This document shows positions 1-63,266 of a stretch of DNA of 63,266 nt, piece after piece (the stretch's first letter is position 1; each line of letters begins with the position of its first letter). The notes below the pieces were generated by a model. The model was not told the origin of the DNA and made no database searches. It saw nothing but the letters and a program-made list of their open reading frames with translations. The translations under genes and the position numbers were made by a program. Source of the DNA: Lentisphaerae bacterium GWF2_38_69 (GTDB taxonomy: Bacteria; Verrucomicrobiota; Lentisphaeria; Victivallales; GWF2-38-69); NCBI GenBank assembly GCA_001803205.1, contig MHBE01000007.1, positions 1 through 63,266 of the forward strand, written 5' to 3'.

Positions 1-1
1 T

Positions 2-952
2 GCTTATGAGAAATGCGATGTCGGAATATTCCTCAATGTAGCCGATGACCATATCGGCAATGACTTTGTTGATACTGTAGAAGACCTGGCTTTTGTAAAG
101 GCAGTAGTCTTGGAAGTAGTCAAACCCGAAGGCACAGCAGTTCTCAATGCCCAGGACGAACTGGTAATGAAATTCTACAGAAGAGCTAAAGGAAATGTAA
201 TACTTTTCTCTCTTGATGAGAATAATCAATATTTTAAAGAGCACCTTGAGGATGGAAAGACCGGAGTAACAGTTTCAAATGGTCGCATAGTAATAAAGAA
301 CGGGGATAACAACATAGATACAATCATTGCAACTGTGCACGAAGTTCCTATTACATTTGGGGGAGCAGCTGACTTCAATGTGGCAAATACATTGGCGGTT
401 GTAGCGGCCCTTTATGGACTGAAGATGCCGAAGCATTTGATTAAACTGGGCATAACAACTTTCTTCCCGTCAGTGCAGCAGAATCCGGGAAGAATGAACA
501 TGCTCGACTTCGGAACCTTCAAGGTTATACTTGATTATGGACATAATAAACCTGCTATTGAAGCTCTAGGTGTTATGCTAGAAAAAATGCCATGCAATCG
601 TAAGATAGGCGTTGCATTTGGCACAGGAAGCAGGAAAGATGAAGCACTTATTGAACTTGGCGAAGTCGTAGCAAAAACATATGATTACCTTGTTTTAGCT
701 GATCCTGACAGAAGAGGAAGGCCGCTTGGAGCAACAGCTGATGTTGTTAAACAGGGAATTCTCGGGACAGGTTTCAAAGAGTCTAATCTTAAAATGATAA
801 ATGATTTCCATGAAGCCATAGATTACGCGCTTGAAATAGTTCAGAAGGACGATCTTATTGTTATCCAGGTAGACGAGGCTGTTCAGGAGCTTGTTGATCA
901 GATTCTCGCTAAGAGAAAAGAGACTATTATTACTGCCGGAACGCGCGTGTGA
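2..952 (+). CDS. cphA: Cyanophycin synthetase, C-terminal part (cut by window start)
   Basis: The reading frame is open from base 2, so the gene begins outside the window and only about 316 C-terminal residues are seen. They match the Mur-ligase-like half of cyanophycin synthetase, which polymerises aspartate and arginine in the cytoplasm using ATP. Visible marks are the DDH turn near the start followed by a VKAVVLEVVKPEG stretch, the AADFNVANTLAV helix, the NPGRMN segment and the DYGHNKPAIEAL segment of the C-terminal Mur domain. The C-terminal QVDEAVQELVDQI is also usual for CphA. Cyanophycinase follows 57 bases downstream, which supports the call over a plain Mur ligase. The ATP-grasp domain cannot be checked here. 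Confidence 0.88.
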   Translation, partial: AYEKCDVGIFLNVADDHIGNDFVDTVEDLAFVKAVVLEVVKPEGTAVLNAQDELVMKFYRRAKGNVILFSLDENNQYFKEHLEDGKTGVTVSNGRIVIKNGDNNIDTIIATVHEVPITFGGAADFNVANTLAVVAALYGLKMPKHLIKLGITTFFPSVQQNPGRMNMLDFGTFKVILDYGHNKPAIEALGVMLEKMPCNRKIGVAFGTGSRKDEALIELGEVVAKTYDYLVLADPDRRGRPLGATADVVKQGILGTGFKESNLKMINDFHEAIDYALEIVQKDDLIVIQVDEAVQELVDQILAKRKETIITAGTRV

Positions 953-1009
953 TAGTAATGGCATAAAAAAATTCTTTAATCAATAAATGCTATTGGCAAA
1001 AAAGAATCA

Positions 1010-1837
1010 ATGGCAATACTTAAGAGAACCATGAAGAAGAAGACAGAAATAAAAGGTAAACTTATTGCCATTGGCGGCAATGAAGATAAAAATGATGAAA
1101 TGAAAGTACTGAGGCGAGTCGTGGATGAAGCCAAAGGAAAGGAAACAGTGGTTGAACTTATTACAACTGCAAGTGATTATCCTCGCTGGATGTCTGAGAC
1201 ATATGAAACAGCTTTTAAAAGAATCGGTATCAACTTATTTGATTATATTGATGTAAGCAGCAGATCGCAGGCAGACGACAAAAAGTATGAAGAAAGACTG
1301 AATGAAGCAGATTTGATATTTTTCACTGGCGGAGATCAGCTCCGATTAAGCAGTGTGCTTAAAGATTCACTTATGCTTGAAACGATACAAAGACGCTTAC
1401 TGGAAGGTGCCGTAGTAGCTGGTACTAGCGCAGGAGCTTCCGCGATTTCCGATCTTATGATTTACGAAGGCAACGGAGCCTGGGGACTTGTGAAAGGGTC
1501 AATATCAATGGGGCCTGGTCTTGGCTTTATCAGCAATCTTGTTATCGACACCCATTTTGTGACGAGAAACAGGTTTGGAAGGCTTTTTCAAGTAGCTTCC
1601 GCTCATGAATCTATTCTTGGAGTAGGACTTTCAGACGATACAGGAATAATAATCGATAATGATGAAGTTTTTGAAGTTTTTGGAAACGGGCTCGTAGTGG
1701 TAGTAGATAATGGACATCTTAAAGACACTAATATATCAAGGATTGAAAAAGGCGATCTTTTATCAGTAGAAAACTTACATGTCCATGTGCTTGGGGAAGG
1801 TTACAAATATAATTTTGTACAGCGCAGCTTCTTATGA
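1010..1837 (+). CDS. cphB: Cyanophycinase
   Basis: A 275-residue peptidase S51 family protein that should cut cyanophycin into beta-Asp-Arg dipeptides. The nucleophile elbow GTSAGAS places the catalytic serine at about residue 140, and FFTGGDQLRL is the conserved glycine-rich loop of the family. Length is usual. No signal peptide is visible, so it should act on the cytoplasmic polymer. An in-frame ATG at 1031 (MKKKTEIKGK) is a possible alternative start; neither start has a strong ribosome site. It lies between the synthetase and a peptide transporter, as expected for a storage-polymer operon. Confidence 0.9.
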   Translation: MAILKRTMKKKTEIKGKLIAIGGNEDKNDEMKVLRRVVDEAKGKETVVELITTASDYPRWMSETYETAFKRIGINLFDYIDVSSRSQADDKKYEERLNEADLIFFTGGDQLRLSSVLKDSLMLETIQRRLLEGAVVAGTSAGASAISDLMIYEGNGAWGLVKGSISMGPGLGFISNLVIDTHFVTRNRFGRLFQVASAHESILGVGLSDDTGIIIDNDEVFEVFGNGLVVVVDNGHLKDTNISRIEKGDLLSVENLHVHVLGEGYKYNFVQRSFL

Positions 1838-1883
1838 ACAATATTTTTCTGAGTCTGTATAATATTAAAAAATAAGGACAATT

Positions 1884-3203
1884 ATGGGGTTTATAAAAAA
1901 TTATCCGAAAGGTGTTATATCTTTATCTTCTATTGAATGTTTTGAAAGATTTGGCTTTTATGCCACTCAGGGAATATTGGTGCTGTACGCTGCAGCAAGC
2001 TTAACCAAAGGCGGGCTTGGATGGTCGGATGCAGATGCTTTAAGATTGACCGGAATTTTTAGCGCGGTGGTTTATGCTACTCCTCTTGTGGGAGGATGGC
2101 TTTCAGACAGGTTCCTGGGGCGAAAGAATGGCTTGATCCTTGGTAATATACTTTTGCTTCTCGGGTATATTTGCATGATGCACCATGGAAGTTATTATTT
2201 ATTTTCAGCATTGACGCTTGTTGCTATAGGGACAGGTTTCCTGAAACCAACTATTTCTGCTATGGTAGGAGAGTTTTATGATGCTTCGGAAGATGCCAGC
2301 CGTGATGCGGGGTTTGCCATATTTTACGCTTCTATAAATATAGGGGGTTTCTTTGGCCCTCTTGTTTCAGGTTTGTTGGCAGAAACAGCTGGCTATTCTT
2401 TTGCCTTCGGTTCCTCTGCTGTGGGTATGACTATTGCCCTTGTAAATACAATAGTATCTTCGCGCTTGAGCCTTAAGAATGTTGGGAATAAGGCAAAAAC
2501 ATATGATAAAAACGGACAAGTAATTGTAAAGGAGTCATGGACAACCGAAGAGACAAAGAGATTTTGGGTATATATAGGGCTTTGCATCTCTAATATAGTG
2601 TGGAATATTTTTTATGTACTTCCCTATGGTTTATTGAATTTATGGGCAGACGACAATGTCAATAGAAACCTTTTAGGATGGACTATTCCCACTGCTTGGT
2701 ATTACGCAAGTTATGGGCTGCTGATAGTCATTTTCTCTCCAGTGATTGCCAGAATTTACAAAATGCTTCAGGAAAGGAATAAAGCTTTTACTTTAAGCTA
2801 TAAATTGGCCGTAGCCTATTTGCTTATGGGGTTGGGATGTCTGTTCTTGATGCCGTTTGTAATCCAACTGGCTCATAGTGCCCAATATAAAGGAAACATG
2901 CTTTATCTGATTGTCTTTTATGCTATTTTTGCTTTCAGTGAACTTCTTACCTTGCCGGTGATGCTTTCTGCTGCTACAAAATTTTCTCCAAAAGGTTTTT
3001 CAGCTACTATGATTGCGTTGAATATGTTGATTTCATGGTGTATAGGAGCCTGGATTGGAGGAGAGGTAAGCGCTTTAACTGAATCAATCAGTCCGATAAT
3101 AGTATTTATTTCAATGATAGCTGCCTGCGTTCTCTTTTTCTTTATACACATTTTCACAAATAAATTCATAGAGAAGTTTTGCGATACATCATCTCTAACA
3201 TAG
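1884..3203 (+). CDS. POT/PTR-family proton-coupled peptide transporter
   Basis: A 439-residue membrane protein of the proton-dependent oligopeptide transporter family (major facilitator superfamily). The N terminus carries the proton-coupling ExxER motif (E18, E21, R22 in IECFERF), followed by [11 protein letters not shown] as in other POT proteins, then about twelve hydrophobic segments and the [20 protein letters not shown] region typical of helix 4 to 5. The family moves di- and tripeptides. Its place between cyanophycinase and urease suggests a role with Asp-Arg type dipeptides, but substrate and direction are inference. A SD-like AAGGA lies just before ATG 1884. The gene ends 13 bases before the next start, so it is likely co-transcribed with urease. 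Confidence 0.87.
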
Positions 3204-3216
3204 CAAACGGAGGGCG

Positions 3217-3543
3217 ATGGGTTATCCTCGCAGATTAAATATGCGTTTGACAAATAAAGAAATAGAAAAATTAATGATTTTTACGGCTGGCGAACTGGCC
3301 GCTAAAAGAAAGGCTAGAGGGCTTAAATTGAACCACCCTGAGGCAGTAGCTTACATAACGGCGCATCTTCTTGAGCTTGCAAGGGATGGTAAAACAGTAG
3401 CTGAAATAATGTCGCTCGGAAGAAATATCCTGACAAAAAATGATGTTATGGATGGAATTGCAGACATGATACATGAAATTCAAGTTGAGGCTACTTTTCC
3501 TGACGGTTCCAAGCTTATTACTGTTCATGACCCGATAGTTTAA
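3217..3543 (+). CDS. ureA: Urease gamma subunit
   Basis: Small structural subunit of the nickel urease, which hydrolyses urea to ammonia and carbamate in the cytoplasm. The family pattern is clear: [10 protein letters not shown] at the start, [28 protein letters not shown] and [19 protein letters not shown]-type C terminus. UreA proteins are almost always 100 residues, which fits a start at ATG 3241 (MRLTNKE). The GGAGGG at 3209-3214 instead lies just before ATG 3217, giving an eight-residue extension with rather tight spacing. The longer start is listed because it has the ribosome site. UreB follows after 10 bases. Confidence 0.93.
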
Positions 3544-3553
3544 AGGAGTTCAG

Positions 3554-3919
3554 ATGAAACCTGGCGAAATAATTTCCGGTAACCCTACAATTATTCTTAA
3601 CAAAAGTTCTGAGGTTGTATCGATTGAAGTGATAAATACTGGTGATCGTCCAGTGCAGGTCGGTTCTCACTTTCATTTCTTTGAAGTCAATCGTTTCCTG
3701 AGGTACCCAAGAAAGATGGGGTTTGGATGCCGCTTGAATATACCTTCAGGAACAGCCGTCCGTTTTGAACCTGGCGAGAAGAAAGAAATAGAGTTGATCA
3801 AATTCAGAGGAGCAGGACAGGTATTTGGCTTCAACAATCTTTCTGAAGGATCTACAGATCCTGAAAATCTCGAAAAGGCTATGGCAAAACTGAAAAATAA
3901 CGATTTTTATTTGGATTGA
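3554..3919 (+). CDS. ureB: Urease beta subunit
   Basis: A 121-residue urease beta subunit, part of the (UreABC)3 enzyme. It shows [16 protein letters not shown], the [19 protein letters not shown] strand and [20 protein letters not shown], all diagnostic for the family. AAAGGAG directly upstream of ATG 3554 is a strong ribosome site. Four bases separate its stop from the ureC start, so the two are surely translated from one message. The C terminus is slightly longer than in short UreB proteins, which is normal variation. Confidence 0.96.
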
Positions 3920-3923
3920 TTAC

Positions 3924-5654
3924 ATGAATATGAGTAAAAAAGGATATGAGATTTCCGGTTGCGACTATATAAGCATGTATGGTCCGACAAAAGGCGACAA
4001 AATAAGACTTGCTGATACAGAGCTATTCATTGAAGTCGAAAAAGATTTTACTGACTATGGAGACGAGGTGAAGTTTGGCGGGGGAAAATCTATTCGAGAC
4101 GGCATGGCTCAGTCAGCCAGGGCAAAGAGACGAGACGGTGTGCCAGACACGGTTATTACCAATGCGCTGATTCTGGACTATTGGGGTATCGTCAAAGCTG
4201 ATATTGGTATAAAAGACGGGATGATCTGTGCTATAGGAAAAGCTGGAAATCCTGACATTATGCAAGGCGTAAATCCTAATCTGGTCATTGGGGCTTCTAC
4301 TGAGATAATAGCAGGGGAAGGATTGATTGTTACTGCCGGCGGAATTGATTCTCATGTGCATTTTACTTGTCCGCAGCTAATTGAAACTGCGCTGTTTAGT
4401 GGAATAACGACTCTTATCGGCGGAGGGACAGGTCCTGCGGACGGAACTAATGCTACTACATGTACTCCAGGAGCATGGAATATCGCAAGGATGCTGGAAG
4501 CGGCTGATGATTTTCCTGTTAATCTTGGCTTTCTTTGCAAGGGAAATGCTTCGACTCCAAAACCTCTTGCCGAACAGATTGAAGCAGGCGCTATTGGGCT
4601 TAAGCTACATGAAGATTGGGGTACGACTCCTGCGGCAATCAAAACATGTTTAAAAGTCGCAGATGATTATGATGTTCAGGTAGCTATTCATACAGATACT
4701 TTAAATGAAAGCGGGTTTGTAGAAGACACAATAAAAGCAATAGGCGACAAAACTATCCATACCTATCATACTGAAGGCGCTGGAGGAGGACATGCCCCTG
4801 ACATAATTAAACTTGCCGGCTACAGAAATATTCTTCCTTCTTCCACAAACCCGACAATGCCCTTTACAATCAATACAATAGATGAACATCTTGATATGTT
4901 GATGGTTTGCCATCATCTTGATAAACGGATCAGAGAAGATGTTGCTTTCGCTGACTCAAGAATTCGCCCTGAAACAATAGCTGCTGAGGATGTTCTTCAT
5001 GATATGGGAGTTTTCAGCATGTTAAGTTCCGACTCACAGGCGATGGGAAGGATAGGGGAGATTATTATTCGAACTTGGCAGACTGCTTCAAAAATGAAAC
5101 TGCAGAGAGGCAAACTTCATCCTCAGGAAACCAATGACAATCTGAGAGTCAAAAGATATATATCCAAATACACAATCAATCCAGCGATAACACATGGAAT
5201 AAGCCGCTATGTAGGCTCAATTGAAGAAGGAAAAATTGCTGACCTGGTTCTATGGCAGCCAGAGTTTTTCGGCGTCAAACCAAAATTGATTATTAAGGGC
5301 GGTTTTATAGTTTCAAGCCTGATGGGAGATCCTAATGCTTCAATTCCGACACCTGAGCCGGTTTTTTACCGCAATATGTTCGGCGCTTTCGGAAAAGCAA
5401 AATACAGCACGGGAATAACCTTTATGTCCAAGGCATCCATTCATGCCGGTGTTCATAAAAAGCTAGGTTTGCAGAAAAAAATTCTTGGCGTTGAAAATTG
5501 CAGGAATATCTGCAAGAAAGATCTCATTCACAATGGCGCTACTCCGAATATAGAGGTGGATCCTGAAACTTATAGAGTTAAGGTAGATGGGGAATTTATT
5601 AGTTGTTCTCCTGCTTCTGAGCTTCCATTAGCACAAAGATATTTTCTTTTTTAG
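3924..5654 (+). CDS. ureC: Urease alpha (catalytic) subunit
   Basis: The 576-residue catalytic subunit with a complete two-nickel site. H144 and H146 (SHVHFT), the lysine that becomes carbamylated (K227 in GLKLHEDWG), the histidines in AIHTDT and [15 protein letters not shown], the mobile-flap pair C329/H330 (MVCHHL) and the aspartate in [12 protein letters not shown] are all present. Numbering runs ten ahead of the Klebsiella enzyme because of the longer N terminus. The C terminus ends [10 protein letters not shown] as usual. The enzyme should be active when loaded by UreE, UreF, UreG and UreD, whose genes lie downstream. The next gene is not an accessory gene but a racemase. Confidence 0.97.
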
Positions 5655-5675
5655 ATAAACGAACAGAGGCGCGGA

Positions 5676-6977
5676 ATGAAAAGTTTTTTATTTTTAATCG
5701 GTATTTTAAGCATTTTTTTCCTAAATATATTAGAATTGCCAGGACTCTCGAATCAGCAAATTGCCTTAATAGATAAGGCAATAAAGGATAAAAAGGAAAA
5801 TAAAGAGTTGATTTGTAACCCAGCTTTTGTTGAGATTTGCCCTTCAATTTATAAAAAAAATATAGAATATATCAAAAAGCTTATAGGCAACGATGTAAAA
5901 ATTTGCATTGTAATGAAAGGTGATGCTTACGGACATGGAATCAGGGAATTAATAGATGCAGCTATCGAAACAAATCCTGATTATATTGCGGCAATAGATA
6001 ATAGTGAGTTCAAAGCCATATCGGATAAATTAAAAAAGAAGAAAGCCAATATACCTCTTTTAAGGCTAGTTCCCCCTCTGTTTGTAGAAGTTTTAGAGTC
6101 TCAGATTAACGATTATGGAGTAGAGGAAATAGTAGGTTCCCTTGGGGAAGCTCAAATGCTCTCTGAATTGGCTGATGAATTGTCAAAAGAAACAGGCAAA
6201 AATATAATTATCCCGATACACATAAATGTTGAAACAGGTATGGGCAGAATGGGTATGAGAAATATAGAAGATATGAAGAAAGTCATGAAAATAAACAACC
6301 TCAAACTCAAAGGTATAATGACACATTTTGCTAAAGTCTATGAGATGGAAAAGGGGTTAGAGATGACTAAAGAACAAACTAATAAGTTCGATGAAGTAGT
6401 AAAAGAACTTGATCTTGAAGGCAAGGTTATAAGACACATTGCAAATTCAGGCGCCACAGCTATGTACCCATGGACCAGAAAAGATATGGTACGGGTAGGT
6501 TCACTTACTTATGGTGAAGATGTCGAGGGTCAAAACCCTGAAGGTATTCTAAAGCCGGTTTTTAAATCTTTTAAATCCTATGTAGCCATAATAGAAAATA
6601 AGATACCGGAAAATTCACCTGTGGGTTACGATAGTGAAGAGTACACCAGCCCCAATAAAATATCTACTACAGCTACGGTCAGGGTTGGTTATAATAACGC
6701 TTATCCTTATGAAAATGCTTATGCTACAGAGTCAGATGTTTTAATAAAAGGCAAGAGATTTCCGATAATTGGAAAAACTTCCATGAATATGGTTGTTATT
6801 GATATAACAGCTCAGGATGAGAAGAATAGAATTCAAGTTGGAGATGAGGTTGTTTTGATAGGAAAACAAGGGAAAGAAAAAATAACACTGGAAGAAGTTG
6901 CAAATAAGAACAAAATTGGGATTACAGAGATGCTTCTTGAAATTGGGAATCTCAATTCAAAGGTTATTGCTGAGTAA
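5676..6977 (+). CDS. Exported alanine racemase-family PLP racemase (possibly broad-spectrum)
   Basis: A 433-residue fold-type III PLP racemase. Residues 1-20 form a hydrophobic export signal (MKSFLFLIGILSIFFLN), so the enzyme is predicted in the periplasm or membrane-attached, unlike housekeeping Alr. The PLP lysine is K81 in MKGDAYGHG and the second catalytic base is Y339 in VGYNNAYP, where most Alr have GYADGYP. IGKTSMNMVVIDIT is the conserved C-terminal barrel segment. Exported members of this family include broad-spectrum racemases that act on Arg and Lys. It sits between ureC and ureE, an unusual place, and its coding sequence looks richer in A than its neighbours, which hints at later insertion. 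Arginine as substrate is inference from the cyanophycin context. Confidence 0.8.
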   Translation: MKSFLFLIGILSIFFLNILELPGLSNQQIALIDKAIKDKKENKELICNPAFVEICPSIYKKNIEYIKKLIGNDVKICIVMKGDAYGHGIRELIDAAIETNPDYIAAIDNSEFKAISDKLKKKKANIPLLRLVPPLFVEVLESQINDYGVEEIVGSLGEAQMLSELADELSKETGKNIIIPIHINVETGMGRMGMRNIEDMKKVMKINNLKLKGIMTHFAKVYEMEKGLEMTKEQTNKFDEVVKELDLEGKVIRHIANSGATAMYPWTRKDMVRVGSLTYGEDVEGQNPEGILKPVFKSFKSYVAIIENKIPENSPVGYDSEEYTSPNKISTTATVRVGYNNAYPYENAYATESDVLIKGKRFPIIGKTSMNMVVIDITAQDEKNRIQVGDEVVLIGKQGKEKITLEEVANKNKIGITEMLLEIGNLNSKVIAE

Positions 6978-6992
6978 AAAGAAGAGAAAGAT

Positions 6993-7457
6993 ATGCTTAT
7001 TGAAAAAATAATTGATCTGACAGAAATCAACGATAATTCTTCTTCAAGAAAGAAAGATACTGTTTTTCTTGAGTGGTATGAGCTTGCGAAAAAAGTTCTC
7101 AGAAAAACCTCTCAATATGGTTTGGATGTTGGTATCAAACTGCCTTTAGACAGCAGGCATTTAAGAGATGGCGATATAATTTTTGTTAGCGATGATCTAA
7201 TTCTGACTGTTTCAGTTAACCTCTGCAAGTGTTTATCCATAATCTGGAATAATCCATTTGAACTGGCAAAAATATCTTACGAGACAGGCAATAGACATGC
7301 ACCTCTTTTTATATCTCAAAATAATGAGAGGGAACTTCTAATACCTTATGATCCTATAATATTCGACCTTTTTAAAAAGCAATTTTGCCATGTTACTGAG
7401 GTGGAATCCAGATTGACAAGGCCTCTGAGCAGCAATATTGCAGCTCACAGTCATTAA
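6993..7457 (+). CDS. ureE: Urease accessory protein UreE (nickel chaperone)
   Basis: A 154-residue protein with the UreE layout: an N-terminal beta domain containing the KLPLDSRHLRDGDIIF segment, then a metal-binding domain with ETGNRHAPLFI and a short histidine-bearing tail (AAHSH). UreE carries nickel to the UreG/UreF/UreD complex on apo-urease. The tail is short compared with the His-rich tails of Klebsiella UreE, so nickel storage capacity is probably small. GAAGAGAAAG upstream of ATG 6993 is a usable ribosome site. The last base of its stop codon is the first base of the ureF ATG, indicating coupled translation. Confidence 0.88.
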   Translation: MLIEKIIDLTEINDNSSSRKKDTVFLEWYELAKKVLRKTSQYGLDVGIKLPLDSRHLRDGDIIFVSDDLILTVSVNLCKCLSIIWNNPFELAKISYETGNRHAPLFISQNNERELLIPYDPIIFDLFKKQFCHVTEVESRLTRPLSSNIAAHSH

Positions 7458-8149
7458 TGGATAAACAGTTTTTCAATTCACTGCTTCTTTTGCAGATTAA
7501 TGATTCTCTTTTCCCGATGGGAGCGTATTCTCATTCCTACGGGCTTGAGACTTATGTTCAGAAAGGCATTGTGAAAGATAAAGAATCTGCCATCGAATAT
7601 ATTGGCAATAATATTAACAATTCGTTTCTGTTTAATGATTTGTTTGCAGTGAAACTTGCATATGAAGCAGTTTATATTAATGAACTTGAAGAGTTGGATT
7701 CAATATTTTATGCTTCTAAAGCGCCAAAGGAAATCCGCATGGCTTGCGAAAAGTTGGGATCAAGATTTATAAAAAATATTAATTCATTGTCTTTGCATCT
7801 AAATGGTATTTATAAAGAATACTGTATTTTAATTGCAAATGAAAAATGCAAAGGACTCTTTCCTCTTTTGTACGGAGCTTTTTGCGCAGCTTCAGGAATG
7901 GATAAACAATCTTTGTTAATATCATATTCGTATTCTCAAGTCTCTGGCATGATTAATAACTGTGTAAAACTCATCCCTTTGAGCCAGACTGACGGACAAA
8001 GTATTTTATATGGAAGTTACGAATTCATTAATAATGCGCTAAGAAAATTGGAAACTCTAAAATTAGAAGATCTAGGTCGTTCTTCACCTGGATTTGAGCT
8101 CAGGGCGATTCAGCACGAAACACTTTATTCTAGATTATATATGTCATAA
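7457..8149 (+). CDS. ureF: Urease accessory protein UreF
   Basis: A 230-residue, largely helical protein that begins with the UreF signature NDSLFPMGAYSHSYGLET. UreF bridges UreD and UreG and checks GTP-driven nickel insertion. The C terminus retains the family's SSPGFELRAIQHETLYSRLYMS pattern in slightly divergent form. It overlaps ureE by one base. An 82-base gap with two hairpins separates it from ureG, the largest break between the accessory genes. Confidence 0.92.
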   Translation: MDKQFFNSLLLLQINDSLFPMGAYSHSYGLETYVQKGIVKDKESAIEYIGNNINNSFLFNDLFAVKLAYEAVYINELEELDSIFYASKAPKEIRMACEKLGSRFIKNINSLSLHLNGIYKEYCILIANEKCKGLFPLLYGAFCAASGMDKQSLLISYSYSQVSGMINNCVKLIPLSQTDGQSILYGSYEFINNALRKLETLKLEDLGRSSPGFELRAIQHETLYSRLYMS

Positions 8150-8156
8150 ATGGTAG

Positions 8157-8213
8157 GGACGCCTCTCCGCAGGCGTCCGCTTAAAAAGTATGGCGCGTCT
8201 CTCCGAGACCGCC
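8157..8213. repeat. Pair of GC-rich hairpins between ureF and ureG
   Basis: Hairpin 1 (8157-8178) has a perfect 8-bp stem, GGACGCCT/AGGCGTCC, around the loop CTCCGC. Hairpin 2 (8192-8213) is an imperfect stem, GGCGCGTCT/AGACCGCC, around CTCCG. They are far more GC-rich than the surrounding genes and look like a REP-type intergenic element. They lie inside the urease operon just upstream of the ureG ribosome site (GGAGGG, 8221-8226), so they could weaken read-through, protect the upstream message or do nothing. No U-tract follows, so a terminator is unlikely. Confidence 0.7.
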
Positions 8214-8231
8214 GAAATAAGGAGGGAATCT

Positions 8232-8840
8232 ATGTCTTTTGTAAAAATAGGAGTTGCAGGACCTGTAGGTTCAGGAAAAACTGCGCTAATTGAGAGATTG
8301 ACCAGAAAACTCTCCGGAGAGTACAGCATTGCCGTTATAACCAATGATATTTATACAAAGGAGGATGCTGAGTTTTTAACAAAAAATTCAGTTCTTCCCT
8401 CTGAAAGGATTATTGGTGTAGAAACAGGCGGTTGTCCGCATACGGCCATAAGAGAAGATGCATCAATGAATCTCGAAGCTGTTGCTGAAATGGTTAAAAG
8501 ATTGCCTGGGCTTGAAATTTTATTCATCGAAAGTGGAGGAGATAATCTTTCTGCAACTTTCAGCCCTGAACTTGTCGATGCATCAATCTTTGTTATTGAT
8601 GTGGCAGAAGGCGACAAGATTCCTCGAAAGGGAGGTCCTGGAATTACGCGCTCGGATTTACTGGTAATTAATAAAATAGACCTGGCTCCCTATGTCGGAG
8701 CAAGCCTTGAAGTCATGGAAATGGATTCCAGAAAAATGAGGGGAAATAAGCCCTTTCTCCTTACCGATCTTAAGAGCAATTACAATGTAGATGCTGTTAT
8801 TTCCTGGATTAAAAAGAATGTTCTTTTGCAGGGATTATGA
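8232..8840 (+). CDS. ureG: Urease accessory GTPase UreG
   Basis: A 202-residue SIMIBI-class GTPase that powers nickel delivery to urease. The P-loop GPVGSGKT is at residues 10-17, followed by [14 protein letters not shown], the metal-binding CPH in [30 protein letters not shown] and the base-specificity [11 protein letters not shown] motif. The start at ATG 8232 is chosen because GGAGGG stands 5 bases before it and UreG proteins begin this way; the longer open frame from 8190 runs through the hairpin repeat and is rejected. The end overlaps ureD by four bases (ATGA). Confidence 0.96.
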
Positions 8841-9628
8841 ATGAAGAAATAAAAGTTGATGCGAAACTTAAGGTGGCGGTTGAATCCAAAGATGGATTAA
8901 CGATTCCTTCCGAGATTTTCTGCAGCCAACCTTATAAACTTACAAATTTTTTTAGGCTTCCTTCAGGAGGAATCGAATATATCCTTATGAATTCTTCTGC
9001 AGGCATTATGGCTGGAGATAAATATCAGATTGATATAGACATAAAGAAAGGAAGTATCTTGTCTCTTCTATCTCAATCATATGAGAAAATCCATAAAATG
9101 GACGAGGGCTGTGCTTCAAGAAATACGACAATTAAAATAGGAGACAGTGCCTCCCTGAAATATTTTCCTCTTCCAATAATTCCTTTTGCAGGTTCAGCTT
9201 TCAAAAATAGCACAGATATAAGATTGGCTAACGCCAATTCTAAACTTATTTATGCCGATTTTATCAGCAGCGGGAGATACCATAACAATGAAAGATTTAA
9301 TTATAAATATTTCATTTCGAAAACTAATGTTTTTATGGGGGACAAGCTTATATATCGTGAAAACAGTTCTTTTCAGCCGGAACAGGCAAATCTTTATAAA
9401 TTAGGATTATTTGAGAACTACGATTGTCTGGCAAATGTTCTTCTCTATGGTTTTGATTCTGCCAGGGATAAAGTACGGGATTATTTAAGCATGGCACATA
9501 TAACTGGGATTGAAGCGGCGATAACAGAGATGCCTTACTGTGGAACGCTTATCCGAGGTTTGGGCAATGAGTCAAGCCGGATTCAGAAATTTATAAATCA
9601 GGCTATAAATACCATATTGCCGTTATAG
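8837..9628 (+). CDS. ureD: Urease accessory protein UreD (UreH)
   Basis: A 263-residue protein of the UreD/UreH family, the scaffold that binds apo-urease and recruits UreF and UreG. Recognisable stretches are [41 protein letters not shown] and the [15 protein letters not shown] segment that matches the family GRxxxGE region. It is last in the urease operon and overlaps ureG by four bases. UreD is at the end here rather than first as in Klebsiella, an arrangement seen in other phyla. A terminator hairpin follows 20 bases after the stop. Confidence 0.9.
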
Positions 9629-9648
9629 CACTAGCGTTAAATAAAAAT

Positions 9649-9674
9649 CTCTAGTGTGAAACTAGAGTATTTTT
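9649..9674. terminator. Intrinsic terminator between ureD and the M16 gene
   Basis: A perfect 7-bp stem CTCTAGT/ACTAGAG with loop GTGAA (9649-9667) is followed by TATTTTT. An A-rich run (AAATAAAAAT) stands before the stem, so the hairpin could also stop transcription arriving on the minus strand from the convergent protease gene. The stem is AT-rich and modest in strength. Confidence 0.6.
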
Positions 9675-9815
9675 GCTATCGTATCACGAGCGTCTCGACC
9701 GTGCTCAACCAATGCCGAGACTGCCCGTTGCCGGAGTTGGCCAGGGACGCCCGTTACGACCTCATAAAAGTTTCATTGTGAAATTTTATGCTCCGCTAGT
9801 GACTTGGCTAAATTC
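9655..9815 (+). repeat. Dispersed intergenic repeat, copy A
   Basis: This stretch recurs in inverted orientation at about 18625-18745. Shared blocks include ATCACGAGC, CTGCCCGTTGCCGGAGT, GGCCAGGGACGCCC, CTCATAAAAGTTTCATT and TGAAATTT in the same order. Copy A has an extra segment of about 28 bases (GTCTCGACCGTGCTC... CCGAGA) with self-complementary ends that copy B lacks. No open frame is conserved, so this looks like a non-coding mobile or structural element. It overlaps the terminator and occupies most of the 201-base gap between ureD and the M16 gene. Confidence 0.75.
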
Positions 9816-9829
9816 TGTGGCTGCTTAGT

Positions 9830-12784
9830 CTAAATCGTTTCAATAATAAGTTTTGGATTTAGTTCTGAATTTGCTTTCTCCAATTGTTTTTTCCCTGAAA
9901 TTGTACAGCAGGAAAAGTTTTTCTCTGCGTTTTTTAGTATTGTTTCAGCTGCTTTTTTGATTTTTCCCTCGTTAAGGGAGAGAAGATCTGTCCTGAATTT
10001 GGCTCTTAAATTCTCTGTGGAATTTCTAAGATGTCTATTAAGAGAGAGGGACACGGCATCCTCCGGTCTTACTGGTTTATCGATTTTTTTGAGGCTGCCT
10101 ATTATGGCAAGTTCCAGTTCTTCATTGGCAAAATGTTTTGAACATATAAAGTCCAAAGATTTTCTAAAAGTATCATAGCTTTCTTTTATGCACGGGTCTC
10201 TGTAGGTACTGAAAGAAAGGGTTCCATTGAGCATAGAATAGGCTGTACTTGCTCCGTATGCGCCCTTCTTAACCCTTATTTCCTCCCAAAGGTAATTAAA
10301 GGTTAGAAAATGAGAGAGCAGGAATAGGGCAGGAGCATGAGGATGCGAGGCTTCGACCGTCTTTAAGACTGCGCTGTTGTAAGAAATGCTGCTTGGCATT
10401 AATATGGCCTTTGGTCCGGGTAAAGTTGAATTAAGTTTAAATACCGGATTATTAATTTCACTTCCTTTCGAGAGAGTTGGAGTCCATGAGTCCAGCATCT
10501 GATTATGCTTATTCGTTCCGATGAAACTTGCCGTAAGAGAGTTTGAGTTTAGCATTAATGATTTTATTTTATATAAATTCTCAATCAGCTTTTCTTTTTC
10601 CCCATCAAAGTTTTCTGCTAAAGTGTTTAAATACCTTAAGTGAGAAATTCCGTTGGTAATTTCTGAGAGATACATGTTTTTGGTCAGGTATTTGGACGCA
10701 TACATTACCGCGTAACTTGAACCGGCACTTAGTATGCTGGACTTGAGGTTTGTTCTTTTCTGCAGAACAAGCTCTCTTAGCCTTTTAATATCTTTGAATT
10801 CACAATGGATGATATTTTCGTTAAGAATAGAAAGCGTTTTTTCAAAATTCTCTTCAAGGCACTTGGAATATATTGTAACAAATGGGTTATATGCCTCAAA
10901 GTTATCAAAGTTGCCGTCACTAACCAAACTTGAAGCAATTCCCCCAGTGTATGAAGCTTCTAGTTCTGCCATTTGAGTATAGGAATGTTTATCTGTCCCC
11001 ATTTTAAGAAAGATGCTTTTGAAGAGAGCCATTGCATTAAAGAGTTCTTCAGGCAAAGAACTCACATCGAAGGCAAGATCAAGGTAGCTTATGCCATTGG
11101 AGAATATGTCGCTAGTTATAATATTTGTCGTGGAGGCATTTCTGATTTTAACCGGATAGTTATATGCTTCTTTATTTATATCGGAAAGTTTAAGTCTTGG
11201 AAGTGTCTTAAGAGTTTCAGGAGAATTAGGTTTTGATTGAAGTTCTTCCAGTCTTTTGGCCTCAGATTTTATTTTCAGGAGATTCTCTTCTGACATCGAG
11301 GCTTTTAGGGATTTCATTTTAGTTTCAAACTCTTCATCAGTCCTGGATTGGTAGTCAGGATCAGGCAGGAATGATATCGTACAATAGTGCTTGTTGTTGA
11401 CGATTTGTTTTAGGAGGATGTTTTCGAGAAAGTTTGATTTCGAATCGACCATGAATTTTAATTCTTTAAGGTAGTTGTTGAGTTTAAGCAGTGTTAGGGG
11501 ATCTGAATCATAAAGCCAATAATCGTAAACTCTTTCCATTATAGTCAGAGGATATGAGGACTGTATTTCTTTTGAATCAATGAATAACTTGTGGAATGCG
11601 GCATCAACTTTATTTTTGTCAAAACCTTTCATTGCTTCATTTTTGCAGGTATCCAAAATAATCTTTTCTATTTTATGATTATCTCTCGGATTAATTCCTT
11701 TTAATCCAACTGTGAAAAAAGTGTCATGCTGGTAATCAGCATAACCTGAAGAAGTCAGAGCTTCGCCTAATTTTGAATCCATCAGAGCTTTTTTAAGTGG
11801 TGATGAGGCATTGTCAAGCAGGTACATTTCCAGAACTGCCATAGACAATGAAGTGATAGTATCTGTAATAGGATTTGTAAGAAAATTGATTGTGGTCGCA
11901 GTTTTATTTTCGTTTTTTTCATCAGCTAATACAGGGTAAGGTATTGATTTTCTAACAGGTTTGATCCATCTGGGCTGTCTGGGCATGCATAAATTGAGTT
12001 TAAGCGCATTGAACCTGTTTAGAAATTCTTCATCAAGGAGCTGTAAAGTTTTTGCAATTTCGAAAGATCCATAGATAATGATGTAGCTATTTGACGGATG
12101 GTAATATTTGGAGTGGTATCGTTTAAATTTTTCATATGTTAAATCCGGGATGGAAGAAGGATTTCCTCCCGAATCTCTGCCGTATATGGTCTCAGGCATT
12201 ATGCTTCTTGACTCTTCTCTGCCTATAATCCCATCCATATCGGAATAAACGCCTTTCATTTCGTTATAGACAACTCCCTCTACAGTGAGTTTCTCTTCAC
12301 CATCAGATTCTGCTATATTGAAGTGATGACCTTCCTGTTTGAAGTGTTCTTTTGTTATCAGGGGATTGAAAACTGCATCGCAATAAACTCTTACAAGATT
12401 AAGGAAATCCTGTTCGTTCGTGCTGGCGCAGGGATAAACGGTTTTGTCAGGATAAGTCATGGCATTAAGAAATGTGGCAAGGCTGGTTTTCAGAAGTTCG
12501 ACAAAAGGGTCTTTCACAGGGTATCGTTTTGAACCGCATAAGACTGTATGTTCAAGGATGTGAGGTAATCCTGTATCGTCAACAGGGAAAGTCCTGAAAG
12601 CTATTGAGAAGAGATTCTCAGTGTCATTTGTCTGAAGATAGATTAGTTTTGCTCCACTTTTTTTATGGATCATTTCATAGGAAATACACATGATATCTTC
12701 AAGCACTTCGCTATTTATCACTTCAAAATTGTTAATTAAGTCGCCTTTCCTGAAAATAATTTGCAATAACTCTTTTCCTGTCAT
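9830..12784 (-). CDS. M16C zinc metalloprotease (PreP/presequence-protease-like)
   Basis: A 984-residue insulinase-superfamily protease of the single-chain M16C type. The inverted zinc motif HILEH gives H75, E78 and H79, followed by CGSKRYPVKDPF and NAMTYPDKTVYP, which are typical of PreP. The family degrades unstructured peptides of moderate length in a closed chamber made of two halves; here both halves are present. The frame is open upstream to a TTG at 12862 that would add a hydrophobic leader, but ATG 12784 (MTGKELLQ) fits the family start and is preferred. No lipobox is seen. It is convergent with ureD and divergent from truA, so it is its own transcription unit. Confidence 0.9.
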   Translation of the reverse strand: MTGKELLQIIFRKGDLINNFEVINSEVLEDIMCISYEMIHKKSGAKLIYLQTNDTENLFSIAFRTFPVDDTGLPHILEHTVLCGSKRYPVKDPFVELLKTSLATFLNAMTYPDKTVYPCASTNEQDFLNLVRVYCDAVFNPLITKEHFKQEGHHFNIAESDGEEKLTVEGVVYNEMKGVYSDMDGIIGREESRSIMPETIYGRDSGGNPSSIPDLTYEKFKRYHSKYYHPSNSYIIIYGSFEIAKTLQLLDEEFLNRFNALKLNLCMPRQPRWIKPVRKSIPYPVLADEKNENKTATTINFLTNPITDTITSLSMAVLEMYLLDNASSPLKKALMDSKLGEALTSSGYADYQHDTFFTVGLKGINPRDNHKIEKIILDTCKNEAMKGFDKNKVDAAFHKLFIDSKEIQSSYPLTIMERVYDYWLYDSDPLTLLKLNNYLKELKFMVDSKSNFLENILLKQIVNNKHYCTISFLPDPDYQSRTDEEFETKMKSLKASMSEENLLKIKSEAKRLEELQSKPNSPETLKTLPRLKLSDINKEAYNYPVKIRNASTTNIITSDIFSNGISYLDLAFDVSSLPEELFNAMALFKSIFLKMGTDKHSYTQMAELEASYTGGIASSLVSDGNFDNFEAYNPFVTIYSKCLEENFEKTLSILNENIIHCEFKDIKRLRELVLQKRTNLKSSILSAGSSYAVMYASKYLTKNMYLSEITNGISHLRYLNTLAENFDGEKEKLIENLYKIKSLMLNSNSLTASFIGTNKHNQMLDSWTPTLSKGSEINNPVFKLNSTLPGPKAILMPSSISYNSAVLKTVEASHPHAPALFLLSHFLTFNYLWEEIRVKKGAYGASTAYSMLNGTLSFSTYRDPCIKESYDTFRKSLDFICSKHFANEELELAIIGSLKKIDKPVRPEDAVSLSLNRHLRNSTENLRAKFRTDLLSLNEGKIKKAAETILKNAEKNFSCCTISGKKQLEKANSELNPKLIIETI

Positions 12785-12875
12785 ATTTGCGCCTGCATCC
12801 AATAGGGTTAAGATTATAAAATAATAAATCCCAAAGATACTATATGAATGGTGGTAAAACAACCATAAAGTAGTC

Positions 12876-12921
12876 CAAGCTTCCAGCTTGAGGGCTAAAT
12901 TTCAGCAAGCAGGATGCTTGC
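12876..12921. repeat. Two palindromes in the M16-truA divergent gap
   Basis: CAAGCT-TCC-AGCTTG (12876-12890) and GCAAGCA-GGA-TGCTTGC (12905-12921) are perfect inverted repeats with 3-base loops, 14 bases apart. They sit between divergent genes, where promoters and operators are expected, but the shape and word style resemble intergenic repeat families found in many environmental genomes. Either reading, operator pair or repeat element, is open. Confidence 0.55.
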
Positions 12922-12942
12922 AGTACAAACGGATAAAAAGCA

Positions 12943-13809
12943 ATGATTGAAGAGACGGCAACTCAAATTCAAAATCAAGTTGGAAGAGCGAACTTTACTT
13001 ATCTTATGAGCGTTGCTTTCGATGGTACCGGCTATCTTGGCTGGCAAATACAGCCGCATGGGCCGACTATTCAATCAGTGATGGAGGAAAAACTCAGCTA
13101 CCTTTTTGGTTCAAAAATATTCCTTAATTCGTCAGGAAGAACAGATGCAGGCGTACATGCTTTAGGCATGGCTGTCTCTTTTACTCCTCCTGCAAAACCT
13201 CAAATCCCTCCCGAAACCATCAAAAGGGCTATGAATAGTATTCTTCCTGCTGAGATAAGAATAAATTCAATTGAGATCAGGGATCAGGAATTCAATGCCA
13301 GATTTGATGCAAAAGGCAAAGCCTATACATATGTAATCCACAATACTAGAAAGGCGAACGCCTTCACTCATCGCTGGGTATGGCAGGTAGCAGATAAATT
13401 TAATGTAGAAGCTGTCCTTCAGGCCGCATCGTATCTGATAGGGATTCATGATTTTTCTTCATTCGCCGTGGAAATAAATAAAACCAAAAAAAATCCGATA
13501 AGGCATATTTTCGATATAAGGACGGATTCTTTCGGAGAATATATCTGCATTACTTTTCTAGGGGAAAGTTTTTTGTATAAAATGGTAAGAAGCCTGATGG
13601 GAACTCTGCACAGAGTAGGGATTGAAAAAGTTCAGCCGCAGAAAGTCCTGGAAATTCTCGAATCGAGAAATAGGCTTTGCGCTTATGATACTGCTCCAGC
13701 TAAAGGGCTCTTTCTTATGGAAGTTTTTTATTCCTACGGAGAATGGAAAGAATTTAAACTTAAGGAACTACCTTTCTTTGTTCAGAAAAGTTACAGGCAG
13801 GATTGTTGA
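12943..13809 (+). CDS. truA: tRNA pseudouridine(38-40) synthase TruA
   Basis: A 288-residue TruA that isomerises uridines in the tRNA anticodon arm. The catalytic aspartate is D68 in SSGRTDAGVHALG. AFDGTGYLGWQIQP, NARFDAKGKAYTYVI and SFLYKMVRSLMGTL are the other family blocks. An internal ATG at 13006 (MSVAFDG) would remove a 21-residue extension; the ribosome site does not decide between them. The gene is divergent from the protease and followed by the RND pump, whose promoter candidate overlaps its stop codon. Confidence 0.94.
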   Translation: MIEETATQIQNQVGRANFTYLMSVAFDGTGYLGWQIQPHGPTIQSVMEEKLSYLFGSKIFLNSSGRTDAGVHALGMAVSFTPPAKPQIPPETIKRAMNSILPAEIRINSIEIRDQEFNARFDAKGKAYTYVIHNTRKANAFTHRWVWQVADKFNVEAVLQAASYLIGIHDFSSFAVEINKTKKNPIRHIFDIRTDSFGEYICITFLGESFLYKMVRSLMGTLHRVGIEKVQPQKVLEILESRNRLCAYDTAPAKGLFLMEVFYSYGEWKEFKLKELPFFVQKSYRQDC

Positions 13810-13834
13810 AATATCTTTTATTTTACGATAGAAT
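13806..13834 (+). promoter_or_regulatory. Sigma70-type promoter candidate for the RND operon
   Basis: TTGAAA (13806-13811) and TAGAAT (13829-13834) are separated by exactly 17 bases. The adaptor gene starts 47 bases downstream. The -35 box overlaps the truA stop codon. In AT-rich DNA such matches arise by chance, so confidence is moderate. Confidence 0.45.
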
Positions 13835-13881
13835 TAGATTATTACTTGCGGATAATAACAAAATAAGGATTCCTTCTTTAT

Positions 13882-15063
13882 ATGCTTAGACCTTTTATTT
13901 GTTTATTTGTGGCTGCCTTGCTTCTGTTTCAGACTTCATGTTCAAAGAAAAACGAACACAATGGGGCGCCTCCGGCTAGACCTGTTCATGTATCTGAAGC
14001 CATTAACCACGATGTACCTGTCTACATAGATGCCATAGGGACACTTACAGCTGAACTTAGCGTGGACATACAGTCACAGGTAACGGGGAAAATAATAAGC
14101 GCTAATTTTACCGAAGGCCAGTTTGTTAAAAAAGGAGATCTCCTTTTTGAAATAGATCCGAACCCTTATCAGGCGATTTTGAATCAGTCATTAGCCCTGC
14201 TTTCACAAAATCAGGCAGATTTGGATATTGCCAAGTGGATAGTGGGAAAAGATAAGAAGCTTTTTGAAACTAAGGCTATGTCTACACAGGATTACGCTAA
14301 ACTCATGGTTGCTTACGACAAAGCTGTAGGAATGGTTGAAGCTGACAAGGCAACAATATGGCAGAATAAAATTAATATTGAATACTGTAAAATAACATCG
14401 CCTATTGATGGTATTACCGGGAAGAGGCTTGTTGACCCCGGCAATATTATAACTGCAAACAGCGGTCCGACACTGGTAAATATTAAAACCATTGATCCTC
14501 TATTTGTAGATTTTACAATTTCTGAGAGAAACCTTCTTCTTCTAAAAGATTCAATGAAGAAAGCTACTCTTGATGTAATCGTAAGCGCATCTGGATTTGA
14601 CTCTAATTACAATAATCAGATTAAGCATTACGAAGGCACTCTCCAGTTTGTTAATAACTCAATAGATCCAGCGACCGGTACAATCGGGTTAAGAGCTGTC
14701 ATCCCTAATAAAGATAGAGAACTCTGGCCTGGCCAGTTTATCAATATAACTTTGATCTACTATATACAGAAGAATGCACTCCTTGTTCCCAACCAGGCTG
14801 TTACTATGGGATTAAAAGGTGAATTTGTGTATGTTATAAAAAATGGCAAGGCCGTACTCATCTGGGTAAAAACAGGATTGAAGGAAGGAGATTATACTAT
14901 TATTGATAGTGTTGTTGGAGATGAGAAAATCAAACCTGGAGACCAATTGGTAACCGTAGGGCAGATGGGGCTAACTCCCAATACGCCTGTGAATATAGTA
15001 GGAAAAGATACTTTTGATCTGCCCTCAATAGAAAAAATATTGACTGAAAATGCTAAAGATTAA
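13882..15063 (+). CDS. RND efflux periplasmic adaptor lipoprotein (AcrA/MexA family)
   Basis: A 393-residue membrane-fusion protein. The N terminus is a lipoprotein signal ending LFQTSC, so the mature protein should be anchored by a lipidated cysteine. The biotinyl-lipoyl-like domain appears as VTGKIISANFTEGQFVKKGDLLFEIDP, in two halves around a helical hairpin, and the second half reads ITSPIDGITGKRLVDPGN. It links the inner-membrane pump encoded next to an outer-membrane channel. AAGGATT precedes the ATG. No outer-membrane factor gene is found in the operon. Confidence 0.92.
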   Translation: MLRPFICLFVAALLLFQTSCSKKNEHNGAPPARPVHVSEAINHDVPVYIDAIGTLTAELSVDIQSQVTGKIISANFTEGQFVKKGDLLFEIDPNPYQAILNQSLALLSQNQADLDIAKWIVGKDKKLFETKAMSTQDYAKLMVAYDKAVGMVEADKATIWQNKINIEYCKITSPIDGITGKRLVDPGNIITANSGPTLVNIKTIDPLFVDFTISERNLLLLKDSMKKATLDVIVSASGFDSNYNNQIKHYEGTLQFVNNSIDPATGTIGLRAVIPNKDRELWPGQFINITLIYYIQKNALLVPNQAVTMGLKGEFVYVIKNGKAVLIWVKTGLKEGDYTIIDSVVGDEKIKPGDQLVTVGQMGLTPNTPVNIVGKDTFDLPSIEKILTENAKD

Positions 15064-15105
15064 AAGCAGTTTTTCATGTCTTAAATGATTTAAAAAAATT
15101 CAAAC

Positions 15106-18100
15106 ATGAGCATTTCCAGAGTTTTTATCAAGAAGCCAATAATGACAGTTCTGGTATTTTTATGTGTAGTACTGTTTGGAACAGCGGCTTATTTTTCTCT
15201 TCCCATAAGTGATTTGCCCGAGGTGCAGAGCCCAGTAATAACAATTAGCGCAAGTTTGCCTGGAGCAAGCCCCAATACGATGGCTTCGGCAGTAGCTTCC
15301 CCTATTGAAAATCAATGCATGCAGATTCCTGGGCTTGAGAGTATAATTTCTACAAGTACGGAAGGCACAACACAGATAACCCTTACATTTAACCTTGCTA
15401 AGAATGTCGATCTGGTGGCTCCGGATGTTCAGGCGGCTATTTCAAGAGCCAGCGCGAATTTGCCCTTGCTTCCAAGTCCTCCGTCATATAAGAAGTTCAA
15501 TCCTTCCGACGCGCCTATTATTTACATACTGGTCACATCCGAAACCATGAATTCTGGAGAGCTTTACGACATAGCCAATAAACGGATTGCTCAAAGAATC
15601 AGCATGATAAACGGAGTTTCAGAAGTCGATTGCTACGGAGCGAAGACCGCCGCAGTTATAAAACTAAATCCTGTCAAACTTGCAGCTTATAACCTCGGAA
15701 TTACTGATGTATCACAGTCTCTTCAGAATAGCACGCCTATGATTCCGGGTGGCAGCATAGATGGAAAATCAAGGGCTTATTCAGTTGAACCTGATGGGCA
15801 GATGACAGATCAAAAACAATATAATGAGCTTATAGTCAAATTTGTTAACGGAGCTCCAGTGCGTATAAGAGACATAGGCGAAGCAAAGAATAGTACTGAT
15901 AATGAAGACATAAAAATAGTTTATTTCAAAAAAGGATTAGGCGAAAGGAATATGCCTTCTTTCATTATGGTAAGAAGGACGGGTGATTCAAACACAATTG
16001 AACTTTCAAATAACATTAAGAAACTGCTTGATACTTTGCAGGAAGAAATCCCTGGCTCAGTAAATATCACTGTTCTTCATGACAGAGCTAAAACTATTCT
16101 GAATTCCATAGATGATGTAAAATTTACTCTGTTCCTGGCTTTTGTACTGGTAGTGCTGGTAATATTTGTTTTCATAGGAAGAGTTTCAGATACAGTCATA
16201 CCTGCTATTTCTTTACCTTTATCGATATTGGCTACATTCCTTGTGATGAAAATTATCGGCTTTACTTTGGATAATTTATCACTTATGGCTTTGACCTTGG
16301 CTGTAGGATTTGTTGTTGATGATGCGATAGTTGTGTTGGAAAATACTGTACGACTGATTGAAGAAGGGCATTCACCTTTCGATGCGGCTGTCATAAGCGC
16401 GAAAGAAATAACCGGTACGGTGATTTCTATGACTTTGTCCCTGGTGACGGTTTTTGTGCCATTGGTTTTTATGGGAGGCGTAGTGGGAAGAACATTCAGA
16501 GAGTTTTCTTTCACAGTGATTCTTGCGGTTGTCTGTTCCGGCATTATTTCTCTTACTTTGAGTCCAATGATGTGCGCCAGGATTCTAAAGCCTATTGAAA
16601 ATGAAAAGGTTAAAAGATTTTCACTTAAAAGAACTGTTGACTTTGTGATCAGAAAACTTTTAACAGGATATGGGCTGATTCTCAGGTTTGTTTTAAAACG
16701 CAAGTATATTTCGCTGATTGTCTGGATAATCTGTATTTTAGGAACAATATGGTTTTATTCAATAGTTCCAAAGGGGTTTATGCCTGTCGGAGATAGCGGA
16801 GTTTCTATGGGAGGAATCCTTTCACCTCTGGGATCTTCTACTGAAATGATGCATAATTTTCAGGACTCCATCGATACTGCATTGAAGAATAATCCATTCA
16901 TTGAGTCATTTGTAACTTTGACTGGAATGAGCAATGGAGCAGATCAATCATCAGGATTCCTTGTCGCTACTCTAGTAGAACAGAAAAACAGGCCGCCTAT
17001 AGAAGCTGTGCTGGGAATGCTCTGGGGTACCTTATCAAATCTAGATTATCCTTTGGGATTTGTTTTCATGCAGCCTGTGCCTGTTTTGAAAATCAGTACA
17101 GGAGGAGAAAGCACTGCTCAGGGATCAAAGTATTCCTATACGATTACCGGCCCATATGAAGACGAAGTATATAGCTGCGCTGATAAACTGAAAGAAGCTA
17201 TGGATAAAATGCCGGAGCTTGTGGGAGTGCAGACAAGTGTGAAACTCAATATGCCCCAGCTTGAAATAGACTTGCTCAGGGACAGGGCATCAACTTTCAA
17301 TATTACCGCAGATGATATAGAAAACACTCTTGCGCTTGCTTATTCAAAAGGAAAAGTGGCACAATTTACTACTGACCTAGATCAATATAATGTAGATTTG
17401 CAGCTCGAAGACAGATATATGAGGAATCCGTCAGATCTCAGAAAACTCTACATTAAATCAGCTTCTACTGGCCAAAATGTTCTCTTTGATAATGTAGCAG
17501 ACATAAAAGTTAATCTTGGTCCTCAGCAAGTATCCCATTCACAGCAAATGGTCTCGGCTACATTGTCTTTTAATGTAAGGCCGAATGTTCCATTAAGTAA
17601 AGTTACTGCAAATATTTCAAAAGCTGCTTCTAATATATTAATTCCCGGCATGACGGGAAAATTCCAGGGCGAAGCTCAAGAATTTCAGGAAGCAATGGCT
17701 TCAATGCTTATTTTAATATTGGTAGCCGTCTTTCTTATGTATGTGATCCTTGGCATACTGTACGAAAGTTATATTCATCCGTTTACTGTGCTTACGACTC
17801 TTCCCGTAGCGGCCTTCGGAGGAATAGGAACCCTTATCGTTTTTCATGCTGAGCTGAATTTATATGCTTATGTAGGGCTTTTTATGCTGCTTGGAATTAT
17901 AGCCAAAAATGGTATAATGATGGTAGATTTCGCCAAACAAAATCGAGAGAAGGGTGAAAAAATGATGTCGGCTATTTATAATGCGTGCCTGGTCAGATTC
18001 CGACCTATACTGATGACCGGACTTGCGGCTATAATGGGAGCTCTCCCCATTGCTCTTGGTGTAGGAGCTGATGGTTCGTCAAGACAATCTCTGGGGCTTG

Positions 18101-18279
18101 TAATTGTAGGAGGGTTAATATTTGCTCAGGTTATCACACTTTTTGTTACCCCGGGAATATACCTTTACATGGAGTGGGTGCAGGAGCATATACTCGATAG
18201 ATTTGAACTCTCCAGATCCCAGGCAGCGGCAAAGTCTCTTGAAGAGAAAACAATTAATTGTAGTAATAACATCAAATAA
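15106..18279 (+). CDS. RND multidrug efflux pump (HAE-1/AcrB type)
   Basis: A 1057-residue inner-membrane proton/drug antiporter, full length for the family. It starts MSISRVFIKKPIMTVLV, has two large periplasmic loops and twelve hydrophobic helices. The proton-relay aspartate pair of helix 4 is D405/D406 in VGFVVDDAIVVLEN. IIAKNGIMMVDFA and RFRPILMTGLAAIMGALP mark helices 10 to 11. Substrates cannot be read from sequence. It follows its adaptor after 42 bases, and a small lipoprotein gene starts 10 bases after its stop. Confidence 0.95.
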   Translation: MSISRVFIKKPIMTVLVFLCVVLFGTAAYFSLPISDLPEVQSPVITISASLPGASPNTMASAVASPIENQCMQIPGLESIISTSTEGTTQITLTFNLAKNVDLVAPDVQAAISRASANLPLLPSPPSYKKFNPSDAPIIYILVTSETMNSGELYDIANKRIAQRISMINGVSEVDCYGAKTAAVIKLNPVKLAAYNLGITDVSQSLQNSTPMIPGGSIDGKSRAYSVEPDGQMTDQKQYNELIVKFVNGAPVRIRDIGEAKNSTDNEDIKIVYFKKGLGERNMPSFIMVRRTGDSNTIELSNNIKKLLDTLQEEIPGSVNITVLHDRAKTILNSIDDVKFTLFLAFVLVVLVIFVFIGRVSDTVIPAISLPLSILATFLVMKIIGFTLDNLSLMALTLAVGFVVDDAIVVLENTVRLIEEGHSPFDAAVISAKEITGTVISMTLSLVTVFVPLVFMGGVVGRTFREFSFTVILAVVCSGIISLTLSPMMCARILKPIENEKVKRFSLKRTVDFVIRKLLTGYGLILRFVLKRKYISLIVWIICILGTIWFYSIVPKGFMPVGDSGVSMGGILSPLGSSTEMMHNFQDSIDTALKNNPFIESFVTLTGMSNGADQSSGFLVATLVEQKNRPPIEAVLGMLWGTLSNLDYPLGFVFMQPVPVLKISTGGESTAQGSKYSYTITGPYEDEVYSCADKLKEAMDKMPELVGVQTSVKLNMPQLEIDLLRDRASTFNITADDIENTLALAYSKGKVAQFTTDLDQYNVDLQLEDRYMRNPSDLRKLYIKSASTGQNVLFDNVADIKVNLGPQQVSHSQQMVSATLSFNVRPNVPLSKVTANISKAASNILIPGMTGKFQGEAQEFQEAMASMLILILVAVFLMYVILGILYESYIHPFTVLTTLPVAAFGGIGTLIVFHAELNLYAYVGLFMLLGIIAKNGIMMVDFAKQNREKGEKMMSAIYNACLVRFRPILMTGLAAIMGALPIALGVGADGSSRQSLGLVIVGGLIFAQVITLFVTPGIYLYMEWVQEHILDRFELSRSQAAAKSLEEKTINCSNNIK

Positions 18280-18289
18280 AGGAAATAAT

Positions 18290-18577
18290 ATGTCATCCTT
18301 AAAATTAACTTTGTTAGGTTTTATATCTCTTATCATCTTTTCATCATGTTCTTCTGATTCATCAATAGCAAATGATTGGAAAGCTGTTGATGACAATGTC
18401 TTTCATGGTCCTGCTGATCCTGATAACACTGGCGATGCGAGAGGCTCTTATGTGTGGATGAATAACCGCATGAATGAGGAACAGGTAGCAGATCAGCTCA
18501 ATACAGAAAGACCTTATGATACAGTAGGTCAGGGCGGTGACGATACAGGCGAAGAAAATATGAGCTTCCAGCCATAA
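18290..18577 (+). CDS. Small putative lipoprotein
   Basis: A 95-residue protein starting at ATG 18290, with AAAGGA at 18278-18283 as ribosome site. Residues 1-19 form a lipoprotein signal and the lipobox-like FSSC puts the lipid cysteine at residue 20. The mature part is acidic and rich in Asp, Gly and Asn (DPDNTGDARG, GQGGDDTGEEN), with no recognised domain. It is most likely co-transcribed with the RND pump. I do not recognise the family; the position suggests an envelope role, but this is only context. Confidence 0.65.
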   Translation: MSSLKLTLLGFISLIIFSSCSSDSSIANDWKAVDDNVFHGPADPDNTGDARGSYVWMNNRMNEEQVADQLNTERPYDTVGQGGDDTGEENMSFQP

Positions 18578-18624
18578 ATAATTTACCAATACTCTTTATC
18601 CTTCATATAGTCTGCTTTGATTTT

Positions 18625-18745
18625 GGCTCAGCCGTCGGAGGAGCCTGAAATTTCAAAATGAAACTTTTATGAGCTTGTACCATGGGCGTCCCTGGCCGAC
18701 TCCGGCAACGGGCAGGCTCGTGATATATCAAAAACATTGCTAGTT
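18625..18745 (-). repeat. Dispersed intergenic repeat, copy B
   Basis: The reverse complement of copy A at 9655-9815, with the same ordered blocks (AAACTAG, ATCACGAGC, CTGCCCGTTGCCGGAGT, GGCCAGGGACGCCC, CTCATAAAAGTTTCATT). It lacks the 28-base internal segment of copy A. It occupies the middle of the 298-base gap between the lipoprotein gene and the capsule exporter. The rest of that gap (18746-18875) is AT-rich; a weak promoter match TTGAAA-17-TAGTTT lies at 18814-18842. Confidence 0.75.
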
Positions 18746-18875
18746 TCAGGGGAGATTATTTCCTATTGAACATTGTTAGATTTGCTATCAAAGTGAATTT
18801 TTTTAAACTTCTCTTGAAAGTAATTTATTTAAGGAATAGTTTCTAAAGTCTTTTATAAACACTTACAAAATTTTC

Positions 18876-19670
18876 ATGAATCAATCATCTGGAATAATTG
18901 TTTTTAAAAATGTAGTCTGGGCTCTTTTGAATCGCGAATTCAAAATGAGGTTTGAAAAAGGCTATCTGTCATATTTATTTGCCTGTGGAGAAGTTTTTAT
19001 TCATGTTTTAATATGGTGGACAATATTTTCTTTCATGGAAAGAAGACCTTTCCTTGATATGGAATTGCCTATATTCATTTTAAGCGGAGCTGTGCCATGG
19101 CTCTTTTTTAGTAAATCAGTTTTAACTAATCTAACTGTTTTTGAAGGGACTAAAGAGTTTCTTGCGTACAAACAGGTAACTATTTTTGCTGCATGTGTAT
19201 CAAGAATTCTTGTGGCAGTAGTTTTAACCTTCTCAGGTTTTATAATCGGACTTTTAGTCTTTTCTTATCTCGGTTATACTTATTTTATATATAATCCGTT
19301 AATCATGTTTCTTGCTTTTTTTATGATGCTGTTTCTATCATTAGGAGTTTCATTGATTGTGTCAATTCCAGGTTATTTTTTTCCTGATTTTACTAAAATT
19401 TTTCCCAATGTAATTAGAGTTTTATATTTTACATCTGGCGTCTTTTGGGATATATCAAGTTTTCCCCCTGATATTAAACCATGGCTAACATGGAATCCTT
19501 TACTTCAAATAATTTCGTTGTTCAGATATTCGTTTCTGCAGGCACCTTTGCCTGGCTATATAAATTTTTATTATTTATGGATAATCATTATTGTGACATT
19601 GTTTTTGGGCGTTGGAATTTATTTTTGTATGAGAAAAGAACTAATCTCAAATGCACGACCTAGAGCCTGA
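18876..19670 (+). CDS. kpsM: Capsule polysaccharide ABC transporter permease (KpsM-like)
   Basis: A 264-residue ABC-2 type permease with about six membrane helices. The N-terminal cytoplasmic helix (LNREFKMRFEKGYLSYLF) and the C-terminal PDIKPWLTWNPLLQIISLFR block match KpsM/Wzm-type exporters. With the following ATPase it should move lipid-linked polysaccharide across the inner membrane. It is first in the capsule operon; the ATPase gene starts 15 bases later. Confidence 0.9.
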   Translation: MNQSSGIIVFKNVVWALLNREFKMRFEKGYLSYLFACGEVFIHVLIWWTIFSFMERRPFLDMELPIFILSGAVPWLFFSKSVLTNLTVFEGTKEFLAYKQVTIFAACVSRILVAVVLTFSGFIIGLLVFSYLGYTYFIYNPLIMFLAFFMMLFLSLGVSLIVSIPGYFFPDFTKIFPNVIRVLYFTSGVFWDISSFPPDIKPWLTWNPLLQIISLFRYSFLQAPLPGYINFYYLWIIIIVTLFLGVGIYFCMRKELISNARPRA

Positions 19671-19685
19671 TTTTGAAGTTTTTAT

Positions 19686-20366
19686 ATGATTAAATTGGAT
19701 AAAGTTACTAAATTATACAAGTATAAAGGATTTAAGCATTATGTTTTCAAGGATTTGGATTTGGTTTTACCAACGAAGCGAAATATAGGTTTATTGGGAC
19801 CCAACGGAGCAGGTAAATCAACTCTTCTCAGACTGATTTCTGGAGGAGAAACTCCAAATTCAGGAAGTATAATAACAGATGAAAACATGTCATTTCCGAT
19901 AGGGATGGGGCAAGCATTGTTAGCGGTTTTGTCTGCAAGAGAAAATGTAAAGTTTGTTTGTAGAATATATGGGAAGAAAGACAAAGAGATGGAATATATT
20001 GTCAACTATGTGAAAGATTTTGCAGAAATTGGTGATTATTTCGACCAACCTTTGAAAACTTATAGCTCAGGGATGAGAAGCCGTATTTCTTTTGGTTTAT
20101 CCATGGCGTTTGATTTTGAACGCTATCTTGTAGATGAAACACTGAGTGTAGGAGACCAAACTTTTAAAAATAAAGCTGCTAGTGTTTTCAAAGAGAAAAG
20201 GGCGAAATCATCAACTATTCTTGCTTCACATTCTATGTCTATTTTAAAACAGAACTGTGAAATGGGTTTATTTGTCAATCAAGGGAAAGTGATTTTATTT
20301 GAAAAAATTGATGATGCAATAGATGCGTATATGAAAGAAGTTGTTAATCAACCATTGAGGAAATAG
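19686..20366 (+). CDS. kpsT: Capsule polysaccharide ABC transporter ATPase (KpsT-like)
   Basis: A 226-residue ABC ATPase. Walker A is GPNGAGKST (residues 38-46), the signature is YSSGMRSRISFGLS and Walker B is RYLVDETLSVGD. The short length and lack of a C-terminal carbohydrate-binding domain fit KpsT-type exporters, which do not select chain ends, rather than Wzt with its extra domain. It pairs with the KpsM-like permease upstream and the KpsE/KpsD pair downstream. Confidence 0.93.
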   Translation: MIKLDKVTKLYKYKGFKHYVFKDLDLVLPTKRNIGLLGPNGAGKSTLLRLISGGETPNSGSIITDENMSFPIGMGQALLAVLSARENVKFVCRIYGKKDKEMEYIVNYVKDFAEIGDYFDQPLKTYSSGMRSRISFGLSMAFDFERYLVDETLSVGDQTFKNKAASVFKEKRAKSSTILASHSMSILKQNCEMGLFVNQGKVILFEKIDDAIDAYMKEVVNQPLRK

Positions 20367-20370
20367 TATA

Positions 20371-21549
20371 GTGAATAAAGACACAATTATTAATTCAGTA
20401 AAAATGAACTTGGAAAAATATAAAATAGTCGAAAAGTTCAAACCAGTGCGTCCAAGAAAAAATCTCTTTACTTTTATTGTTTATATTCCATTTGTAATAA
20501 TAGCTGTTTATTATCTTTTTATAGTTTCTCCAAGGTACGAATCTAGAGCTCTGGTCACAATTCTTCAGCCGGGAAAGCCTCAGGCAATGTTTAATATAGA
20601 GTCAATGATACTTGGTTCATCTGTTACTTCAAATTTGCTTAATCCATATTTGCTGATTGAGTATATCAGGTCTTATAAAATGCTGGATAAGTTAAATAAA
20701 GATATAGATATTTTGAAGAAATATAGCACTAGAGGGGATTTTATTTCAAGATTATCTACTATACCGAATCAAGAGAAGTTTCTCGATTATTATCTATCAA
20801 TGAGCACTATTTCGTTCAATCCAGAAGCCAGTTCTATGTCAATTGCAGCCCAGGCATTTACACCTGAAGATGCACAAGAGATTGTCAACTCAATTGTTAA
20901 GATAGCACAAGATGGGGTGAATAATCTCAATAAAGAGGTAATACATAAGGAAATAAAATTCCTGGAAGAGCAATTAGACACACAAAGAAAAAATCTAAAG
21001 AATTCAATGTATAAGGTAATTGAGTTTCAGGATCAGAAAGGAATTATGGATCCTAAATCTGGAGTTGAATCTGAAGTAGCTATTATCTATTCGTTAAGAT
21101 CTAAATTAGTAGAGGCTGAAAATAATTTGCGTTATATGGAGTACAAAATGAATCCAAATGCGCCCGAAATAATTGAGCAGAAGAAAATTATTAACTCCAT
21201 CAAAGATCAGCTTAAATCTCAATACTCTGAATTGCTTGGTACTTCAAATGTAAATAATAAAGAATCTGAGGAGAAACTAAACGATCTTACAGCTGAATTT
21301 GAATGGTACAGAACTTCACAGGAAATCGAGCTTGGCGCCTATAAACTCGCTTTACAAAATTATGAAGCTGAAAAAGTGCAACTTGCAAAAGATCAGATAC
21401 AACTTGTTGAAATAGTTTCGCCAGTAGTACCTGACTATGCAAAATATCCAAGAGTTTTATATATTCTTGTCACTTCGCTGATTATTTTGCTAATGATATA
21501 CGGAATTGTAAGGATGATAATAACTATAATTAAGGAGCATAAATATTAA
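20371..21549 (+). CDS. kpsE: Capsule export inner-membrane adaptor (KpsE/RkpR-like)
   Basis: A 392-residue polysaccharide co-polymerase-type protein. A membrane helix lies near residues 28-50, a long periplasmic coiled-coil region near 180-330 and a second helix near 365-388. The periplasmic FNPEASSMSIAAQAFTPEDA segment and PDYAKYPRVLYILVTSL before the last helix are typical of KpsE/BexC/CtrB. It should bridge the KpsMT transporter and the outer-membrane exporter. It starts with GTG at 20371 with GAGG ten bases upstream, and its end is one base from the next start. Confidence 0.9.
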   Translation: MNKDTIINSVKMNLEKYKIVEKFKPVRPRKNLFTFIVYIPFVIIAVYYLFIVSPRYESRALVTILQPGKPQAMFNIESMILGSSVTSNLLNPYLLIEYIRSYKMLDKLNKDIDILKKYSTRGDFISRLSTIPNQEKFLDYYLSMSTISFNPEASSMSIAAQAFTPEDAQEIVNSIVKIAQDGVNNLNKEVIHKEIKFLEEQLDTQRKNLKNSMYKVIEFQDQKGIMDPKSGVESEVAIIYSLRSKLVEAENNLRYMEYKMNPNAPEIIEQKKIINSIKDQLKSQYSELLGTSNVNNKESEEKLNDLTAEFEWYRTSQEIELGAYKLALQNYEAEKVQLAKDQIQLVEIVSPVVPDYAKYPRVLYILVTSLIILLMIYGIVRMIITIIKEHKY

Positions 21550-21550
21550 A

Positions 21551-23365
21551 ATGAACTCTAAAGCCTTAAAAATTTCTTTTTCTTTTATTTCTTATTTTTT
21601 GAGTTTAGGTGTCATTTTTGCAGTTAATGCTATGAACGATGCTCTTATAGATCAGAATACAAGTCTTTTTCCGAATCAACAAAATAAAACTCAAACTGAG
21701 GAGGTTACCACTGCTCAGGCATTTAATGATACTACTTCTGAAGCTCCGACAAATATGAATAATGTATCTAAGGAAGATGTTTTTGGAATAGGGGATCAGT
21801 TTGGTTCAAAAATTACTCCTGAGCTAAGGAAAAAGATGCTAGAAGGCAACAGAAATTCTTCAGGAATGTTTGTGTTCGGGCAGAATCTTTTTATGGCTCC
21901 CATTAACCTTCAGATACCCCAGCAGAATCCTGAATATGTTATAAATATCGGAGATAAGATTTCAATAAATATATGGGGTGCAATGGAGTTTACCCAGCAC
22001 CTTACAGTTGACAGTCAGGGAAATATTTTTATACCCAAAATTGGTCCCATACGAGTAGCTGATTTGCAGAATAAAGAGTTAAACAGCGTAATTTCTGCAG
22101 CAGTAAAATCCGTTTATAAAGATAATATATTTGTCTATGCCAACCTTCTTACTGCACAGCCTGTTAAAGTATATGTCTCAGGTTATGTTATCAGGCCAGG
22201 ACTCTATGATGGTTTATCTTCAAACTCAATACTTTATTTTCTGACACAGGCAGGAGGAATTATCTTAAACCAGGGTAGTTTTAGAACAGTTAAAATACTT
22301 AGAAATAATAAAGTTGTGAGAAATATTGACCTTTATGATTTTCTTCTGAAAGGAAGTATTCCTTATATTCAGTTTCAGCAGCATGACACAATCCTTGTAG
22401 AGCCTGCTCTGGATACTGTTGAAGTAACGGGGCAAGTATTGCGCCCGGCAAGCTATGAACCGACTTCTGAAGGTTTTCCACTCAGGGAAATGCTAAAGGT
22501 GTCGGGAGCCAAGCCTGAAGCAACATATGTGCTTGTAGAAAACTACAGAGGAGTACAGCCTACACAGGAGTATATCCCTCTTACAGAAGTTAACGAACAC
22601 CTGGTATATGGAGGGGAAAAGGTTACTCTTGTTTCAGATCAGAATATGATGAAGGTCAGAGTATTAATAACAGGTTCGATATACGGCCCTCGTCAGATGG
22701 TGGTTTCCAATGGTACAACTTTATATGATGTAATGATGAATATCAATATGATGCCGGAATCGAACCCCTCCAGCGCCCAGCTTTACAGGAAGAGCCTTTC
22801 TCTTCAGCAGAAGGCTACGATAGAGGCTGGACTGGACTTACTCGAAAGGGAAGTTTACACTAAAGGTCCTTTGACTCCCGATGGAGCTTCTATCCAACAG
22901 ACCTTCGCGAAGACAATCTCTGAATTTGTAAAAAAAGCCAGAAATGCCCAGCCTAAAGGCCAGGTCGTAATTACATCTTCTGAGCAATGGAAAGAAATAA
23001 AAATGGAAGATCAGGATATGGTTAATATCCCTACTATTACTTCTCTTATAAGAATTGACGGTGAAGTTCTTTATCCTTTAGCAGTGACAACCAGGGCTGA
23101 CTATACAATAAGGGATTACATTAATGAAGCAGGAGGGATAACCCGGCTTGGTGATTCATCAAATATTGTAGTTGTAGCGCAGAATGGATCTATAAAGAAA
23201 TGTGACTTAAGCTGGAGCTCATGGTCTACTCCTCCAAAAATTATTGGCGGAGATCAGATAATGGTATTGCCTGTAACTACTACTCAGGCCTTGACTGTCG
23301 CATCTGCCATTTCTCAGATGATTTATCAGGTTGCAATTGCTACAAGAGTAGTTATAACTCCATAA
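21551..23365 (+). CDS. kpsD: Polysaccharide export outer-membrane protein (KpsD-like)
   Basis: A 604-residue secreted protein with an N-terminal signal (about residues 1-26). The polysaccharide export domain begins at YVINIGDKISINIWG, followed by SLBB repeats such as VKVYVSGYVIRPGLYDG, DTVEVTGQVLRPASYEP and IRIDGEVLYPLAVTTRADYTI. Its size and repeat number fit KpsD rather than the shorter Wza. It would form or line the outer-membrane exit for the capsule. The N-terminal QTEEVTTAQAFNDTTSEAP stretch is a low-complexity linker. It closes the kpsMTED block and precedes the PKS. Confidence 0.9.
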   Translation: MNSKALKISFSFISYFLSLGVIFAVNAMNDALIDQNTSLFPNQQNKTQTEEVTTAQAFNDTTSEAPTNMNNVSKEDVFGIGDQFGSKITPELRKKMLEGNRNSSGMFVFGQNLFMAPINLQIPQQNPEYVINIGDKISINIWGAMEFTQHLTVDSQGNIFIPKIGPIRVADLQNKELNSVISAAVKSVYKDNIFVYANLLTAQPVKVYVSGYVIRPGLYDGLSSNSILYFLTQAGGIILNQGSFRTVKILRNNKVVRNIDLYDFLLKGSIPYIQFQQHDTILVEPALDTVEVTGQVLRPASYEPTSEGFPLREMLKVSGAKPEATYVLVENYRGVQPTQEYIPLTEVNEHLVYGGEKVTLVSDQNMMKVRVLITGSIYGPRQMVVSNGTTLYDVMMNINMMPESNPSSAQLYRKSLSLQQKATIEAGLDLLEREVYTKGPLTPDGASIQQTFAKTISEFVKKARNAQPKGQVVITSSEQWKEIKMEDQDMVNIPTITSLIRIDGEVLYPLAVTTRADYTIRDYINEAGGITRLGDSSNIVVVAQNGSIKKCDLSWSSWSTPPKIIGGDQIMVLPVTTTQALTVASAISQMIYQVAIATRVVITP

Positions 23366-23403
23366 AGTTGTTCATTCTTATCCATAGAAATTTGTTAAGA
23401 GAC

Positions 23404-23466
23404 GGATAAGATAGATAAGATAGATAAAATAGATAAAATGGATAAAATGGATAAAATGGATAAAAA
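23404..23466 (+). repeat. 9-bp tandem repeat spanning the PKS start codon
   Basis: Seven near-identical 9-base units of the form RGATAARAT run head to tail. The first four units give ATA-GAT-AAR and the last three ATG-GAT-AAA in the reading frame of the PKS, so three in-frame start codons (23438, 23447, 23456) are offered and the protein begins MDKMDKMDKK. Because 9 is a multiple of 3, gain or loss of units keeps the frame but changes the number of starts and the distance from any upstream ribosome site. No clear SD is seen right before the array; GAGACGG at 23399-23405 borders it. Confidence 0.9.
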
Positions 23467-26400
23467 GATAGCTATTTTGGGATATTCCTTTCGCCTGCCT
23501 GGAAATTTAGGGACTGATGAAGAGTTATGGAAAGCCCTTATTGATAAAAAAGACTTAATTACTGAGATACCGGAAGAGCGTTTTAACAAATCAAAATTCT
23601 TCCATGAAAGTAAGAATAAAAGTGGGAAATCTTATGTATTTAAAGCAGGAGTCATATCAGAGGATATAAATGCTTTCGATGCAGCATTTTTTAAAATGCC
23701 AAACAGAGAAGTCACGCAAGTGGATCCTCAGCAAAAACTGCTTCTAATGACAACCTGGGAAGCCTTTGAAAAGAGTGCCATTAATCCGGCAACTGTATCA
23801 GGGAGCAATTGCGGTGTGTATGTGGGAATAGGAAGCGCTGATGCTCTTACTTTAGGCGCCGCTGATATGAGTTCTCAGAATATGTACTCATCACTAGGAG
23901 GAAGCAACTCTATTGCGGCAAACAGAATTTCATATTTCTTTAACCTTAAAGGCCCAAGTTTGGCAATAGATACTGCCTGTTCATCAGCACTGACTGCCCT
24001 TCACCAGGCATGTTTGAGCATAAGATCAGGAGAAACAGAGATGGCGGTAGTAGGAGCAGTAAATGTGCTGTTTTCTCCTCTTACTTTTATAGCAAACAGT
24101 CAAGCTCAAATGTTATCTCAGGAAGGCAGGTGTAATAGCTTTAGCAACAATGCCGAAGGATATGTAAGATCAGAGGGATGCATCTCTATAATATTGAAAC
24201 CCCTCGAAAAAGCTATTAAAGACGGTGATTTAATAAAGGGAGTAATATTAAATACTACGGCAAACAGCGACGGAGCTACCAATGGCCTTCCCGTTCCAAG
24301 CAGCAGTGCTCAGTGTGCGCTTTTAAAAAAGGCTTACTCAGAAATTGCTCTGGACTGTAATGATATTTCTTATATTGAAGCTCATGGCACAGGTACTAAA
24401 ATCGGTGATCCTACCGAAACAGAATCGATTTCAAAAGCTCTAACTTCGAAAAGAAAAAAATTTCTTCCAATAGGTTCTATAAAATCAAACATAGGACATC
24501 TCGAAGCAGCAGCTGGTTTCGCTGGTTTAGTCAAAGCACTGTTATGTTTAAAACATAGACAGATTCCAGCTACAATAAATTGTTCGATACTAAATCCTGA
24601 TATTAAGTTTGAAGAGCTTAAACTGGAAGTAGTAAGAGAACTGCTGGATTTGAGCAGAGAAGAAAAAGATATAATAATCGGAGTTAATGCGTTTGGTTTT
24701 GGAGGCAGTAATGCCCATGCAATAATTTCCGAATACAGAGTTGAGACTTCTTCCCATGATTCAGGAAAACCCAACACTACTCCCGATAACATTCCACTGC
24801 TCATCACCGCAAGCAGTGAAACTTCCCTTAGAAACATGGCATCAAGTTATGCGCAATTTCTAAAAAGTACTACTAATGATTTTTATAACATTGCATATAA
24901 CGCTTTCTATACCAGAGCAAGGCATCCTTTATACTGCATAGCATACGGGGATTCAAGAGAAGATATTGCACAAACTCTGGAAACTTACTCACAGAAAGGC
25001 GTAGAGAATAAACTGATTTTCACTGGAAAAAAATTAAATCCAGGAAATAAAATTGCTTTTGTATTTGCAGGTAACGGCTGCCAGTGGCCTGGCATGGGAA
25101 AGATGCTCGTTGAAAGCTCTCCGGTAATAGCAGAATATATGAGGCAGGTAGATGAAATTTTTAAAGAGCTAACAGACTTTTCTCTGATTGAGACGATAAA
25201 GAAAAATAACGACAATAAGGTTTATTCTGATACTCAGCTTGCACAGTCAGCTCTATTTATGATACAGGCTTCGATTGTAATGTACCTGAAATCATACGGT
25301 ATTTCATGTAATGCAGCCATTGGACATAGCGTCGGAGAAATCCCGGCAGCATGGATCGCTGGGGTTCTTACTTTAGAAGAAGCAGTCAAATTGATTTATT
25401 TCAGAAGTAAGGCACAGGCAAAAACCAGAGGACTCGGAAAAATGGCGGTTCTTGGAAAAGGGCATCAGGAAACTCAGGCTATAATTAAAAGTCTGAAATT
25501 GGGAAAATTTCTTGAAGTGTCAGGAATAAATAGCCCTGAACTGACAACTATTTCCGGCCTCGAGTCCTCTTTGAGAAAAATTCAGCATTATGCTGAAAGT
25601 AAAGAAATATACTTTAAATTCCTAGATATAGACTATCCTTTTCATAGCAGAATAATGGATCGTGTAAAAGACGAATTCATAAAAGATATTGAAAATCTTT
25701 TACTACCTAGAAAACAACAGGGAAATGTAGACTTTATTTCAACGGTATCAGGAGTTAAATTTCCTACAGACTCATTGAATGCTGAATATTGGTGGGATAA
25801 CCTGAGACGACCAGTTAATTTTCAATCTGGAATTGAATGTCTTGTTTCGGATGGTTTTGATACTTTTATTGAAATAAGTACTCATCCAATTCTCCTACGC
25901 TCCATTGAACAATCATTGGGAAGCAAGAAAAATATAGTGAACCTTATCCCTTCCCTTAAACGGGATTCAAATGAGTTACATGATATACACGACCTGCTCT
26001 TCAAATTAGTTGTTTCTGGCGTCCCTTTTAATGAGAATAAATGGTTTCCTTTACAAGCCCCAAAAACAATCCTTCCTTGTTATAGCTGGGACAAGAAAGT
26101 TTACAAACCTGTAACAACTATAGAATGTATGAGTCCAGTAGCACATAGAATTGAACACCCTTTATTGGGATGGAGAATCACAGGAAGTGAGAATATCTGG
26201 GAGAATCATATTGACGCTACAAATTGCGGAGATATTGCAGACCATATAGTAGGGGAAGCCATCGTTTATCCCGCTGCATGTTTCATCGAGGCAGCTATAG
26301 GGATTTATAGCATTACTAATAGTGCTCAAATAGGAATATTTGATAAGCTTATGATACTTGCTCCTATAACTTTGGATAAAGATGTGACTCTGCTGCTTCA

Positions 26401-29400
26401 ACTGCAAATGGATGATAACGGCTATTTCACTTTGCGGAGCAGACCGAGACTAACAAATCTAGACTGGACAACTCATGCAAAGGGCAGATTACTTAAAAAT
26501 TCTAATATTCAAAAACTTCATGACAGATACTGCAAAACAAATGAAATCAGGCAACATGTTGGGGTCAGAATTACATCTGAAAAACATTATGAACTTGCTA
26601 GTGCAGCAGGCTTGATTTACAAAAACAAATTTCAGACTATTGAAGAAGTATTGATAGATGGAGATACAGTTTTTATTGAATTTAAGGATAATAACGGAAG
26701 TTTCCCTGATTGTAATTATCAGCCGCCATATATAGACGGTGGCTTTCAAAGCATATTTTCCCTTATATGGAAAAAAGAAGAAATTGAAGGTAGTGTTTTA
26801 AGTAAATCTTACCTTCCAATATCTGTTGACAGTATAGTGTTTCTTAACAAACAAAACTCAATTAAAAGAGCGGTCAACAAATTTAACCACATCTCTCCAT
26901 TCTCAGCAAATTCAGATATATACTATTATGATAATGAAAACAATCTTGTTCTCATCTTATATGGGGCAAGATGTATCGCAGCTCAATCTTTATTGATATC
27001 AAAGAAAATTCCTGCTCTTTGGGAATCCATACCATATCTTTTGCATAATTACAATACTCCTTTATTAACCAATGCTCTGAACAATAAGGTCATAAGCGCT
27101 TTCCAAAAGTTCAGAGTTGTCTATGATCCTAAATATAATCAGCTTAACTTAATATTTGAACAGCTGATCATTTCGTATCTCGTTGAAACGATGAAAAGAC
27201 TTTCTCCTTCTGACATAGTTATTGAGAAAGGTTTATTTGGAAGAAAAATCAGGATTGCTTCAGTGAAACTGATCTGTGAATTGCTGAAAGAGGAAGGGTA
27301 CCTGAATGCAAAATCTGATGCTCTCTATTCATGGATCAAAGGCAAGGAAATCTTACCATCTGAAGAAATTTATAATTTACTCCTGGAAAGATATTCTGAA
27401 GCTTTCCCTGAAATACTCTATTTTGGAAGGATTGGGCTAAATCTTGAGAAGATTCTTCTAGGAAGTATTGCCCCTGATGAACTTGTAACTTTAGATGGAG
27501 GCATGTACACGAAATTTATTGAATCGTCAATTCTCGCTAGGCCAGTTTCCGAATCTCTGAAAAGTGCCTTAACTAATCTTTTGGAAAAATTGAAAACTCA
27601 TGAGAAAATTAATATTCTTGAGATAGGTGAAGGTTTATTCGCCAATACTGTAATGTCTATTGCGACAGATGAGAATTTAGAGAATCTTAACTATCAGCTT
27701 CTCACTTACAATAAAGACACTTACAAAGGAATCCACGATAGAAAATTCAATGTAACTGCTAGATTGATAGATGAAACAGAAAGTTTTAAGGACTTACAGC
27801 CTTCTTTAAAGTTTAATTTGATAATTTGTACAGACCTTCAGTTAATTAACAGGAAAAAGAAAAGCTTCAAAAGAATTTTAGATTTGATAACTGAGAATGG
27901 AATTTTGTTAGTACATGACGGTCAGCCATGTTTGTCACAATGGTTTATGAATGGCCTTAAGCCTTATAATTATAAATCATTTTTACAAAAACTTGAATCT
28001 TCTTGTTATCCTTATGGAGAGACCTATTGGAGAACTTATTTTGAAGGTTTTAATCTAGATCACCTCAATACTTATAAAGATGCCAATCAGAATGAAACGA
28101 TTGGAAGCTTTACTTCCTTGTTTTTAAATAAAATAAATAAGAAAACGGTTGTTTCCAAAATTGAATATCTGTCTCAAAAATCCGTTTTGCTTATCTATTC
28201 AGATGGTTCAGCGGATCATGAAAACATTAATAGATTTCTCTCTTCTGAGTGTCAGATTTTTGAAGCTTATAATTACAAAACACCTCTTAAAAAGAAAACA
28301 GATTTCAGCAAATACGATGAAATATTTATTCTGCCGGAAAAGGATACTGACCTTGATGATACCTCTCTTGATTTGTTAATAATGGAAATTATCAGAAGAA
28401 TAGCTCGTAATAATGATTTTAGCAGGAAGCCTTGTTTGAATCTTATTACAAGCGGTGGGGCTTTATGCAATGGAAGAAAAAATCTTGTATTTGAACGCAA
28501 TCCAAAACATGCGTCACTTTGGGCTCTCATGCGTGTAGTTTATTCAGAGTACAGCTCATATATTAATTTCAGGCTAATTGACTTGCAGAATGAACTTTTG
28601 CAAAACAGAATTGCAGATGTAATGGAATATAAAAACAATGAGCTTGTTTTGACTGATAAAGCTGTATATGCAATCAGAGTTATACCTTATAAAGAAAAAC
28701 CCGAGCCATATAAACTTTCAAAAGATAAAATAATAGCTCTTAATTTGGAGAAAAAAGGTTCTTTTGATTACATAAAATGGAAAGAAAAAAACAAAGATGT
28801 TCTAAAAGATAACCAGGTGGCCATTAAACCTGTTTCTGTCGGTTTGAACTTCAGAGATATCATGTACACCCTGGGCCTTATGCCTGAAGAAGCTGTAGAA
28901 GCAGGAGCTATTGGCGGAGGATGCTTAGGCCTAGAAGGCTCTGGAATAGTGATTGAAACAGGCAAAAAAGTAAAAGGTTTTAAACCAGGGGAGAGAGTCA
29001 TAGCCGGAGCTCCGCCTTCATTTTTTACTAGCTATATAACAGTTAACCAGGAAAATTTGTTAAAACTCCCGGATAACTGGACTTATGAAGAAGGCGCTAC
29101 CTTCTTTATAACTTATATGACAGCTTATTATTCATTGGTTTACCTTGCTCAGCTGAAAAAAGGAGAAAAAATCCTTATACATGCTGCTTCAGGAGGAGTA
29201 GGGCTTGCTGCTATACAAATTGCCAAATATCTGGGCGCTGAAGTTTATGCAACCGCTGGAAATGGAGAAAAAAGGGATTTTCTAGAGTCAATTGGTATTA
29301 AAAATGTTTATGACTCAAGAACACTATATTTTTCAGAACAGATAATGGAAGATACCAACGGCGAAGGAATGGATGTCATCCTTAACTCATTGAGCGGAGA

Positions 29401-30844
29401 TGCTATAGACATAAACTTTAAAGTCTTGAAATATATGGGGAGGTTTGTAGAAATAGGAAAGAGAGACATCTATGAGAATAAAAGACTGGAGATGAAATCA
29501 TTCAGCAAAAGTATATCTTTTTTCTATTTCGATTTGGAATTGTTTCTTAAATATAAAAAAGATATTGCACAGCATATTTTTACAGAACTCAATGATCTTA
29601 TTAATAAAGGAATTTTTAAACCACTTCCCTATGTGTCATTTCCTGTTACTCAGATCAAGGAAGCTTTTAAGTTTTTGAAGGATGGTAAATCTATAGGAAA
29701 AGTCGTTGTTAATATAAACCAAAACGATTTATCGCCCGATCAATCTTTGAAGGAACAAAAGAAATTTAGAGGTTCATATTTACTGACAGGAGGAACCGGT
29801 GGTTTTGGTTTGGAAATAGCAAAATATTTGGTTGAAAAAGGAGTTAAGAGCCTCATTCTCGTTAGCCGTTCAGGGAAATTGGATGCCGAATCTTCAGACT
29901 ATTTCAAAAACAAAGAAATAAAACTGAAAGTTTACTCGGGAAATGTTTCTTCATATGTACAGATGGAGGAAATTTTTAACAAAATAAGAAAAGAGAGAAT
30001 TGAACTTAAAGGAATCCTCCATGCGGCTGCGATCTATAAGGATGATCTTATAGAAAATATGTCCTCTGAGAATTATTATGATGTGCTAATGCCAAAAATA
30101 AAAGGGGCATCTCATCTGGATTTGTTGTCCAGGGATTATGATTTGGATCATTTTATCCTGATTTCATCAGTAACTGTTCTTCTTGGAAATATTGGTCAAG
30201 CTAATTATGTAGCAGGGAATGGATTTATGGAATCTCTTATTCTTTTGAGAAGGAAAGCAGGATTAACTGGTAACTACCTTGCTCTTGGAGGAATTGGAGA
30301 TGTAGGATATATACAAAGAAATCAACAACTCAAAAAATTGCTCTCCGATAAACTCGGAAATACTATGACTAAAGAACAGGCGATTATGGCGCTTGACAGT
30401 CTCATATCAAGTAATCATCCGGGATATGTTGCAATGGATTGGGATATTCAAAGAATGTCAGATACCTTGCCTTCGGTAAAAACAGAAAGGTTTGATCCTG
30501 TAAGGAAATTACACTCTCAAACAAAAATAAGCTCAGATGTAGGAAACTTCAAAGAATATATAAATAGCCTGACTCCCGCGGAAGCTAAGAATGAACTGCA
30601 AAATATTGTAGCGGAAGAAGCGGCAAGCTTGCTTGGTATATCCCTTGAAGATCTTAAAAAGGAAAAGTCTCTTAAAGATTACGGTCTTGACTCCTTGATG
30701 GGATTTGATCTTGTAATGTCTCTGGAGAAAAGAACAGGCATTAAAATGTCGAATATGGCCTTACCTCAACAGCCTAATATTATTGCTGTTACAGAAATGT
30801 TGTTACTGAAGCTTAATCCTACAGAGGATAAAGGCGATAATTAA
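23438..30844 (+). CDS. rkpA: Type I polyketide/fatty-acid synthase, one reducing module (RkpA-like)
   Basis: A 2468-residue synthase with the order KS-AT-DH-MT(degenerate?)-ER-KR-ACP. The KS triad is C181 (DTACSSA), H316 (EAHGTGT) and H354 (NIGHLEAAAG). The AT serine is S631 (GHSVGE) and DYPFHS at 732-737 resembles malonyl-type AT. DH shows H936 and D1100 (DGGFQ). The MT region near 1330-1560 has EIGEGLF where active enzymes have a glycine-richer motif. ER has HAASGGVGLAA at 1915, KR has LTGGTGGFG at 2116 with S2244, Y2257 and N2261, and the ACP serine is S2419. There is no thioesterase; the next gene probably releases the chain. Size and neighbours match RkpA of the Sinorhizobium K-antigen locus, so a saturated acyl chain for capsule biosynthesis is likely. 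Confidence 0.92.
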   Translation: MDKMDKMDKKIAILGYSFRLPGNLGTDEELWKALIDKKDLITEIPEERFNKSKFFHESKNKSGKSYVFKAGVISEDINAFDAAFFKMPNREVTQVDPQQKLLLMTTWEAFEKSAINPATVSGSNCGVYVGIGSADALTLGAADMSSQNMYSSLGGSNSIAANRISYFFNLKGPSLAIDTACSSALTALHQACLSIRSGETEMAVVGAVNVLFSPLTFIANSQAQMLSQEGRCNSFSNNAEGYVRSEGCISIILKPLEKAIKDGDLIKGVILNTTANSDGATNGLPVPSSSAQCALLKKAYSEIALDCNDISYIEAHGTGTKIGDPTETESISKALTSKRKKFLPIGSIKSNIGHLEAAAGFAGLVKALLCLKHRQIPATINCSILNPDIKFEELKLEVVRELLDLSREEKDIIIGVNAFGFGGSNAHAIISEYRVETSSHDSGKPNTTPDNIPLLITASSETSLRNMASSYAQFLKSTTNDFYNIAYNAFYTRARHPLYCIAYGDSREDIAQTLETYSQKGVENKLIFTGKKLNPGNKIAFVFAGNGCQWPGMGKMLVESSPVIAEYMRQVDEIFKELTDFSLIETIKKNNDNKVYSDTQLAQSALFMIQASIVMYLKSYGISCNAAIGHSVGEIPAAWIAGVLTLEEAVKLIYFRSKAQAKTRGLGKMAVLGKGHQETQAIIKSLKLGKFLEVSGINSPELTTISGLESSLRKIQHYAESKEIYFKFLDIDYPFHSRIMDRVKDEFIKDIENLLLPRKQQGNVDFISTVSGVKFPTDSLNAEYWWDNLRRPVNFQSGIECLVSDGFDTFIEISTHPILLRSIEQSLGSKKNIVNLIPSLKRDSNELHDIHDLLFKLVVSGVPFNENKWFPLQAPKTILPCYSWDKKVYKPVTTIECMSPVAHRIEHPLLGWRITGSENIWENHIDATNCGDIADHIVGEAIVYPAACFIEAAIGIYSITNSAQIGIFDKLMILAPITLDKDVTLLLQLQMDDNGYFTLRSRPRLTNLDWTTHAKGRLLKNSNIQKLHDRYCKTNEIRQHVGVRITSEKHYELASAAGLIYKNKFQTIEEVLIDGDTVFIEFKDNNGSFPDCNYQPPYIDGGFQSIFSLIWKKEEIEGSVLSKSYLPISVDSIVFLNKQNSIKRAVNKFNHISPFSANSDIYYYDNENNLVLILYGARCIAAQSLLISKKIPALWESIPYLLHNYNTPLLTNALNNKVISAFQKFRVVYDPKYNQLNLIFEQLIISYLVETMKRLSPSDIVIEKGLFGRKIRIASVKLICELLKEEGYLNAKSDALYSWIKGKEILPSEEIYNLLLERYSEAFPEILYFGRIGLNLEKILLGSIAPDELVTLDGGMYTKFIESSILARPVSESLKSALTNLLEKLKTHEKINILEIGEGLFANTVMSIATDENLENLNYQLLTYNKDTYKGIHDRKFNVTARLIDETESFKDLQPSLKFNLIICTDLQLINRKKKSFKRILDLITENGILLVHDGQPCLSQWFMNGLKPYNYKSFLQKLESSCYPYGETYWRTYFEGFNLDHLNTYKDANQNETIGSFTSLFLNKINKKTVVSKIEYLSQKSVLLIYSDGSADHENINRFLSSECQIFEAYNYKTPLKKKTDFSKYDEIFILPEKDTDLDDTSLDLLIMEIIRRIARNNDFSRKPCLNLITSGGALCNGRKNLVFERNPKHASLWALMRVVYSEYSSYINFRLIDLQNELLQNRIADVMEYKNNELVLTDKAVYAIRVIPYKEKPEPYKLSKDKIIALNLEKKGSFDYIKWKEKNKDVLKDNQVAIKPVSVGLNFRDIMYTLGLMPEEAVEAGAIGGGCLGLEGSGIVIETGKKVKGFKPGERVIAGAPPSFFTSYITVNQENLLKLPDNWTYEEGATFFITYMTAYYSLVYLAQLKKGEKILIHAASGGVGLAAIQIAKYLGAEVYATAGNGEKRDFLESIGIKNVYDSRTLYFSEQIMEDTNGEGMDVILNSLSGDAIDINFKVLKYMGRFVEIGKRDIYENKRLEMKSFSKSISFFYFDLELFLKYKKDIAQHIFTELNDLINKGIFKPLPYVSFPVTQIKEAFKFLKDGKSIGKVVVNINQNDLSPDQSLKEQKKFRGSYLLTGGTGGFGLEIAKYLVEKGVKSLILVSRSGKLDAESSDYFKNKEIKLKVYSGNVSSYVQMEEIFNKIRKERIELKGILHAAAIYKDDLIENMSSENYYDVLMPKIKGASHLDLLSRDYDLDHFILISSVTVLLGNIGQANYVAGNGFMESLILLRRKAGLTGNYLALGGIGDVGYIQRNQQLKKLLSDKLGNTMTKEQAIMALDSLISSNHPGYVAMDWDIQRMSDTLPSVKTERFDPVRKLHSQTKISSDVGNFKEYINSLTPAEAKNELQNIVAEEAASLLGISLEDLKKEKSLKDYGLDSLMGFDLVMSLEKRTGIKMSNMALPQQPNIIAVTEMLLLKLNPTEDKGDN

Positions 30845-30890
30845 AAAATACACAATATCGTCATTATCCGAATAATAGGTATTTATAATT

Positions 30891-32201
30891 ATGAAATATA
30901 AAATTCCAACATCCGGCATACTTAAAAAAATTCTTGAAGAAAGAAAAGGGAAGCAATACAAACTTCCGGAAGAATTACATGCAGATAATAATGCTTACCT
31001 TAATTCTAATACGACATTCAGAGAGTTCGAGAAATATCAAATGATAGAAGAGATGAAAGCTCTTCTTGAGAAATATAAAATAAACTATCCTTTTTTTCGC
31101 TGTTACGACGGTATTGGTGGAGCAAGTATTAAATTCCAGGAAAAAGATTATATCAACTTTACCAGCTACAACTACTTAAATCTTAATGCTCATCCTGAAA
31201 CTCTAAAATTTGTCTCTGAAACAATTAAAGAAATCGGCACTTCATGTTCTGCCAGCAGAATGACATCTGGAGAGAGAAAGATTCATCAGGATCTTGAAAA
31301 GCTCATAGCAAAAGATTTATATGGAACTGAGGATTCCCTTCTTTTTGTAAGCGGTCACGCAACAAATGTTTCAACTATAAGTTGTCTCTTTGAATCAGAA
31401 GATGTTATTTTCTATGATGCTTTATCTCATAACAGTATTACAGAAGGGATAAAGCTTTCCAAAGCAAAATATTATGCTTTCAAGCACAATGACATGGATC
31501 ACCTTGTAGTACTTATGGAACAGCATAGAGATAAAGGGAATAATGCTCTGATAGTCACAGAAGGGCTTTTTGGAATGGATGGAGATATTCCTGATCTGCC
31601 AAAAATGATTGAAATTAAAAAGAAATATGATGCTTTTTTAATGATTGATGAAGCTCATTCTCTTGGTATTCTAGGAGATAAAGGGAAGGGGCTTCATGAA
31701 CACTACTCAATAGATTCCAGAGAAGTTGATATCTGGATGGGGACTTTAAGTAAAAGTTTGTGCAGCTGCGGAGGGTATATCGCCGGAAGCTCTGAACTTA
31801 TTATGATTTTGCGCTTAAACGCTACAGGATTCTTCTACAGCGCAGCAATGACTCCTGCTAATACTGCGGCTGCTCTTTCTTCGCTAAGGCTTATGCTTAG
31901 CGATAACGAAAGAGTAGCTTCCCTGAGAAATAATGGAGAATATTTTCTAAATAAACTCAAAAAGGCTAAATTAAACACAGGAACCAGTATCGGTAGAGGC
32001 GTTATCCCCGTTTATATTGGAGGTGAAAAAAAAGCTTATGAAATATCGAATCTTCTTTTTGATAAATATAAAATCAATGTTCTGCCTGTGACATATCCAG
32101 CAGTAGAAGAAGGCATAGCAAGATTAAGGTTTTTTATAAACAGTGATCATACCGAAGAGCAGTTTGATTGTACAGTTTCAGCTCTGAAGAAACATTTATA
32201 A
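30891..32201 (+). CDS. rkpG: Alpha-oxoamine synthase (RkpG/serine-palmitoyltransferase-like)
   Basis: A 436-residue fold-type I PLP enzyme of the AONS/KBL/SPT family, which condenses an acyl thioester with an amino acid and releases carbon dioxide. The PLP lysine is K288 in GTLSKSLCSCGGYIAG, and IDEAHSLGILGDKGKG carries the aspartate that pairs with the cofactor. FTSYNYLNLNAHPE resembles the substrate-entry segment of SPT. It has about 60 extra N-terminal residues compared with BioF. Following directly after an ACP-ended PKS without thioesterase, it probably offloads the chain as a 2-amino-3-oxo lipid. The rhizobial RkpG holds the same position. The amino acid used is not readable. Confidence 0.88.
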   Translation: MKYKIPTSGILKKILEERKGKQYKLPEELHADNNAYLNSNTTFREFEKYQMIEEMKALLEKYKINYPFFRCYDGIGGASIKFQEKDYINFTSYNYLNLNAHPETLKFVSETIKEIGTSCSASRMTSGERKIHQDLEKLIAKDLYGTEDSLLFVSGHATNVSTISCLFESEDVIFYDALSHNSITEGIKLSKAKYYAFKHNDMDHLVVLMEQHRDKGNNALIVTEGLFGMDGDIPDLPKMIEIKKKYDAFLMIDEAHSLGILGDKGKGLHEHYSIDSREVDIWMGTLSKSLCSCGGYIAGSSELIMILRLNATGFFYSAAMTPANTAAALSSLRLMLSDNERVASLRNNGEYFLNKLKKAKLNTGTSIGRGVIPVYIGGEKKAYEISNLLFDKYKINVLPVTYPAVEEGIARLRFFINSDHTEEQFDCTVSALKKHL

Positions 32202-32225
32202 AGGAATTTCCTTTCGAGGTACATA

Positions 32226-33464
32226 TTGAAATCAATATTATTTTTACAAGGTCCTCCTTCATCCTTTTTCAGCATGATGTCTAAAGCTCTTGCAAAGAGT
32301 GGCCATAATGTCTGGAAACTAAATCTTTGTCCAGGAGATGTTTTTTTTTGGAAGGCAGGAAACTCGATCAACTATAAGGGAAGTCTCGAAAAGTGGGAAT
32401 CCTTTATCTCTGAATTTCTTTTCCAAAACAAAATTGATCTGATAATTTTATATGGAGAACAGAGGACTTATCATAAAATCGCCATCTCGTGCGCATATAA
32501 ATTGAAAATACCTATTATTGTGAGTGAGTTTGGATATATCAGACCGGACTGGCTTATATTTGAATTTAACGGTATTTCGGGGTCATCTCTATTTCCAAGA
32601 AACCCTGAAGAAATACATCTACTTGCTCATAACTCGCCCGATTATTCACTTAACCCTGTTTACAAGATTAATGGCCTTTATTGGTCTGTATGCGAATTAA
32701 TCTATCCTCTTTTAAATTGGATTTTTTCTTTTTCTTTTCCAAATTTTCGAATGAAACTGAATCCTAATCTAAGGCTGTACATAGGAACAAATCTGCATAT
32801 AATAAAAACATTTTTTGCGCGCGGTAAAGTTAAAAAAATAATTGACAGGCTTTTGCTTGAGAAGGGGGAATATTTTGTTTTTCCTCTTCAGGTAGAGGAT
32901 GATTTTCAAATTAGCGCGTATTCAAGTTATAGCGGGATGAGTCAGGCAATCAGAGAGGTCGTTGAGTCCTTTGCAAAATATGCGTATAAGGACGCAAAAC
33001 TTATTGTAAAACTGCATCCTCTCGAATCTATTGCTTATAATTGGGAGAAATTATGTAAAAATCTATGTGTCCAATATAATCTTAAGGACAGATTGTTTTG
33101 CATTGACGGAGGTTCTCTGGAGAAACTTCTTAAAGGAGCTGCAGGAGTTGTTACTATTAATAGTACAGTAGGAATAAAAGCATTAATTGAATGTTTGCCT
33201 GTAAAGGTGCTGGGGCAGGCCGTATATGATATATCTGGATTGACTTTTAAGGGAACACTTGAAGATTTCTGGGTAGATAACTTTAAACCGGACAAGAAAT
33301 TAAGAGATAATTTTATAAGAGCTCTTGCTTCATGTGTTCATCTTAGAGGTTCCTATTACTCTAAAGAAGGACTTGCTGCAGCGGTAAAAGAAGCTGTCTA
33401 TAGGATTGAAAATAATCTGATAAATAAACCTTTGGATAGAAATAGCCTTAATCTTTATGAGTAA
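32226..33464 (+). CDS. Capsule biosynthesis protein, KpsS/RkpJ-like (Kdo transferase type)
   Basis: A 412-residue GT-B type protein. The opening FLQGPPSSFFSMMSKAL...GHNVWKLNLCPGD and the later EFGYIRPDW, VFPLQVEDDFQI and KLHPLES segments match the capsule polysaccharide biosynthesis family (KpsS/LipB/RkpJ), whose studied members add the first beta-Kdo to a lipid acceptor. The start is TTG at 32226 with GAGGT a few bases upstream. It overlaps the next gene by eight bases. A KpsC partner, normally required to lengthen the Kdo linker, is not recognised in the window. The acceptor here may be the PKS-derived lipid. Confidence 0.8.
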   Translation: MKSILFLQGPPSSFFSMMSKALAKSGHNVWKLNLCPGDVFFWKAGNSINYKGSLEKWESFISEFLFQNKIDLIILYGEQRTYHKIAISCAYKLKIPIIVSEFGYIRPDWLIFEFNGISGSSLFPRNPEEIHLLAHNSPDYSLNPVYKINGLYWSVCELIYPLLNWIFSFSFPNFRMKLNPNLRLYIGTNLHIIKTFFARGKVKKIIDRLLLEKGEYFVFPLQVEDDFQISAYSSYSGMSQAIREVVESFAKYAYKDAKLIVKLHPLESIAYNWEKLCKNLCVQYNLKDRLFCIDGGSLEKLLKGAAGVVTINSTVGIKALIECLPVKVLGQAVYDISGLTFKGTLEDFWVDNFKPDKKLRDNFIRALASCVHLRGSYYSKEGLAAAVKEAVYRIENNLINKPLDRNSLNLYE

Positions 33465-34212
33465 TATAAGAAATATAGTATTAACAGGGGCAAGTTCAGG
33501 TATAGGAAGAGCCTTAGCTGAAATATATTCTGCTCCTGGTGTAATTCTGGGATTATTGGGAAGAGTGGACTCTGAGCTTGAGAAAACAGCAGTTAACTGC
33601 CGAACTAAAGGGGCAGAAGCAATAAAAGCTTCGATTGATATAACTGATCATTTAAAAATGAAAGAATATCTAGAGTGTTTTGATGTCAGATATCCTATAG
33701 ATATGCTTATTGCCAATGCAGGAATAGATTTCGTTTTAAAGGCTGACTATCAGCTGGAGTCGATGGACACAGCTCGTAAGTTAATGGAAGTAAATTTTTT
33801 TGGAGTTTTAAATACTATAAATCCTGTCATTGAATCGATGAAAAAAAGAAGGAAAGGGCACATAGTTATTTTAAGCTCAGTCGCTGCGTTCAGAGGTCTT
33901 CCTGTATGTCCTGTGTATTGCGCTTCCAAATCAGCTGTTAAAGTATATGGGGAAGCTTTGAGATGTATATTGTCACCATACAATATCAAGGTTTCTATCG
34001 TATGCCCTGGTTTTGTAGAAACTAGGATGAGCGACGAATTCCCTTATGAAAAACCATTTATGATTTCTGCAGATAAGGCAGCCCTCATCATAAAAAAAGG
34101 TCTTATCTCTGAAAAAGCTTATATAACTTTTTCCTTATTCTGGAAGGTTTGGAGCTATTTAGTCAGATATTTACCTTATAGGCTGTCCGATAAAATAGTG
34201 AACCTAAAATAG
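33457..34212 (+). CDS. rkpH: Short-chain dehydrogenase/reductase (RkpH-like)
   Basis: A 251-residue classical SDR. The nucleotide motif is TGASSGIG (residues 10-17), NAG is present at 87-89, and the catalytic set is S141, Y154 and K158 (PVYCASK). Family relatives include 3-ketosphinganine reductases, and the KPFMISADKAALIIKKGL C-terminal part resembles that subgroup. Next to the oxoamine synthase it would reduce the 3-keto group to an amino alcohol. It is translationally linked to the KpsS-like gene by an eight-base overlap, and ends only four bases from the convergent glycosyltransferase gene. Confidence 0.85.
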   Translation: MSNIRNIVLTGASSGIGRALAEIYSAPGVILGLLGRVDSELEKTAVNCRTKGAEAIKASIDITDHLKMKEYLECFDVRYPIDMLIANAGIDFVLKADYQLESMDTARKLMEVNFFGVLNTINPVIESMKKRRKGHIVILSSVAAFRGLPVCPVYCASKSAVKVYGEALRCILSPYNIKVSIVCPGFVETRMSDEFPYEKPFMISADKAALIIKKGLISEKAYITFSLFWKVWSYLVRYLPYRLSDKIVNLK

Positions 34213-34216
34213 AACT

Positions 34217-35227
34217 TCAAATTCCTGCTATTTTGCAAATATCATCTATTCTATGCGTCCAGGTGTGGTTTTTGCTAATATACTCAGCGCCAGCTCTGGC
34301 TCTCTCCATATCCTTTGTTGAAGGGCCGTTTTTAAGTCTGCTAAGGATTTCGTTAGTTTGTTCTGGATTTTCAACGATATAACAGTAATCTTTAAATAGT
34401 TTTTCCACAGATATTGCCTTATTAGTCAGAACCATTCCTCCACAGGCGAGAATTTCTACCAGTCTTCTTGAATACATAGTAGGTGAATTAGTAATTGTGT
34501 TGGCATTAAAAGATATAAGATAATCTTTGTATATTGATGCCGTCTTACTGTTTTGTATAGGATGGAAATGAGAGTAAGTCCCGATTCCAGGAAAATGGAA
34601 GTTCTTATCCCTTTTTGCAAAGTTCCTATCGAAAACATCCAATTTCATTTCTGTTTTTTGGCAGGATTCAATGATCATATTCAGCCATTTGGCTCTATTT
34701 ATGTGAATGCCATCTTTTCTATATCCTCCAACGAAGTTAGCCTGATTATATTTAAAGTTAAATCCATTAAATGAGTGAAAGGCCTGTTGGCAAGGAAACA
34801 GCATTGTATCTATTGTTGTTGAAGAGGGAAGATTTGCTCTTAGTCGGGGTATTATATTGCTGTCTGTAGTCAAAATGTGATCAAAAAGCTTTGTGATATG
34901 GATATAGAAAGTGAACCATACATCACTGTCTTTTTGCCAAAAAAAAGTTGGTATTTTTCTATCTTTGGCAATTGATAAAATATTAAAAAGAGTTTTATCT
35001 ATTTTTTTCCATATTACATAATAAGGCAACGGTAATTTATTTCTCCATGCTCCATGCGACGCACTCCATGAAGTTTCTGAAAAAATCAGATCAGGCTTCC
35101 ATGAATAGATAATATCTTTAAAGTTATCTGGAGTAATTTCCCGTGTATCGCATTCAGCAGCTATGCATGCTGATGTAATACGATCTACCATAAGGCCTAT
35201 TTTCAGCTTTTTAAATTTGGAAGTCAA
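34217..35227 (-). CDS. CgeB-like glycosyltransferase (paralogue 1)
   Basis: A 336-residue protein with a GT-B type C-terminal half of the kind annotated as CgeB or glycosyl transferase group 1. The stretch SRRLVEILACGGMVLTN is the nucleotide-sugar side motif, and a terminal THRIDDICKIAGI helix follows. The N-terminal half (KIGLMVDRITSACIAAEC) replaces the usual first Rossmann domain in shortened form. It is paralogous to the next gene over its whole length, sharing the order WKPD-FW-K-D-LFDHI-T-D-N-PR-R. The stop is four bases from the convergent SDR gene. Donor and acceptor are unknown; a role in building the capsule repeat is likely. Confidence 0.75.
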   Translation of the reverse strand: MTSKFKKLKIGLMVDRITSACIAAECDTREITPDNFKDIIYSWKPDLIFSETSWSASHGAWRNKLPLPYYVIWKKIDKTLFNILSIAKDRKIPTFFWQKDSDVWFTFYIHITKLFDHILTTDSNIIPRLRANLPSSTTIDTMLFPCQQAFHSFNGFNFKYNQANFVGGYRKDGIHINRAKWLNMIIESCQKTEMKLDVFDRNFAKRDKNFHFPGIGTYSHFHPIQNSKTASIYKDYLISFNANTITNSPTMYSRRLVEILACGGMVLTNKAISVEKLFKDYCYIVENPEQTNEILSRLKNGPSTKDMERARAGAEYISKNHTWTHRIDDICKIAGI

Positions 35228-35239
35228 CGCGTTATCCTA

Positions 35240-36313
35240 TTAGTGAATGAATTTAAGTATTGTGTCAATGGCATTGGTCCATGTATGATGTTTTGCTACA
35301 TATTCGGCTCCTGCTGCAGCCCTTTCCAAGTCCGTTTTGTCAGGGCCATGTTTTAGCCTGGAGAAAAGTTCGACAGCTCCTTCAAGGGTATTAACTATAT
35401 GACAGAAATCTTTAAAATTTTTGTCAACAGCTTTGCTTGGCGTTGTAACAAGTATTCCACCACATGCTAATATTTCCACCAGCCTTCTTGAATACATTGT
35501 CTCAGAATCTTCAATTGTATTTACATTGATTGAAACGGCATAATCCTTATAAAGATTTGCCGTTTGGTGATGGGAGATAGAGGATTTGATATCCAGATCA
35601 AATTCACGAGGGAATTTAAAGTTCTTAATGTTCTTATAAGCGTTTCTATCATATACAACAATAGGAAGCTCGGATTTTTTGCAGGCCTCAAATATCATAT
35701 GCTGCCACATTTTTCTTCTTTCATATTTATGGATATAGTAGGTTCCTGCAAAACTGGCTTTCAGAAATTTAAAATTAAAGCCTGTAAAGTTATGAAAAGC
35801 TGGCTGAAACGGTATCATCAAAGGCTTAACTGTAATATCTGAATTGACAATCGCTCGATATCTGGGAAGAGTATTAATATCACTTGTGAAAATATGATCA
35901 AAGAGGGAAGCGCTGTTTATAAACCTTTCAAAGTGAGCTCCGTCATCTTTGTTCCAGAACACAGTAGGTATAGAAAGAGACTTTGCAGTATTGACAACAT
36001 TTTTAAGTATCGTATTATTAATTCCTTTTTTGGGATGGTCTGCAATTCTATGCTGCCATGCATCGTGTCCTGCATGAAAGGCTGACTCTACAAGTAAAAT
36101 GTCAGGCTTCCAGGACTTTAATAGGGATTTATAATTCCAGGGCAAAACATCTTTTATCATGCATTCGGCAGAAAGACATTCAAAAGTGAAGTGGTCTGCA
36201 ATAAGCGCTATTTTTAAATCTTTAAACTTTCCATTTGGCTTATGAAGATGAGTTATAAAAGTCGAAAAATGCTTTTTCTTATTGATTATATGCTTAATTA
36301 AATTCAGTGGCAT
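35240..36313 (-). CDS. CgeB-like glycosyltransferase (paralogue 2)
   Basis: A 357-residue paralogue of the adjacent gene, evidently from a tandem duplication. Shared landmarks are the DHFTFECLSAEC opening, the SLFDHIFTSDINTLPRYRA block, the FHNFTGFNFKF block and SRRLVEILACGGILVTTPSKA. The two copies have diverged enough at the N and C termini to suggest different acceptors or donors. It is separated from paralogue 1 by 12 bases, so the pair is probably co-transcribed. Function is assigned by fold only. Confidence 0.75.
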   Translation of the reverse strand: MPLNLIKHIINKKKHFSTFITHLHKPNGKFKDLKIALIADHFTFECLSAECMIKDVLPWNYKSLLKSWKPDILLVESAFHAGHDAWQHRIADHPKKGINNTILKNVVNTAKSLSIPTVFWNKDDGAHFERFINSASLFDHIFTSDINTLPRYRAIVNSDITVKPLMIPFQPAFHNFTGFNFKFLKASFAGTYYIHKYERRKMWQHMIFEACKKSELPIVVYDRNAYKNIKNFKFPREFDLDIKSSISHHQTANLYKDYAVSINVNTIEDSETMYSRRLVEILACGGILVTTPSKAVDKNFKDFCHIVNTLEGAVELFSRLKHGPDKTDLERAAAGAEYVAKHHTWTNAIDTILKFIH

Positions 36314-36345
36314 CTATCTAATTATTAATCCTTGTTAACTTTATT

Positions 36346-38109
36346 TTAATTACATCCATTTTCTTTTACAGCTTCTTTAAAGGAGAAAGTTGAAGTAATA
36401 GTAGCTTTTCCTTTTATTAAAGTGATACATGTTTCGAGCAGTGTATTTTGCTCAAATTTGTCTTTTATTTTTGAAATCAAACTAAATATCTCACTACCAT
36501 TTTTGCCAAATTTTACATTCGTCTTTAAATCGTTTTTGGATTCAATCCTTATTTGACAAATATTACCTGTATCTGATGATGTTGCTAAAATCTTATTGTA
36601 ATCTATTGCAGATATTGTTTTATTTGAATCAAAGTGCCATAAAATGTAGGCTTTTTTATATTTCCATCTGCTTGCGTTAATATCATCTGTGACAGTTACT
36701 ATTTTCTTTTCTTTATCAAATTTCACGCTTCTCGTAATAATGGCTTTTGGGTAATTGCAGAATTTTAAGTTTATAAATATCGAATCTTGCTTGTCTACAT
36801 ATTCAGTTAATACACTCTGGACAATAGAGGTTTTTTTTACTTTTCGATAGCTATGTGAGCTTCCATCGTTATTATTGCCAAAATGCACTATATTGTGAGC
36901 AAACCTTGAGCGCATATAGTTTCTAATAGGAGAAGAAAGATTATGGTTATACAATCCTGAATCCACAAGCCATGATTCACCAAGGTAATTGATGATTAAG
37001 CTGCCTTCATCCTGATGGTAATGATATGAACTTAAAGCACTAACCTTAGATATTAGTTGAAAATCTTTCTTAAATTCTGGGTTTTTACTCCATTTATCTC
37101 GGATAATCACATACCCTGATTTAGGGTAAATAGCGATTGGAGCGCTAGGAGGAAGACCTTTTTTCCCTCCTGAAAGTGCATAAAGGAAATTGGAATACTC
37201 TGTTGTTTCTGAGAAATATCTGGAATATACATCACTTATTGAGTGATTGGTGCTGTCTCCAATAATAGGTATTTTACTTTCCGGTGTTAGTATATGAGTT
37301 AGAAAAATGAGAGTCTTTTTGAATGTGTTTGTAAATATCTCTTTCAAATGTAAAAAATCTTCTATGTGCTCTCCGTAAAATATGTTTAAAAATATATTAA
37401 AAATTTGATAATGGTATGATGGGCTGTTTTCCACATGCACTCCTTCATCAGTAAAACTAAACTCAAATTCATCGGCTATTCTCTCAATTGCTAATTTTTT
37501 TAACTCATCATTTTTTAATACATCCGATAGTAGCAATAGCACTCTTGATTGTTCTAAACCATGGTTAGTGTGTTTAGAATAAAATTTGTCTGATGATAGG
37601 ATTTTAGAATGTACAATAATTGAGTTAATTATTTCTTCTATCGCGGTAATGTTGTTCTTAGCCCAATCTTGTCTGTAGCAGAAAATATAACTTAAAAAAT
37701 ACACAAGGTTTTCAGCCCTTAAAGCAGTACCGTGATCATGCCATATGAACGAATATGCCCTGGAATATGGATTGGTGCTAAGGTATTTATTTATCCAGTC
37801 AAGAATAAGTTTAAATACTGGGTTTAAATCTGTTTGTTTTTTTAGATCAAAATGCATGATATCCTTTAGAAAAGAAAATCTGTTGAGCGCAAACTGCCAA
37901 GCTCTATCTTTAAAAGGATCGGAATCCCACTCTATTTCGTTTTCAATGCAAATTCCCGGAAAATGTAAAATTTTAAGTTTATTGTGAAATAAAAGTAATT
38001 CAGCTGATTTTTCATTGCCATGTAGTGCAAGTGAATCAATCTTTTTCTTCAAATACTCAGAGTTGAATATATTTGATAAAATACTATCATATGAGTTATT
38101 ATCTATCAT
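36346..38109 (-). CDS. Heparinase II/III-family protein
   Basis: A 587-residue protein with an N-terminal helical (alpha/alpha toroid-like) region to about residue 310 and a C-terminal beta-sandwich domain. The segment SSYHYHQDEGSLIINYLGES with the nearby LVDSGLYNH is the conserved core of the heparinase II/III family, whose members cleave uronic-acid polysaccharides by beta-elimination. Such proteins are common in capsule and exopolysaccharide loci, where they may trim or release the chain. No signal peptide is visible, so it may be cytoplasmic or use an unusual route. The asparagine/tyrosine/histidine set in the N-terminal half (SYHYQIFN) fits the family. Confidence 0.8.
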   Translation of the reverse strand: MIDNNSYDSILSNIFNSEYLKKKIDSLALHGNEKSAELLLFHNKLKILHFPGICIENEIEWDSDPFKDRAWQFALNRFSFLKDIMHFDLKKQTDLNPVFKLILDWINKYLSTNPYSRAYSFIWHDHGTALRAENLVYFLSYIFCYRQDWAKNNITAIEEIINSIIVHSKILSSDKFYSKHTNHGLEQSRVLLLLSDVLKNDELKKLAIERIADEFEFSFTDEGVHVENSPSYHYQIFNIFLNIFYGEHIEDFLHLKEIFTNTFKKTLIFLTHILTPESKIPIIGDSTNHSISDVYSRYFSETTEYSNFLYALSGGKKGLPPSAPIAIYPKSGYVIIRDKWSKNPEFKKDFQLISKVSALSSYHYHQDEGSLIINYLGESWLVDSGLYNHNLSSPIRNYMRSRFAHNIVHFGNNNDGSSHSYRKVKKTSIVQSVLTEYVDKQDSIFINLKFCNYPKAIITRSVKFDKEKKIVTVTDDINASRWKYKKAYILWHFDSNKTISAIDYNKILATSSDTGNICQIRIESKNDLKTNVKFGKNGSEIFSLISKIKDKFEQNTLLETCITLIKGKATITSTFSFKEAVKENGCN

Positions 38110-38222
38110 TGAATGAGTTTATTAAAAAATACTTAAAGCGAAATGATTTTCGAAAAATATTTACACAAAACAAGTTAATATGTGCGAAATAAAACCAATA
38201 TTCAAATACCCTTTGGGTATAG

Positions 38223-39242
38223 TTAAAGGAGTTTAGCGGAATTTATATTACAAAAAGATAAATTCCCTAATGAGTTCAATTTTATAATGTCTGAAATAGT
38301 CACTATATCATACTCCACAGATAACATATTAAAGAATTTTTCAAAAAATAATATTCTTTTATTATTGGCAGGAGGGACAAAGTATCCGGAATTCGTCATA
38401 TCTAATAGAGACCACGAATGAAGCACAATAACTAAAATAGCGTTATTTCCAAATTTCCTGTAGAACCTTTCAATTATTATTTTTATCAAGAACTCAGGTG
38501 TATTTATGAATTGACAGATATCGAAATAATGATAGTAAAAAAAAGAGGAAGGAACGATTGAAATAGGTAACTCAATTATTCCATTTGGCCATGTAAACTG
38601 AGGACAAAGTATATTGAATTGCTGCTGAAATTGTGATCTCGGATAATAATTCGATGAAACTCTAAGCCCATATTTAGGCATAGATTCAAGAATATTTCTG
38701 TTGAATGTAAATGAATTTCCTCTAAAAGAGACAGGCTGAGAAACAGTTGTATTTATTTTAGAAAAAATATTAAGCAGATATTCAAAAAACATGTCAGCTT
38801 CTTTCATAGTACAATTTTGGCAATTTGGTTCTCTCTGAAATCCATATTTTTTCCAGACTAATCTGTCAATTTCACCAGGGTGAGCATGAAGTTGCAGATC
38901 GTGCCCTCTGTGAATTATTTCCTCAGCAAAATCGATAATTCTTTTTCCATATGTCTCATATGCGCAGAAGTCGTAAAAGCAACTTAATCTCATACATAGT
39001 TTTTCAGAGAGCTCCATCAATTTCGTAAATCCGTGGTATCTATCTCCAAACTTGCCAATAATTAATTTTTCAAAATGATTATTATCTGCTCTTATTTTGA
39101 GAGCTTCTATATCAACAGATACTACGACTTTTTTCTTCTCTCCATTTTCCTTTAGAGCAGTATTGGCTATAGTAGGCTGGAAGTCTAGTTTTTTAGATAA
39201 ATATTTAAGCGCAAACTTCTGTTTATGTGAAAGAGAAAGCAT
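38223..39242 (-). CDS. Polysaccharide deacetylase-like protein
   Basis: A 339-residue protein with the NodB-fold pattern: VSVDIEAL supplies the first acidic motif, GHDLQLHAHPG holds the metal-binding histidines, and SFRGNSFTFN matches the arginine motif. LVIVLHSWSLL near the C terminus gives the last histidine motif. It may remove acetyl groups from N-acetyl sugars of the capsule or act as a non-catalytic relative. No signal peptide is evident. The 113 bases between it and the heparinase-like gene hold nothing recognised. Confidence 0.72.
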   Translation of the reverse strand: MLSLSHKQKFALKYLSKKLDFQPTIANTALKENGEKKKVVVSVDIEALKIRADNNHFEKLIIGKFGDRYHGFTKLMELSEKLCMRLSCFYDFCAYETYGKRIIDFAEEIIHRGHDLQLHAHPGEIDRLVWKKYGFQREPNCQNCTMKEADMFFEYLLNIFSKINTTVSQPVSFRGNSFTFNRNILESMPKYGLRVSSNYYPRSQFQQQFNILCPQFTWPNGIIELPISIVPSSFFYYHYFDICQFINTPEFLIKIIIERFYRKFGNNAILVIVLHSWSLLDMTNSGYFVPPANNKRILFFEKFFNMLSVEYDIVTISDIIKLNSLGNLSFCNINSAKLL

Positions 39243-39276
39243 TGTTTTTTAGTGGAAATAATGTGAAAAATATATT

Positions 39277-40464
39277 TTATACACTACATAAAGAGAGTTT
39301 ATGAATTATCGCCTTGCCTGACCCCTGGAATCTTAAAGCCATTCTGATGCTCTTGCAGCCTTTTGGAATATTAACAGATTGCTCTTTTGTAGCAGCTAGA
39401 ATATTATGTGAAATTTTCTCACCTTTTTCATTTAGATACACAAAGACGGTTCTAAGGTCACAATCCCCTTCGTAAAGCAGCTTGAAAGATTTGTTAAAAA
39501 CAAAATTTAATTCTTCAGGAAGGAAATTTCTTGTGCAATAGAAATACTGATGTTTGTCGTTGGGAAGGTTTGATTCAGCATGAATTTTGTTATCTATGAG
39601 TTTAATTTTAACTTTAGTCTTTCTAAAAGGATTTTGTTTCGGAAGCAAGGAGAAAAGCATAGGGGCGCTAATTTGGGTATAAACATTCCCATCATATTTA
39701 TCTGAAATCCTACAGTATTTCAGCTCGAATTCCTCCTGAAGCTGATGAAGCTGGAGAATGATGAGTTCGTTTTCCTTTTGGAGTTCATCGTTTTCTTCCT
39801 TTAACTTATTGTTTTCAGAGTGAGTCTTTTTTTCAAGGTTAGTCTTTTCTTCGGAAACAGTATTAAGTTTTGTCTCGAGGTCAGATTTCTGCTTATCAGT
39901 TTTTATCTTTTCATCCGAAATAGCTTTAAGTTTAGCTTCAAGTTCGGATTTAAATTTATCCGAGGATGCTTTTTGTTTAGTGAGTTCTTTTGAAGAGTCT
40001 GTAAGCTTTTTCTCGAGTTCTTTTAAATCTGTTTCTTTTTTCTTGTTATCAAGGACATTCTTTTCAAATTCCTCCTGAAGCTGATGGAGCTGGAGAATGA
40101 TGAGTTCATTTTCCTTTTGGAGTTCATCGTTTTCTTTCTTTAACTTATTGTTTTCAGTGTGAGTCTTTTTTTCAAGGTTAGTCTTTTCTTCGGAAACAGT
40201 ATTAAGTTTTGTCTCGAGGTCAGATTTCTGCTTATCAGTTTTTATCTTTTCATCCGAAATTGCTTTAAGCTTGGTTTCGAGTTGAATTGTATTATCCTGC
40301 AGAGAATTAAGATTAAATGCCAATGTTTTATTCTCTTTTTGCAAGCTATTATTTTCATTAGCAAGTTTCTTAATTTCCAGAGCTGAGTGTTTATATTCTT
40401 CAATTTGAACAGCTGTTATCCAAGTCTTAGTCGGTTTTAAGTTCATATCTTTGCTTAATTTCAT
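39277..40464 (-). CDS. Coiled-coil protein with internal duplication and C-terminal beta domain
   Basis: A 395-residue protein started at ATG 40464, because AAGGAGA stands just before it; an upstream ATG at 40500 lacks such a site. Residues about 30-250 are continuous coiled coil rich in Lys, Glu and Leu, with a block repeated almost exactly twice (LETKLNTVSEEKTNLEKK... ELIILQLHQLQEEFE). The last 130 residues (FRKTKVKIKLIDNK, FCTRNFLPEELNFVF, ALRFQGSGKAIIHKLSLCSV) look like a beta-sandwich, perhaps glycan-binding. No enzyme motif is seen. It lies between glycan genes and resembles in style the coiled-coil protein at the window end. A scaffold or length-ruler role is possible but unproven. Confidence 0.75.
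   Translation of the reverse strand: MKLSKDMNLKPTKTWITAVQIEEYKHSALEIKKLANENNSLQKENKTLAFNLNSLQDNTIQLETKLKAISDEKIKTDKQKSDLETKLNTVSEEKTNLEKKTHTENNKLKKENDELQKENELIILQLHQLQEEFEKNVLDNKKKETDLKELEKKLTDSSKELTKQKASSDKFKSELEAKLKAISDEKIKTDKQKSDLETKLNTVSEEKTNLEKKTHSENNKLKEENDELQKENELIILQLHQLQEEFELKYCRISDKYDGNVYTQISAPMLFSLLPKQNPFRKTKVKIKLIDNKIHAESNLPNDKHQYFYCTRNFLPEELNFVFNKSFKLLYEGDCDLRTVFVYLNEKGEKISHNILAATKEQSVNIPKGCKSIRMALRFQGSGKAIIHKLSLCSV
39728..40269 (-). repeat. Near-identical 203-bp direct repeat inside the coiled-coil gene
   Basis: Copies lie at 39728-39930 and 40067-40269, 339 bases apart (113 codons), so the duplication keeps the frame. By eye there are only about six differences over the 203 bases. 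The high identity points to a recent duplication or to ongoing gene conversion, and recombination between copies would shorten the coil by 113 residues. Confidence 0.85.
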
Positions 40465-40564
40465 ATTCAAACTCTCCTTCTTACTAATAAAAATACGCAA
40501 ATTGAGAATAACACAATTTACCTCTGCACCAAGTTTATTACATTAATAAGGTAATAAAAATAGA

Positions 40565-41521
40565 TTACTTTGCAACTATTTTCAGTTCTGTAACCTTTCG
40601 ATCTGCTATTATATTCTTATTATTAAGCCTATTAATATTCTTAATGATAATTTGTTTTCTCAAGTTTGAATTCCAGCCGTAATTATTGGAGGTTACAAGA
40701 GATGTATCTGATATACGCCTAATAAAGAGAGGGGAATTAATAAACTCATAATTCTTTACGCCCATTAATCCGGCTCTGTTATGAAAATCAGAATCTTGGG
40801 AAACTCTGTCAGTATTAAAAAATGACAATTTCTCCAATGTAGGATATAAAACAAAAAACACACCATAAGGAAAATCTGGATATTGATGGTTGAATGGCCC
40901 GAAGAAATTGCCTTGTCTCAAACATTCAAGAAGCTGCTCTCGGTTCATTGCTTCAAGTATTTTTTCGGCTTTTTCAATATTAAGGTTCATACCAAGAAGA
41001 TGGATGCAGGTTTCAAAAAAACTTTTAATGTTTGTTTTACGGTTTTTATTTAAATCAGTCAAAAGACGAGAGATATTGTTATCGTAATAAACTAATTTTT
41101 CAGGCAGATATTCGTTTTTTATATTAAAGCTTCTAGTTCTGATAATTATATCTTCATCCTGGATTGATTTTTTTACTTCCGTAAAAAGAGTATAATATTT
41201 ATCTAGAAAATTTTGTGGCATAAAATCATCCGCATCAAAGAATAATATCAAAGAATTTTTATCTTGAACTTTTTCTAAGAGAGAATTTTTTATCATGTAT
41301 GTGCCGTGGTTTTCTTCTGAATAGTAGAATTCAAAATTGCTGCCGTATTTATCTCTTATCTCTTTAACTTTGCTAAGAGTCTCTTTGCAACCGTCTATAC
41401 CTATCAAAACTTTGATTTTAGGGCACTTCTTGGGTTTTATTTGGGTTGCGACAGAGTCGAGGCAGAGCTCAATATAATTTTGAGCTTTATAGGCAGTTAT
41501 GATTATGTATAACGGATTCAA
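40565..41521 (-). CDS. Family 2 glycosyltransferase
   Basis: A 318-residue GT-A protein. The start IITAYKAQNYIELCLDSVA and the metal-binding FFDADDFMPQNFLDKY are diagnostic of GT2 enzymes, which transfer a sugar from a nucleotide donor with inversion. No membrane helices are visible, so it should work on the cytoplasmic face with the other capsule transferases. It is the last glycan gene before a 504-base non-coding spacer. Donor and linkage cannot be told. Confidence 0.85.
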   Translation of the reverse strand: MNPLYIIITAYKAQNYIELCLDSVATQIKPKKCPKIKVLIGIDGCKETLSKVKEIRDKYGSNFEFYYSEENHGTYMIKNSLLEKVQDKNSLILFFDADDFMPQNFLDKYYTLFTEVKKSIQDEDIIIRTRSFNIKNEYLPEKLVYYDNNISRLLTDLNKNRKTNIKSFFETCIHLLGMNLNIEKAEKILEAMNREQLLECLRQGNFFGPFNHQYPDFPYGVFFVLYPTLEKLSFFNTDRVSQDSDFHNRAGLMGVKNYEFINSPLFIRRISDTSLVTSNNYGWNSNLRKQIIIKNINRLNNKNIIADRKVTELKIVAK

Positions 41522-42025
41522 GATTTTGCACCACTAATCTGCACTTATTTTCACTGATTAAATTACATCTTATATTAAAAACACTTACTCACACTGAGTC
41601 ACAGAGAACACGGAGATAAAATTCATATCTTGTCAAAGCCTGTCCGTTGACGACGGAGGCGACCAGGGAATTATCCGAATTTAATGAGCTAACTATAAAC
41701 TAACAACGGTCAGCCATCAACTAAAATATTTTTCTCACAGAGACACAGAAAAATCAGCTCTAATTATTCAGCACTGTAATATTCAAAAAAAGTCGGTTTT
41801 GACATTTCAGTCTGAATAATTGGAAGCACTTCGTGCTTGTTTTGCTCCGCAAAACTGATTTTTTCACAGAGATTAAACACCATCTGTGTTTTCCGTGCCA
41901 CCGTGTGAGAATATTTCCTGTTTTTTTAAATAAGTGACAATTAGTGGATAATACTTTATTTGTCAACTAATTAATCAGACTTAACAAACCATGAACTAAG
42001 AACCAATAACCATCCAAAATCATTT
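41522..42025. repeat. Non-coding spacer made of repeat fragments and hairpins
   Basis: No convincing gene lies in these 504 bases. They contain word families such as CACAGAGAACACGGAG (near 41600), CTCACAGAGACACAG (near 41733) and CTGTGTTTTCCGTGCCACCGTG (near 41885), typical of intergenic repeats. A diverged piece of the 9.7/18.6-kb repeat family (CCTGTCCGTTGACGACGGAGG) sits at 41639-41669. Two adjacent perfect hairpins, AAGCAC-TTC-GTGCTT (41824-41838) and GTTTTGC-TCC-GCAAAAC (41839-41855), precede a T-run on the + strand. Confidence 0.65.
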
Positions 42026-42739
42026 CTATCTATGCATTCCAGTTGACGACGGAGTCGGAGGATGTTGATCTGAAGTTATATTGTTTATAGCCAGATGATT
42101 TGAGGTTTGATCTATTTCTTTGATTATCTCAGGAAATTCATGGTCAAAATCAGCTAGAAAAGTCTTATCAATAATCTTAATTTTAGTTAAAAGTTTTTTT
42201 GGAAATTCCTGTAATCTCACTAGCAAATCTTCATTGCTAAATACAGCCTTTTGATGAGCTGAATTGAGGATGTCGTACCAGGAAAACGAATAATATTTGG
42301 AAATCAGATAGATGTCAAAAATATCCTTTGGATTATCTCTTCCTATAACAGCTGTTAGTTTATTACTTAAAATATTTTCCACATTATCTATAAGGTAGTT
42401 TTCTTTTGTAACCACAATATCTTTATGCCTTACCCCAGTGTCATTGATAAAATCGACCTGAAGAGTTTCATTTATTATAAATCTCATAAAGTCTTTTGAT
42501 TCCAATTCCGCAATAAGAGTGAATTTACGCTGTAAAGCAACTCTAATCTTTCTCACAGCAAAACTAAACCTGACCGAAGAGTTTGTAAAAAAATCCAAGT
42601 CATCAGAATATCTTTTGGCATGATAGAAGCGGCTCAGGCATGTTCCGCCTGTAAGGTAAAATTCATTTTCAGTATTAAAAACAAGACTTAAAACTTCATC
42701 CTGAAGCTGATATAGTTTTTTGTAATCTATGCTATCCAT
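42026..42739 (-). CDS. AbiEii/AbiGii-type nucleotidyltransferase toxin
   Basis: A 237-residue protein of the AbiEii/AbiGii toxin family (MenT-like nucleotidyltransferases, usually abortive-infection or toxin-antitoxin systems). The core FYLTGGTCLSRFYHAKRYSDDLDFF gives the GG-S/T loop and the DxD metal site. HYLISKYYSFSW-type helices follow. The last ten or so residues (PPTPSSTGMHR) are encoded by a fragment of the local intergenic repeat, so the ancestral stop was probably lost or the end was rewritten by repeat insertion. It overlaps the upstream gene by 13 bases, as expected for a pair. Confidence 0.82.
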   Translation of the reverse strand: MDSIDYKKLYQLQDEVLSLVFNTENEFYLTGGTCLSRFYHAKRYSDDLDFFTNSSVRFSFAVRKIRVALQRKFTLIAELESKDFMRFIINETLQVDFINDTGVRHKDIVVTKENYLIDNVENILSNKLTAVIGRDNPKDIFDIYLISKYYSFSWYDILNSAHQKAVFSNEDLLVRLQEFPKKLLTKIKIIDKTFLADFDHEFPEIIKEIDQTSNHLAINNITSDQHPPTPSSTGMHR

Positions 42740-43071
42740 TTTAATTCCTCTATTAGGAGGGGCTTTCTTAAAAAATATACTTCGGCCAGATTTTTTCTTC
42801 TAAATACAAATTCATTGTTAAATTCAGGAACACGATAGTTTTCAATAAGATATTTTAATTCATCATTTGGGAATATCCTCAAATCTTCGAACAATCTCGT
42901 GCTGTTTAATAATATTTTTTCAAATAAAAATGCCTTCTCACTTGAAGAACCATGGATAACAATGTCATTAATCTGTTTCTCTGTGATTAATAGATCCCAA
43001 AAACACTCTTTTCCTATTCTATTAAAATCTATCATTTTCTTAAAAGTATCTTTTCTATTAATTTGTTCCAT
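42727..43071 (-). CDS. Probable partner (antitoxin) of the AbiEii-type toxin
   Basis: A 114-residue protein with no domain that I can name. It overlaps the toxin gene by 13 bases and precedes it in transcription order, the usual place for the antitoxin of such pairs. It has several short helices (NRIGKECFWDLLITEKQINDIV) and a basic C-terminal half ending LRKPLLIEELKWIA, but no obvious winged-helix motif of AbiEi. Antitoxin function is inference from the gene order. The 180 bases upstream (43072-43251) hold only low-complexity spacer. Confidence 0.55.
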   Translation of the reverse strand: MEQINRKDTFKKMIDFNRIGKECFWDLLITEKQINDIVIHGSSSEKAFLFEKILLNSTRLFEDLRIFPNDELKYLIENYRVPEFNNEFVFRRKNLAEVYFLRKPLLIEELKWIA

Positions 43072-43251
43072 TTATCCAATTCGTGGTAAAACGGGTTTTA
43101 GGTTTTCAATGTTCGGTTTTCTGACACAAAAAACCTTACACCGATTGCTATCAAACTGTTTAACCTGCGTCATTATCTCTCCATGTTAAAATGTATTAAG
43201 CATTCGATACCCATTCACTTTTCACTATTAGTTTTTCACTTTGTTTTTTGC

Positions 43252-44535
43252 TCAGAGTCTCCAAAGAGCATAGCCTCTGGAAGTGACTTCAGACCTTGGC
43301 AAAATTCCTTTTACATCCAGAATAACTCCGCCCGGTTGAACTTTAGATAGTAGGCGATCAAGATTTAAATTCTTAAATTCTTTATGAGCTACGGCAAGAA
43401 CCATCAGGGGGGCAGGAGATAGTTTATCAAATTCTTTGAATTTGATTCCATATTCATGTTCTGTGTCCGTAGCATCAGCTACAGGGTCACACACGGTAAC
43501 ATCCACATTGTAGTCTATAAGTTCATTTATAAGGTCAATAACTCTTGTATTGCGAACATCAGGGCAGTCTTCTTTGAAAGTAAAACCAAGAACATTTGCA
43601 TGGACTTTATTGATTTCTATCGATCTTTTGAGGAGTTGCTTTATGCCCTGTTTGGCAATATATCTGCCCATATTGTCATTAATTCTTCTGCCGGAGTGGA
43701 TAACCTGAGGAGCATAACCAAATTTTTCAGCTTTATATGTAAGATAATATGGGTCAACTCCAATGCAGTGTCCGCCAACGAGTCCAGGCCGGAATGGAAG
43801 AAAGTTCCACTTTGTTCCTGCAGCTTCCAGAACATCCAGAGTGTCTATTCCCATTCTGGCAAATACAATGGATAACTCATTCATAAAAGCTATATTCAGG
43901 TCGCGTTGTGAATTCTCTATAACTTTAGCCGCTTCGGCTACTTTTATTGATGCAGCCTTATAAACTCCGGATTTTACTACTGAAGAATAAACTTCGGAAA
44001 CAATATCCAAAGTCCTCTGATCTTGGCCTGATACAATTTTTAAGATGTTCGTGAAAGAGCGTTCTTTGTCTCCGGGATTAATCCTCTCAGGCGAATAACC
44101 TACTGTAAAGTCTTTTCCACATCTCAGCGATGACATTCTCTCTAGAATCGGAACACATATCTCTTCTGTTACTCCCGGATAAACAGTTGATTCATAAACG
44201 ACAATGTCACCTTTTTTAAGAGCTTTTCCAACTGTTTCTGATGATTTTTCTACAGGAGTCAAGTCCGGGACATGCGCTTCGTCCACCGGAGTAGGAACTG
44301 CTACAATATGAAAGTCAGCTTTCTTAAGCTCCTCGACATCGCAGGTAAAAAGGATATTTGTAGATTCTAGTTCTTCTTTTGAAACTTCATATGTCTTGTC
44401 ATATCCCTGAATAAGTTCTAATATTCTTTGGGGATTGATATCAAAACCTATTACTTGTTCTTGTTTTCCAAAGGCGACAGCTACAGGCAGTCCAACATAC
44501 CCGAGCCCGACTACTGATATTTTTCGATTATGCAT
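43252..44535 (-). CDS. tviB: Nucleotide-sugar dehydrogenase (TviB/WbpO-like UDP-GlcNAc dehydrogenase)
   Basis: A 427-residue NAD-dependent UDP-sugar dehydrogenase. The N-terminal Rossmann motif is VVGLGYVGLPVAVAFG, the catalytic cysteine is C257 in GGHCIGVDPYYLTYKA, and GYSPERINPGDKERSFTNILKIVSG is characteristic of the TviB/WbpO/WbpA group, which oxidises C6 of UDP-HexNAc to give a uronic acid. UDP-glucose dehydrogenase is a less likely alternative. The product would be an acidic sugar for the polymer, consistent with a heparinase-like gene nearby. Its start lies 35 bases after the end of the upstream ACP-TPR gene. Confidence 0.85.
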   Translation of the reverse strand: MHNRKISVVGLGYVGLPVAVAFGKQEQVIGFDINPQRILELIQGYDKTYEVSKEELESTNILFTCDVEELKKADFHIVAVPTPVDEAHVPDLTPVEKSSETVGKALKKGDIVVYESTVYPGVTEEICVPILERMSSLRCGKDFTVGYSPERINPGDKERSFTNILKIVSGQDQRTLDIVSEVYSSVVKSGVYKAASIKVAEAAKVIENSQRDLNIAFMNELSIVFARMGIDTLDVLEAAGTKWNFLPFRPGLVGGHCIGVDPYYLTYKAEKFGYAPQVIHSGRRINDNMGRYIAKQGIKQLLKRSIEINKVHANVLGFTFKEDCPDVRNTRVIDLINELIDYNVDVTVCDPVADATDTEHEYGIKFKEFDKLSPAPLMVLAVAHKEFKNLNLDRLLSKVQPGGVILDVKGILPRSEVTSRGYALWRL

Positions 44536-44570
44536 TTATAACCTTATTAAATAATAATTTATCATTGAAT

Positions 44571-46145
44571 TCAAGTCATAAGGAAGTATCCTTTAAGCAT
44601 TTTAGTAAAAACATTGCCAGCTATATGCGAGTGCCCTCCATTTTTATCCTCATAAGTTAATAATTTGATATTAGGATTAGATTGAGCGGATGATAATTGA
44701 GCTTTTAACGGTAAAAAATAATTATTATAATGTAAGTCATCGTGAATATTTTGAGCATAAACTAACTTATTTATTTTTCCTTTCAATATTGATTCTGAGA
44801 CATCTAGCATTTCCATAGGAAATAACTTACTTAACTTATCTCCATAAGCAGTTTCAAGTTTTTTAGAAAATCCTCGATAATTAAGAATATTTAATTGTGG
44901 ATTTACTACTAAGGCAGAACATCCAAGAATAGAAGCTGCTCTAATTGCAGCAAACCCACCGCCAGAACTACCAAGAGTAATAATATTATTTGTATTAATG
45001 TTTTTGGCAGATGCTATATATTTTACAATCGTCATGAAGTCTGATAATAGATTTAAAGAAGGAGAGCCTAAATACCAAGCCATATTTACCTTATCATATA
45101 GGAATAAAGTAGAATCGAATACTGATAATATTCTGCCTGGCAAAATATTATGCCAGTTCCAACGAGCAAAAGTAGGAATTGCTTGCTTGCTACGATCTAC
45201 ATTGCCATGAAAAAGTACAAACAATCTGTCTTTAATATTCGATTTATCATTGTAATAAAAACAGTATTTTATCTGAGAATTATAGATTTTTTTTAAAAAA
45301 CATATTTTCCCATTACAGATATCAGCAGTTTCAAGTTGGTCGAAATTGAAAACTCGTTCTTTATTGGCTGAGTTTTCATTTTTTGGTAACTTTGCTTGGA
45401 TATCAGTATTGGTTCTATTGTTAGAAATTTCAGTTTTTGATTTTGAGTGACCTTGAGCGATAAGAGAGTGAACTAATTGGTTATGGGGATCAATTAGTTT
45501 TGCCTGATTGCAATATGAAGTTGCAGAATTTTCGTCTTTAAGGTTAAAATAAATTTTAGCTAGCTCGGTTAGAGCAATTAAATTGTTGGGTTTAATTTCT
45601 AATGCCCTTTTGAAAAGAAGTATAGCTTGCTCGCTATTACCAATAGCAGAATGATATAACCCTAAATGAATTATATTGACAAAATTATTACTGTTTAATG
45701 ATAAAGCTTTTTCTGCTATTCGTCCTGCTTGCTCATATTGTTGTAAATTCATATAAGCACGAAAGCCATATTGTAAACATTTAAGATTTTCAGGATATGA
45801 CATTAAAATTGTTTCAAGGTATTTGATAGCTTTTTCAAACTCTTTCATTTTGAGAAGAGTTTTTACTTTGTTTTCATCAAATACATCATCAATTGGTTCA
45901 TTATTTGCTTTATTCAGAGAATTGAATATGAAGGCAACAAGTTCTCCTATATTTGAAAATTTATTCTCTTCGCTGATTTGAATGCCAAACTCATTTGACA
46001 GGCTTACGAGTAATATTGTATGTGACAAAGAGTCCCATCCTGGAATTTGCTCGGATACGGTGTTGTTAGAAATGTCAACTTTATCGCATAAGAATAAATC
46101 AACTAAAATATCAGCAACTCTATTAAAAACTTCGCCTCTTTTCAT
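44571..46145 (-). CDS. Acyl carrier protein - TPR - alpha/beta hydrolase fusion
   Basis: A 524-residue protein with an unusual domain chain. Residues 1-80 form an acyl carrier domain with the phosphopantetheine serine S39 in GWDSLSH. About 90-240 are TPR repeats (for example LKCLQYGFRAYMNLQQYEQA, NFVNIIHLGLYHSAIGNSEQ). After a polar linker, 280-524 form an alpha/beta-hydrolase-like domain with a nucleophile elbow GSSGG (S394) and a late GGHSHIAG that could give the catalytic histidine. AGGAG before ATG 46145 sets the start. The gene follows an acyl-AMP ligase by 32 bases, which could load the carrier. I do not know this architecture. Acyl transfer to or removal from the glycan is a guess. Confidence 0.8.
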   Translation of the reverse strand: MKRGEVFNRVADILVDLFLCDKVDISNNTVSEQIPGWDSLSHTILLVSLSNEFGIQISEENKFSNIGELVAFIFNSLNKANNEPIDDVFDENKVKTLLKMKEFEKAIKYLETILMSYPENLKCLQYGFRAYMNLQQYEQAGRIAEKALSLNSNNFVNIIHLGLYHSAIGNSEQAILLFKRALEIKPNNLIALTELAKIYFNLKDENSATSYCNQAKLIDPHNQLVHSLIAQGHSKSKTEISNNRTNTDIQAKLPKNENSANKERVFNFDQLETADICNGKICFLKKIYNSQIKYCFYYNDKSNIKDRLFVLFHGNVDRSKQAIPTFARWNWHNILPGRILSVFDSTLFLYDKVNMAWYLGSPSLNLLSDFMTIVKYIASAKNINTNNIITLGSSGGGFAAIRAASILGCSALVVNPQLNILNYRGFSKKLETAYGDKLSKLFPMEMLDVSESILKGKINKLVYAQNIHDDLHYNNYFLPLKAQLSSAQSNPNIKLLTYEDKNGGHSHIAGNVFTKMLKGYFLMT

Positions 46146-46177
46146 TCTACACTCCTTTTAGTTCTAAAATAAGTAAA

Positions 46178-47791
46178 TTAATTTATATCAAGCGTGGATA
46201 TATCACCAGCTTCCTGTCCGAGATATGTTGCTTTCAAATAGCGCCTCATAATTTTTCCGCTTTTGTTTTTAGGGACTGAATCTATAGCTATTATTTCCTG
46301 AGGGATAGCGGTAGTTGATAAATTTTTAGAGAGATGTACTTTTAATTTCAATTCCATGTGAGTGTCAAGTCTTATTCCTTCTTTAAGATGTACAAAAGCC
46401 ACGACTTTTTCATAGAGCAGAGGATCAGGGACTCCTATGACCCCTGATTCAAGAATTTCGGGTATTTCCAAAAGGCAGCTCTCTATTTCAAATGGACTTA
46501 TAAGATGTCCTGAAGTATTTATTACATCATCAGATCGCCCAAGAAACCAGATATACTCATCTTTGTCGCGATAGGCCATATCTCCGGTATGGTACCAGTT
46601 ATTTTTGAATTTGCTTTTATAAGCTTCTTCATTGTTAAGATAGGTCGTGAACATAGATGTCCATCCTGGCTTAAGGCATAAATTGCCCTTTTGATTTACC
46701 GGCAATTGTTCATGCTTGTCATTCAAAATACCAACCTCTATACCTTCAACTGGTTTGCCCATAGAGCCAGGCTTTATTTCAAGTTTCGGACAATTGGATA
46801 TCATAATTCCACCGGTTTCTGTTTGAAACCATGTATCATACACATCTTTCTTGAAGACTTTTCTGCTCCATGTGAGGATTTCGGGATTAAGCGGTTCTCC
46901 AACGCTAAAAATCGAGCGTAACTGAGAAAGATTTCTTTGTGTGTAAAGGGTATCATCTTCTCTCATGAGCATACGAAGAGCCGTAGGGGCAGTGTACCAG
47001 ACATTTACCTTTTGAGTTTCGAGCAATTTCATCCACTCTTCTGGATTATAAGCTCCGCCATAGTGAATTTGAGTTACTCCAAGGCTCCATGGGCCTATAA
47101 TGCCATAAGATGTCCCAGTTACCCATCCCTGGTCTGCTGTACACCAGTAAATATCCTCTTCTTCTAATCCGAGTATATTAGCCGTAGTATATGATTGATG
47201 CAGAATGCTGCGATGGCAATGGAGGACTCCTTTGGGTTTCCCTGTAGAACCTGAAGTATAATGCAATACAGAAGGAGTTTCAGGTGGAGTATATCGTACT
47301 TGGTATTCTTCACTTGCATCTAATATCAGCTTGGAATAGCTTAGTACATTGTCTGAAAGATCTGTGTCCGAATCGATTATGATAATGAATTTTAAATGTG
47401 GAAGATTTGGTATTATGCTTTTCAGTTTATGATAATGAGCCTTCGTTGTAATAACCGCAGTAGCTTTAGAATCTCCAAGTCTGTCCAGTAAAGCTTCATT
47501 TCCGAAACTTGTGAAGAGCGTTCCAATTATGCATTTATTCTTTAATGTTCCTAAAAAAACGAAAAACTGTTCAGGACATTTAGGAAGAAAAGTAAATACC
47601 ACTTCTCCAGGTTGAATTTCTAGACTGAGTAAAGCATTAGCAAAGCGATTTGAAAGCTTGTCTAAATCAGAGAAAGAAAAATCTTTAATATGATTTTTAG
47701 AAGATAACCATCTAAATGAAATATTTTCTCCTAATCCCAATTCACATTGTCTTCTCGTGCATAAGTAGCCAATATTATTGTTCACTATCAT
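46178..47791 (-). CDS. Acyl-AMP ligase (acetyl-CoA synthetase-like)
   Basis: A 537-residue ANL-superfamily adenylating enzyme. The phosphate loop is YTSGSTGKPKG, WYHTGDMAYRD and GRSDDVINTSG mark the hinge region, and PKNKSGKIMRR carries the catalytic lysine. WCTADQGWVTGTSYGIIGPW closely resembles acetyl-CoA synthetases such as AcsA, so a short acid such as acetate is the likely substrate. Placed 32 bases before the ACP-bearing gene, it may charge that carrier rather than CoA. GAGG precedes ATG 47791. A housekeeping acetate-CoA ligase captured in the locus is the main alternative. Confidence 0.85.
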   Translation of the reverse strand: MIVNNNIGYLCTRRQCELGLGENISFRWLSSKNHIKDFSFSDLDKLSNRFANALLSLEIQPGEVVFTFLPKCPEQFFVFLGTLKNKCIIGTLFTSFGNEALLDRLGDSKATAVITTKAHYHKLKSIIPNLPHLKFIIIIDSDTDLSDNVLSYSKLILDASEEYQVRYTPPETPSVLHYTSGSTGKPKGVLHCHRSILHQSYTTANILGLEEEDIYWCTADQGWVTGTSYGIIGPWSLGVTQIHYGGAYNPEEWMKLLETQKVNVWYTAPTALRMLMREDDTLYTQRNLSQLRSIFSVGEPLNPEILTWSRKVFKKDVYDTWFQTETGGIMISNCPKLEIKPGSMGKPVEGIEVGILNDKHEQLPVNQKGNLCLKPGWTSMFTTYLNNEEAYKSKFKNNWYHTGDMAYRDKDEYIWFLGRSDDVINTSGHLISPFEIESCLLEIPEILESGVIGVPDPLLYEKVVAFVHLKEGIRLDTHMELKLKVHLSKNLSTTAIPQEIIAIDSVPKNKSGKIMRRYLKATYLGQEAGDISTLDIN

Positions 47792-47827
47792 GAAACCTCA
47801 TTATTTATTATGTTTGACCTGGCAATG

Positions 47828-50638
47828 CTAATTTTTAAAGTTATGGACTAAATTATCTATAGAGCTTCCAATATCAAGCGATACAGCTCCCATTTGCTTT
47901 GCTTCATTAATAAATGCTTTACCGATTACTCCTCCTGCAACTAATACTAAATCACCTGGTCTAACAACTTCTCTGATTTTTTCTAAAATCGTTTTATATG
48001 TGTAAGGTAAAGTTGTATTCCCAGTGTGATAATTAGAATTAGTCTGCTGTCTTATATGTGTTGGAATTTGGATGAATGCAAAGCTATTTAAAGAAGAGAA
48101 TAATGAAGATATAATTTCGTTTGATAAACTGCTAATTAAAACAGTTCGTGAAGCTGATTTAGATAGAGTGGTGAGTTTATGAAACGGATTAAATAGGAAT
48201 TGATTACTTTGAGCGTCTGTAAGTATTGTAGCTGGTTTAAGAATACTTGGTAAGGAGTTCAAAACTTCTAAGGATCCTCTTAATGTATTTCCATTTAAAA
48301 ATGATGTAGTTTTTATAGAACAATCTCTTATAAATCTGTATATGGCTGGAATGCCCAAAATATCAGCATTAATAACTGAATTTAATAAAGCAGAAGTAAT
48401 TTCTTTATTAAGTTGGTCTTGTAATTCTTCGCCCCACCAATGCCTTTCACGATTGTGAGCATCATCTTTTGAAAAGTATCTATAGTTATTTGAGAATATA
48501 TAGGCTTCACCATCTCCCAAGCGGATAAAGGATAATGGGTTTTTACTTATTAAGGCAATTTTTATTTTATCATAGAAATCTTCGCGTTCTTTGATATTAT
48601 AGCACACATCCATAAACAGCATTTGAGATCTTGTTGAGTTATAGAATGGGGCTATAATAGTTTCGTATTCCATGAGTAGCTTACTACTAATTAGGCTCTT
48701 AAACTTGTCTTCAATAAGTTTGTGATTCCAGTTGCACGGATCACCCAGCTTAGGATCAGATGAAAGTATTTCGAGTTTGAATTTATCATAATCATTTAAG
48801 TTTGAATTAATATTTTCCAAAAGACATATTATAGCTTCTTCTTTTTGGAACTTGTTAGATTTAACCAATTTGATTAGTTTTTCTTTCTGCTTAAGATTTA
48901 ATTTTTCAGGTTTTATGTATTTAGCCTGATCTAACAAAGCGCAGAATAGATTCAAATTATTCAATTTTAATAATGCATCGGCAAACATAGATTCAAGAGT
49001 TTTTTTTATAGTTTCAGAAGCATTATATTTTGTGATAAATTGGAAAATATCTTCAATTTCTTTATCTATGAGAGTATTACCAGGCCATTCACTATTTTTA
49101 AGTTTTATCCAGCAGATAGATGCGGAATTAGTTTCAAAGTTGGTGCCTATTTTTAAAATCTTATGAATTTCTGAAGCTCTATTATTAAAAAGAATTGTAA
49201 GTTGAGGAACAATAGATTCATCGTAAATTAGAATTTTTGAATTTACCTTTTCATTAATCCTATTAACTATGGACAATAAGGTTAACGGAGTAATGCATAA
49301 AAGTTTATTAATTAGTTTTTCGTTTTTTATAATTTCAGCTTTGTTATTTGTGTAAAGTATTTTGGAAATAGTATTGACAAGTTCTTTAATTGTTTGCGCT
49401 GTTTCTGTTGTACTCTTAACTGCTGGATTAATTTTCGCATAATTTTTGAGCCATGCTTTGTTAAAGAAAAGATTATAATTTTCCCAGAAATCAGTATTTA
49501 TTTCTTTAAAATCTAAATGTTTAACAATTCCAGTTCTGACGAAGCCGTAATAATCAAAACAATTGATAGTACCCAATTCAAAAAAATGAAAAACAGGAAT
49601 CCCTTTATGTAGAAGTTCAACCACTACAGAAGAGTTTGGCACAATGGCAATATGATCATACTCTGGTATATTCTTCTCAATTTTTATAGCTTCATCTCCA
49701 CAAAGATCTTTAATTTTTACATCATCAAGTTGAGGGTGAGGTTTAATAAAAATATTCTTAACATTAGGATTGCGAGATAATAATTCAATAATTGAATTGA
49801 ACACTTGTCTGTTGTTTGTAGAACTCAAGTAGATGCCTACTGTCACAAGATTCTTTCTTTCTTTTCTTAGTCCTTCTAAGTTAAAGTGACTTGTAAATCT
49901 AGGCAAAATAAAGGTTTTTCCTTGAATTGATCCATTTTTTCGATAAATATCTAATGAATGCTCATTATGCAAAATTGAAATCTCAAAGTCTAATGGGGGG
50001 AAACACTCTGATACCTCAGCATGCTGTAAATATAATCTAGGTATATTTAATTCCTTTAAAGTCATTGAAAAGGCAACTTGTGTAGGTGCATGGTCGTTAG
50101 CCATAACCCCAAGCAAAATTTTCTTTGATTCTGGTAAAGATTTAAAAGAAAGAAAGAAATTTAAATATTGAAGTGTATATGTAATAGCCTGAAACAAAAG
50201 TTCAGGTTTTAATAGTTCTCTTTCTTGGAAGTAAGTGGAAAATAAATCTTTTATGCGTCTAACCAAATTTGATTCTAGATCCAAAGGTTCTTTACTAATA
50301 ATTGGTGTAAAATTTGCAAGATTATGTTGAGTTAATGGCGGCATTTCCAAATTAGTTATAATATCGTCAATAAATTTAAACTCCCTCCGATTGTTCATAG
50401 TATTTCCATAAGACAATACTTCAAAATCGCCAATAGGATATATTTTAGGCTTGAATTTCTCTAAACTCTTAATCAATATTGAGACAGCAATAATACCAGG
50501 AGTGTCTTTAGTGAAGTTAGCAGAGGAAAGCTGTGACTGTATTTTAACAAACAAAGGTTTGTTAATAACAATTTTTTCGTAATTGGGAAAAGTGAGTACT
50601 ACCTTTCCAACACGTATTAATCCTTCATAATAATGCAT
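47828..50638 (-). CDS. Large two-domain glycosyltransferase candidate (GT-B plus GT-D fold)
   Basis: A 936-residue protein. Residues about 150-420 resemble the CDP-glycerol-transferase/capsule biosynthesis GT-B group: LYLQHAEVSE is the loop after the first domain, IFIKPHPQLDD the phosphate-binding HP motif and VPNSSVVVELLHKGIPVF the donor side. A helical middle part follows (about 430-690). The C-terminal 240 residues contain SFIRLGDGEAYIF, which matches the RxGDGE motif of GT-D fold transferases, and close with LVAGGVIGKAFINEAKQMGAVSLDIGS. Two active sites could build a disaccharide or a linker. It is very AT-rich. The function is inferred from motifs only. Confidence 0.7.
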   Translation of the reverse strand: MHYYEGLIRVGKVVLTFPNYEKIVINKPLFVKIQSQLSSANFTKDTPGIIAVSILIKSLEKFKPKIYPIGDFEVLSYGNTMNNRREFKFIDDIITNLEMPPLTQHNLANFTPIISKEPLDLESNLVRRIKDLFSTYFQERELLKPELLFQAITYTLQYLNFFLSFKSLPESKKILLGVMANDHAPTQVAFSMTLKELNIPRLYLQHAEVSECFPPLDFEISILHNEHSLDIYRKNGSIQGKTFILPRFTSHFNLEGLRKERKNLVTVGIYLSSTNNRQVFNSIIELLSRNPNVKNIFIKPHPQLDDVKIKDLCGDEAIKIEKNIPEYDHIAIVPNSSVVVELLHKGIPVFHFFELGTINCFDYYGFVRTGIVKHLDFKEINTDFWENYNLFFNKAWLKNYAKINPAVKSTTETAQTIKELVNTISKILYTNNKAEIIKNEKLINKLLCITPLTLLSIVNRINEKVNSKILIYDESIVPQLTILFNNRASEIHKILKIGTNFETNSASICWIKLKNSEWPGNTLIDKEIEDIFQFITKYNASETIKKTLESMFADALLKLNNLNLFCALLDQAKYIKPEKLNLKQKEKLIKLVKSNKFQKEEAIICLLENINSNLNDYDKFKLEILSSDPKLGDPCNWNHKLIEDKFKSLISSKLLMEYETIIAPFYNSTRSQMLFMDVCYNIKEREDFYDKIKIALISKNPLSFIRLGDGEAYIFSNNYRYFSKDDAHNRERHWWGEELQDQLNKEITSALLNSVINADILGIPAIYRFIRDCSIKTTSFLNGNTLRGSLEVLNSLPSILKPATILTDAQSNQFLFNPFHKLTTLSKSASRTVLISSLSNEIISSLFSSLNSFAFIQIPTHIRQQTNSNYHTGNTTLPYTYKTILEKIREVVRPGDLVLVAGGVIGKAFINEAKQMGAVSLDIGSSIDNLVHNFKN

Positions 50639-50748
50639 ATATTGTATGTTGCTCTAAGTATAATTGATAAAAGAGATGTCAAGATAAAACCTCTGTTGAG
50701 GTAATAATTTGATTTATTGTACTTGTTTCCATTAAATATCTTCCAGTT

Positions 50749-51807
50749 CTATTCGCATTCTTCGTGATTATTGATTAGTTTTTTGGGCAAAGGAGTTCCT
50801 TTTTTGATGTCACAAGGGGAAGATTTGCCGATAATTCTTTTTAAATACTTTGGCGGCAGTCCATACCCTGGGCGGATTGAACGAATATTCGCCTCAGTAA
50901 ATAATTCACCTTTTTTGATGTCCTTCACAGCAAAAAGAGAGCGGGAGAATTGTCGGTTTTTCTTTACTTTATCCGTCAAAGCATAAGTTACTTTTCCGAG
51001 CGATTTTTCTACCTTACGGATCGAATCAACCATTTCCTTAAATTCAGAAGGCTCCATTGAGAACGATGCATCTGGTCCGCCAATGTTTCTATCCAGAATA
51101 AAGTGTTTTTCAATGATTCTTGCTCCGAGAGCAACGGCCGTTATAGAAGCAATTGAGCCCATCGTATGGTCAGACAAACCAACTATAGTCCTGAACCTCT
51201 CTTTCATATCAGGAATAGTAAGAAGATTTGCTTCTTCTATCGGAGCCGGATAAGCAGAAGTGCATTTAAGTAAGGCTATATCATTATTCCCGACTCTTCG
51301 ACAAGCTTCTACGGCATCATGAATTTCGCTGAGTTCGGCAATTCCTATTGAGAGAATCATGGGTTTGCCTTTTGAGGCTGTGTATTCAATAAGTGGAATA
51401 TCTGTTATTTCAAAACTTGCTATTTTATAAGCAGGGACATCCATTTTCTCAAGAAAATCCACAGCCGTTTTATCAAAAGGCGATGAAAAACAAATTAATT
51501 CTTCCTGTTCTGCAATCTCTTTAAGTTTCGGCTGCCATTCCCATGGAGTGTATGCCTGCTGATAGAGTTTGTGCAGAGTTATACCATCCCAAATAGTCCC
51601 TTGTTTGATTTGGAAATATTCATTATCACAGTCAATAGTTATTGTATCTGCTGTATAAGTCTGGAGTTTTATAGCATCGGCTCCGGCTGCTTTAGCTGCT
51701 CTGATAGTCTTTGCAGCTACTTCAAAGTCATGGTTATGATTCGCTGACAGCTCAGCAATTATAAAAGCCTTATTCCCTTTATTGAAATCAAAATCAGATA
51801 TTTTCAT
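50749..51807 (-). CDS. pseI: Pseudaminic acid synthase
   Basis: A 352-residue NeuB-family enzyme that condenses phosphoenolpyruvate with 6-deoxy-AltdiNAc to give pseudaminic acid. Marks are the opening IIAELSANHNHDFEVA, KLQTYTADTITID, the CTSAYPAP segment, GLSDHTMGSIASI, IEKHFILDRNIGGPDASFS and a C-terminal SAF (antifreeze-like) domain starting SRSLFAVKDIKKGE. The PseI assignment over NeuB/LegI rests on the wording of SANHNHD and on the PseB/PseC/PseG set nearby. AAGGG upstream of ATG 51807 is a usable ribosome site. Confidence 0.92.
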   Translation of the reverse strand: MKISDFDFNKGNKAFIIAELSANHNHDFEVAAKTIRAAKAAGADAIKLQTYTADTITIDCDNEYFQIKQGTIWDGITLHKLYQQAYTPWEWQPKLKEIAEQEELICFSSPFDKTAVDFLEKMDVPAYKIASFEITDIPLIEYTASKGKPMILSIGIAELSEIHDAVEACRRVGNNDIALLKCTSAYPAPIEEANLLTIPDMKERFRTIVGLSDHTMGSIASITAVALGARIIEKHFILDRNIGGPDASFSMEPSEFKEMVDSIRKVEKSLGKVTYALTDKVKKNRQFSRSLFAVKDIKKGELFTEANIRSIRPGYGLPPKYLKRIIGKSSPCDIKKGTPLPKKLINNHEECE

Positions 51808-51849
51808 TAAAATTAACCCTTATTATTGTTGCAGATTATTACTGATTTC

Positions 51850-52233
51850 TTATTTCTCAAAGAATGGATCTAAAAGATTAAGATGTGTAATATTCTTAAA
51901 ATCAGCTACATTCCTCGTAATCAAAGCAGCTCTATAATTAATAGCTGTAGCAGCAATAATAGCATCAGGTATTTTTATGTTATGAAGTTTTCTAATTTCT
52001 ATTGCTGTATCTATGATATCAGATGAAATTTCTAACTCTTCAAAACAGTCAAATAGACTCTTTAATTTGCACTCCTCATCGGAAGATAGATTTTTATATC
52101 TGAAAATTTCTAATCGTGTCAGGGCAGAATAAGCTTTCAACTCAGCTTTCACGATATCATTAAGCGCATTAATTGCAATATCATTTCCAGCTGCTGCATA
52201 TATCCATATATTAGAGTCAATAACATACTTCAT
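51850..52233 (-). CDS. PIN-domain toxin (VapC-like)
   Basis: A 127-residue PIN-domain protein starting MKYVIDSNIWIYA. The acidic residues of the nuclease site are the aspartate in VIDSN, a glutamate in the RLEIFRY region, the aspartate in IPDAIIAATA and the aspartate in RNVADF. Such proteins cut RNA and act as toxins. Its ATG overlaps the stop of the upstream small gene in the form ATGA, indicating coupled translation; an upstream start at 52248 is less likely. It sits between pseI and the rest of the pseudaminic acid genes and has no evident link to glycan synthesis. Confidence 0.87.
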   Translation of the reverse strand: MKYVIDSNIWIYAAAGNDIAINALNDIVKAELKAYSALTRLEIFRYKNLSSDEECKLKSLFDCFEELEISSDIIDTAIEIRKLHNIKIPDAIIAATAINYRAALITRNVADFKNITHLNLLDPFFEK

Positions 52234-52475
52234 TTTCTGCAATCCCATTCATTTCTTATTTCTTTTTGCCAAGAAATTGGATCTTTCTCTAGTTTAAGCC
52301 ATCCAAGTTGTTTTTTTACATTTTTCCAGTCGGTTTGAGATGTTGAAGAATTTACTTTAGATAAATCATCTATTAATGCAATCAATTTCAAGTGTTTAGA
52401 ATATAAGTTTTTATGTTTCTCAGGAATTTTTATAATCCCATTTACTGCATCAGCTTCAAACTCTACTGCGTACAT
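52230..52475 (-). CDS. Putative antitoxin of the PIN-domain pair
   Basis: An 81-residue protein from ATG 52475, supported by GGAG about eight bases before it. The start MYAVEFEADAVNGIIKIPEKH resembles the short beta region that antitoxins of some PIN modules use, and the C-terminal half is rich in charged helix (EKDPISWQKEIRNEW), suitable for binding the toxin. A known antitoxin family is not certain. The ATGA overlap with the toxin gene supports pairing. An ATG at 52487 without a ribosome site would add four residues. Confidence 0.72.
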   Translation of the reverse strand: MYAVEFEADAVNGIIKIPEKHKNLYSKHLKLIALIDDLSKVNSSTSQTDWKNVKKQLGWLKLEKDPISWQKEIRNEWDCRK

Positions 52476-53010
52476 TTTAAACTCCATATTACTATGTTAT
52501 GTTTTTTTGTAATTATATTAAATTCGCAATTGTTTATATTGCAAAAAAATCATAGGTTCTTAATTCATGCCTATCCGTGTTCATCCGTGGATAAGCAAAG
52601 AATTTCAAGCTTTGAGTTAAATTCGAACCTCAACATTCATAATTCAAAATTTCTAGTTAACCGCTAATCTATATTAATTACTTCATCCCGATTTATCATC
52701 TTTCCCATCATCCCATCACCAAATTAGCACATCATCTATATCAACATATCACCACATCTCCCATAGTGCATTAGCAAATCTAAAGTGAGCCCTTTTGGTT
52801 GGACAGTTTTTTGATATTTTATATATGTAAAACTTCCCTTTATTTTTTCAAAGAAATAGGCCAAATTTTGGTAATCCCGTCTATATTATGTTTACTGGCC
52901 TTCTTCATTGTTTACCACTAATCTTCTCTAATTTTCACTTATAAGTTTTATTACTTTTTTATAATCAGTGATCATTAGTAAGTCAATCAGTGGTTTAAAT
53001 TCTATTCTAT
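52476..53010. other. Non-coding low-complexity spacer
   Basis: No gene is supported in these 535 bases. They contain GTGTTCATCCGTGGATAAG-type words near 52577-52596, and then a stretch (52681-52790) of poorly ordered CATC/CACATC units (CATCATCCCATCACC, CATCACATCTCC-like), a style of degenerate repeat often found between accessory genes. The small open frame at 52413-52667 on the + strand is only spacer. The rest is AT-rich. Confidence 0.6.
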
Positions 53011-53481
53011 TCATTTTTTCTTCAAAACAGTGTGCTTGAATTTCAATACTGCAAAATTAAGTTCTATTGTAGTTTCTGCTTCAGCTGTTTGTAAATTATT
53101 GTCTAATATTTGGGTTATCAGTTCTCCACTCTTCTGCATAAGACTTTGCTGTTCTTTCTTATCTGTGATTGCAGAGAGGGTATTAACATTTCTGGACAGT
53201 TCTCTTATCTTTGAAAATGTCTCTATAATATCAATAGTAGTTTTTGTAGCAACTTCACTCTTAATAATTGTTGCCAACATATACAATCCTTTTTCTGTAA
53301 AAGCTTTAGGTTGTGCTGTAGAATGTTTGAGCGAGTTAAACCGGTCAAAATTTTTGACCAGTTCGGATTTGGTTATTTTATTTACCTCTATGACATAGCC
53401 ATTTGGAAACTTATTAGGATTATTTGAAACTGCCTGATTTATCTCTTTTGTGGAAACATTATATAAAGTCTGAGATATTCA
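53011..53481 (-). pseudogene. ORF6N-domain gene, 5'-truncated remnant
   Basis: Reading upstream of the apparent TTG start the frame stays open to a stop at 53479-53481 and gives a recognisable protein: LYNVSTKEINQAV, NKFPNGYVIEV, AFTEKGLYMLATIIKSEVA, IIETFSKIRELSRNV and KSGELITQIL. This matches ORF6N-type proteins, phage-related DNA-binding proteins, but the first part of the domain (usually the IRG-QKVMLD-DLA region) is missing. The break point coincides with a piece of another gene (53439-53558). The remnant keeps an intact C terminus to its stop at 53011. Confidence 0.7.
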
Positions 53482-53558
53482 TCTTTCCAGGATTGTTTAA
53501 ACTCAATCGTCTGTGATTCCCTTAATGATTCCCTTAATGATTCCCTTAATGATTTCAT
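53439..53558 (-). pseudogene. AlbA_2 (Schlafen-like) gene start fragment
   Basis: A 39-codon frame beginning at ATG 53558 reads three LRES repeats, then ESQTIEFKQSWKDEYLR, which matches the first strand and helix of AlbA_2/Schlafen-type ATP-dependent regulators. The match stops at about 53470, where the sequence passes into the ORF6N remnant in another frame, so this looks like a recombination scar. Its ATG overlaps the pseG-pseH stop codon as ATGA, probably by chance. Confidence 0.55.
53515..53550 (-). repeat. 12-bp tandem repeat (three units) encoding LRES
   Basis: GATTCCCTTAAT occurs three times head to tail on the + strand, immediately after the pseG-pseH stop. In the minus-strand frame of the AlbA_2 fragment each unit gives four codons (Leu-Arg-Glu-Ser). 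Confidence 0.85.
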
Positions 53559-54985
53559 TTATATGTATATACGAATTTTAATGGGATTGAGTTTTTATCG
53601 GTGCAATTGAAACCAGCTCTTTCAAATATCTTTTGGGAAGGGATATTTTCAGGTCTTATATATGCATTGACATAATTAACAGAACCCCAATGTTTTTTTA
53701 AGTTTACCAGTGCTTTTTTTAATATTTCAGCTCCATATTTTTTTGCTCTGAAACTGTGATGAATGCCAATGCTGATTATGATTTCATTGTTTCTATTATC
53801 AAATCTTACTTGGCCAGCGAATATACCATTATCTTCCACAATGAACAAGAGTGATTCTGAAGATTCTAAAATGCGATTAAACCACTTTTTGTGTTCGTTA
53901 AGCTCAATTTCATTACTATTAAAAGAATTACTTCTGACGGCAGGATCATTTGCCAATTCAAACAAATTTAACATATCAGATTCTGTTGCAAGACGCAAAG
54001 ATAAACTGTTGTAATTAATAATTAGTTTATTGATAATTAACCCCGCTCCTTTCCCATCTACCATTTTTGTTCCATTTTTGCTTATTTTGCTTCTGTGATT
54101 AATATCAGATAAACTCGCTAATTGAGATTGGATATCTAATTTTTGCCACTCAGTAGATTTTGAGATGAAACCAGCTTTTCTCCAACCCTTAATGTTTTCC
54201 TTTTGGTTTTCTGCAACTTGAATGATTATAGAAGGGATTCCACATCTGGCAAGTTCATTGGTAGTTTGGCCTGCAGCAGAGATAGCAATATCGCAGTCCA
54301 GCATCAGGTTTTTCATTCCTTCAGCGTTGGGGGCGGAATTGAAAATTGTATTCTTATCAGCGACTTGTTTTATTTCCTCTGTGCTAGTAAAAGCATTGCC
54401 TATGACTACATGTTTTTCCCATGAAGGATAGGTTGTAGTAAAAATTTCTAAAACCTTTGGCGTTAAGTTTCTAATATCGCTTCCGCCAAAAGTAACTAGA
54501 ACTTTTGATATCTCACCTCTTATCTCCTTTTTCGGAACTTCCCAGAATTCCTTGCGGAGTATTATGTATTTGCTTCCAAGAAGGTACTCTACACCTTCTT
54601 TTTTGGGATATGGAAGCTCTTCAGCATAAATAGTTCCATTAACAACAAATCCCTTTGGATATTCAAGCCTCATGTAGTCATCAATATAAACAGCTTTTTT
54701 TGTTAATTCCGATATTTTGAGATAAATCTCAATGTCAGCAAGATAAGAGTCAATAATAACTATATCGGAGTTGTTTATTTGTTCATACAGTTTATTTGTC
54801 TCTTTAGTCCAGTCAAAAAAGAATGCTTCGTATCCCTTTAGGATATCTTTAGCTGAATCATCCCCATTAACAATAAACTGAGGGGTAAAGCCCCTTTCCT
54901 GAAATGCCTGATAGAGAGCCGAACATCTTCCTATGTGCCCATAGCCTGTCTTAGAATTTCCCTCTGTAATAACAAATATAGCCAT
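53555..54985 (-). CDS. pseG: Fused PseG hydrolase and PseH-type acetyltransferase
   Basis: A 476-residue two-domain protein. Residues 1-325 match PseG, the UDP-6-deoxy-AltdiNAc hydrolase: TEGNSKTGYGHIGRCSALYQAF at the start with the catalytic-site histidine, VTFGGSDIRNLTPKVLEIF, and the donor-binding ISAAGQTTNELARCGIPSI. Residues about 330-476 are a GNAT N-acetyltransferase (LRLATESDMLNLFELAND, SIGIHHSFRAKKYGAEILKKA, NIPSQKIFERAGF), suited to the PseH step that acetylates the 4-amino group. So one protein would carry steps three and four of the pseudaminic acid route. Separate PseG and PseH are usual; fused forms occur elsewhere. Confidence 0.9.
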   Translation of the reverse strand: MAIFVITEGNSKTGYGHIGRCSALYQAFQERGFTPQFIVNGDDSAKDILKGYEAFFFDWTKETNKLYEQINNSDIVIIDSYLADIEIYLKISELTKKAVYIDDYMRLEYPKGFVVNGTIYAEELPYPKKEGVEYLLGSKYIILRKEFWEVPKKEIRGEISKVLVTFGGSDIRNLTPKVLEIFTTTYPSWEKHVVIGNAFTSTEEIKQVADKNTIFNSAPNAEGMKNLMLDCDIAISAAGQTTNELARCGIPSIIIQVAENQKENIKGWRKAGFISKSTEWQKLDIQSQLASLSDINHRSKISKNGTKMVDGKGAGLIINKLIINYNSLSLRLATESDMLNLFELANDPAVRSNSFNSNEIELNEHKKWFNRILESSESLLFIVEDNGIFAGQVRFDNRNNEIIISIGIHHSFRAKKYGAEILKKALVNLKKHWGSVNYVNAYIRPENIPSQKIFERAGFNCTDKNSIPLKFVYTYK

Positions 54986-55013
54986 ATTGGAGTATGAGGC
55001 AGAAAAAGTTAAA

Positions 55014-55757
55014 TTATTTTGTTATTTTTATCCATCTCCATTCAAATACTTTACTTCCAGCGATTTGTATATTATTAAAAGTCTTTGTGACAGCATCTTG
55101 TTGCATAGAATAGTTCTTGTATTCTGAATTGATTTGTTCGCTATCAAATTTATCTTCTAAAAACTCTACTGTGTAATTACCTAATGAGTGGATAAAATTC
55201 TCTAGAATGCTGAAGCTATAAGTGTTTTGATATACAAAATCTAAGGGTTCTCCCTTATCATTAAATGTATCTGAATACAGGAATTTACTCAGATGTGTTT
55301 TGTCGCTTATCAAAGTTCTAATAAAACAATATTTCTTTGAAGATTTTATGATATTTTTGAGCGGAGTTTGAAAACATGGGAGATGTAAAATTACATTACA
55401 ACAATATACTATATCATACTTTAACTCATATGAGACAGGTAAATTAAATATATCTTCAACAGCAAAACTTGTATTAGTATTATTTTTAAAATAATTCTTG
55501 GCAAAAGTAATATATGGGATAGTAGCATCAATTCCAGAATATTTTATATCTGGATCTATTCTCTTTAAACCATTATAGTAATGTCCAGCTGCGCAACCGA
55601 CATCTAAAATACTCATACCAGGCAAATAAATGTTTGAAATTAATTCTACTAGTTGTTTTGTGCATTCCATTTCAGGCAATTCGCCTGTCACTCTTTTGTA
55701 TGTTCTTTGTTCTACAGATTCATCTTTTGCCCAAATTCTCCAACTTTCCTTTTGCAT
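55014..55757 (-). CDS. Class I SAM-dependent methyltransferase
   Basis: A 247-residue methyltransferase. ILDVGCAAGHYYNGL is the SAM-binding motif I, GIDATIPYITFAKNYF gives the acidic residue after strand 2, and YDIVYCCNVILHLPCF is motif IV/V. The C-terminal ends with EWRWIKITK. No target is evident; it could decorate the sugar or lipid. It stands between the PseG-PseH gene and an SDR gene in the same direction, with 28 bases to the former. Confidence 0.83.
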   Translation of the reverse strand: MQKESWRIWAKDESVEQRTYKRVTGELPEMECTKQLVELISNIYLPGMSILDVGCAAGHYYNGLKRIDPDIKYSGIDATIPYITFAKNYFKNNTNTSFAVEDIFNLPVSYELKYDIVYCCNVILHLPCFQTPLKNIIKSSKKYCFIRTLISDKTHLSKFLYSDTFNDKGEPLDFVYQNTYSFSILENFIHSLGNYTVEFLEDKFDSEQINSEYKNYSMQQDAVTKTFNNIQIAGSKVFEWRWIKITK

Positions 55758-55824
55758 AATAACACCATTTCCTTTTTAAGTTTATTTATTATATTTAAGC
55801 CAATATTAAAATGACTTTATACTC

Positions 55825-56637
55825 TTATTTTATTGTCCATCCTCCATCTACTACAATGTTAGCTCCATTTACAAATGAAGAAGCTTCAGAAGCAAGAAAT
55901 ACCAAAGGTCCTCCTAATTCATAAGGTTTGCCAATGCGTTTCATAGGAACTTTATTAGTAAGTTTTTGAATGAATTTCGTATTTTTTATAGCACTATTAT
56001 TTGGAAAAGGACCTGGAGATATAGTGTTAAATCTAATTTTTTCTTTACCAAACTCACAGGCAGCATAACGAGTCCACTGAATTAACGCAGCTTTTACTGC
56101 ACCATAGAAAGGAGGATTAGATACTTCTGGGTTATCATAAATTGACAAATCAGGACTTACCATGCCATACATTGAAGCAATGTTTATAACCGAAGCTCCA
56201 CCATGTAAAACAACCGCATGCCTTAAGTTTGGGAGTAAAGATTGTACAAGATTTTGGACGGCCACTATACCTGTCTCATATGATTCTCTAAATTGAGCTA
56301 AAGAAGAATATTCAATTGTACCAGCTCCTCCATGATAGGCATTATTCACAATAATATCGATAGGCTTTTCATGTTCTTTATTACAAAATTCTATAATTTC
56401 AGTTGCTTTCGTAATATCAAAACAGGAAATTTCAGACACTAATCCATTATTTTTTAATTTATTATGCAATTTTAATAAGTTATCTTTATTTCGCCCGTTT
56501 AATATAACAGTAGCTCCTGCTTCAGCCAAAGCTTGCGACATATCCGTTCCTAAATGTCCCGTGGCTCCTGTAATGAGAGCTCTTTTAAACTTCAAAGAGA
56601 ATAAATTTAAACTACCTAAAACCATAATCATTTCCAT
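55825..56637 (-). CDS. Short-chain dehydrogenase/reductase, sugar-locus type
   Basis: A 270-residue SDR with TGATGHLG at the N-terminal nucleotide site, VNNAYHGGAG, and the catalytic YGAVK. RFNTISPGPFP and FVNGANIVVDGGWTIK are the usual C-terminal elements. The gene overlaps the upstream PseF-AKR gene by ten bases, so the two reductases are probably made together and may work on the same sugar. Related SDRs occur in legionaminic/pseudaminic acid loci. Internal ATGs at 56631 and 56625 are alternative starts. Confidence 0.82.
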   Translation of the reverse strand: MEMIMVLGSLNLFSLKFKRALITGATGHLGTDMSQALAEAGATVILNGRNKDNLLKLHNKLKNNGLVSEISCFDITKATEIIEFCNKEHEKPIDIIVNNAYHGGAGTIEYSSLAQFRESYETGIVAVQNLVQSLLPNLRHAVVLHGGASVINIASMYGMVSPDLSIYDNPEVSNPPFYGAVKAALIQWTRYAACEFGKEKIRFNTISPGPFPNNSAIKNTKFIQKLTNKVPMKRIGKPYELGGPLVFLASEASSFVNGANIVVDGGWTIK

Positions 56638-58289
56638 TTGCTTGGGTCTAAAGCATCCCCAGTTAGAATTGGACGACCTGCCAAAATAGCATTCAATTGT
56701 TCATCAGAAAGAGTTATATTTAAAAACATCTTAATATTTTCATTTAGCTGGGCTAATGTTTCCACGCCAATAACTATCCCATCAATCCATGATTGTGATC
56801 TTATATACCTCAAACATAAGTCTAATTTACTTAAAGAATTTGTTTTAGCAACCATGTCTTTAAGCCAGTTAATTACTTCGAAGTAATTAGTAGAATTTGC
56901 TTTTATCCAAAGATTAGAATCTTCTGTTAGCAATAATCCTTGAAGAAAAATACTTCTGACATGTACAAATATATTTCGTTTTTCTTTTTGTTTTTGTAGT
57001 TTTTTTATAGCTTTGTCCCATCGCCAATCCAAGATATTAAAAGGTAATTGAATATAATTGATATCTTTATTATCAATAACCCTATCAAGCTCGTCTGGAT
57101 TTTGAACTGATGCACCTAGGCTGGATATATATCCGATATTTTTAAAATTAATAAGTTTCTGCCAAATAAGACCGTCATACAAGTCTAGATGCGAGATTCT
57201 ATGGAGCATTAAACAATCCAAGGCATTCTTTTTTAGTAGAAATAATGATTTATATACCGAAGAATCAACAAAAGCTTCAACTGTATCTGAAGTGGCATCA
57301 GAAGGAAGATTAAATAAAGGGGATAGCTTTGTTATTATTTTTAACCTGGAAGCAATATCGGAATCCTGAATTTGACCTATAATTTTTTCACTATTACCAT
57401 AAGCCGATGCTGTGTCAATGTACTCAACTCCATTGCAAATTGCATTTTCAATAATAAGTTTTACTTCGCTAATATTAACGCACCCATTTTTATTAGTAAT
57501 ACCATAATTCATACCTAGCTGAGCTCCTCCTATAATCAAATTTTTAAGTTGTACAGGAGATATAGGGATCGGATAAATACTATCCAAATTATTTATAAGT
57601 TCTAAAAATGATATACTAACAGGATTTATAACGGTTTTAAAAACCTTGATTATTCTTATATAATCTTCAAAAGTATCTATAGTACTCCTATAGTTCGATT
57701 TTTGTAAGTGTTTATACTTCTGGAAATAAGTCCTGCCATATTTTCTAGCTATGTATGTCATAACATGTTCGTAATCATGCTTATCTACTGCATTATCATG
57801 TGCTTCGCGCAAATGTTTTAAGCGAGTTATCTCTAGCGATGTTCCATACGGAAGACCAGATTCTTCTCCAATGCAACAGATGTAATCTAGTTGTCTTTTT
57901 ATAAAATCAGATTCTACTAAATCAATAAGGGTTCCATCTGGAAAAACATTATCAGCAGTTACCCTTACAACTATTGTATTGTCATTATAGATAGCAAGGC
58001 AGGCAATAAATCTGTGAAGTACATTATCTAAATTTCCACGGAAAAAAGGGATATCAAAATTACTTAGGGTGAAACATAATCCATCATCCATCTGTTCGTT
58101 CGAAGTAGCTACAATTACATTTCTTCCAGTATTTCCAGCTCTTTTAGCAGCTAAAACAACAATCGGTAGTCCATTAATAGGTAATAAGACTTTCCCAGGT
58201 AGACGCCTAGAGTTTGTTCTAGCTTGAAGGATGACAATGCCTTTCTTGTAACCTTCTACCGGAAAAGTATTTTTATTATCAGTGGTCAT
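56628..58289 (-). CDS. pseF: PseF/SpsF-like cytidylyltransferase fused to an aldo/keto reductase
   Basis: A 553-residue fusion. Residues 1-240 are a sugar-acid cytidylyltransferase of the SpsF/PseF type: ILQARTNSRRLPGKVLLPI is the CTP-binding signature and VVRVTADNVFPDGTLID is the metal site region. Residues about 245-553 are an aldo/keto reductase: GGAQLGMNYGI, YIDTASAYGNSEKIIGQ with the catalytic tyrosine, and LDCLMLHRI with the histidine. The first domain would activate pseudaminic acid with CTP; the second suggests that the sugar or its side group is also reduced. SpsF-AKR fusions exist in other surface-glycan loci. Confidence 0.85.
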   Translation of the reverse strand: MTTDNKNTFPVEGYKKGIVILQARTNSRRLPGKVLLPINGLPIVVLAAKRAGNTGRNVIVATSNEQMDDGLCFTLSNFDIPFFRGNLDNVLHRFIACLAIYNDNTIVVRVTADNVFPDGTLIDLVESDFIKRQLDYICCIGEESGLPYGTSLEITRLKHLREAHDNAVDKHDYEHVMTYIARKYGRTYFQKYKHLQKSNYRSTIDTFEDYIRIIKVFKTVINPVSISFLELINNLDSIYPIPISPVQLKNLIIGGAQLGMNYGITNKNGCVNISEVKLIIENAICNGVEYIDTASAYGNSEKIIGQIQDSDIASRLKIITKLSPLFNLPSDATSDTVEAFVDSSVYKSLFLLKKNALDCLMLHRISHLDLYDGLIWQKLINFKNIGYISSLGASVQNPDELDRVIDNKDINYIQLPFNILDWRWDKAIKKLQKQKEKRNIFVHVRSIFLQGLLLTEDSNLWIKANSTNYFEVINWLKDMVAKTNSLSKLDLCLRYIRSQSWIDGIVIGVETLAQLNENIKMFLNITLSDEQLNAILAGRPILTGDALDPSKWK

Positions 58290-58337
58290 AAGTGTAGATA
58301 AGTGGTGAACTGTAGTTTTCTAATTCACTAATATTGT

Positions 58338-59486
58338 TTAAGTTAATGCTTCTTTAAGTTTAGTTGCGACATATTCGATTTGGTTTTGAGTCAAGTCAGG
58401 ATACATGGGAAGGCTGATCGCAGAATGATAATAATTTTCTGCGTTAGGACAGTAGCCTTCATAGAACCCAAGCCTGCGATAATATGGCTGAAGATGAACT
58501 GGAAAATAATGAACATTCACTCCTATCTGAGATGCTCTGAGAATATCAAATATTTCTTTGCGTTTATCTTTTCCGACTTGTACAGGATATAAATGCAAAG
58601 AAGAATATGAATCAGTGCTTTGATAGGGTACTATCACATCTTCGATGTTTGAGAACAGTGATTCATATTGATTTCTGACAGAATGCCTTTTATTTACAAA
58701 TTCTTCCAGTCTCTTCATCTGTGATAGCCCTAAAGCGCACTGGATATCAGTTATCCTGTAATTATAGCCAAGGTCTACCATTTGGTAATACCAAGCACCC
58801 TCTGAAGGTTTATTCATTTTTTCAGGATCACGGGTCATACCATGAGTTCTGAGCAAAGAAATCTTGTCAAACAAGTCTTTATTATTCGTAAGAAGAGCTC
58901 CTCCTTCTGCTGTAGTAATTATTTTTACAGGGTGAAAGCTGAAGATTGTAATATCTGAGTATTTACAATTTCCTATGGGTTTGTCAAGGTATTTACCGCC
59001 GATGGCGTGAGCAGCATCTTCCACAATTTTGAATCCGTATTTTATAGAAAGCTTATGAATCTCTGCCATATCACAGGATTGACCGGCAAAATGTACAGGA
59101 ACTACAAGGGAAGGTAACCTTCCTTCTTTATCAGCTTTTTGAAGTTTTTCAATCAGAGCTTCGACAGACATGTTGTAAGTCTTCGGACAGATATCAACGA
59201 AATCTATATCCGCTCCGCACATAAGAGCAGCATTGGCAGTTGATAAGAATGTATTAGGAGAAGTCCAGACTAGAGAACCTTTGCCTATCTCTAGGGATAG
59301 GTAGGCCAAGTGCAGAGCTGCTGTAGCATTACAGACAGCAACAGCATATTGAGAGGTACAGTGTGATTTTAATGCATTTTCAAAAGCAGTAACTGCTGGC
59401 CCCTGTGTAAGCCAATCAGACTGTAATGTTTCTATAACTGCATCAATGTCTGATTGAGATATATTTTGACGACCGTAAGGAATCAT
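58338..59486 (-). CDS. pseC: UDP-4-amino-4,6-dideoxy-L-AltNAc transaminase
   Basis: A 382-residue DegT/DnrJ/EryC1-family PLP aminotransferase. The PLP lysine is K188 in SFHPVKIITTAEGG. VEDAAHAIGGKY and YNYRITDIQCALGLSQ are the family blocks. The N-terminal MIPYGRQNISQSDIDAV wording is that of PseC. It converts the 4-keto product of PseB using glutamate as amino donor. The PseB gene is about 560 bases upstream, with a four-helix-bundle gene between them. Confidence 0.93.
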   Translation of the reverse strand: MIPYGRQNISQSDIDAVIETLQSDWLTQGPAVTAFENALKSHCTSQYAVAVCNATAALHLAYLSLEIGKGSLVWTSPNTFLSTANAALMCGADIDFVDICPKTYNMSVEALIEKLQKADKEGRLPSLVVPVHFAGQSCDMAEIHKLSIKYGFKIVEDAAHAIGGKYLDKPIGNCKYSDITIFSFHPVKIITTAEGGALLTNNKDLFDKISLLRTHGMTRDPEKMNKPSEGAWYYQMVDLGYNYRITDIQCALGLSQMKRLEEFVNKRHSVRNQYESLFSNIEDVIVPYQSTDSYSSLHLYPVQVGKDKRKEIFDILRASQIGVNVHYFPVHLQPYYRRLGFYEGYCPNAENYYHSAISLPMYPDLTQNQIEYVATKLKEALT

Positions 59487-59573
59487 AATAAATAATTTTA
59501 AATTAATATAATTTTAAATTTTGAAATAAACGAATTTTGAGATTGTTGATGTGTTAAGGTTTAAAATAAATCA

Positions 59574-59942
59574 TTAGGGAATGGGAGATTTTGATTTTTT
59601 ATGAATAGTTGTGAATATGGCTAATAATTCAGATGATTCTTTCAATAATAGTTTTAATTCGCTATTTTTATGTAAATCCAGTTCAGATAAGAGTTCCAAC
59701 CAATAATTAGTTTCAGAAGTTTCTTTTAATACTATAGATATTTTGTGGATAAAATCTTTTTTAGATTCTGCTCTATTTGCTTCACGATAGTTAGCGCCAA
59801 TACTAGTTGCTGATCTTAGTAACTGTTTTAATAATACATCAGAAACAATATTACGATCATTTGAATTAATGAATTTGATTATGTTGATTGCGAAAGTTTT
59901 AGTTCTTTTTTCTAAATTATAATTCATTATCTTCTTATCCAT
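59574..59942 (-). CDS. Four-helix-bundle protein (23S rRNA intervening-sequence family)
   Basis: A 122-residue small helical protein. LLKQLLRSATSIGANYREANRAESKKDFIHKISI is the distinctive core of the four-helix-bundle family found in 23S rRNA intervening sequences and between unrelated genes. An alternative start is ATG 59927 (MNYNLEKR), which has AAGAAG upstream. Its biochemical role is unknown. It splits pseB from pseC and is flanked by degenerate CACTAACCACTAATCACG-type spacer at 60005-60035, which suggests insertion as a mobile passenger. Confidence 0.85.
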   Translation of the reverse strand: MDKKIMNYNLEKRTKTFAINIIKFINSNDRNIVSDVLLKQLLRSATSIGANYREANRAESKKDFIHKISIVLKETSETNYWLELLSELDLHKNSELKLLLKESSELLAIFTTIHKKSKSPIP

Positions 59943-60044
59943 TGCACAGATAAAAGCCGTTTTAAAATTTAAAATTTTTCATTTGAAATTGATGCCTATT
60001 TACTTTACACGATTCACTAACCACTAATCACGATTCATGAATAA

Positions 60045-61037
60045 TCAGCAATGTTCTTCTATAAGTTTCTCAAGTTCTTTTACTGTAAGAAAATGATGAT
60101 TGTTTCCGCTGTTATATGCAAAACCATATTCACACATCTTCCCTCCTTTTGCAAGCCATTTGTCTTTCAATGTATGCTCTTCAGAAGATGGTAAAATAAT
60201 ATAGTAATTCTTCATTTCTACAGTATTTAGGGAGTCTGAAACAGTTATCATTTCTTCATGTACTTTTTCGCCAGGACGAATTCCAATGATTTTAGCTTCA
60301 CATTCAGGTGCTATTGCCTTTGCGATATCCAATATTCTATAAGATGGTATCTTAGGAACAAATAATTCTCCTCCAAACATCTGGTCAAACGCCAACATTA
60401 CAAGGTCAACTCCTTCCTGAAGAGTGATGTTGAACCTAGTCATTCTCTCATCAGTTATTGGTAATACCCCTGTATGCTTGAGTTTTTTGAAAAAAGGGAT
60501 TACAGAACCGCGACTTCCCATTACATTGCCATATCTAACTACTGAAAACTTGATGTTGTGTCCGCCTGAGTAATTGTTAGCGGCCGTAAAAAGTTTATCT
60601 GAAGCAAGCTTTGTAGCGCCATAAAGGTTTATCGGCGCAGCCGCTTTATCTGTGCTTAGAGCTACAACTTTGGTTACTTTATTATGCAAACAGGCATCTA
60701 TAACATTTTTTGCGCCTATTATATTAGTCTTTACAGCTTCAAAAGGATTGTATTCACAAGCAGGTACTTGTTTGAGTGCGGCGGCATGAACAACATAATC
60801 CACTTGTTCCATGGCATATGTAAGTCTTTGCTGTTCTCTGACATCACCAATAAAAAATCTTAATTTCTTTTCAAAAGGTTTAAAGTCATGATGGTGTGCC
60901 ATTTCGAATTGTTTTAGTTCGTCTCTGCTGTATATGATTACTTTTTTAGGCTCATACTTTCTTAAGAGAGTTAAAATGAATTTTTTACCGAACGAACCTG
61001 TTCCACCAGTTACTAAGATACACTTATTATTTAGCAT
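60045..61037 (-). CDS. pseB: UDP-GlcNAc 4,6-dehydratase (5-inverting)
   Basis: A 330-residue SDR of the PseB/FlaA1 group, the first step of pseudaminic acid synthesis from UDP-GlcNAc. The nucleotide motif is VTGGTGSFGKKF, the active-site segment is STDKAAAPINLYGATK, and RYGNVMGSRGSVIPFF and EKVHEEMIT are family landmarks. AAGGAGA before ATG 61037 is a strong ribosome site. It stands upstream of the four-helix-bundle gene and pseC. PseB rather than WbpM or CapD is favoured by the length (no membrane part) and by the neighbours. Confidence 0.94.
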   Translation of the reverse strand: MLNNKCILVTGGTGSFGKKFILTLLRKYEPKKVIIYSRDELKQFEMAHHHDFKPFEKKLRFFIGDVREQQRLTYAMEQVDYVVHAAALKQVPACEYNPFEAVKTNIIGAKNVIDACLHNKVTKVVALSTDKAAAPINLYGATKLASDKLFTAANNYSGGHNIKFSVVRYGNVMGSRGSVIPFFKKLKHTGVLPITDERMTRFNITLQEGVDLVMLAFDQMFGGELFVPKIPSYRILDIAKAIAPECEAKIIGIRPGEKVHEEMITVSDSLNTVEMKNYYIILPSSEEHTLKDKWLAKGGKMCEYGFAYNSGNNHHFLTVKELEKLIEEHC

Positions 61038-61058
61038 AATCTCCTTAAGTATATTTGA

Positions 61059-62339
61059 TTATATTTTTTTAAATATTCTAACAAAAAAACTACTGCTTAA
61101 ACTATGAAGAACTTTATTACATTGAATAGTTTCTAGTTGTTCCATCCCTAATGGCTCAAATACATTTCTATAATTACGAGTAAAATGTCTCCATGAGTCT
61201 GTTTGCTCATCTTCAATTGTGATTAATATATTATTAGTAATTCTAGCTACATCAGGAAAAATCCATTCGCTGTCTGTATGAATATGTTCAAAGACAGCTA
61301 TTGTAAAAACTAAATCATATTCGTTGTCTTGGAATGTCTTAATAATATTTTCAATAGGAGCATTATATATTTTTGAATGGCTTGCCATCTCAGGGTATTT
61401 TTTGTTTAACTGTTCCACAGCATTTGTACTGATTTCAATGCCTGTCAAATTTTTATATCCGGCGTTAAAAAGGTAATTCAAATTCCTTCCAACATTGCAT
61501 CCAAATTCTAATATTTTAAATTCAGGTCTAGCATATTTTTTTATTAGTTCTTCTAATAATTGAGATCTTAAGATTGGGGCTTCTGAGTATGCATCAGGCA
61601 AATTATTTTCATGCCATGGAGACTTCCAATAGTGATGAATTTCGTCCTTGCTATTGCTGATTTTATTCTTTTTTTGTTTAGATTCTTCATTATTTTCAAT
61701 TTTTAGCTTCGATCTTAGTTCTTTTAATTCTTTGTTCTGGAGCTCTATTATATGAATTAGATCATTGCTATTGGCAGAGGCATCTTTTATAAAATCCAAA
61801 AGTTGTCTTTCAGCCCTAATAGAACCTAATAATTCACTATCGAGTTCTGGAGCTCCAATAGCAATGGAATTCTTAAAGTGTCTTTTATAAGTTTTACTAT
61901 TACTGGAGTCTAATATATATCTGGCTTTTCCGAGAGTGTTGAAAACCCCTGATAACATAAGGTTATTAAGTATATTCTTGTCAGTTCCTGATTGGATTGC
62001 TTGTTCGTATAGTTCTTTTGCTTTATTCAATTCTCCTGTTTGCTGATAAGCTGAGGCAATAAGAAGATTCAGTTTATTTCTCGTTATTTTAGTATTTACA
62101 TTCTGAAAATTTATTTCGATTAGATCTTTCCAGTTCCCAAATTGCCACAGAGTTATAGCTCTATTAAGAAGAAGTTTTTCATCTTTAGGAATTTCCTGAT
62201 TAAGATTAATCTCTGTTGAAGCAAAGATATCTATCGGGCTTTCCAGATGTACATCGTGAATTTTAGGCATATACTTCTCTGAAGATTTAACAGAATTTCT
62301 TTTTTTGCTAACAGTGGAAGATGTAGTAGTCTTTTTCAT
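61059..62339 (-). CDS. SAM-dependent methyltransferase with TPR-like N terminus and short coiled coil
   Basis: A 426-residue protein. About residues 55-140 form TPR-like helices (LLNRAITLWQFGNWKDLIE, NLLIASAYQQTGELNKAKEL), residues 180-225 a short coiled coil (LIHIIELQNKELKELRSKL), and from about 265 a class I methyltransferase with FKILEFGCNVGRNLNYLF (motif I), LTGIEISTNAVEQL and YDLVFTIAVFEHIH. The acceptor is unknown. It lies 18 bases after a long coiled-coil gene with the same orientation. Methyltransferases next to coiled coils are known to cap and measure glycan chains (WbdD), so a similar role is possible. Confidence 0.78.
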   Translation of the reverse strand: MKKTTTSSTVSKKRNSVKSSEKYMPKIHDVHLESPIDIFASTEINLNQEIPKDEKLLLNRAITLWQFGNWKDLIEINFQNVNTKITRNKLNLLIASAYQQTGELNKAKELYEQAIQSGTDKNILNNLMLSGVFNTLGKARYILDSSNSKTYKRHFKNSIAIGAPELDSELLGSIRAERQLLDFIKDASANSNDLIHIIELQNKELKELRSKLKIENNEESKQKKNKISNSKDEIHHYWKSPWHENNLPDAYSEAPILRSQLLEELIKKYARPEFKILEFGCNVGRNLNYLFNAGYKNLTGIEISTNAVEQLNKKYPEMASHSKIYNAPIENIIKTFQDNEYDLVFTIAVFEHIHTDSEWIFPDVARITNNILITIEDEQTDSWRHFTRNYRNVFEPLGMEQLETIQCNKVLHSLSSSFFVRIFKKI

Positions 62340-62356
62340 AGTTAGTCAGGTGTTGT

Positions 62357-63266
62357 TTAATCTTTGATGACAAATTGTTTGATCATTTCAATTTGTGCTT
62401 CAGTTCTGACAACTTCCAATTCTAACAAATTCTTTTGTTTTTCGTTATTGGCTAATTGTTTCTTGAGGGTTTTAATTATTGTTGCTGATTCGGTGATTTG
62501 CTTATCTGTGATGGCCTTCAGTTCAGCGAGTTGTGACTTATAGGACTCAGAAGACAACGCCGACTCTTTAAGGTTGAGTTCCAGAGCGGCAAGTGTTTTT
62601 GCTTTTTCTTCGTTGGACTTTGCAAATTGGGCTAATTTGAGATCTTTGTCAGCTATAAAGTAGTTTTTTTCTTCGATTAATTTGGCTGATTGGCTGAGTT
62701 TAGTGTCGCGGTCGGCAACTTGCAAGGATTTTTCTTCTATTGCTTTTGAAAGTTCAGCGATTTTAGCTAAAGAAGCTTTGGATGTTTCGTCTAGCTTGTG
62801 CTGAACATCTTTATTTTGATTTGATAATGTGGTGATTTGCTGATGTGTTGATGAGAGTTTGGAATCGAAATCGGTTTTGAGTTTTGAGTTTTCAGTTTTC
62901 AGTGAATTTATCTGGTCATTAGAGGCTTTCAGGTCATTTGTAGATTTGGTTAACAGAGTATTCTTTTCTTCAAGAGTTTTACTGGCTGAAGCAAGTTGTG
63001 CTTCTAAGTCTTTGAGTTTAGCTTCTGATTCAGTAAGTTGGGCATCGCGTTCGGAGATGGCTTTTACTTTATTTTCAAGTGATTTAGATAGCTCTTCTGT
63101 TCGCGCTTTTAGTGTGTTTAGTTGTTCGTCTTTCTCTGCTAGCTGTGACTTATAGGTCTCAGAAGACAACGACGACTCTTTAAGCTTGAGTTCCAGAGCT
63201 ACAAGTGCTTTTGCTTTTTCTTCGATGGACTTTGACAGGTCGGACACTTGGGACAAGTGGGACTTT
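62357..63266 (-). CDS. Long coiled-coil protein, C-terminal part (cut by window end)
   Basis: The frame stays open to the window edge, so the true start lies outside; the TTG at 63256 is not a real start. About 303 visible residues are almost entirely heptad-type coiled coil rich in Lys, Glu, Leu, Ser and Ala (LSKSIEEKAKALVALELKLK, KLSQSAKLIEEKNYFIAD). A block KESxLSSExYKSQLAE recurs. The end (VRTEAQIEMIKQFVIKD) is a short helix. No enzyme motif is seen. The composition is close to the coiled-coil protein at 39277-40464. It may be a scaffold or spacer partner of the downstream methyltransferase. Confidence 0.75.
   Translation of the reverse strand, partial: KSHLSQVSDLSKSIEEKAKALVALELKLKESSLSSETYKSQLAEKDEQLNTLKARTEELSKSLENKVKAISERDAQLTESEAKLKDLEAQLASASKTLEEKNTLLTKSTNDLKASNDQINSLKTENSKLKTDFDSKLSSTHQQITTLSNQNKDVQHKLDETSKASLAKIAELSKAIEEKSLQVADRDTKLSQSAKLIEEKNYFIADKDLKLAQFAKSNEEKAKTLAALELNLKESALSSESYKSQLAELKAITDKQITESATIIKTLKKQLANNEKQKNLLELEVVRTEAQIEMIKQFVIKD
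62533..63233 (-). repeat. 89-bp direct repeat inside the terminal coiled-coil gene
   Basis: The segment beginning GTGACTTATAGG at 62533 recurs at 63145, 612 bases away (204 codons, in frame), with few differences over about 89 bases. Together with other KES/LSSE blocks it shows that the coil grew by duplication. Confidence 0.8.

Follow-up and report, generated by a model that had tools for sequence, protein, structure and literature searches.

A PKS-AOS-KpsS-SDR gene set behind a capsule exporter in a Lentisphaerae bacterium: a predicted pathway to a sphingoid capsule anchor

Capsule and sphinganine systems described so far

The rhizobial rkp-1 region (rkpA, rkpG, rkpH, rkpI and rkpJ in Sinorhizobium meliloti) is needed for the K-antigen capsule (PMC4881576, PMC3557214), as a preliminary description of the DNA analysed here had said of these gene types; both production and export of the antigen depend on it (PMC4881576). 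The rhizobial literature already presents rkp-1 as the maker of a "lipid carrier or anchor," and gives no structure for it (PMC3557214, PMC4881576). In Burkholderia capsule I, the genes wcbO-wcbT (BPSL2787-2792) are annotated, in order, as an alpha-oxoamine synthase (AOS), an LpxC-like protein, a PKS, a transmembrane sulfatase of the LtaS type, an SDR, and KpsS (PMC4275268). In the E. coli-type system, KpsS is a Kdo transferase directed to phosphatidylglycerol (PG) (PMC11041684).

Work published in 2025 showed that a pathway of the same type as the one described here, SgaABC of Pseudomonas fluorescens MYb115, produces sphinganines. Its SgaB acts as a serine palmitoyltransferase (SPT) specific for L-serine, and C24–C28 sphinganines are lost in sgaA and sgaB mutants (PMC12134224). 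Sphinganine +154 Da (phosphoglycerol) lipids also occur in this strain, and these forms were not raised when sphinganine was overproduced (PMC12134224). The same paper describes the MYb115 sphingolipids as free lipids with effects on the host, reports 6,101 SgaAB-like clusters, and names the Fum13 reductase of the fumonisin pathway (PMC12134224).

The window analysed here is the whole 63,266-nucleotide stretch of contig MHBE01000007.1 from Lentisphaerae bacterium GWF2_38_69. It holds these features of the rkp-1/wcb module: a one-module reducing PKS that ends in an ACP and has no thioesterase (TE), an RkpG/WcbT-clade AOS, an RkpH/WcbP-type SDR, and an RkpJ/WcbO-type KpsS. The PKS, AOS, SDR, and KpsS/RkpJ families are common to the window and rkp-1; in contrast to rkp-1, the window has no RkpI (LtaS/GacH-like), carries its Kps exporter within the operon, and belongs to a host that is not a pseudomonadote. 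The families of wcbO-wcbT recur in homologous loci L007 and L014, whereas the window cluster has neither the LpxC-like nor the LtaS-type gene and follows the order PKS-AOS-KpsS-SDR. E. coli group 2 capsules (KpsMTED, KpsS, KpsC, and a PG-type anchor) resemble the window in exporter type and in their KpsS-family Kdo transferase, but the E. coli cluster has no lipid-building genes and the window genome has no recognisable KpsC. SgaABC is alike in its iterative PKS, its AOS with SPT activity, and its KDSR-like SDR, and the Pseudomonas homologues L008, L037, and L041, which stand in for PfSgaB as the Pseudomonas side of our AOS tree, fall in the same clade as the window AOS. However, SgaABC was published as a free-lipid pathway with no mention of capsule, and the related Pseudomonas clusters have LtaS and KpsC, of which the window has neither. 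In fumonisin-type fungal pathways, a PKS chain is released by an AOS and then undergoes keto reduction; here the likeness is one of chemical logic only, as fumonisin is a fungal secondary metabolite with no capsule link.

The probable operon of the window and its enzymes

Eight genes, encoding KpsM-T-E-D, the PKS, the AOS, KpsS/RkpJ, and the SDR, lie on one strand at 18876–34212 (Table 1). The intergenic gaps from KpsM to the SDR are 15, 4, 1, 72, 46, 24, and -8 bp; because no gap exceeds 72 bp and the strand is shared, a single operon is likely. The preliminary description had placed the four genes from the PKS onward downstream of a capsule exporter on the same strand, and their open reading frames lie exactly where it had put them.

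Table 1. Features of the window relevant to capsule lipid synthesis, export, and sugar supply.
Feature	Coordinates	Strand	Evidence
KpsM-like ABC permease	18876-19670	+	PF01061; NF050053 94 bits, under cut-off 300
KpsT-like ABC ATPase	19686-20366	+	PF00005; top NCBIfam models are polysaccharide-exporter ATPases
KpsE (PCP-3 inner-membrane export protein), GTG start	20371-21549	+	TIGR01010 BexC_CtrB_KpsE 221 bits
KpsD/Wza-like outer-membrane export protein	21551-23365	+	PF02563 and SLBB domains
RkpA/WcbR/SgaA-type one-module reducing type I PKS, 2468 aa	23438-30844	+	Pfam/NCBIfam
PKS-linked AOS, RkpG/WcbT/SgaB-type	30891-32201	+	PF00155, tree, PDB match
KpsS/RkpJ-type beta-Kdo transferase, TTG start	32226-33464	+	PF05159 213 bits; NF050054 KpsS 247 bits, under cut-off 600
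RkpH/WcbP/SgaC-type SDR, predicted 3-ketosphinganine reductase	33457-34212	+	PF00106; catalytic N-S-Y-K present
UDP-sugar (GlcNAc or Glc) dehydrogenase, candidate capsule precursor enzyme	43252-44535	-	TIGR03026 389 bits; TviB-like 516 bits, cut-off 592
Pseudaminic acid genes, possible capsule sugar supply	50749-61037	-	NCBIfam, Pfam
PseI	50749-51807	-	NCBIfam equivalog over cut-off
PseG+GNAT	53555-54985	-	PseG NCBIfam equivalog over cut-off; Pfam
Cytidylyltransferase fused to aldo/keto reductase	56628-58289	-	Pfam
PseC	58338-59486	-	NCBIfam equivalog over cut-off
PseB	60045-61037	-	NCBIfam equivalog over cut-off

KpsM, KpsT, KpsE, KpsD, and KpsS of a Group 2 capsule system are all present in the window, and the genome encodes KdsB for CMP-Kdo supply (223 bits, over cut-off). 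The top PDB match of the window KpsM was KpsM of 8tsh (2.6e-21). For KpsD, a leave-out profile (window sequence excluded) with only one reference behind it gave no match. At KpsM canyon positions that contact the lipid phosphate or Kdo in a solved exporter, the window has F in place of W45, S in place of R89, and T in place of R94; R89 is also absent in the LtaS-bearing loci L010, L062, L072, and L083.

The PKS has the domain order KS-AT-DH-(degenerate MT)-ER-KR-ACP with a malonyl-type AT motif. By Pfam/NCBIfam, its C-terminus is an ACP ending 14 residues ahead of the stop, and no TE was found. The catalytic residues of KS, AT, DH, KR, and ACP are all present and are invariant across 69 homologous PKSs; in the PKSs checked for it, the methyltransferase-like region is degenerate. 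These results bear out the earlier reading of a reducing one-module PKS without a thioesterase, and because the active sites are kept and a TE is lacking, an external releasing enzyme is needed.

The AOS is predicted to be that enzyme, freeing the chain from the ACP in the form of a 2-amino-3-oxo lipid. It falls inside the PKS-linked RkpG clade (support 100), which is sister to SPT (support 90), and is separate from BioF and Kbl. Phylogeny had been named in the preliminary description as the check on its call of an RkpG-kind AOS, to be overturned by grouping with BioF or glycine acetyltransferase, and the protein grouped with neither. Assignment as BioF (8-amino-7-oxononanoate synthase; TIGR00858, 333 bits versus a cut-off of 426) or as glycine C-acetyltransferase (Kbl; TIGR01822, 243 bits versus 493) was likewise rejected on profile scores. 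The window AOS scored 495 bits with a leave-out profile, is 42% identical to the Sinorhizobium meliloti AOS, and has SPT 8guh as its top PDB match (2.9e-65). Its PLP residues H180, D253, H256, and K288 are invariant in alignment A1, and the clade markers N181 (H-N instead of H-A) and C293 occur in 89 of 90 members and in none of 5 reference AOSs. As a canonical SPT, it fell under all NCBIfam SPT cut-offs (302/640, 254/500, and 189/670 bits). By homology, its predicted amino acid substrate is most likely L-serine. A separate SPT-like AOS, L002, is encoded in the same genome.

For the KpsS/RkpJ-like protein, the assignment in the preliminary description is upheld by PF05159, a leave-out profile (366 bits), and an AlphaFold model (pLDDT 88.5) that matches the KpsC and WbbB Kdo transferases. 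The SDR shares 37% identity with its counterpart in the Pseudomonas cluster L041 and 36% with the one in a Francisella cluster (L154), and scored 268 bits with a leave-out profile, against 43 bits for the next-best SDR in the window. Its RkpH-type identity stood; general models give little backing to the 3-ketosphinganine-reductase character also ascribed to it (NCBIfam KDSR, 95 bits versus a cut-off of 400), and this predicted activity rests on the cluster-specific family.

Relatives and the LtaS/GacH-type partner

The PKS gene adjoins the AOS gene in 70 of 80 homologous AOS loci, and capsule or LtaS genes occur in 44 of the 49 long ones. Where this could be assessed (37 loci), the SDR has an LtaS/GacH-type phosphoglycerol transferase, in the position of RkpI and WcbQ, next to it in 32, a pairing that also holds where PKS-AOS sits elsewhere (12/13). 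Neither SDR nor LtaS was found in an E. coli KpsS cluster. The published MYb115 tags (PKS RS19805, AOS RS19800, SDR RS19775) are spaced as in those Pseudomonas clusters where AOS and SDR are separated by PhyH, KpsC, GNAT, and LtaS.

In the LtaS-like proteins of the relatives, Thr, Glu, Asp-His, and His of the PF00884 domain are conserved. Their closest solved relatives are phosphoglycerol transferases; against PDB, their profile matched GacH (4e-28), LTA primase (1e-18), and LtaS (9e-11). A simple hydropathy scan gave 2–5 N-terminal membrane segments. The usual site of action of LtaS-type enzymes is outside the inner membrane, whereas KpsS works with cytoplasmic CMP-Kdo, and therefore sphinganine-phosphoglycerol would need flipping.

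Searches of the window genome (95% complete) with PF00884 and profile A2 found no LtaS/GacH-type (RkpI/WcbQ) protein. The search for KpsC in this genome gave one further PF05159 match, in a 600-aa protein on contig C14, which we rejected because the match is weak and partial (∼22 bits over 91 positions). Two unassigned proteins at 38223–40500, considered as an alternative head-group enzyme, gave no relevant match; three CDP-alcohol phosphotransferases are encoded elsewhere in the genome. Other clusters, L019, L026, L055, and L081 among them, also have no LtaS. Beside the module lie a polyphosphate kinase in L026, a GNAT in L019, and a KpsC relative in L055, and no head-group enzyme common to these three was found there. 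Judged by its gene content, the window set is a reduced variant of the rkp-1/wcb/sga pathway, because the LtaS-type transferase and a recognisable KpsC are missing from the genome. The assembly contains no 16S gene, but RpoB shows that the host lies outside Pseudomonadota, and the module was therefore probably acquired horizontally.

A proposed anchor pathway and its alternatives

We consider it likely that the operon ties export of the capsule to synthesis of a sphingoid lipid dedicated to its anchoring. In a well-supported step, the iterative PKS would build a saturated long acyl chain and keep it on its own ACP. The AOS, in a step well supported by homology, would then release this chain by condensing it decarboxylatively, the amino acid partner being L-serine in all likelihood, giving 3-keto-sphinganine, and the SDR would reduce it to sphinganine, as homology and linkage support. 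In most relatives, the LtaS/GacH-type enzyme, which the window genome is missing, would put phosphoglycerol on C1 to give a single-chain lyso-PG mimic. KpsS/RkpJ would place the first Kdo on the lipid, in the window possibly straight onto the sphingoid alcohol, as the base on which the capsule glycan is built; by homology, the product would be exported through KpsM-T-E-D. The head-group and Kdo steps are incomplete in the window because LtaS is absent and there is no clear KpsC.

That this gene set yields a sphingoid-type lipid, as first proposed, agrees with the sphinganines made by the same-type pathway (PMC12134224). The accompanying proposal, that an amino alcohol replaces lyso-PG as the acceptor, has to be amended for most relatives: because the LtaS/GacH-type transferase adjoins the SDR, their acceptor is probably sphinganine-phosphoglycerol rather than a plain amino alcohol, which suggests sphinganine-1-phosphoglycerol as the lyso-PG mimic and KpsS acceptor. 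For the window, with no LtaS, the original proposal may still apply, and the organism may use a bare amino alcohol or another head-group enzyme. We put forward only tentatively, and think rather unlikely, the combined scenario of a widespread sphinganine-phosphoglycerol anchor and a window lineage that dropped the phosphoglycerol step, its KpsS glycosylating a phosphate-free sphingoid base.

The product of PKS, AOS, and SDR could instead be a free sphingolipid, membrane-bound or secreted and bioactive, that is not covalently in the capsule, with surface genes merely travelling together. MYb115 sphinganines and their phosphoglycerol forms were indeed isolated free and affect the host (PMC12134224). 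However, the gene set is repeatedly found linked with KpsS and the Kps exporter, in Pseudomonadota, Thermodesulfobacteriota, and Nitrospirota as well as the window lineage, and K-antigen production and export need rkp-1 (PMC4881576). Moreover, a Novosphingobium plasmid on which neither PKS nor AOS is annotated retains SDR-LtaS-KpsS next to a fatty-acid hydroxylase; an SPT of its own has been reported for that species (PMC6163740). We therefore regard a free lipid as improbable.

More doubtful still is that the LtaS/GacH-like enzyme of the relatives, instead of building the anchor, adds glycerol phosphate to the glycan of the capsule and that sphinganine is the direct acceptor everywhere, the window included. 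GacH and other LtaS-family enzymes do act on glycans outside the cytoplasm, and LtaS-less clusters such as that of the window exist, but LtaS is linked to the SDR, not to glycan genes, across clusters with differing sugar genes, and the +154 Da sphinganine lipids are present in MYb115. Least probable is a lipid that serves as carrier, primer, or export cofactor while KpsS/KpsC use ordinary PG as the final anchor: the rhizobial "carrier or anchor" wording and the PG-directed KpsS of E. coli (PMC11041684) would allow it, but the E. coli KpsS-type cluster does without such lipid genes, and the LtaS-SDR pairing predicts a lyso-PG mimic that would be pointless were PG itself used.

The structure of the lipid of rhizobial rkp-1 and the matching Burkholderia capsule genes has so far been undefined. 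Our comparison joins these genes to the 2025 sphinganine pathway and to a phosphoglycerol transferase that, where present, is nearly always beside the reductase, and it predicts one specific structure, Kdo on sphinganine-1-phosphoglycerol. These comparisons suggest that PKS-made sphingolipids are a widespread capsule anchor across many bacteria. If so, sphingolipids would hold the capsule in many bacteria that are not regarded as producing such lipids, and many of the SgaAB-like clusters (PMC12134224) would be capsule clusters. If the window KpsS uses a phosphate-free sphingoid base, its capsule anchor would be of a previously unknown kind.

The capsule gene run and its oxoamine synthase

The preliminary description had recognized a capsule exporter followed on one strand by genes for a PKS, an alpha-oxoamine synthase (AOS), a KpsS/RkpJ-type protein and a short-chain reductase (SDR), and ORF calls and profile searches confirmed that this gene set is real and well placed. 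The eight genes from KpsM to the SDR are separated by 72 bp or less. The PKS contains KS, AT, DH, ER, KR and ACP domains, with the ACP last, and no thioesterase. The catalytic residues of KS, AT, DH, KR and ACP are invariant across 69 homologous PKSs, and the methyltransferase-like stretch of these homologs is degenerate in those inspected. Against profiles built without the window, the AOS, KpsS-type and SDR proteins scored 495, 366 and 268 bits, respectively. A 9-nt tandem repeat, GATAAAATA, spans the PKS start in 7.4 copies and supplies several in-frame ATG codons (MDKMDKMDKK); a shift in its copy number would keep the frame and alter the start region.

Features of the window, with the basis of each call
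Feature	Position	Strand	Basis
Cyanophycin synthetase-like piece, cyanophycinase, peptide permease, urease alpha, UreG (left end); alanine racemase between the urease genes	110-9628		
KpsM	18876-19670	+	ORF call, profile search
KpsT, KpsE, KpsD	between KpsM and 23365 (KpsD end)	+	ORF calls, profile searches
Tandem repeat across PKS start	23405-23470		
PKS, 2468 aa	23438-30844	+	ORF call, profile search
AOS	30891-32201	+	ORF call, profile search
KpsS/RkpJ-type protein	32226-33464	+	ORF call, profile search
SDR	33457-34212	+	ORF call, profile search
Two adjacent similar Glyco_trans_1_2 proteins, directly downstream of SDR	34217-36313	-	
Heparinase II/III-like protein, downstream of SDR	36346-38109	-	
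UDP-sugar dehydrogenase and pseudaminic acid genes	43-61 kb	-	
Acetate-CoA-ligase-like enzyme among surface-sugar genes	46178-47791		
936-aa protein among surface-sugar genes, GT-D-like domain only	47828-50638		
Fused PseG + GNAT domain, in pseudaminic acid set	53555-54985		
Fused cytidylyltransferase + aldo/keto reductase, in pseudaminic acid set	56628-58289		

In a quick tree of 65 AOS proteins, with support by SH-aLRT only and long branches for some references, the window AOS and 38 other PKS-linked AOSs formed a single clade (support 100). The nearest neighbor of the window enzyme was from Francisella noatunensis (support 98), the serine palmitoyltransferase (SPT) clade was sister to the PKS-linked clade (support 90), and BioF and Kbl fell elsewhere. 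Residues N181 and C293 mark the PKS-linked clade, being present in 89 of 90 members and none of 5 references. Grouping with BioF or glycine acetyltransferase, which the preliminary description had named as a refuting result, thus did not occur. The window AOS has a Sphingobacterium SPT as its top PDB match; it passed none of the BioF, Kbl or SPT model cut-offs, and such general models do not decide. AOS domains of the PKS-linked clade also occur in fused proteins (loci L012, L013, L179 and L180). In Planktothrix (L013) the domain stands at the end of a PKS, in Streptomyces (L012) it is part of a large protein, and in a genome from the phylum of the window (L179) it follows an AMP-ligase and ACP.

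Capsule neighborhoods and the LtaS-type partner

Named genomes were scanned with the AOS alignment, and the counts that follow describe the best 80 loci. These were mostly from Pseudomonadota, with Thermodesulfobacteriota, Nitrospirota, Planctomycetota, Cyanobacteriota and Acidobacteriota also represented. A PKS adjoins the AOS in 70 of the 80, the exceptions being mostly short contigs or fused proteins, and 44 of the 49 loci that span 18 kb or more carry capsule or LtaS-type genes.

The LtaS-type protein (PF00884), a further frequent component, corresponds by position to RkpI in S. meliloti and WcbQ in Burkholderia. The best matches of its profile are solved phosphoglycerol transferases, namely GacH (4e-28), LTA primase (1e-18) and LtaS (9e-11), and the Thr, Glu, Asp-His and His residues of the protein do not vary. 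Within the best 80 loci, the SDR lies within 300 bp of the LtaS-type gene in 32 of the 44 loci carrying it, and since 7 of the other 12 are end-cut, in 32 of 37 assessable loci. Where the LtaS-type gene stands apart from PKS-AOS (13 genomes), the SDR is still beside it in 12. In Pseudomonas paraversuta (L037, 15129-17341) the LtaS-type gene is just a 288-aa fragment that runs into a KpsC-like frame, neither SDR nor KpsS was found, and the cluster is decayed or rearranged.

On plasmid pLA5 of Novosphingobium pentaromativorans, SDR-LtaS-KpsS is kept and adjoins a PF04116 hydroxylase; PKS and AOS are not in the annotation, which covers nearly the whole plasmid. SPT-type enzymes have been reported for this species (PMC6163740). 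Novosphingobium plasmids (L184, L185 and L188) carry SDR-LtaS-KpsS with no PKS-AOS nearby, and in L184 and L185 a sterol-desaturase/fatty-acid-hydroxylase gene, possibly a sphinganine hydroxylase, adjoins it. Neither SDR nor LtaS was found in an E. coli plasmid KpsS cluster.

A candidate sphingoid anchor

The terminal lipid of E. coli-type capsules is a lyso form, and a sphinganine bearing phosphoglycerol at C1 is a single-chain analogue of lyso-phosphatidylglycerol. PKS, AOS, SDR and LtaS, acting in that order, would yield sphinganine-1-phosphoglycerol, which would then serve as acceptor for the KpsS encoded in the same module and could anchor the capsule covalently; the window AOS presumably uses serine. 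LtaS-type active sites usually lie outside the inner membrane; therefore, in all clusters, the product would need flipping before use by KpsS. Phosphatidylglycerol is the lipid onto which KpsS and KpsC assemble the Kdo linker in the E. coli-type system (PMC11041684).

The need of the rhizobial rkp-1 region for K-antigen, the activity of SgaB and the sphinganines themselves are taken from published work (PMC4881576, PMC12134224). In P. fluorescens MYb115, the PKS SgaA and AOS SgaB give C24-C28 sphinganines, the amino acid used by purified SgaB is almost exclusively L-serine, the SDR SgaC is the proposed reductase, and lipids heavier by 154 Da were assigned as phosphoglycerol sphingolipids; the main text does not mention capsule (PMC12134224). 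The published MYb115 locus tags (PKS RS19805, AOS RS19800, SDR RS19775) are spaced like the matching genes of Pseudomonas clusters that carry PhyH, KpsC, GNAT and LtaS between AOS and SDR; from this we infer that MYb115, too, has a capsule cluster at this locus. We found no paper joining sphinganine to Kps-type capsule anchors; most subscription journals lay outside the search, and priority for the link is therefore not established.

The window as a reduced variant

Profile searches of the window genome, whose assembly lacks about 5%, detected neither an LtaS-type protein nor a clear KpsC; kdsB is present. Clusters L019, L026, L055 and L081 also lack LtaS. Therefore, the acceptor here may be the amino alcohol itself, its head group may come from an unrecognized enzyme, or LtaS may lie in the missing 5%. 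Three KpsM canyon residues that contact phosphate/Kdo in the solved exporter are changed in the window (W45 to F, R89 to S, R94 to T); such changes do not separate clusters with LtaS from those without. The Rm41 KR5 antigen combines glucuronic acid with a derivative of pseudaminic acid (PMC4881576), and the UDP-sugar dehydrogenase and pseudaminic acid genes of the window suggest, as a possibility, a similar capsule glycan.

A separate AOS on another contig of this genome lies near Bacteroidota-type SPT (57.5% to Parabacteroides), and the organism may thus have two sphingoid routes. Its RpoB is 83% to that of a same-family member and about 50% to those of Pseudomonadota, Bacteroidota and Planctomycetota. 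A search of 40 relatives from its family and order found no close homolog of the PKS-linked AOS; among 145 sampled genomes of the phylum, five others have matches reaching E 1e-120 that lie in longer ORFs, and the two of these checked are multi-domain. The lipid module was therefore probably acquired horizontally.
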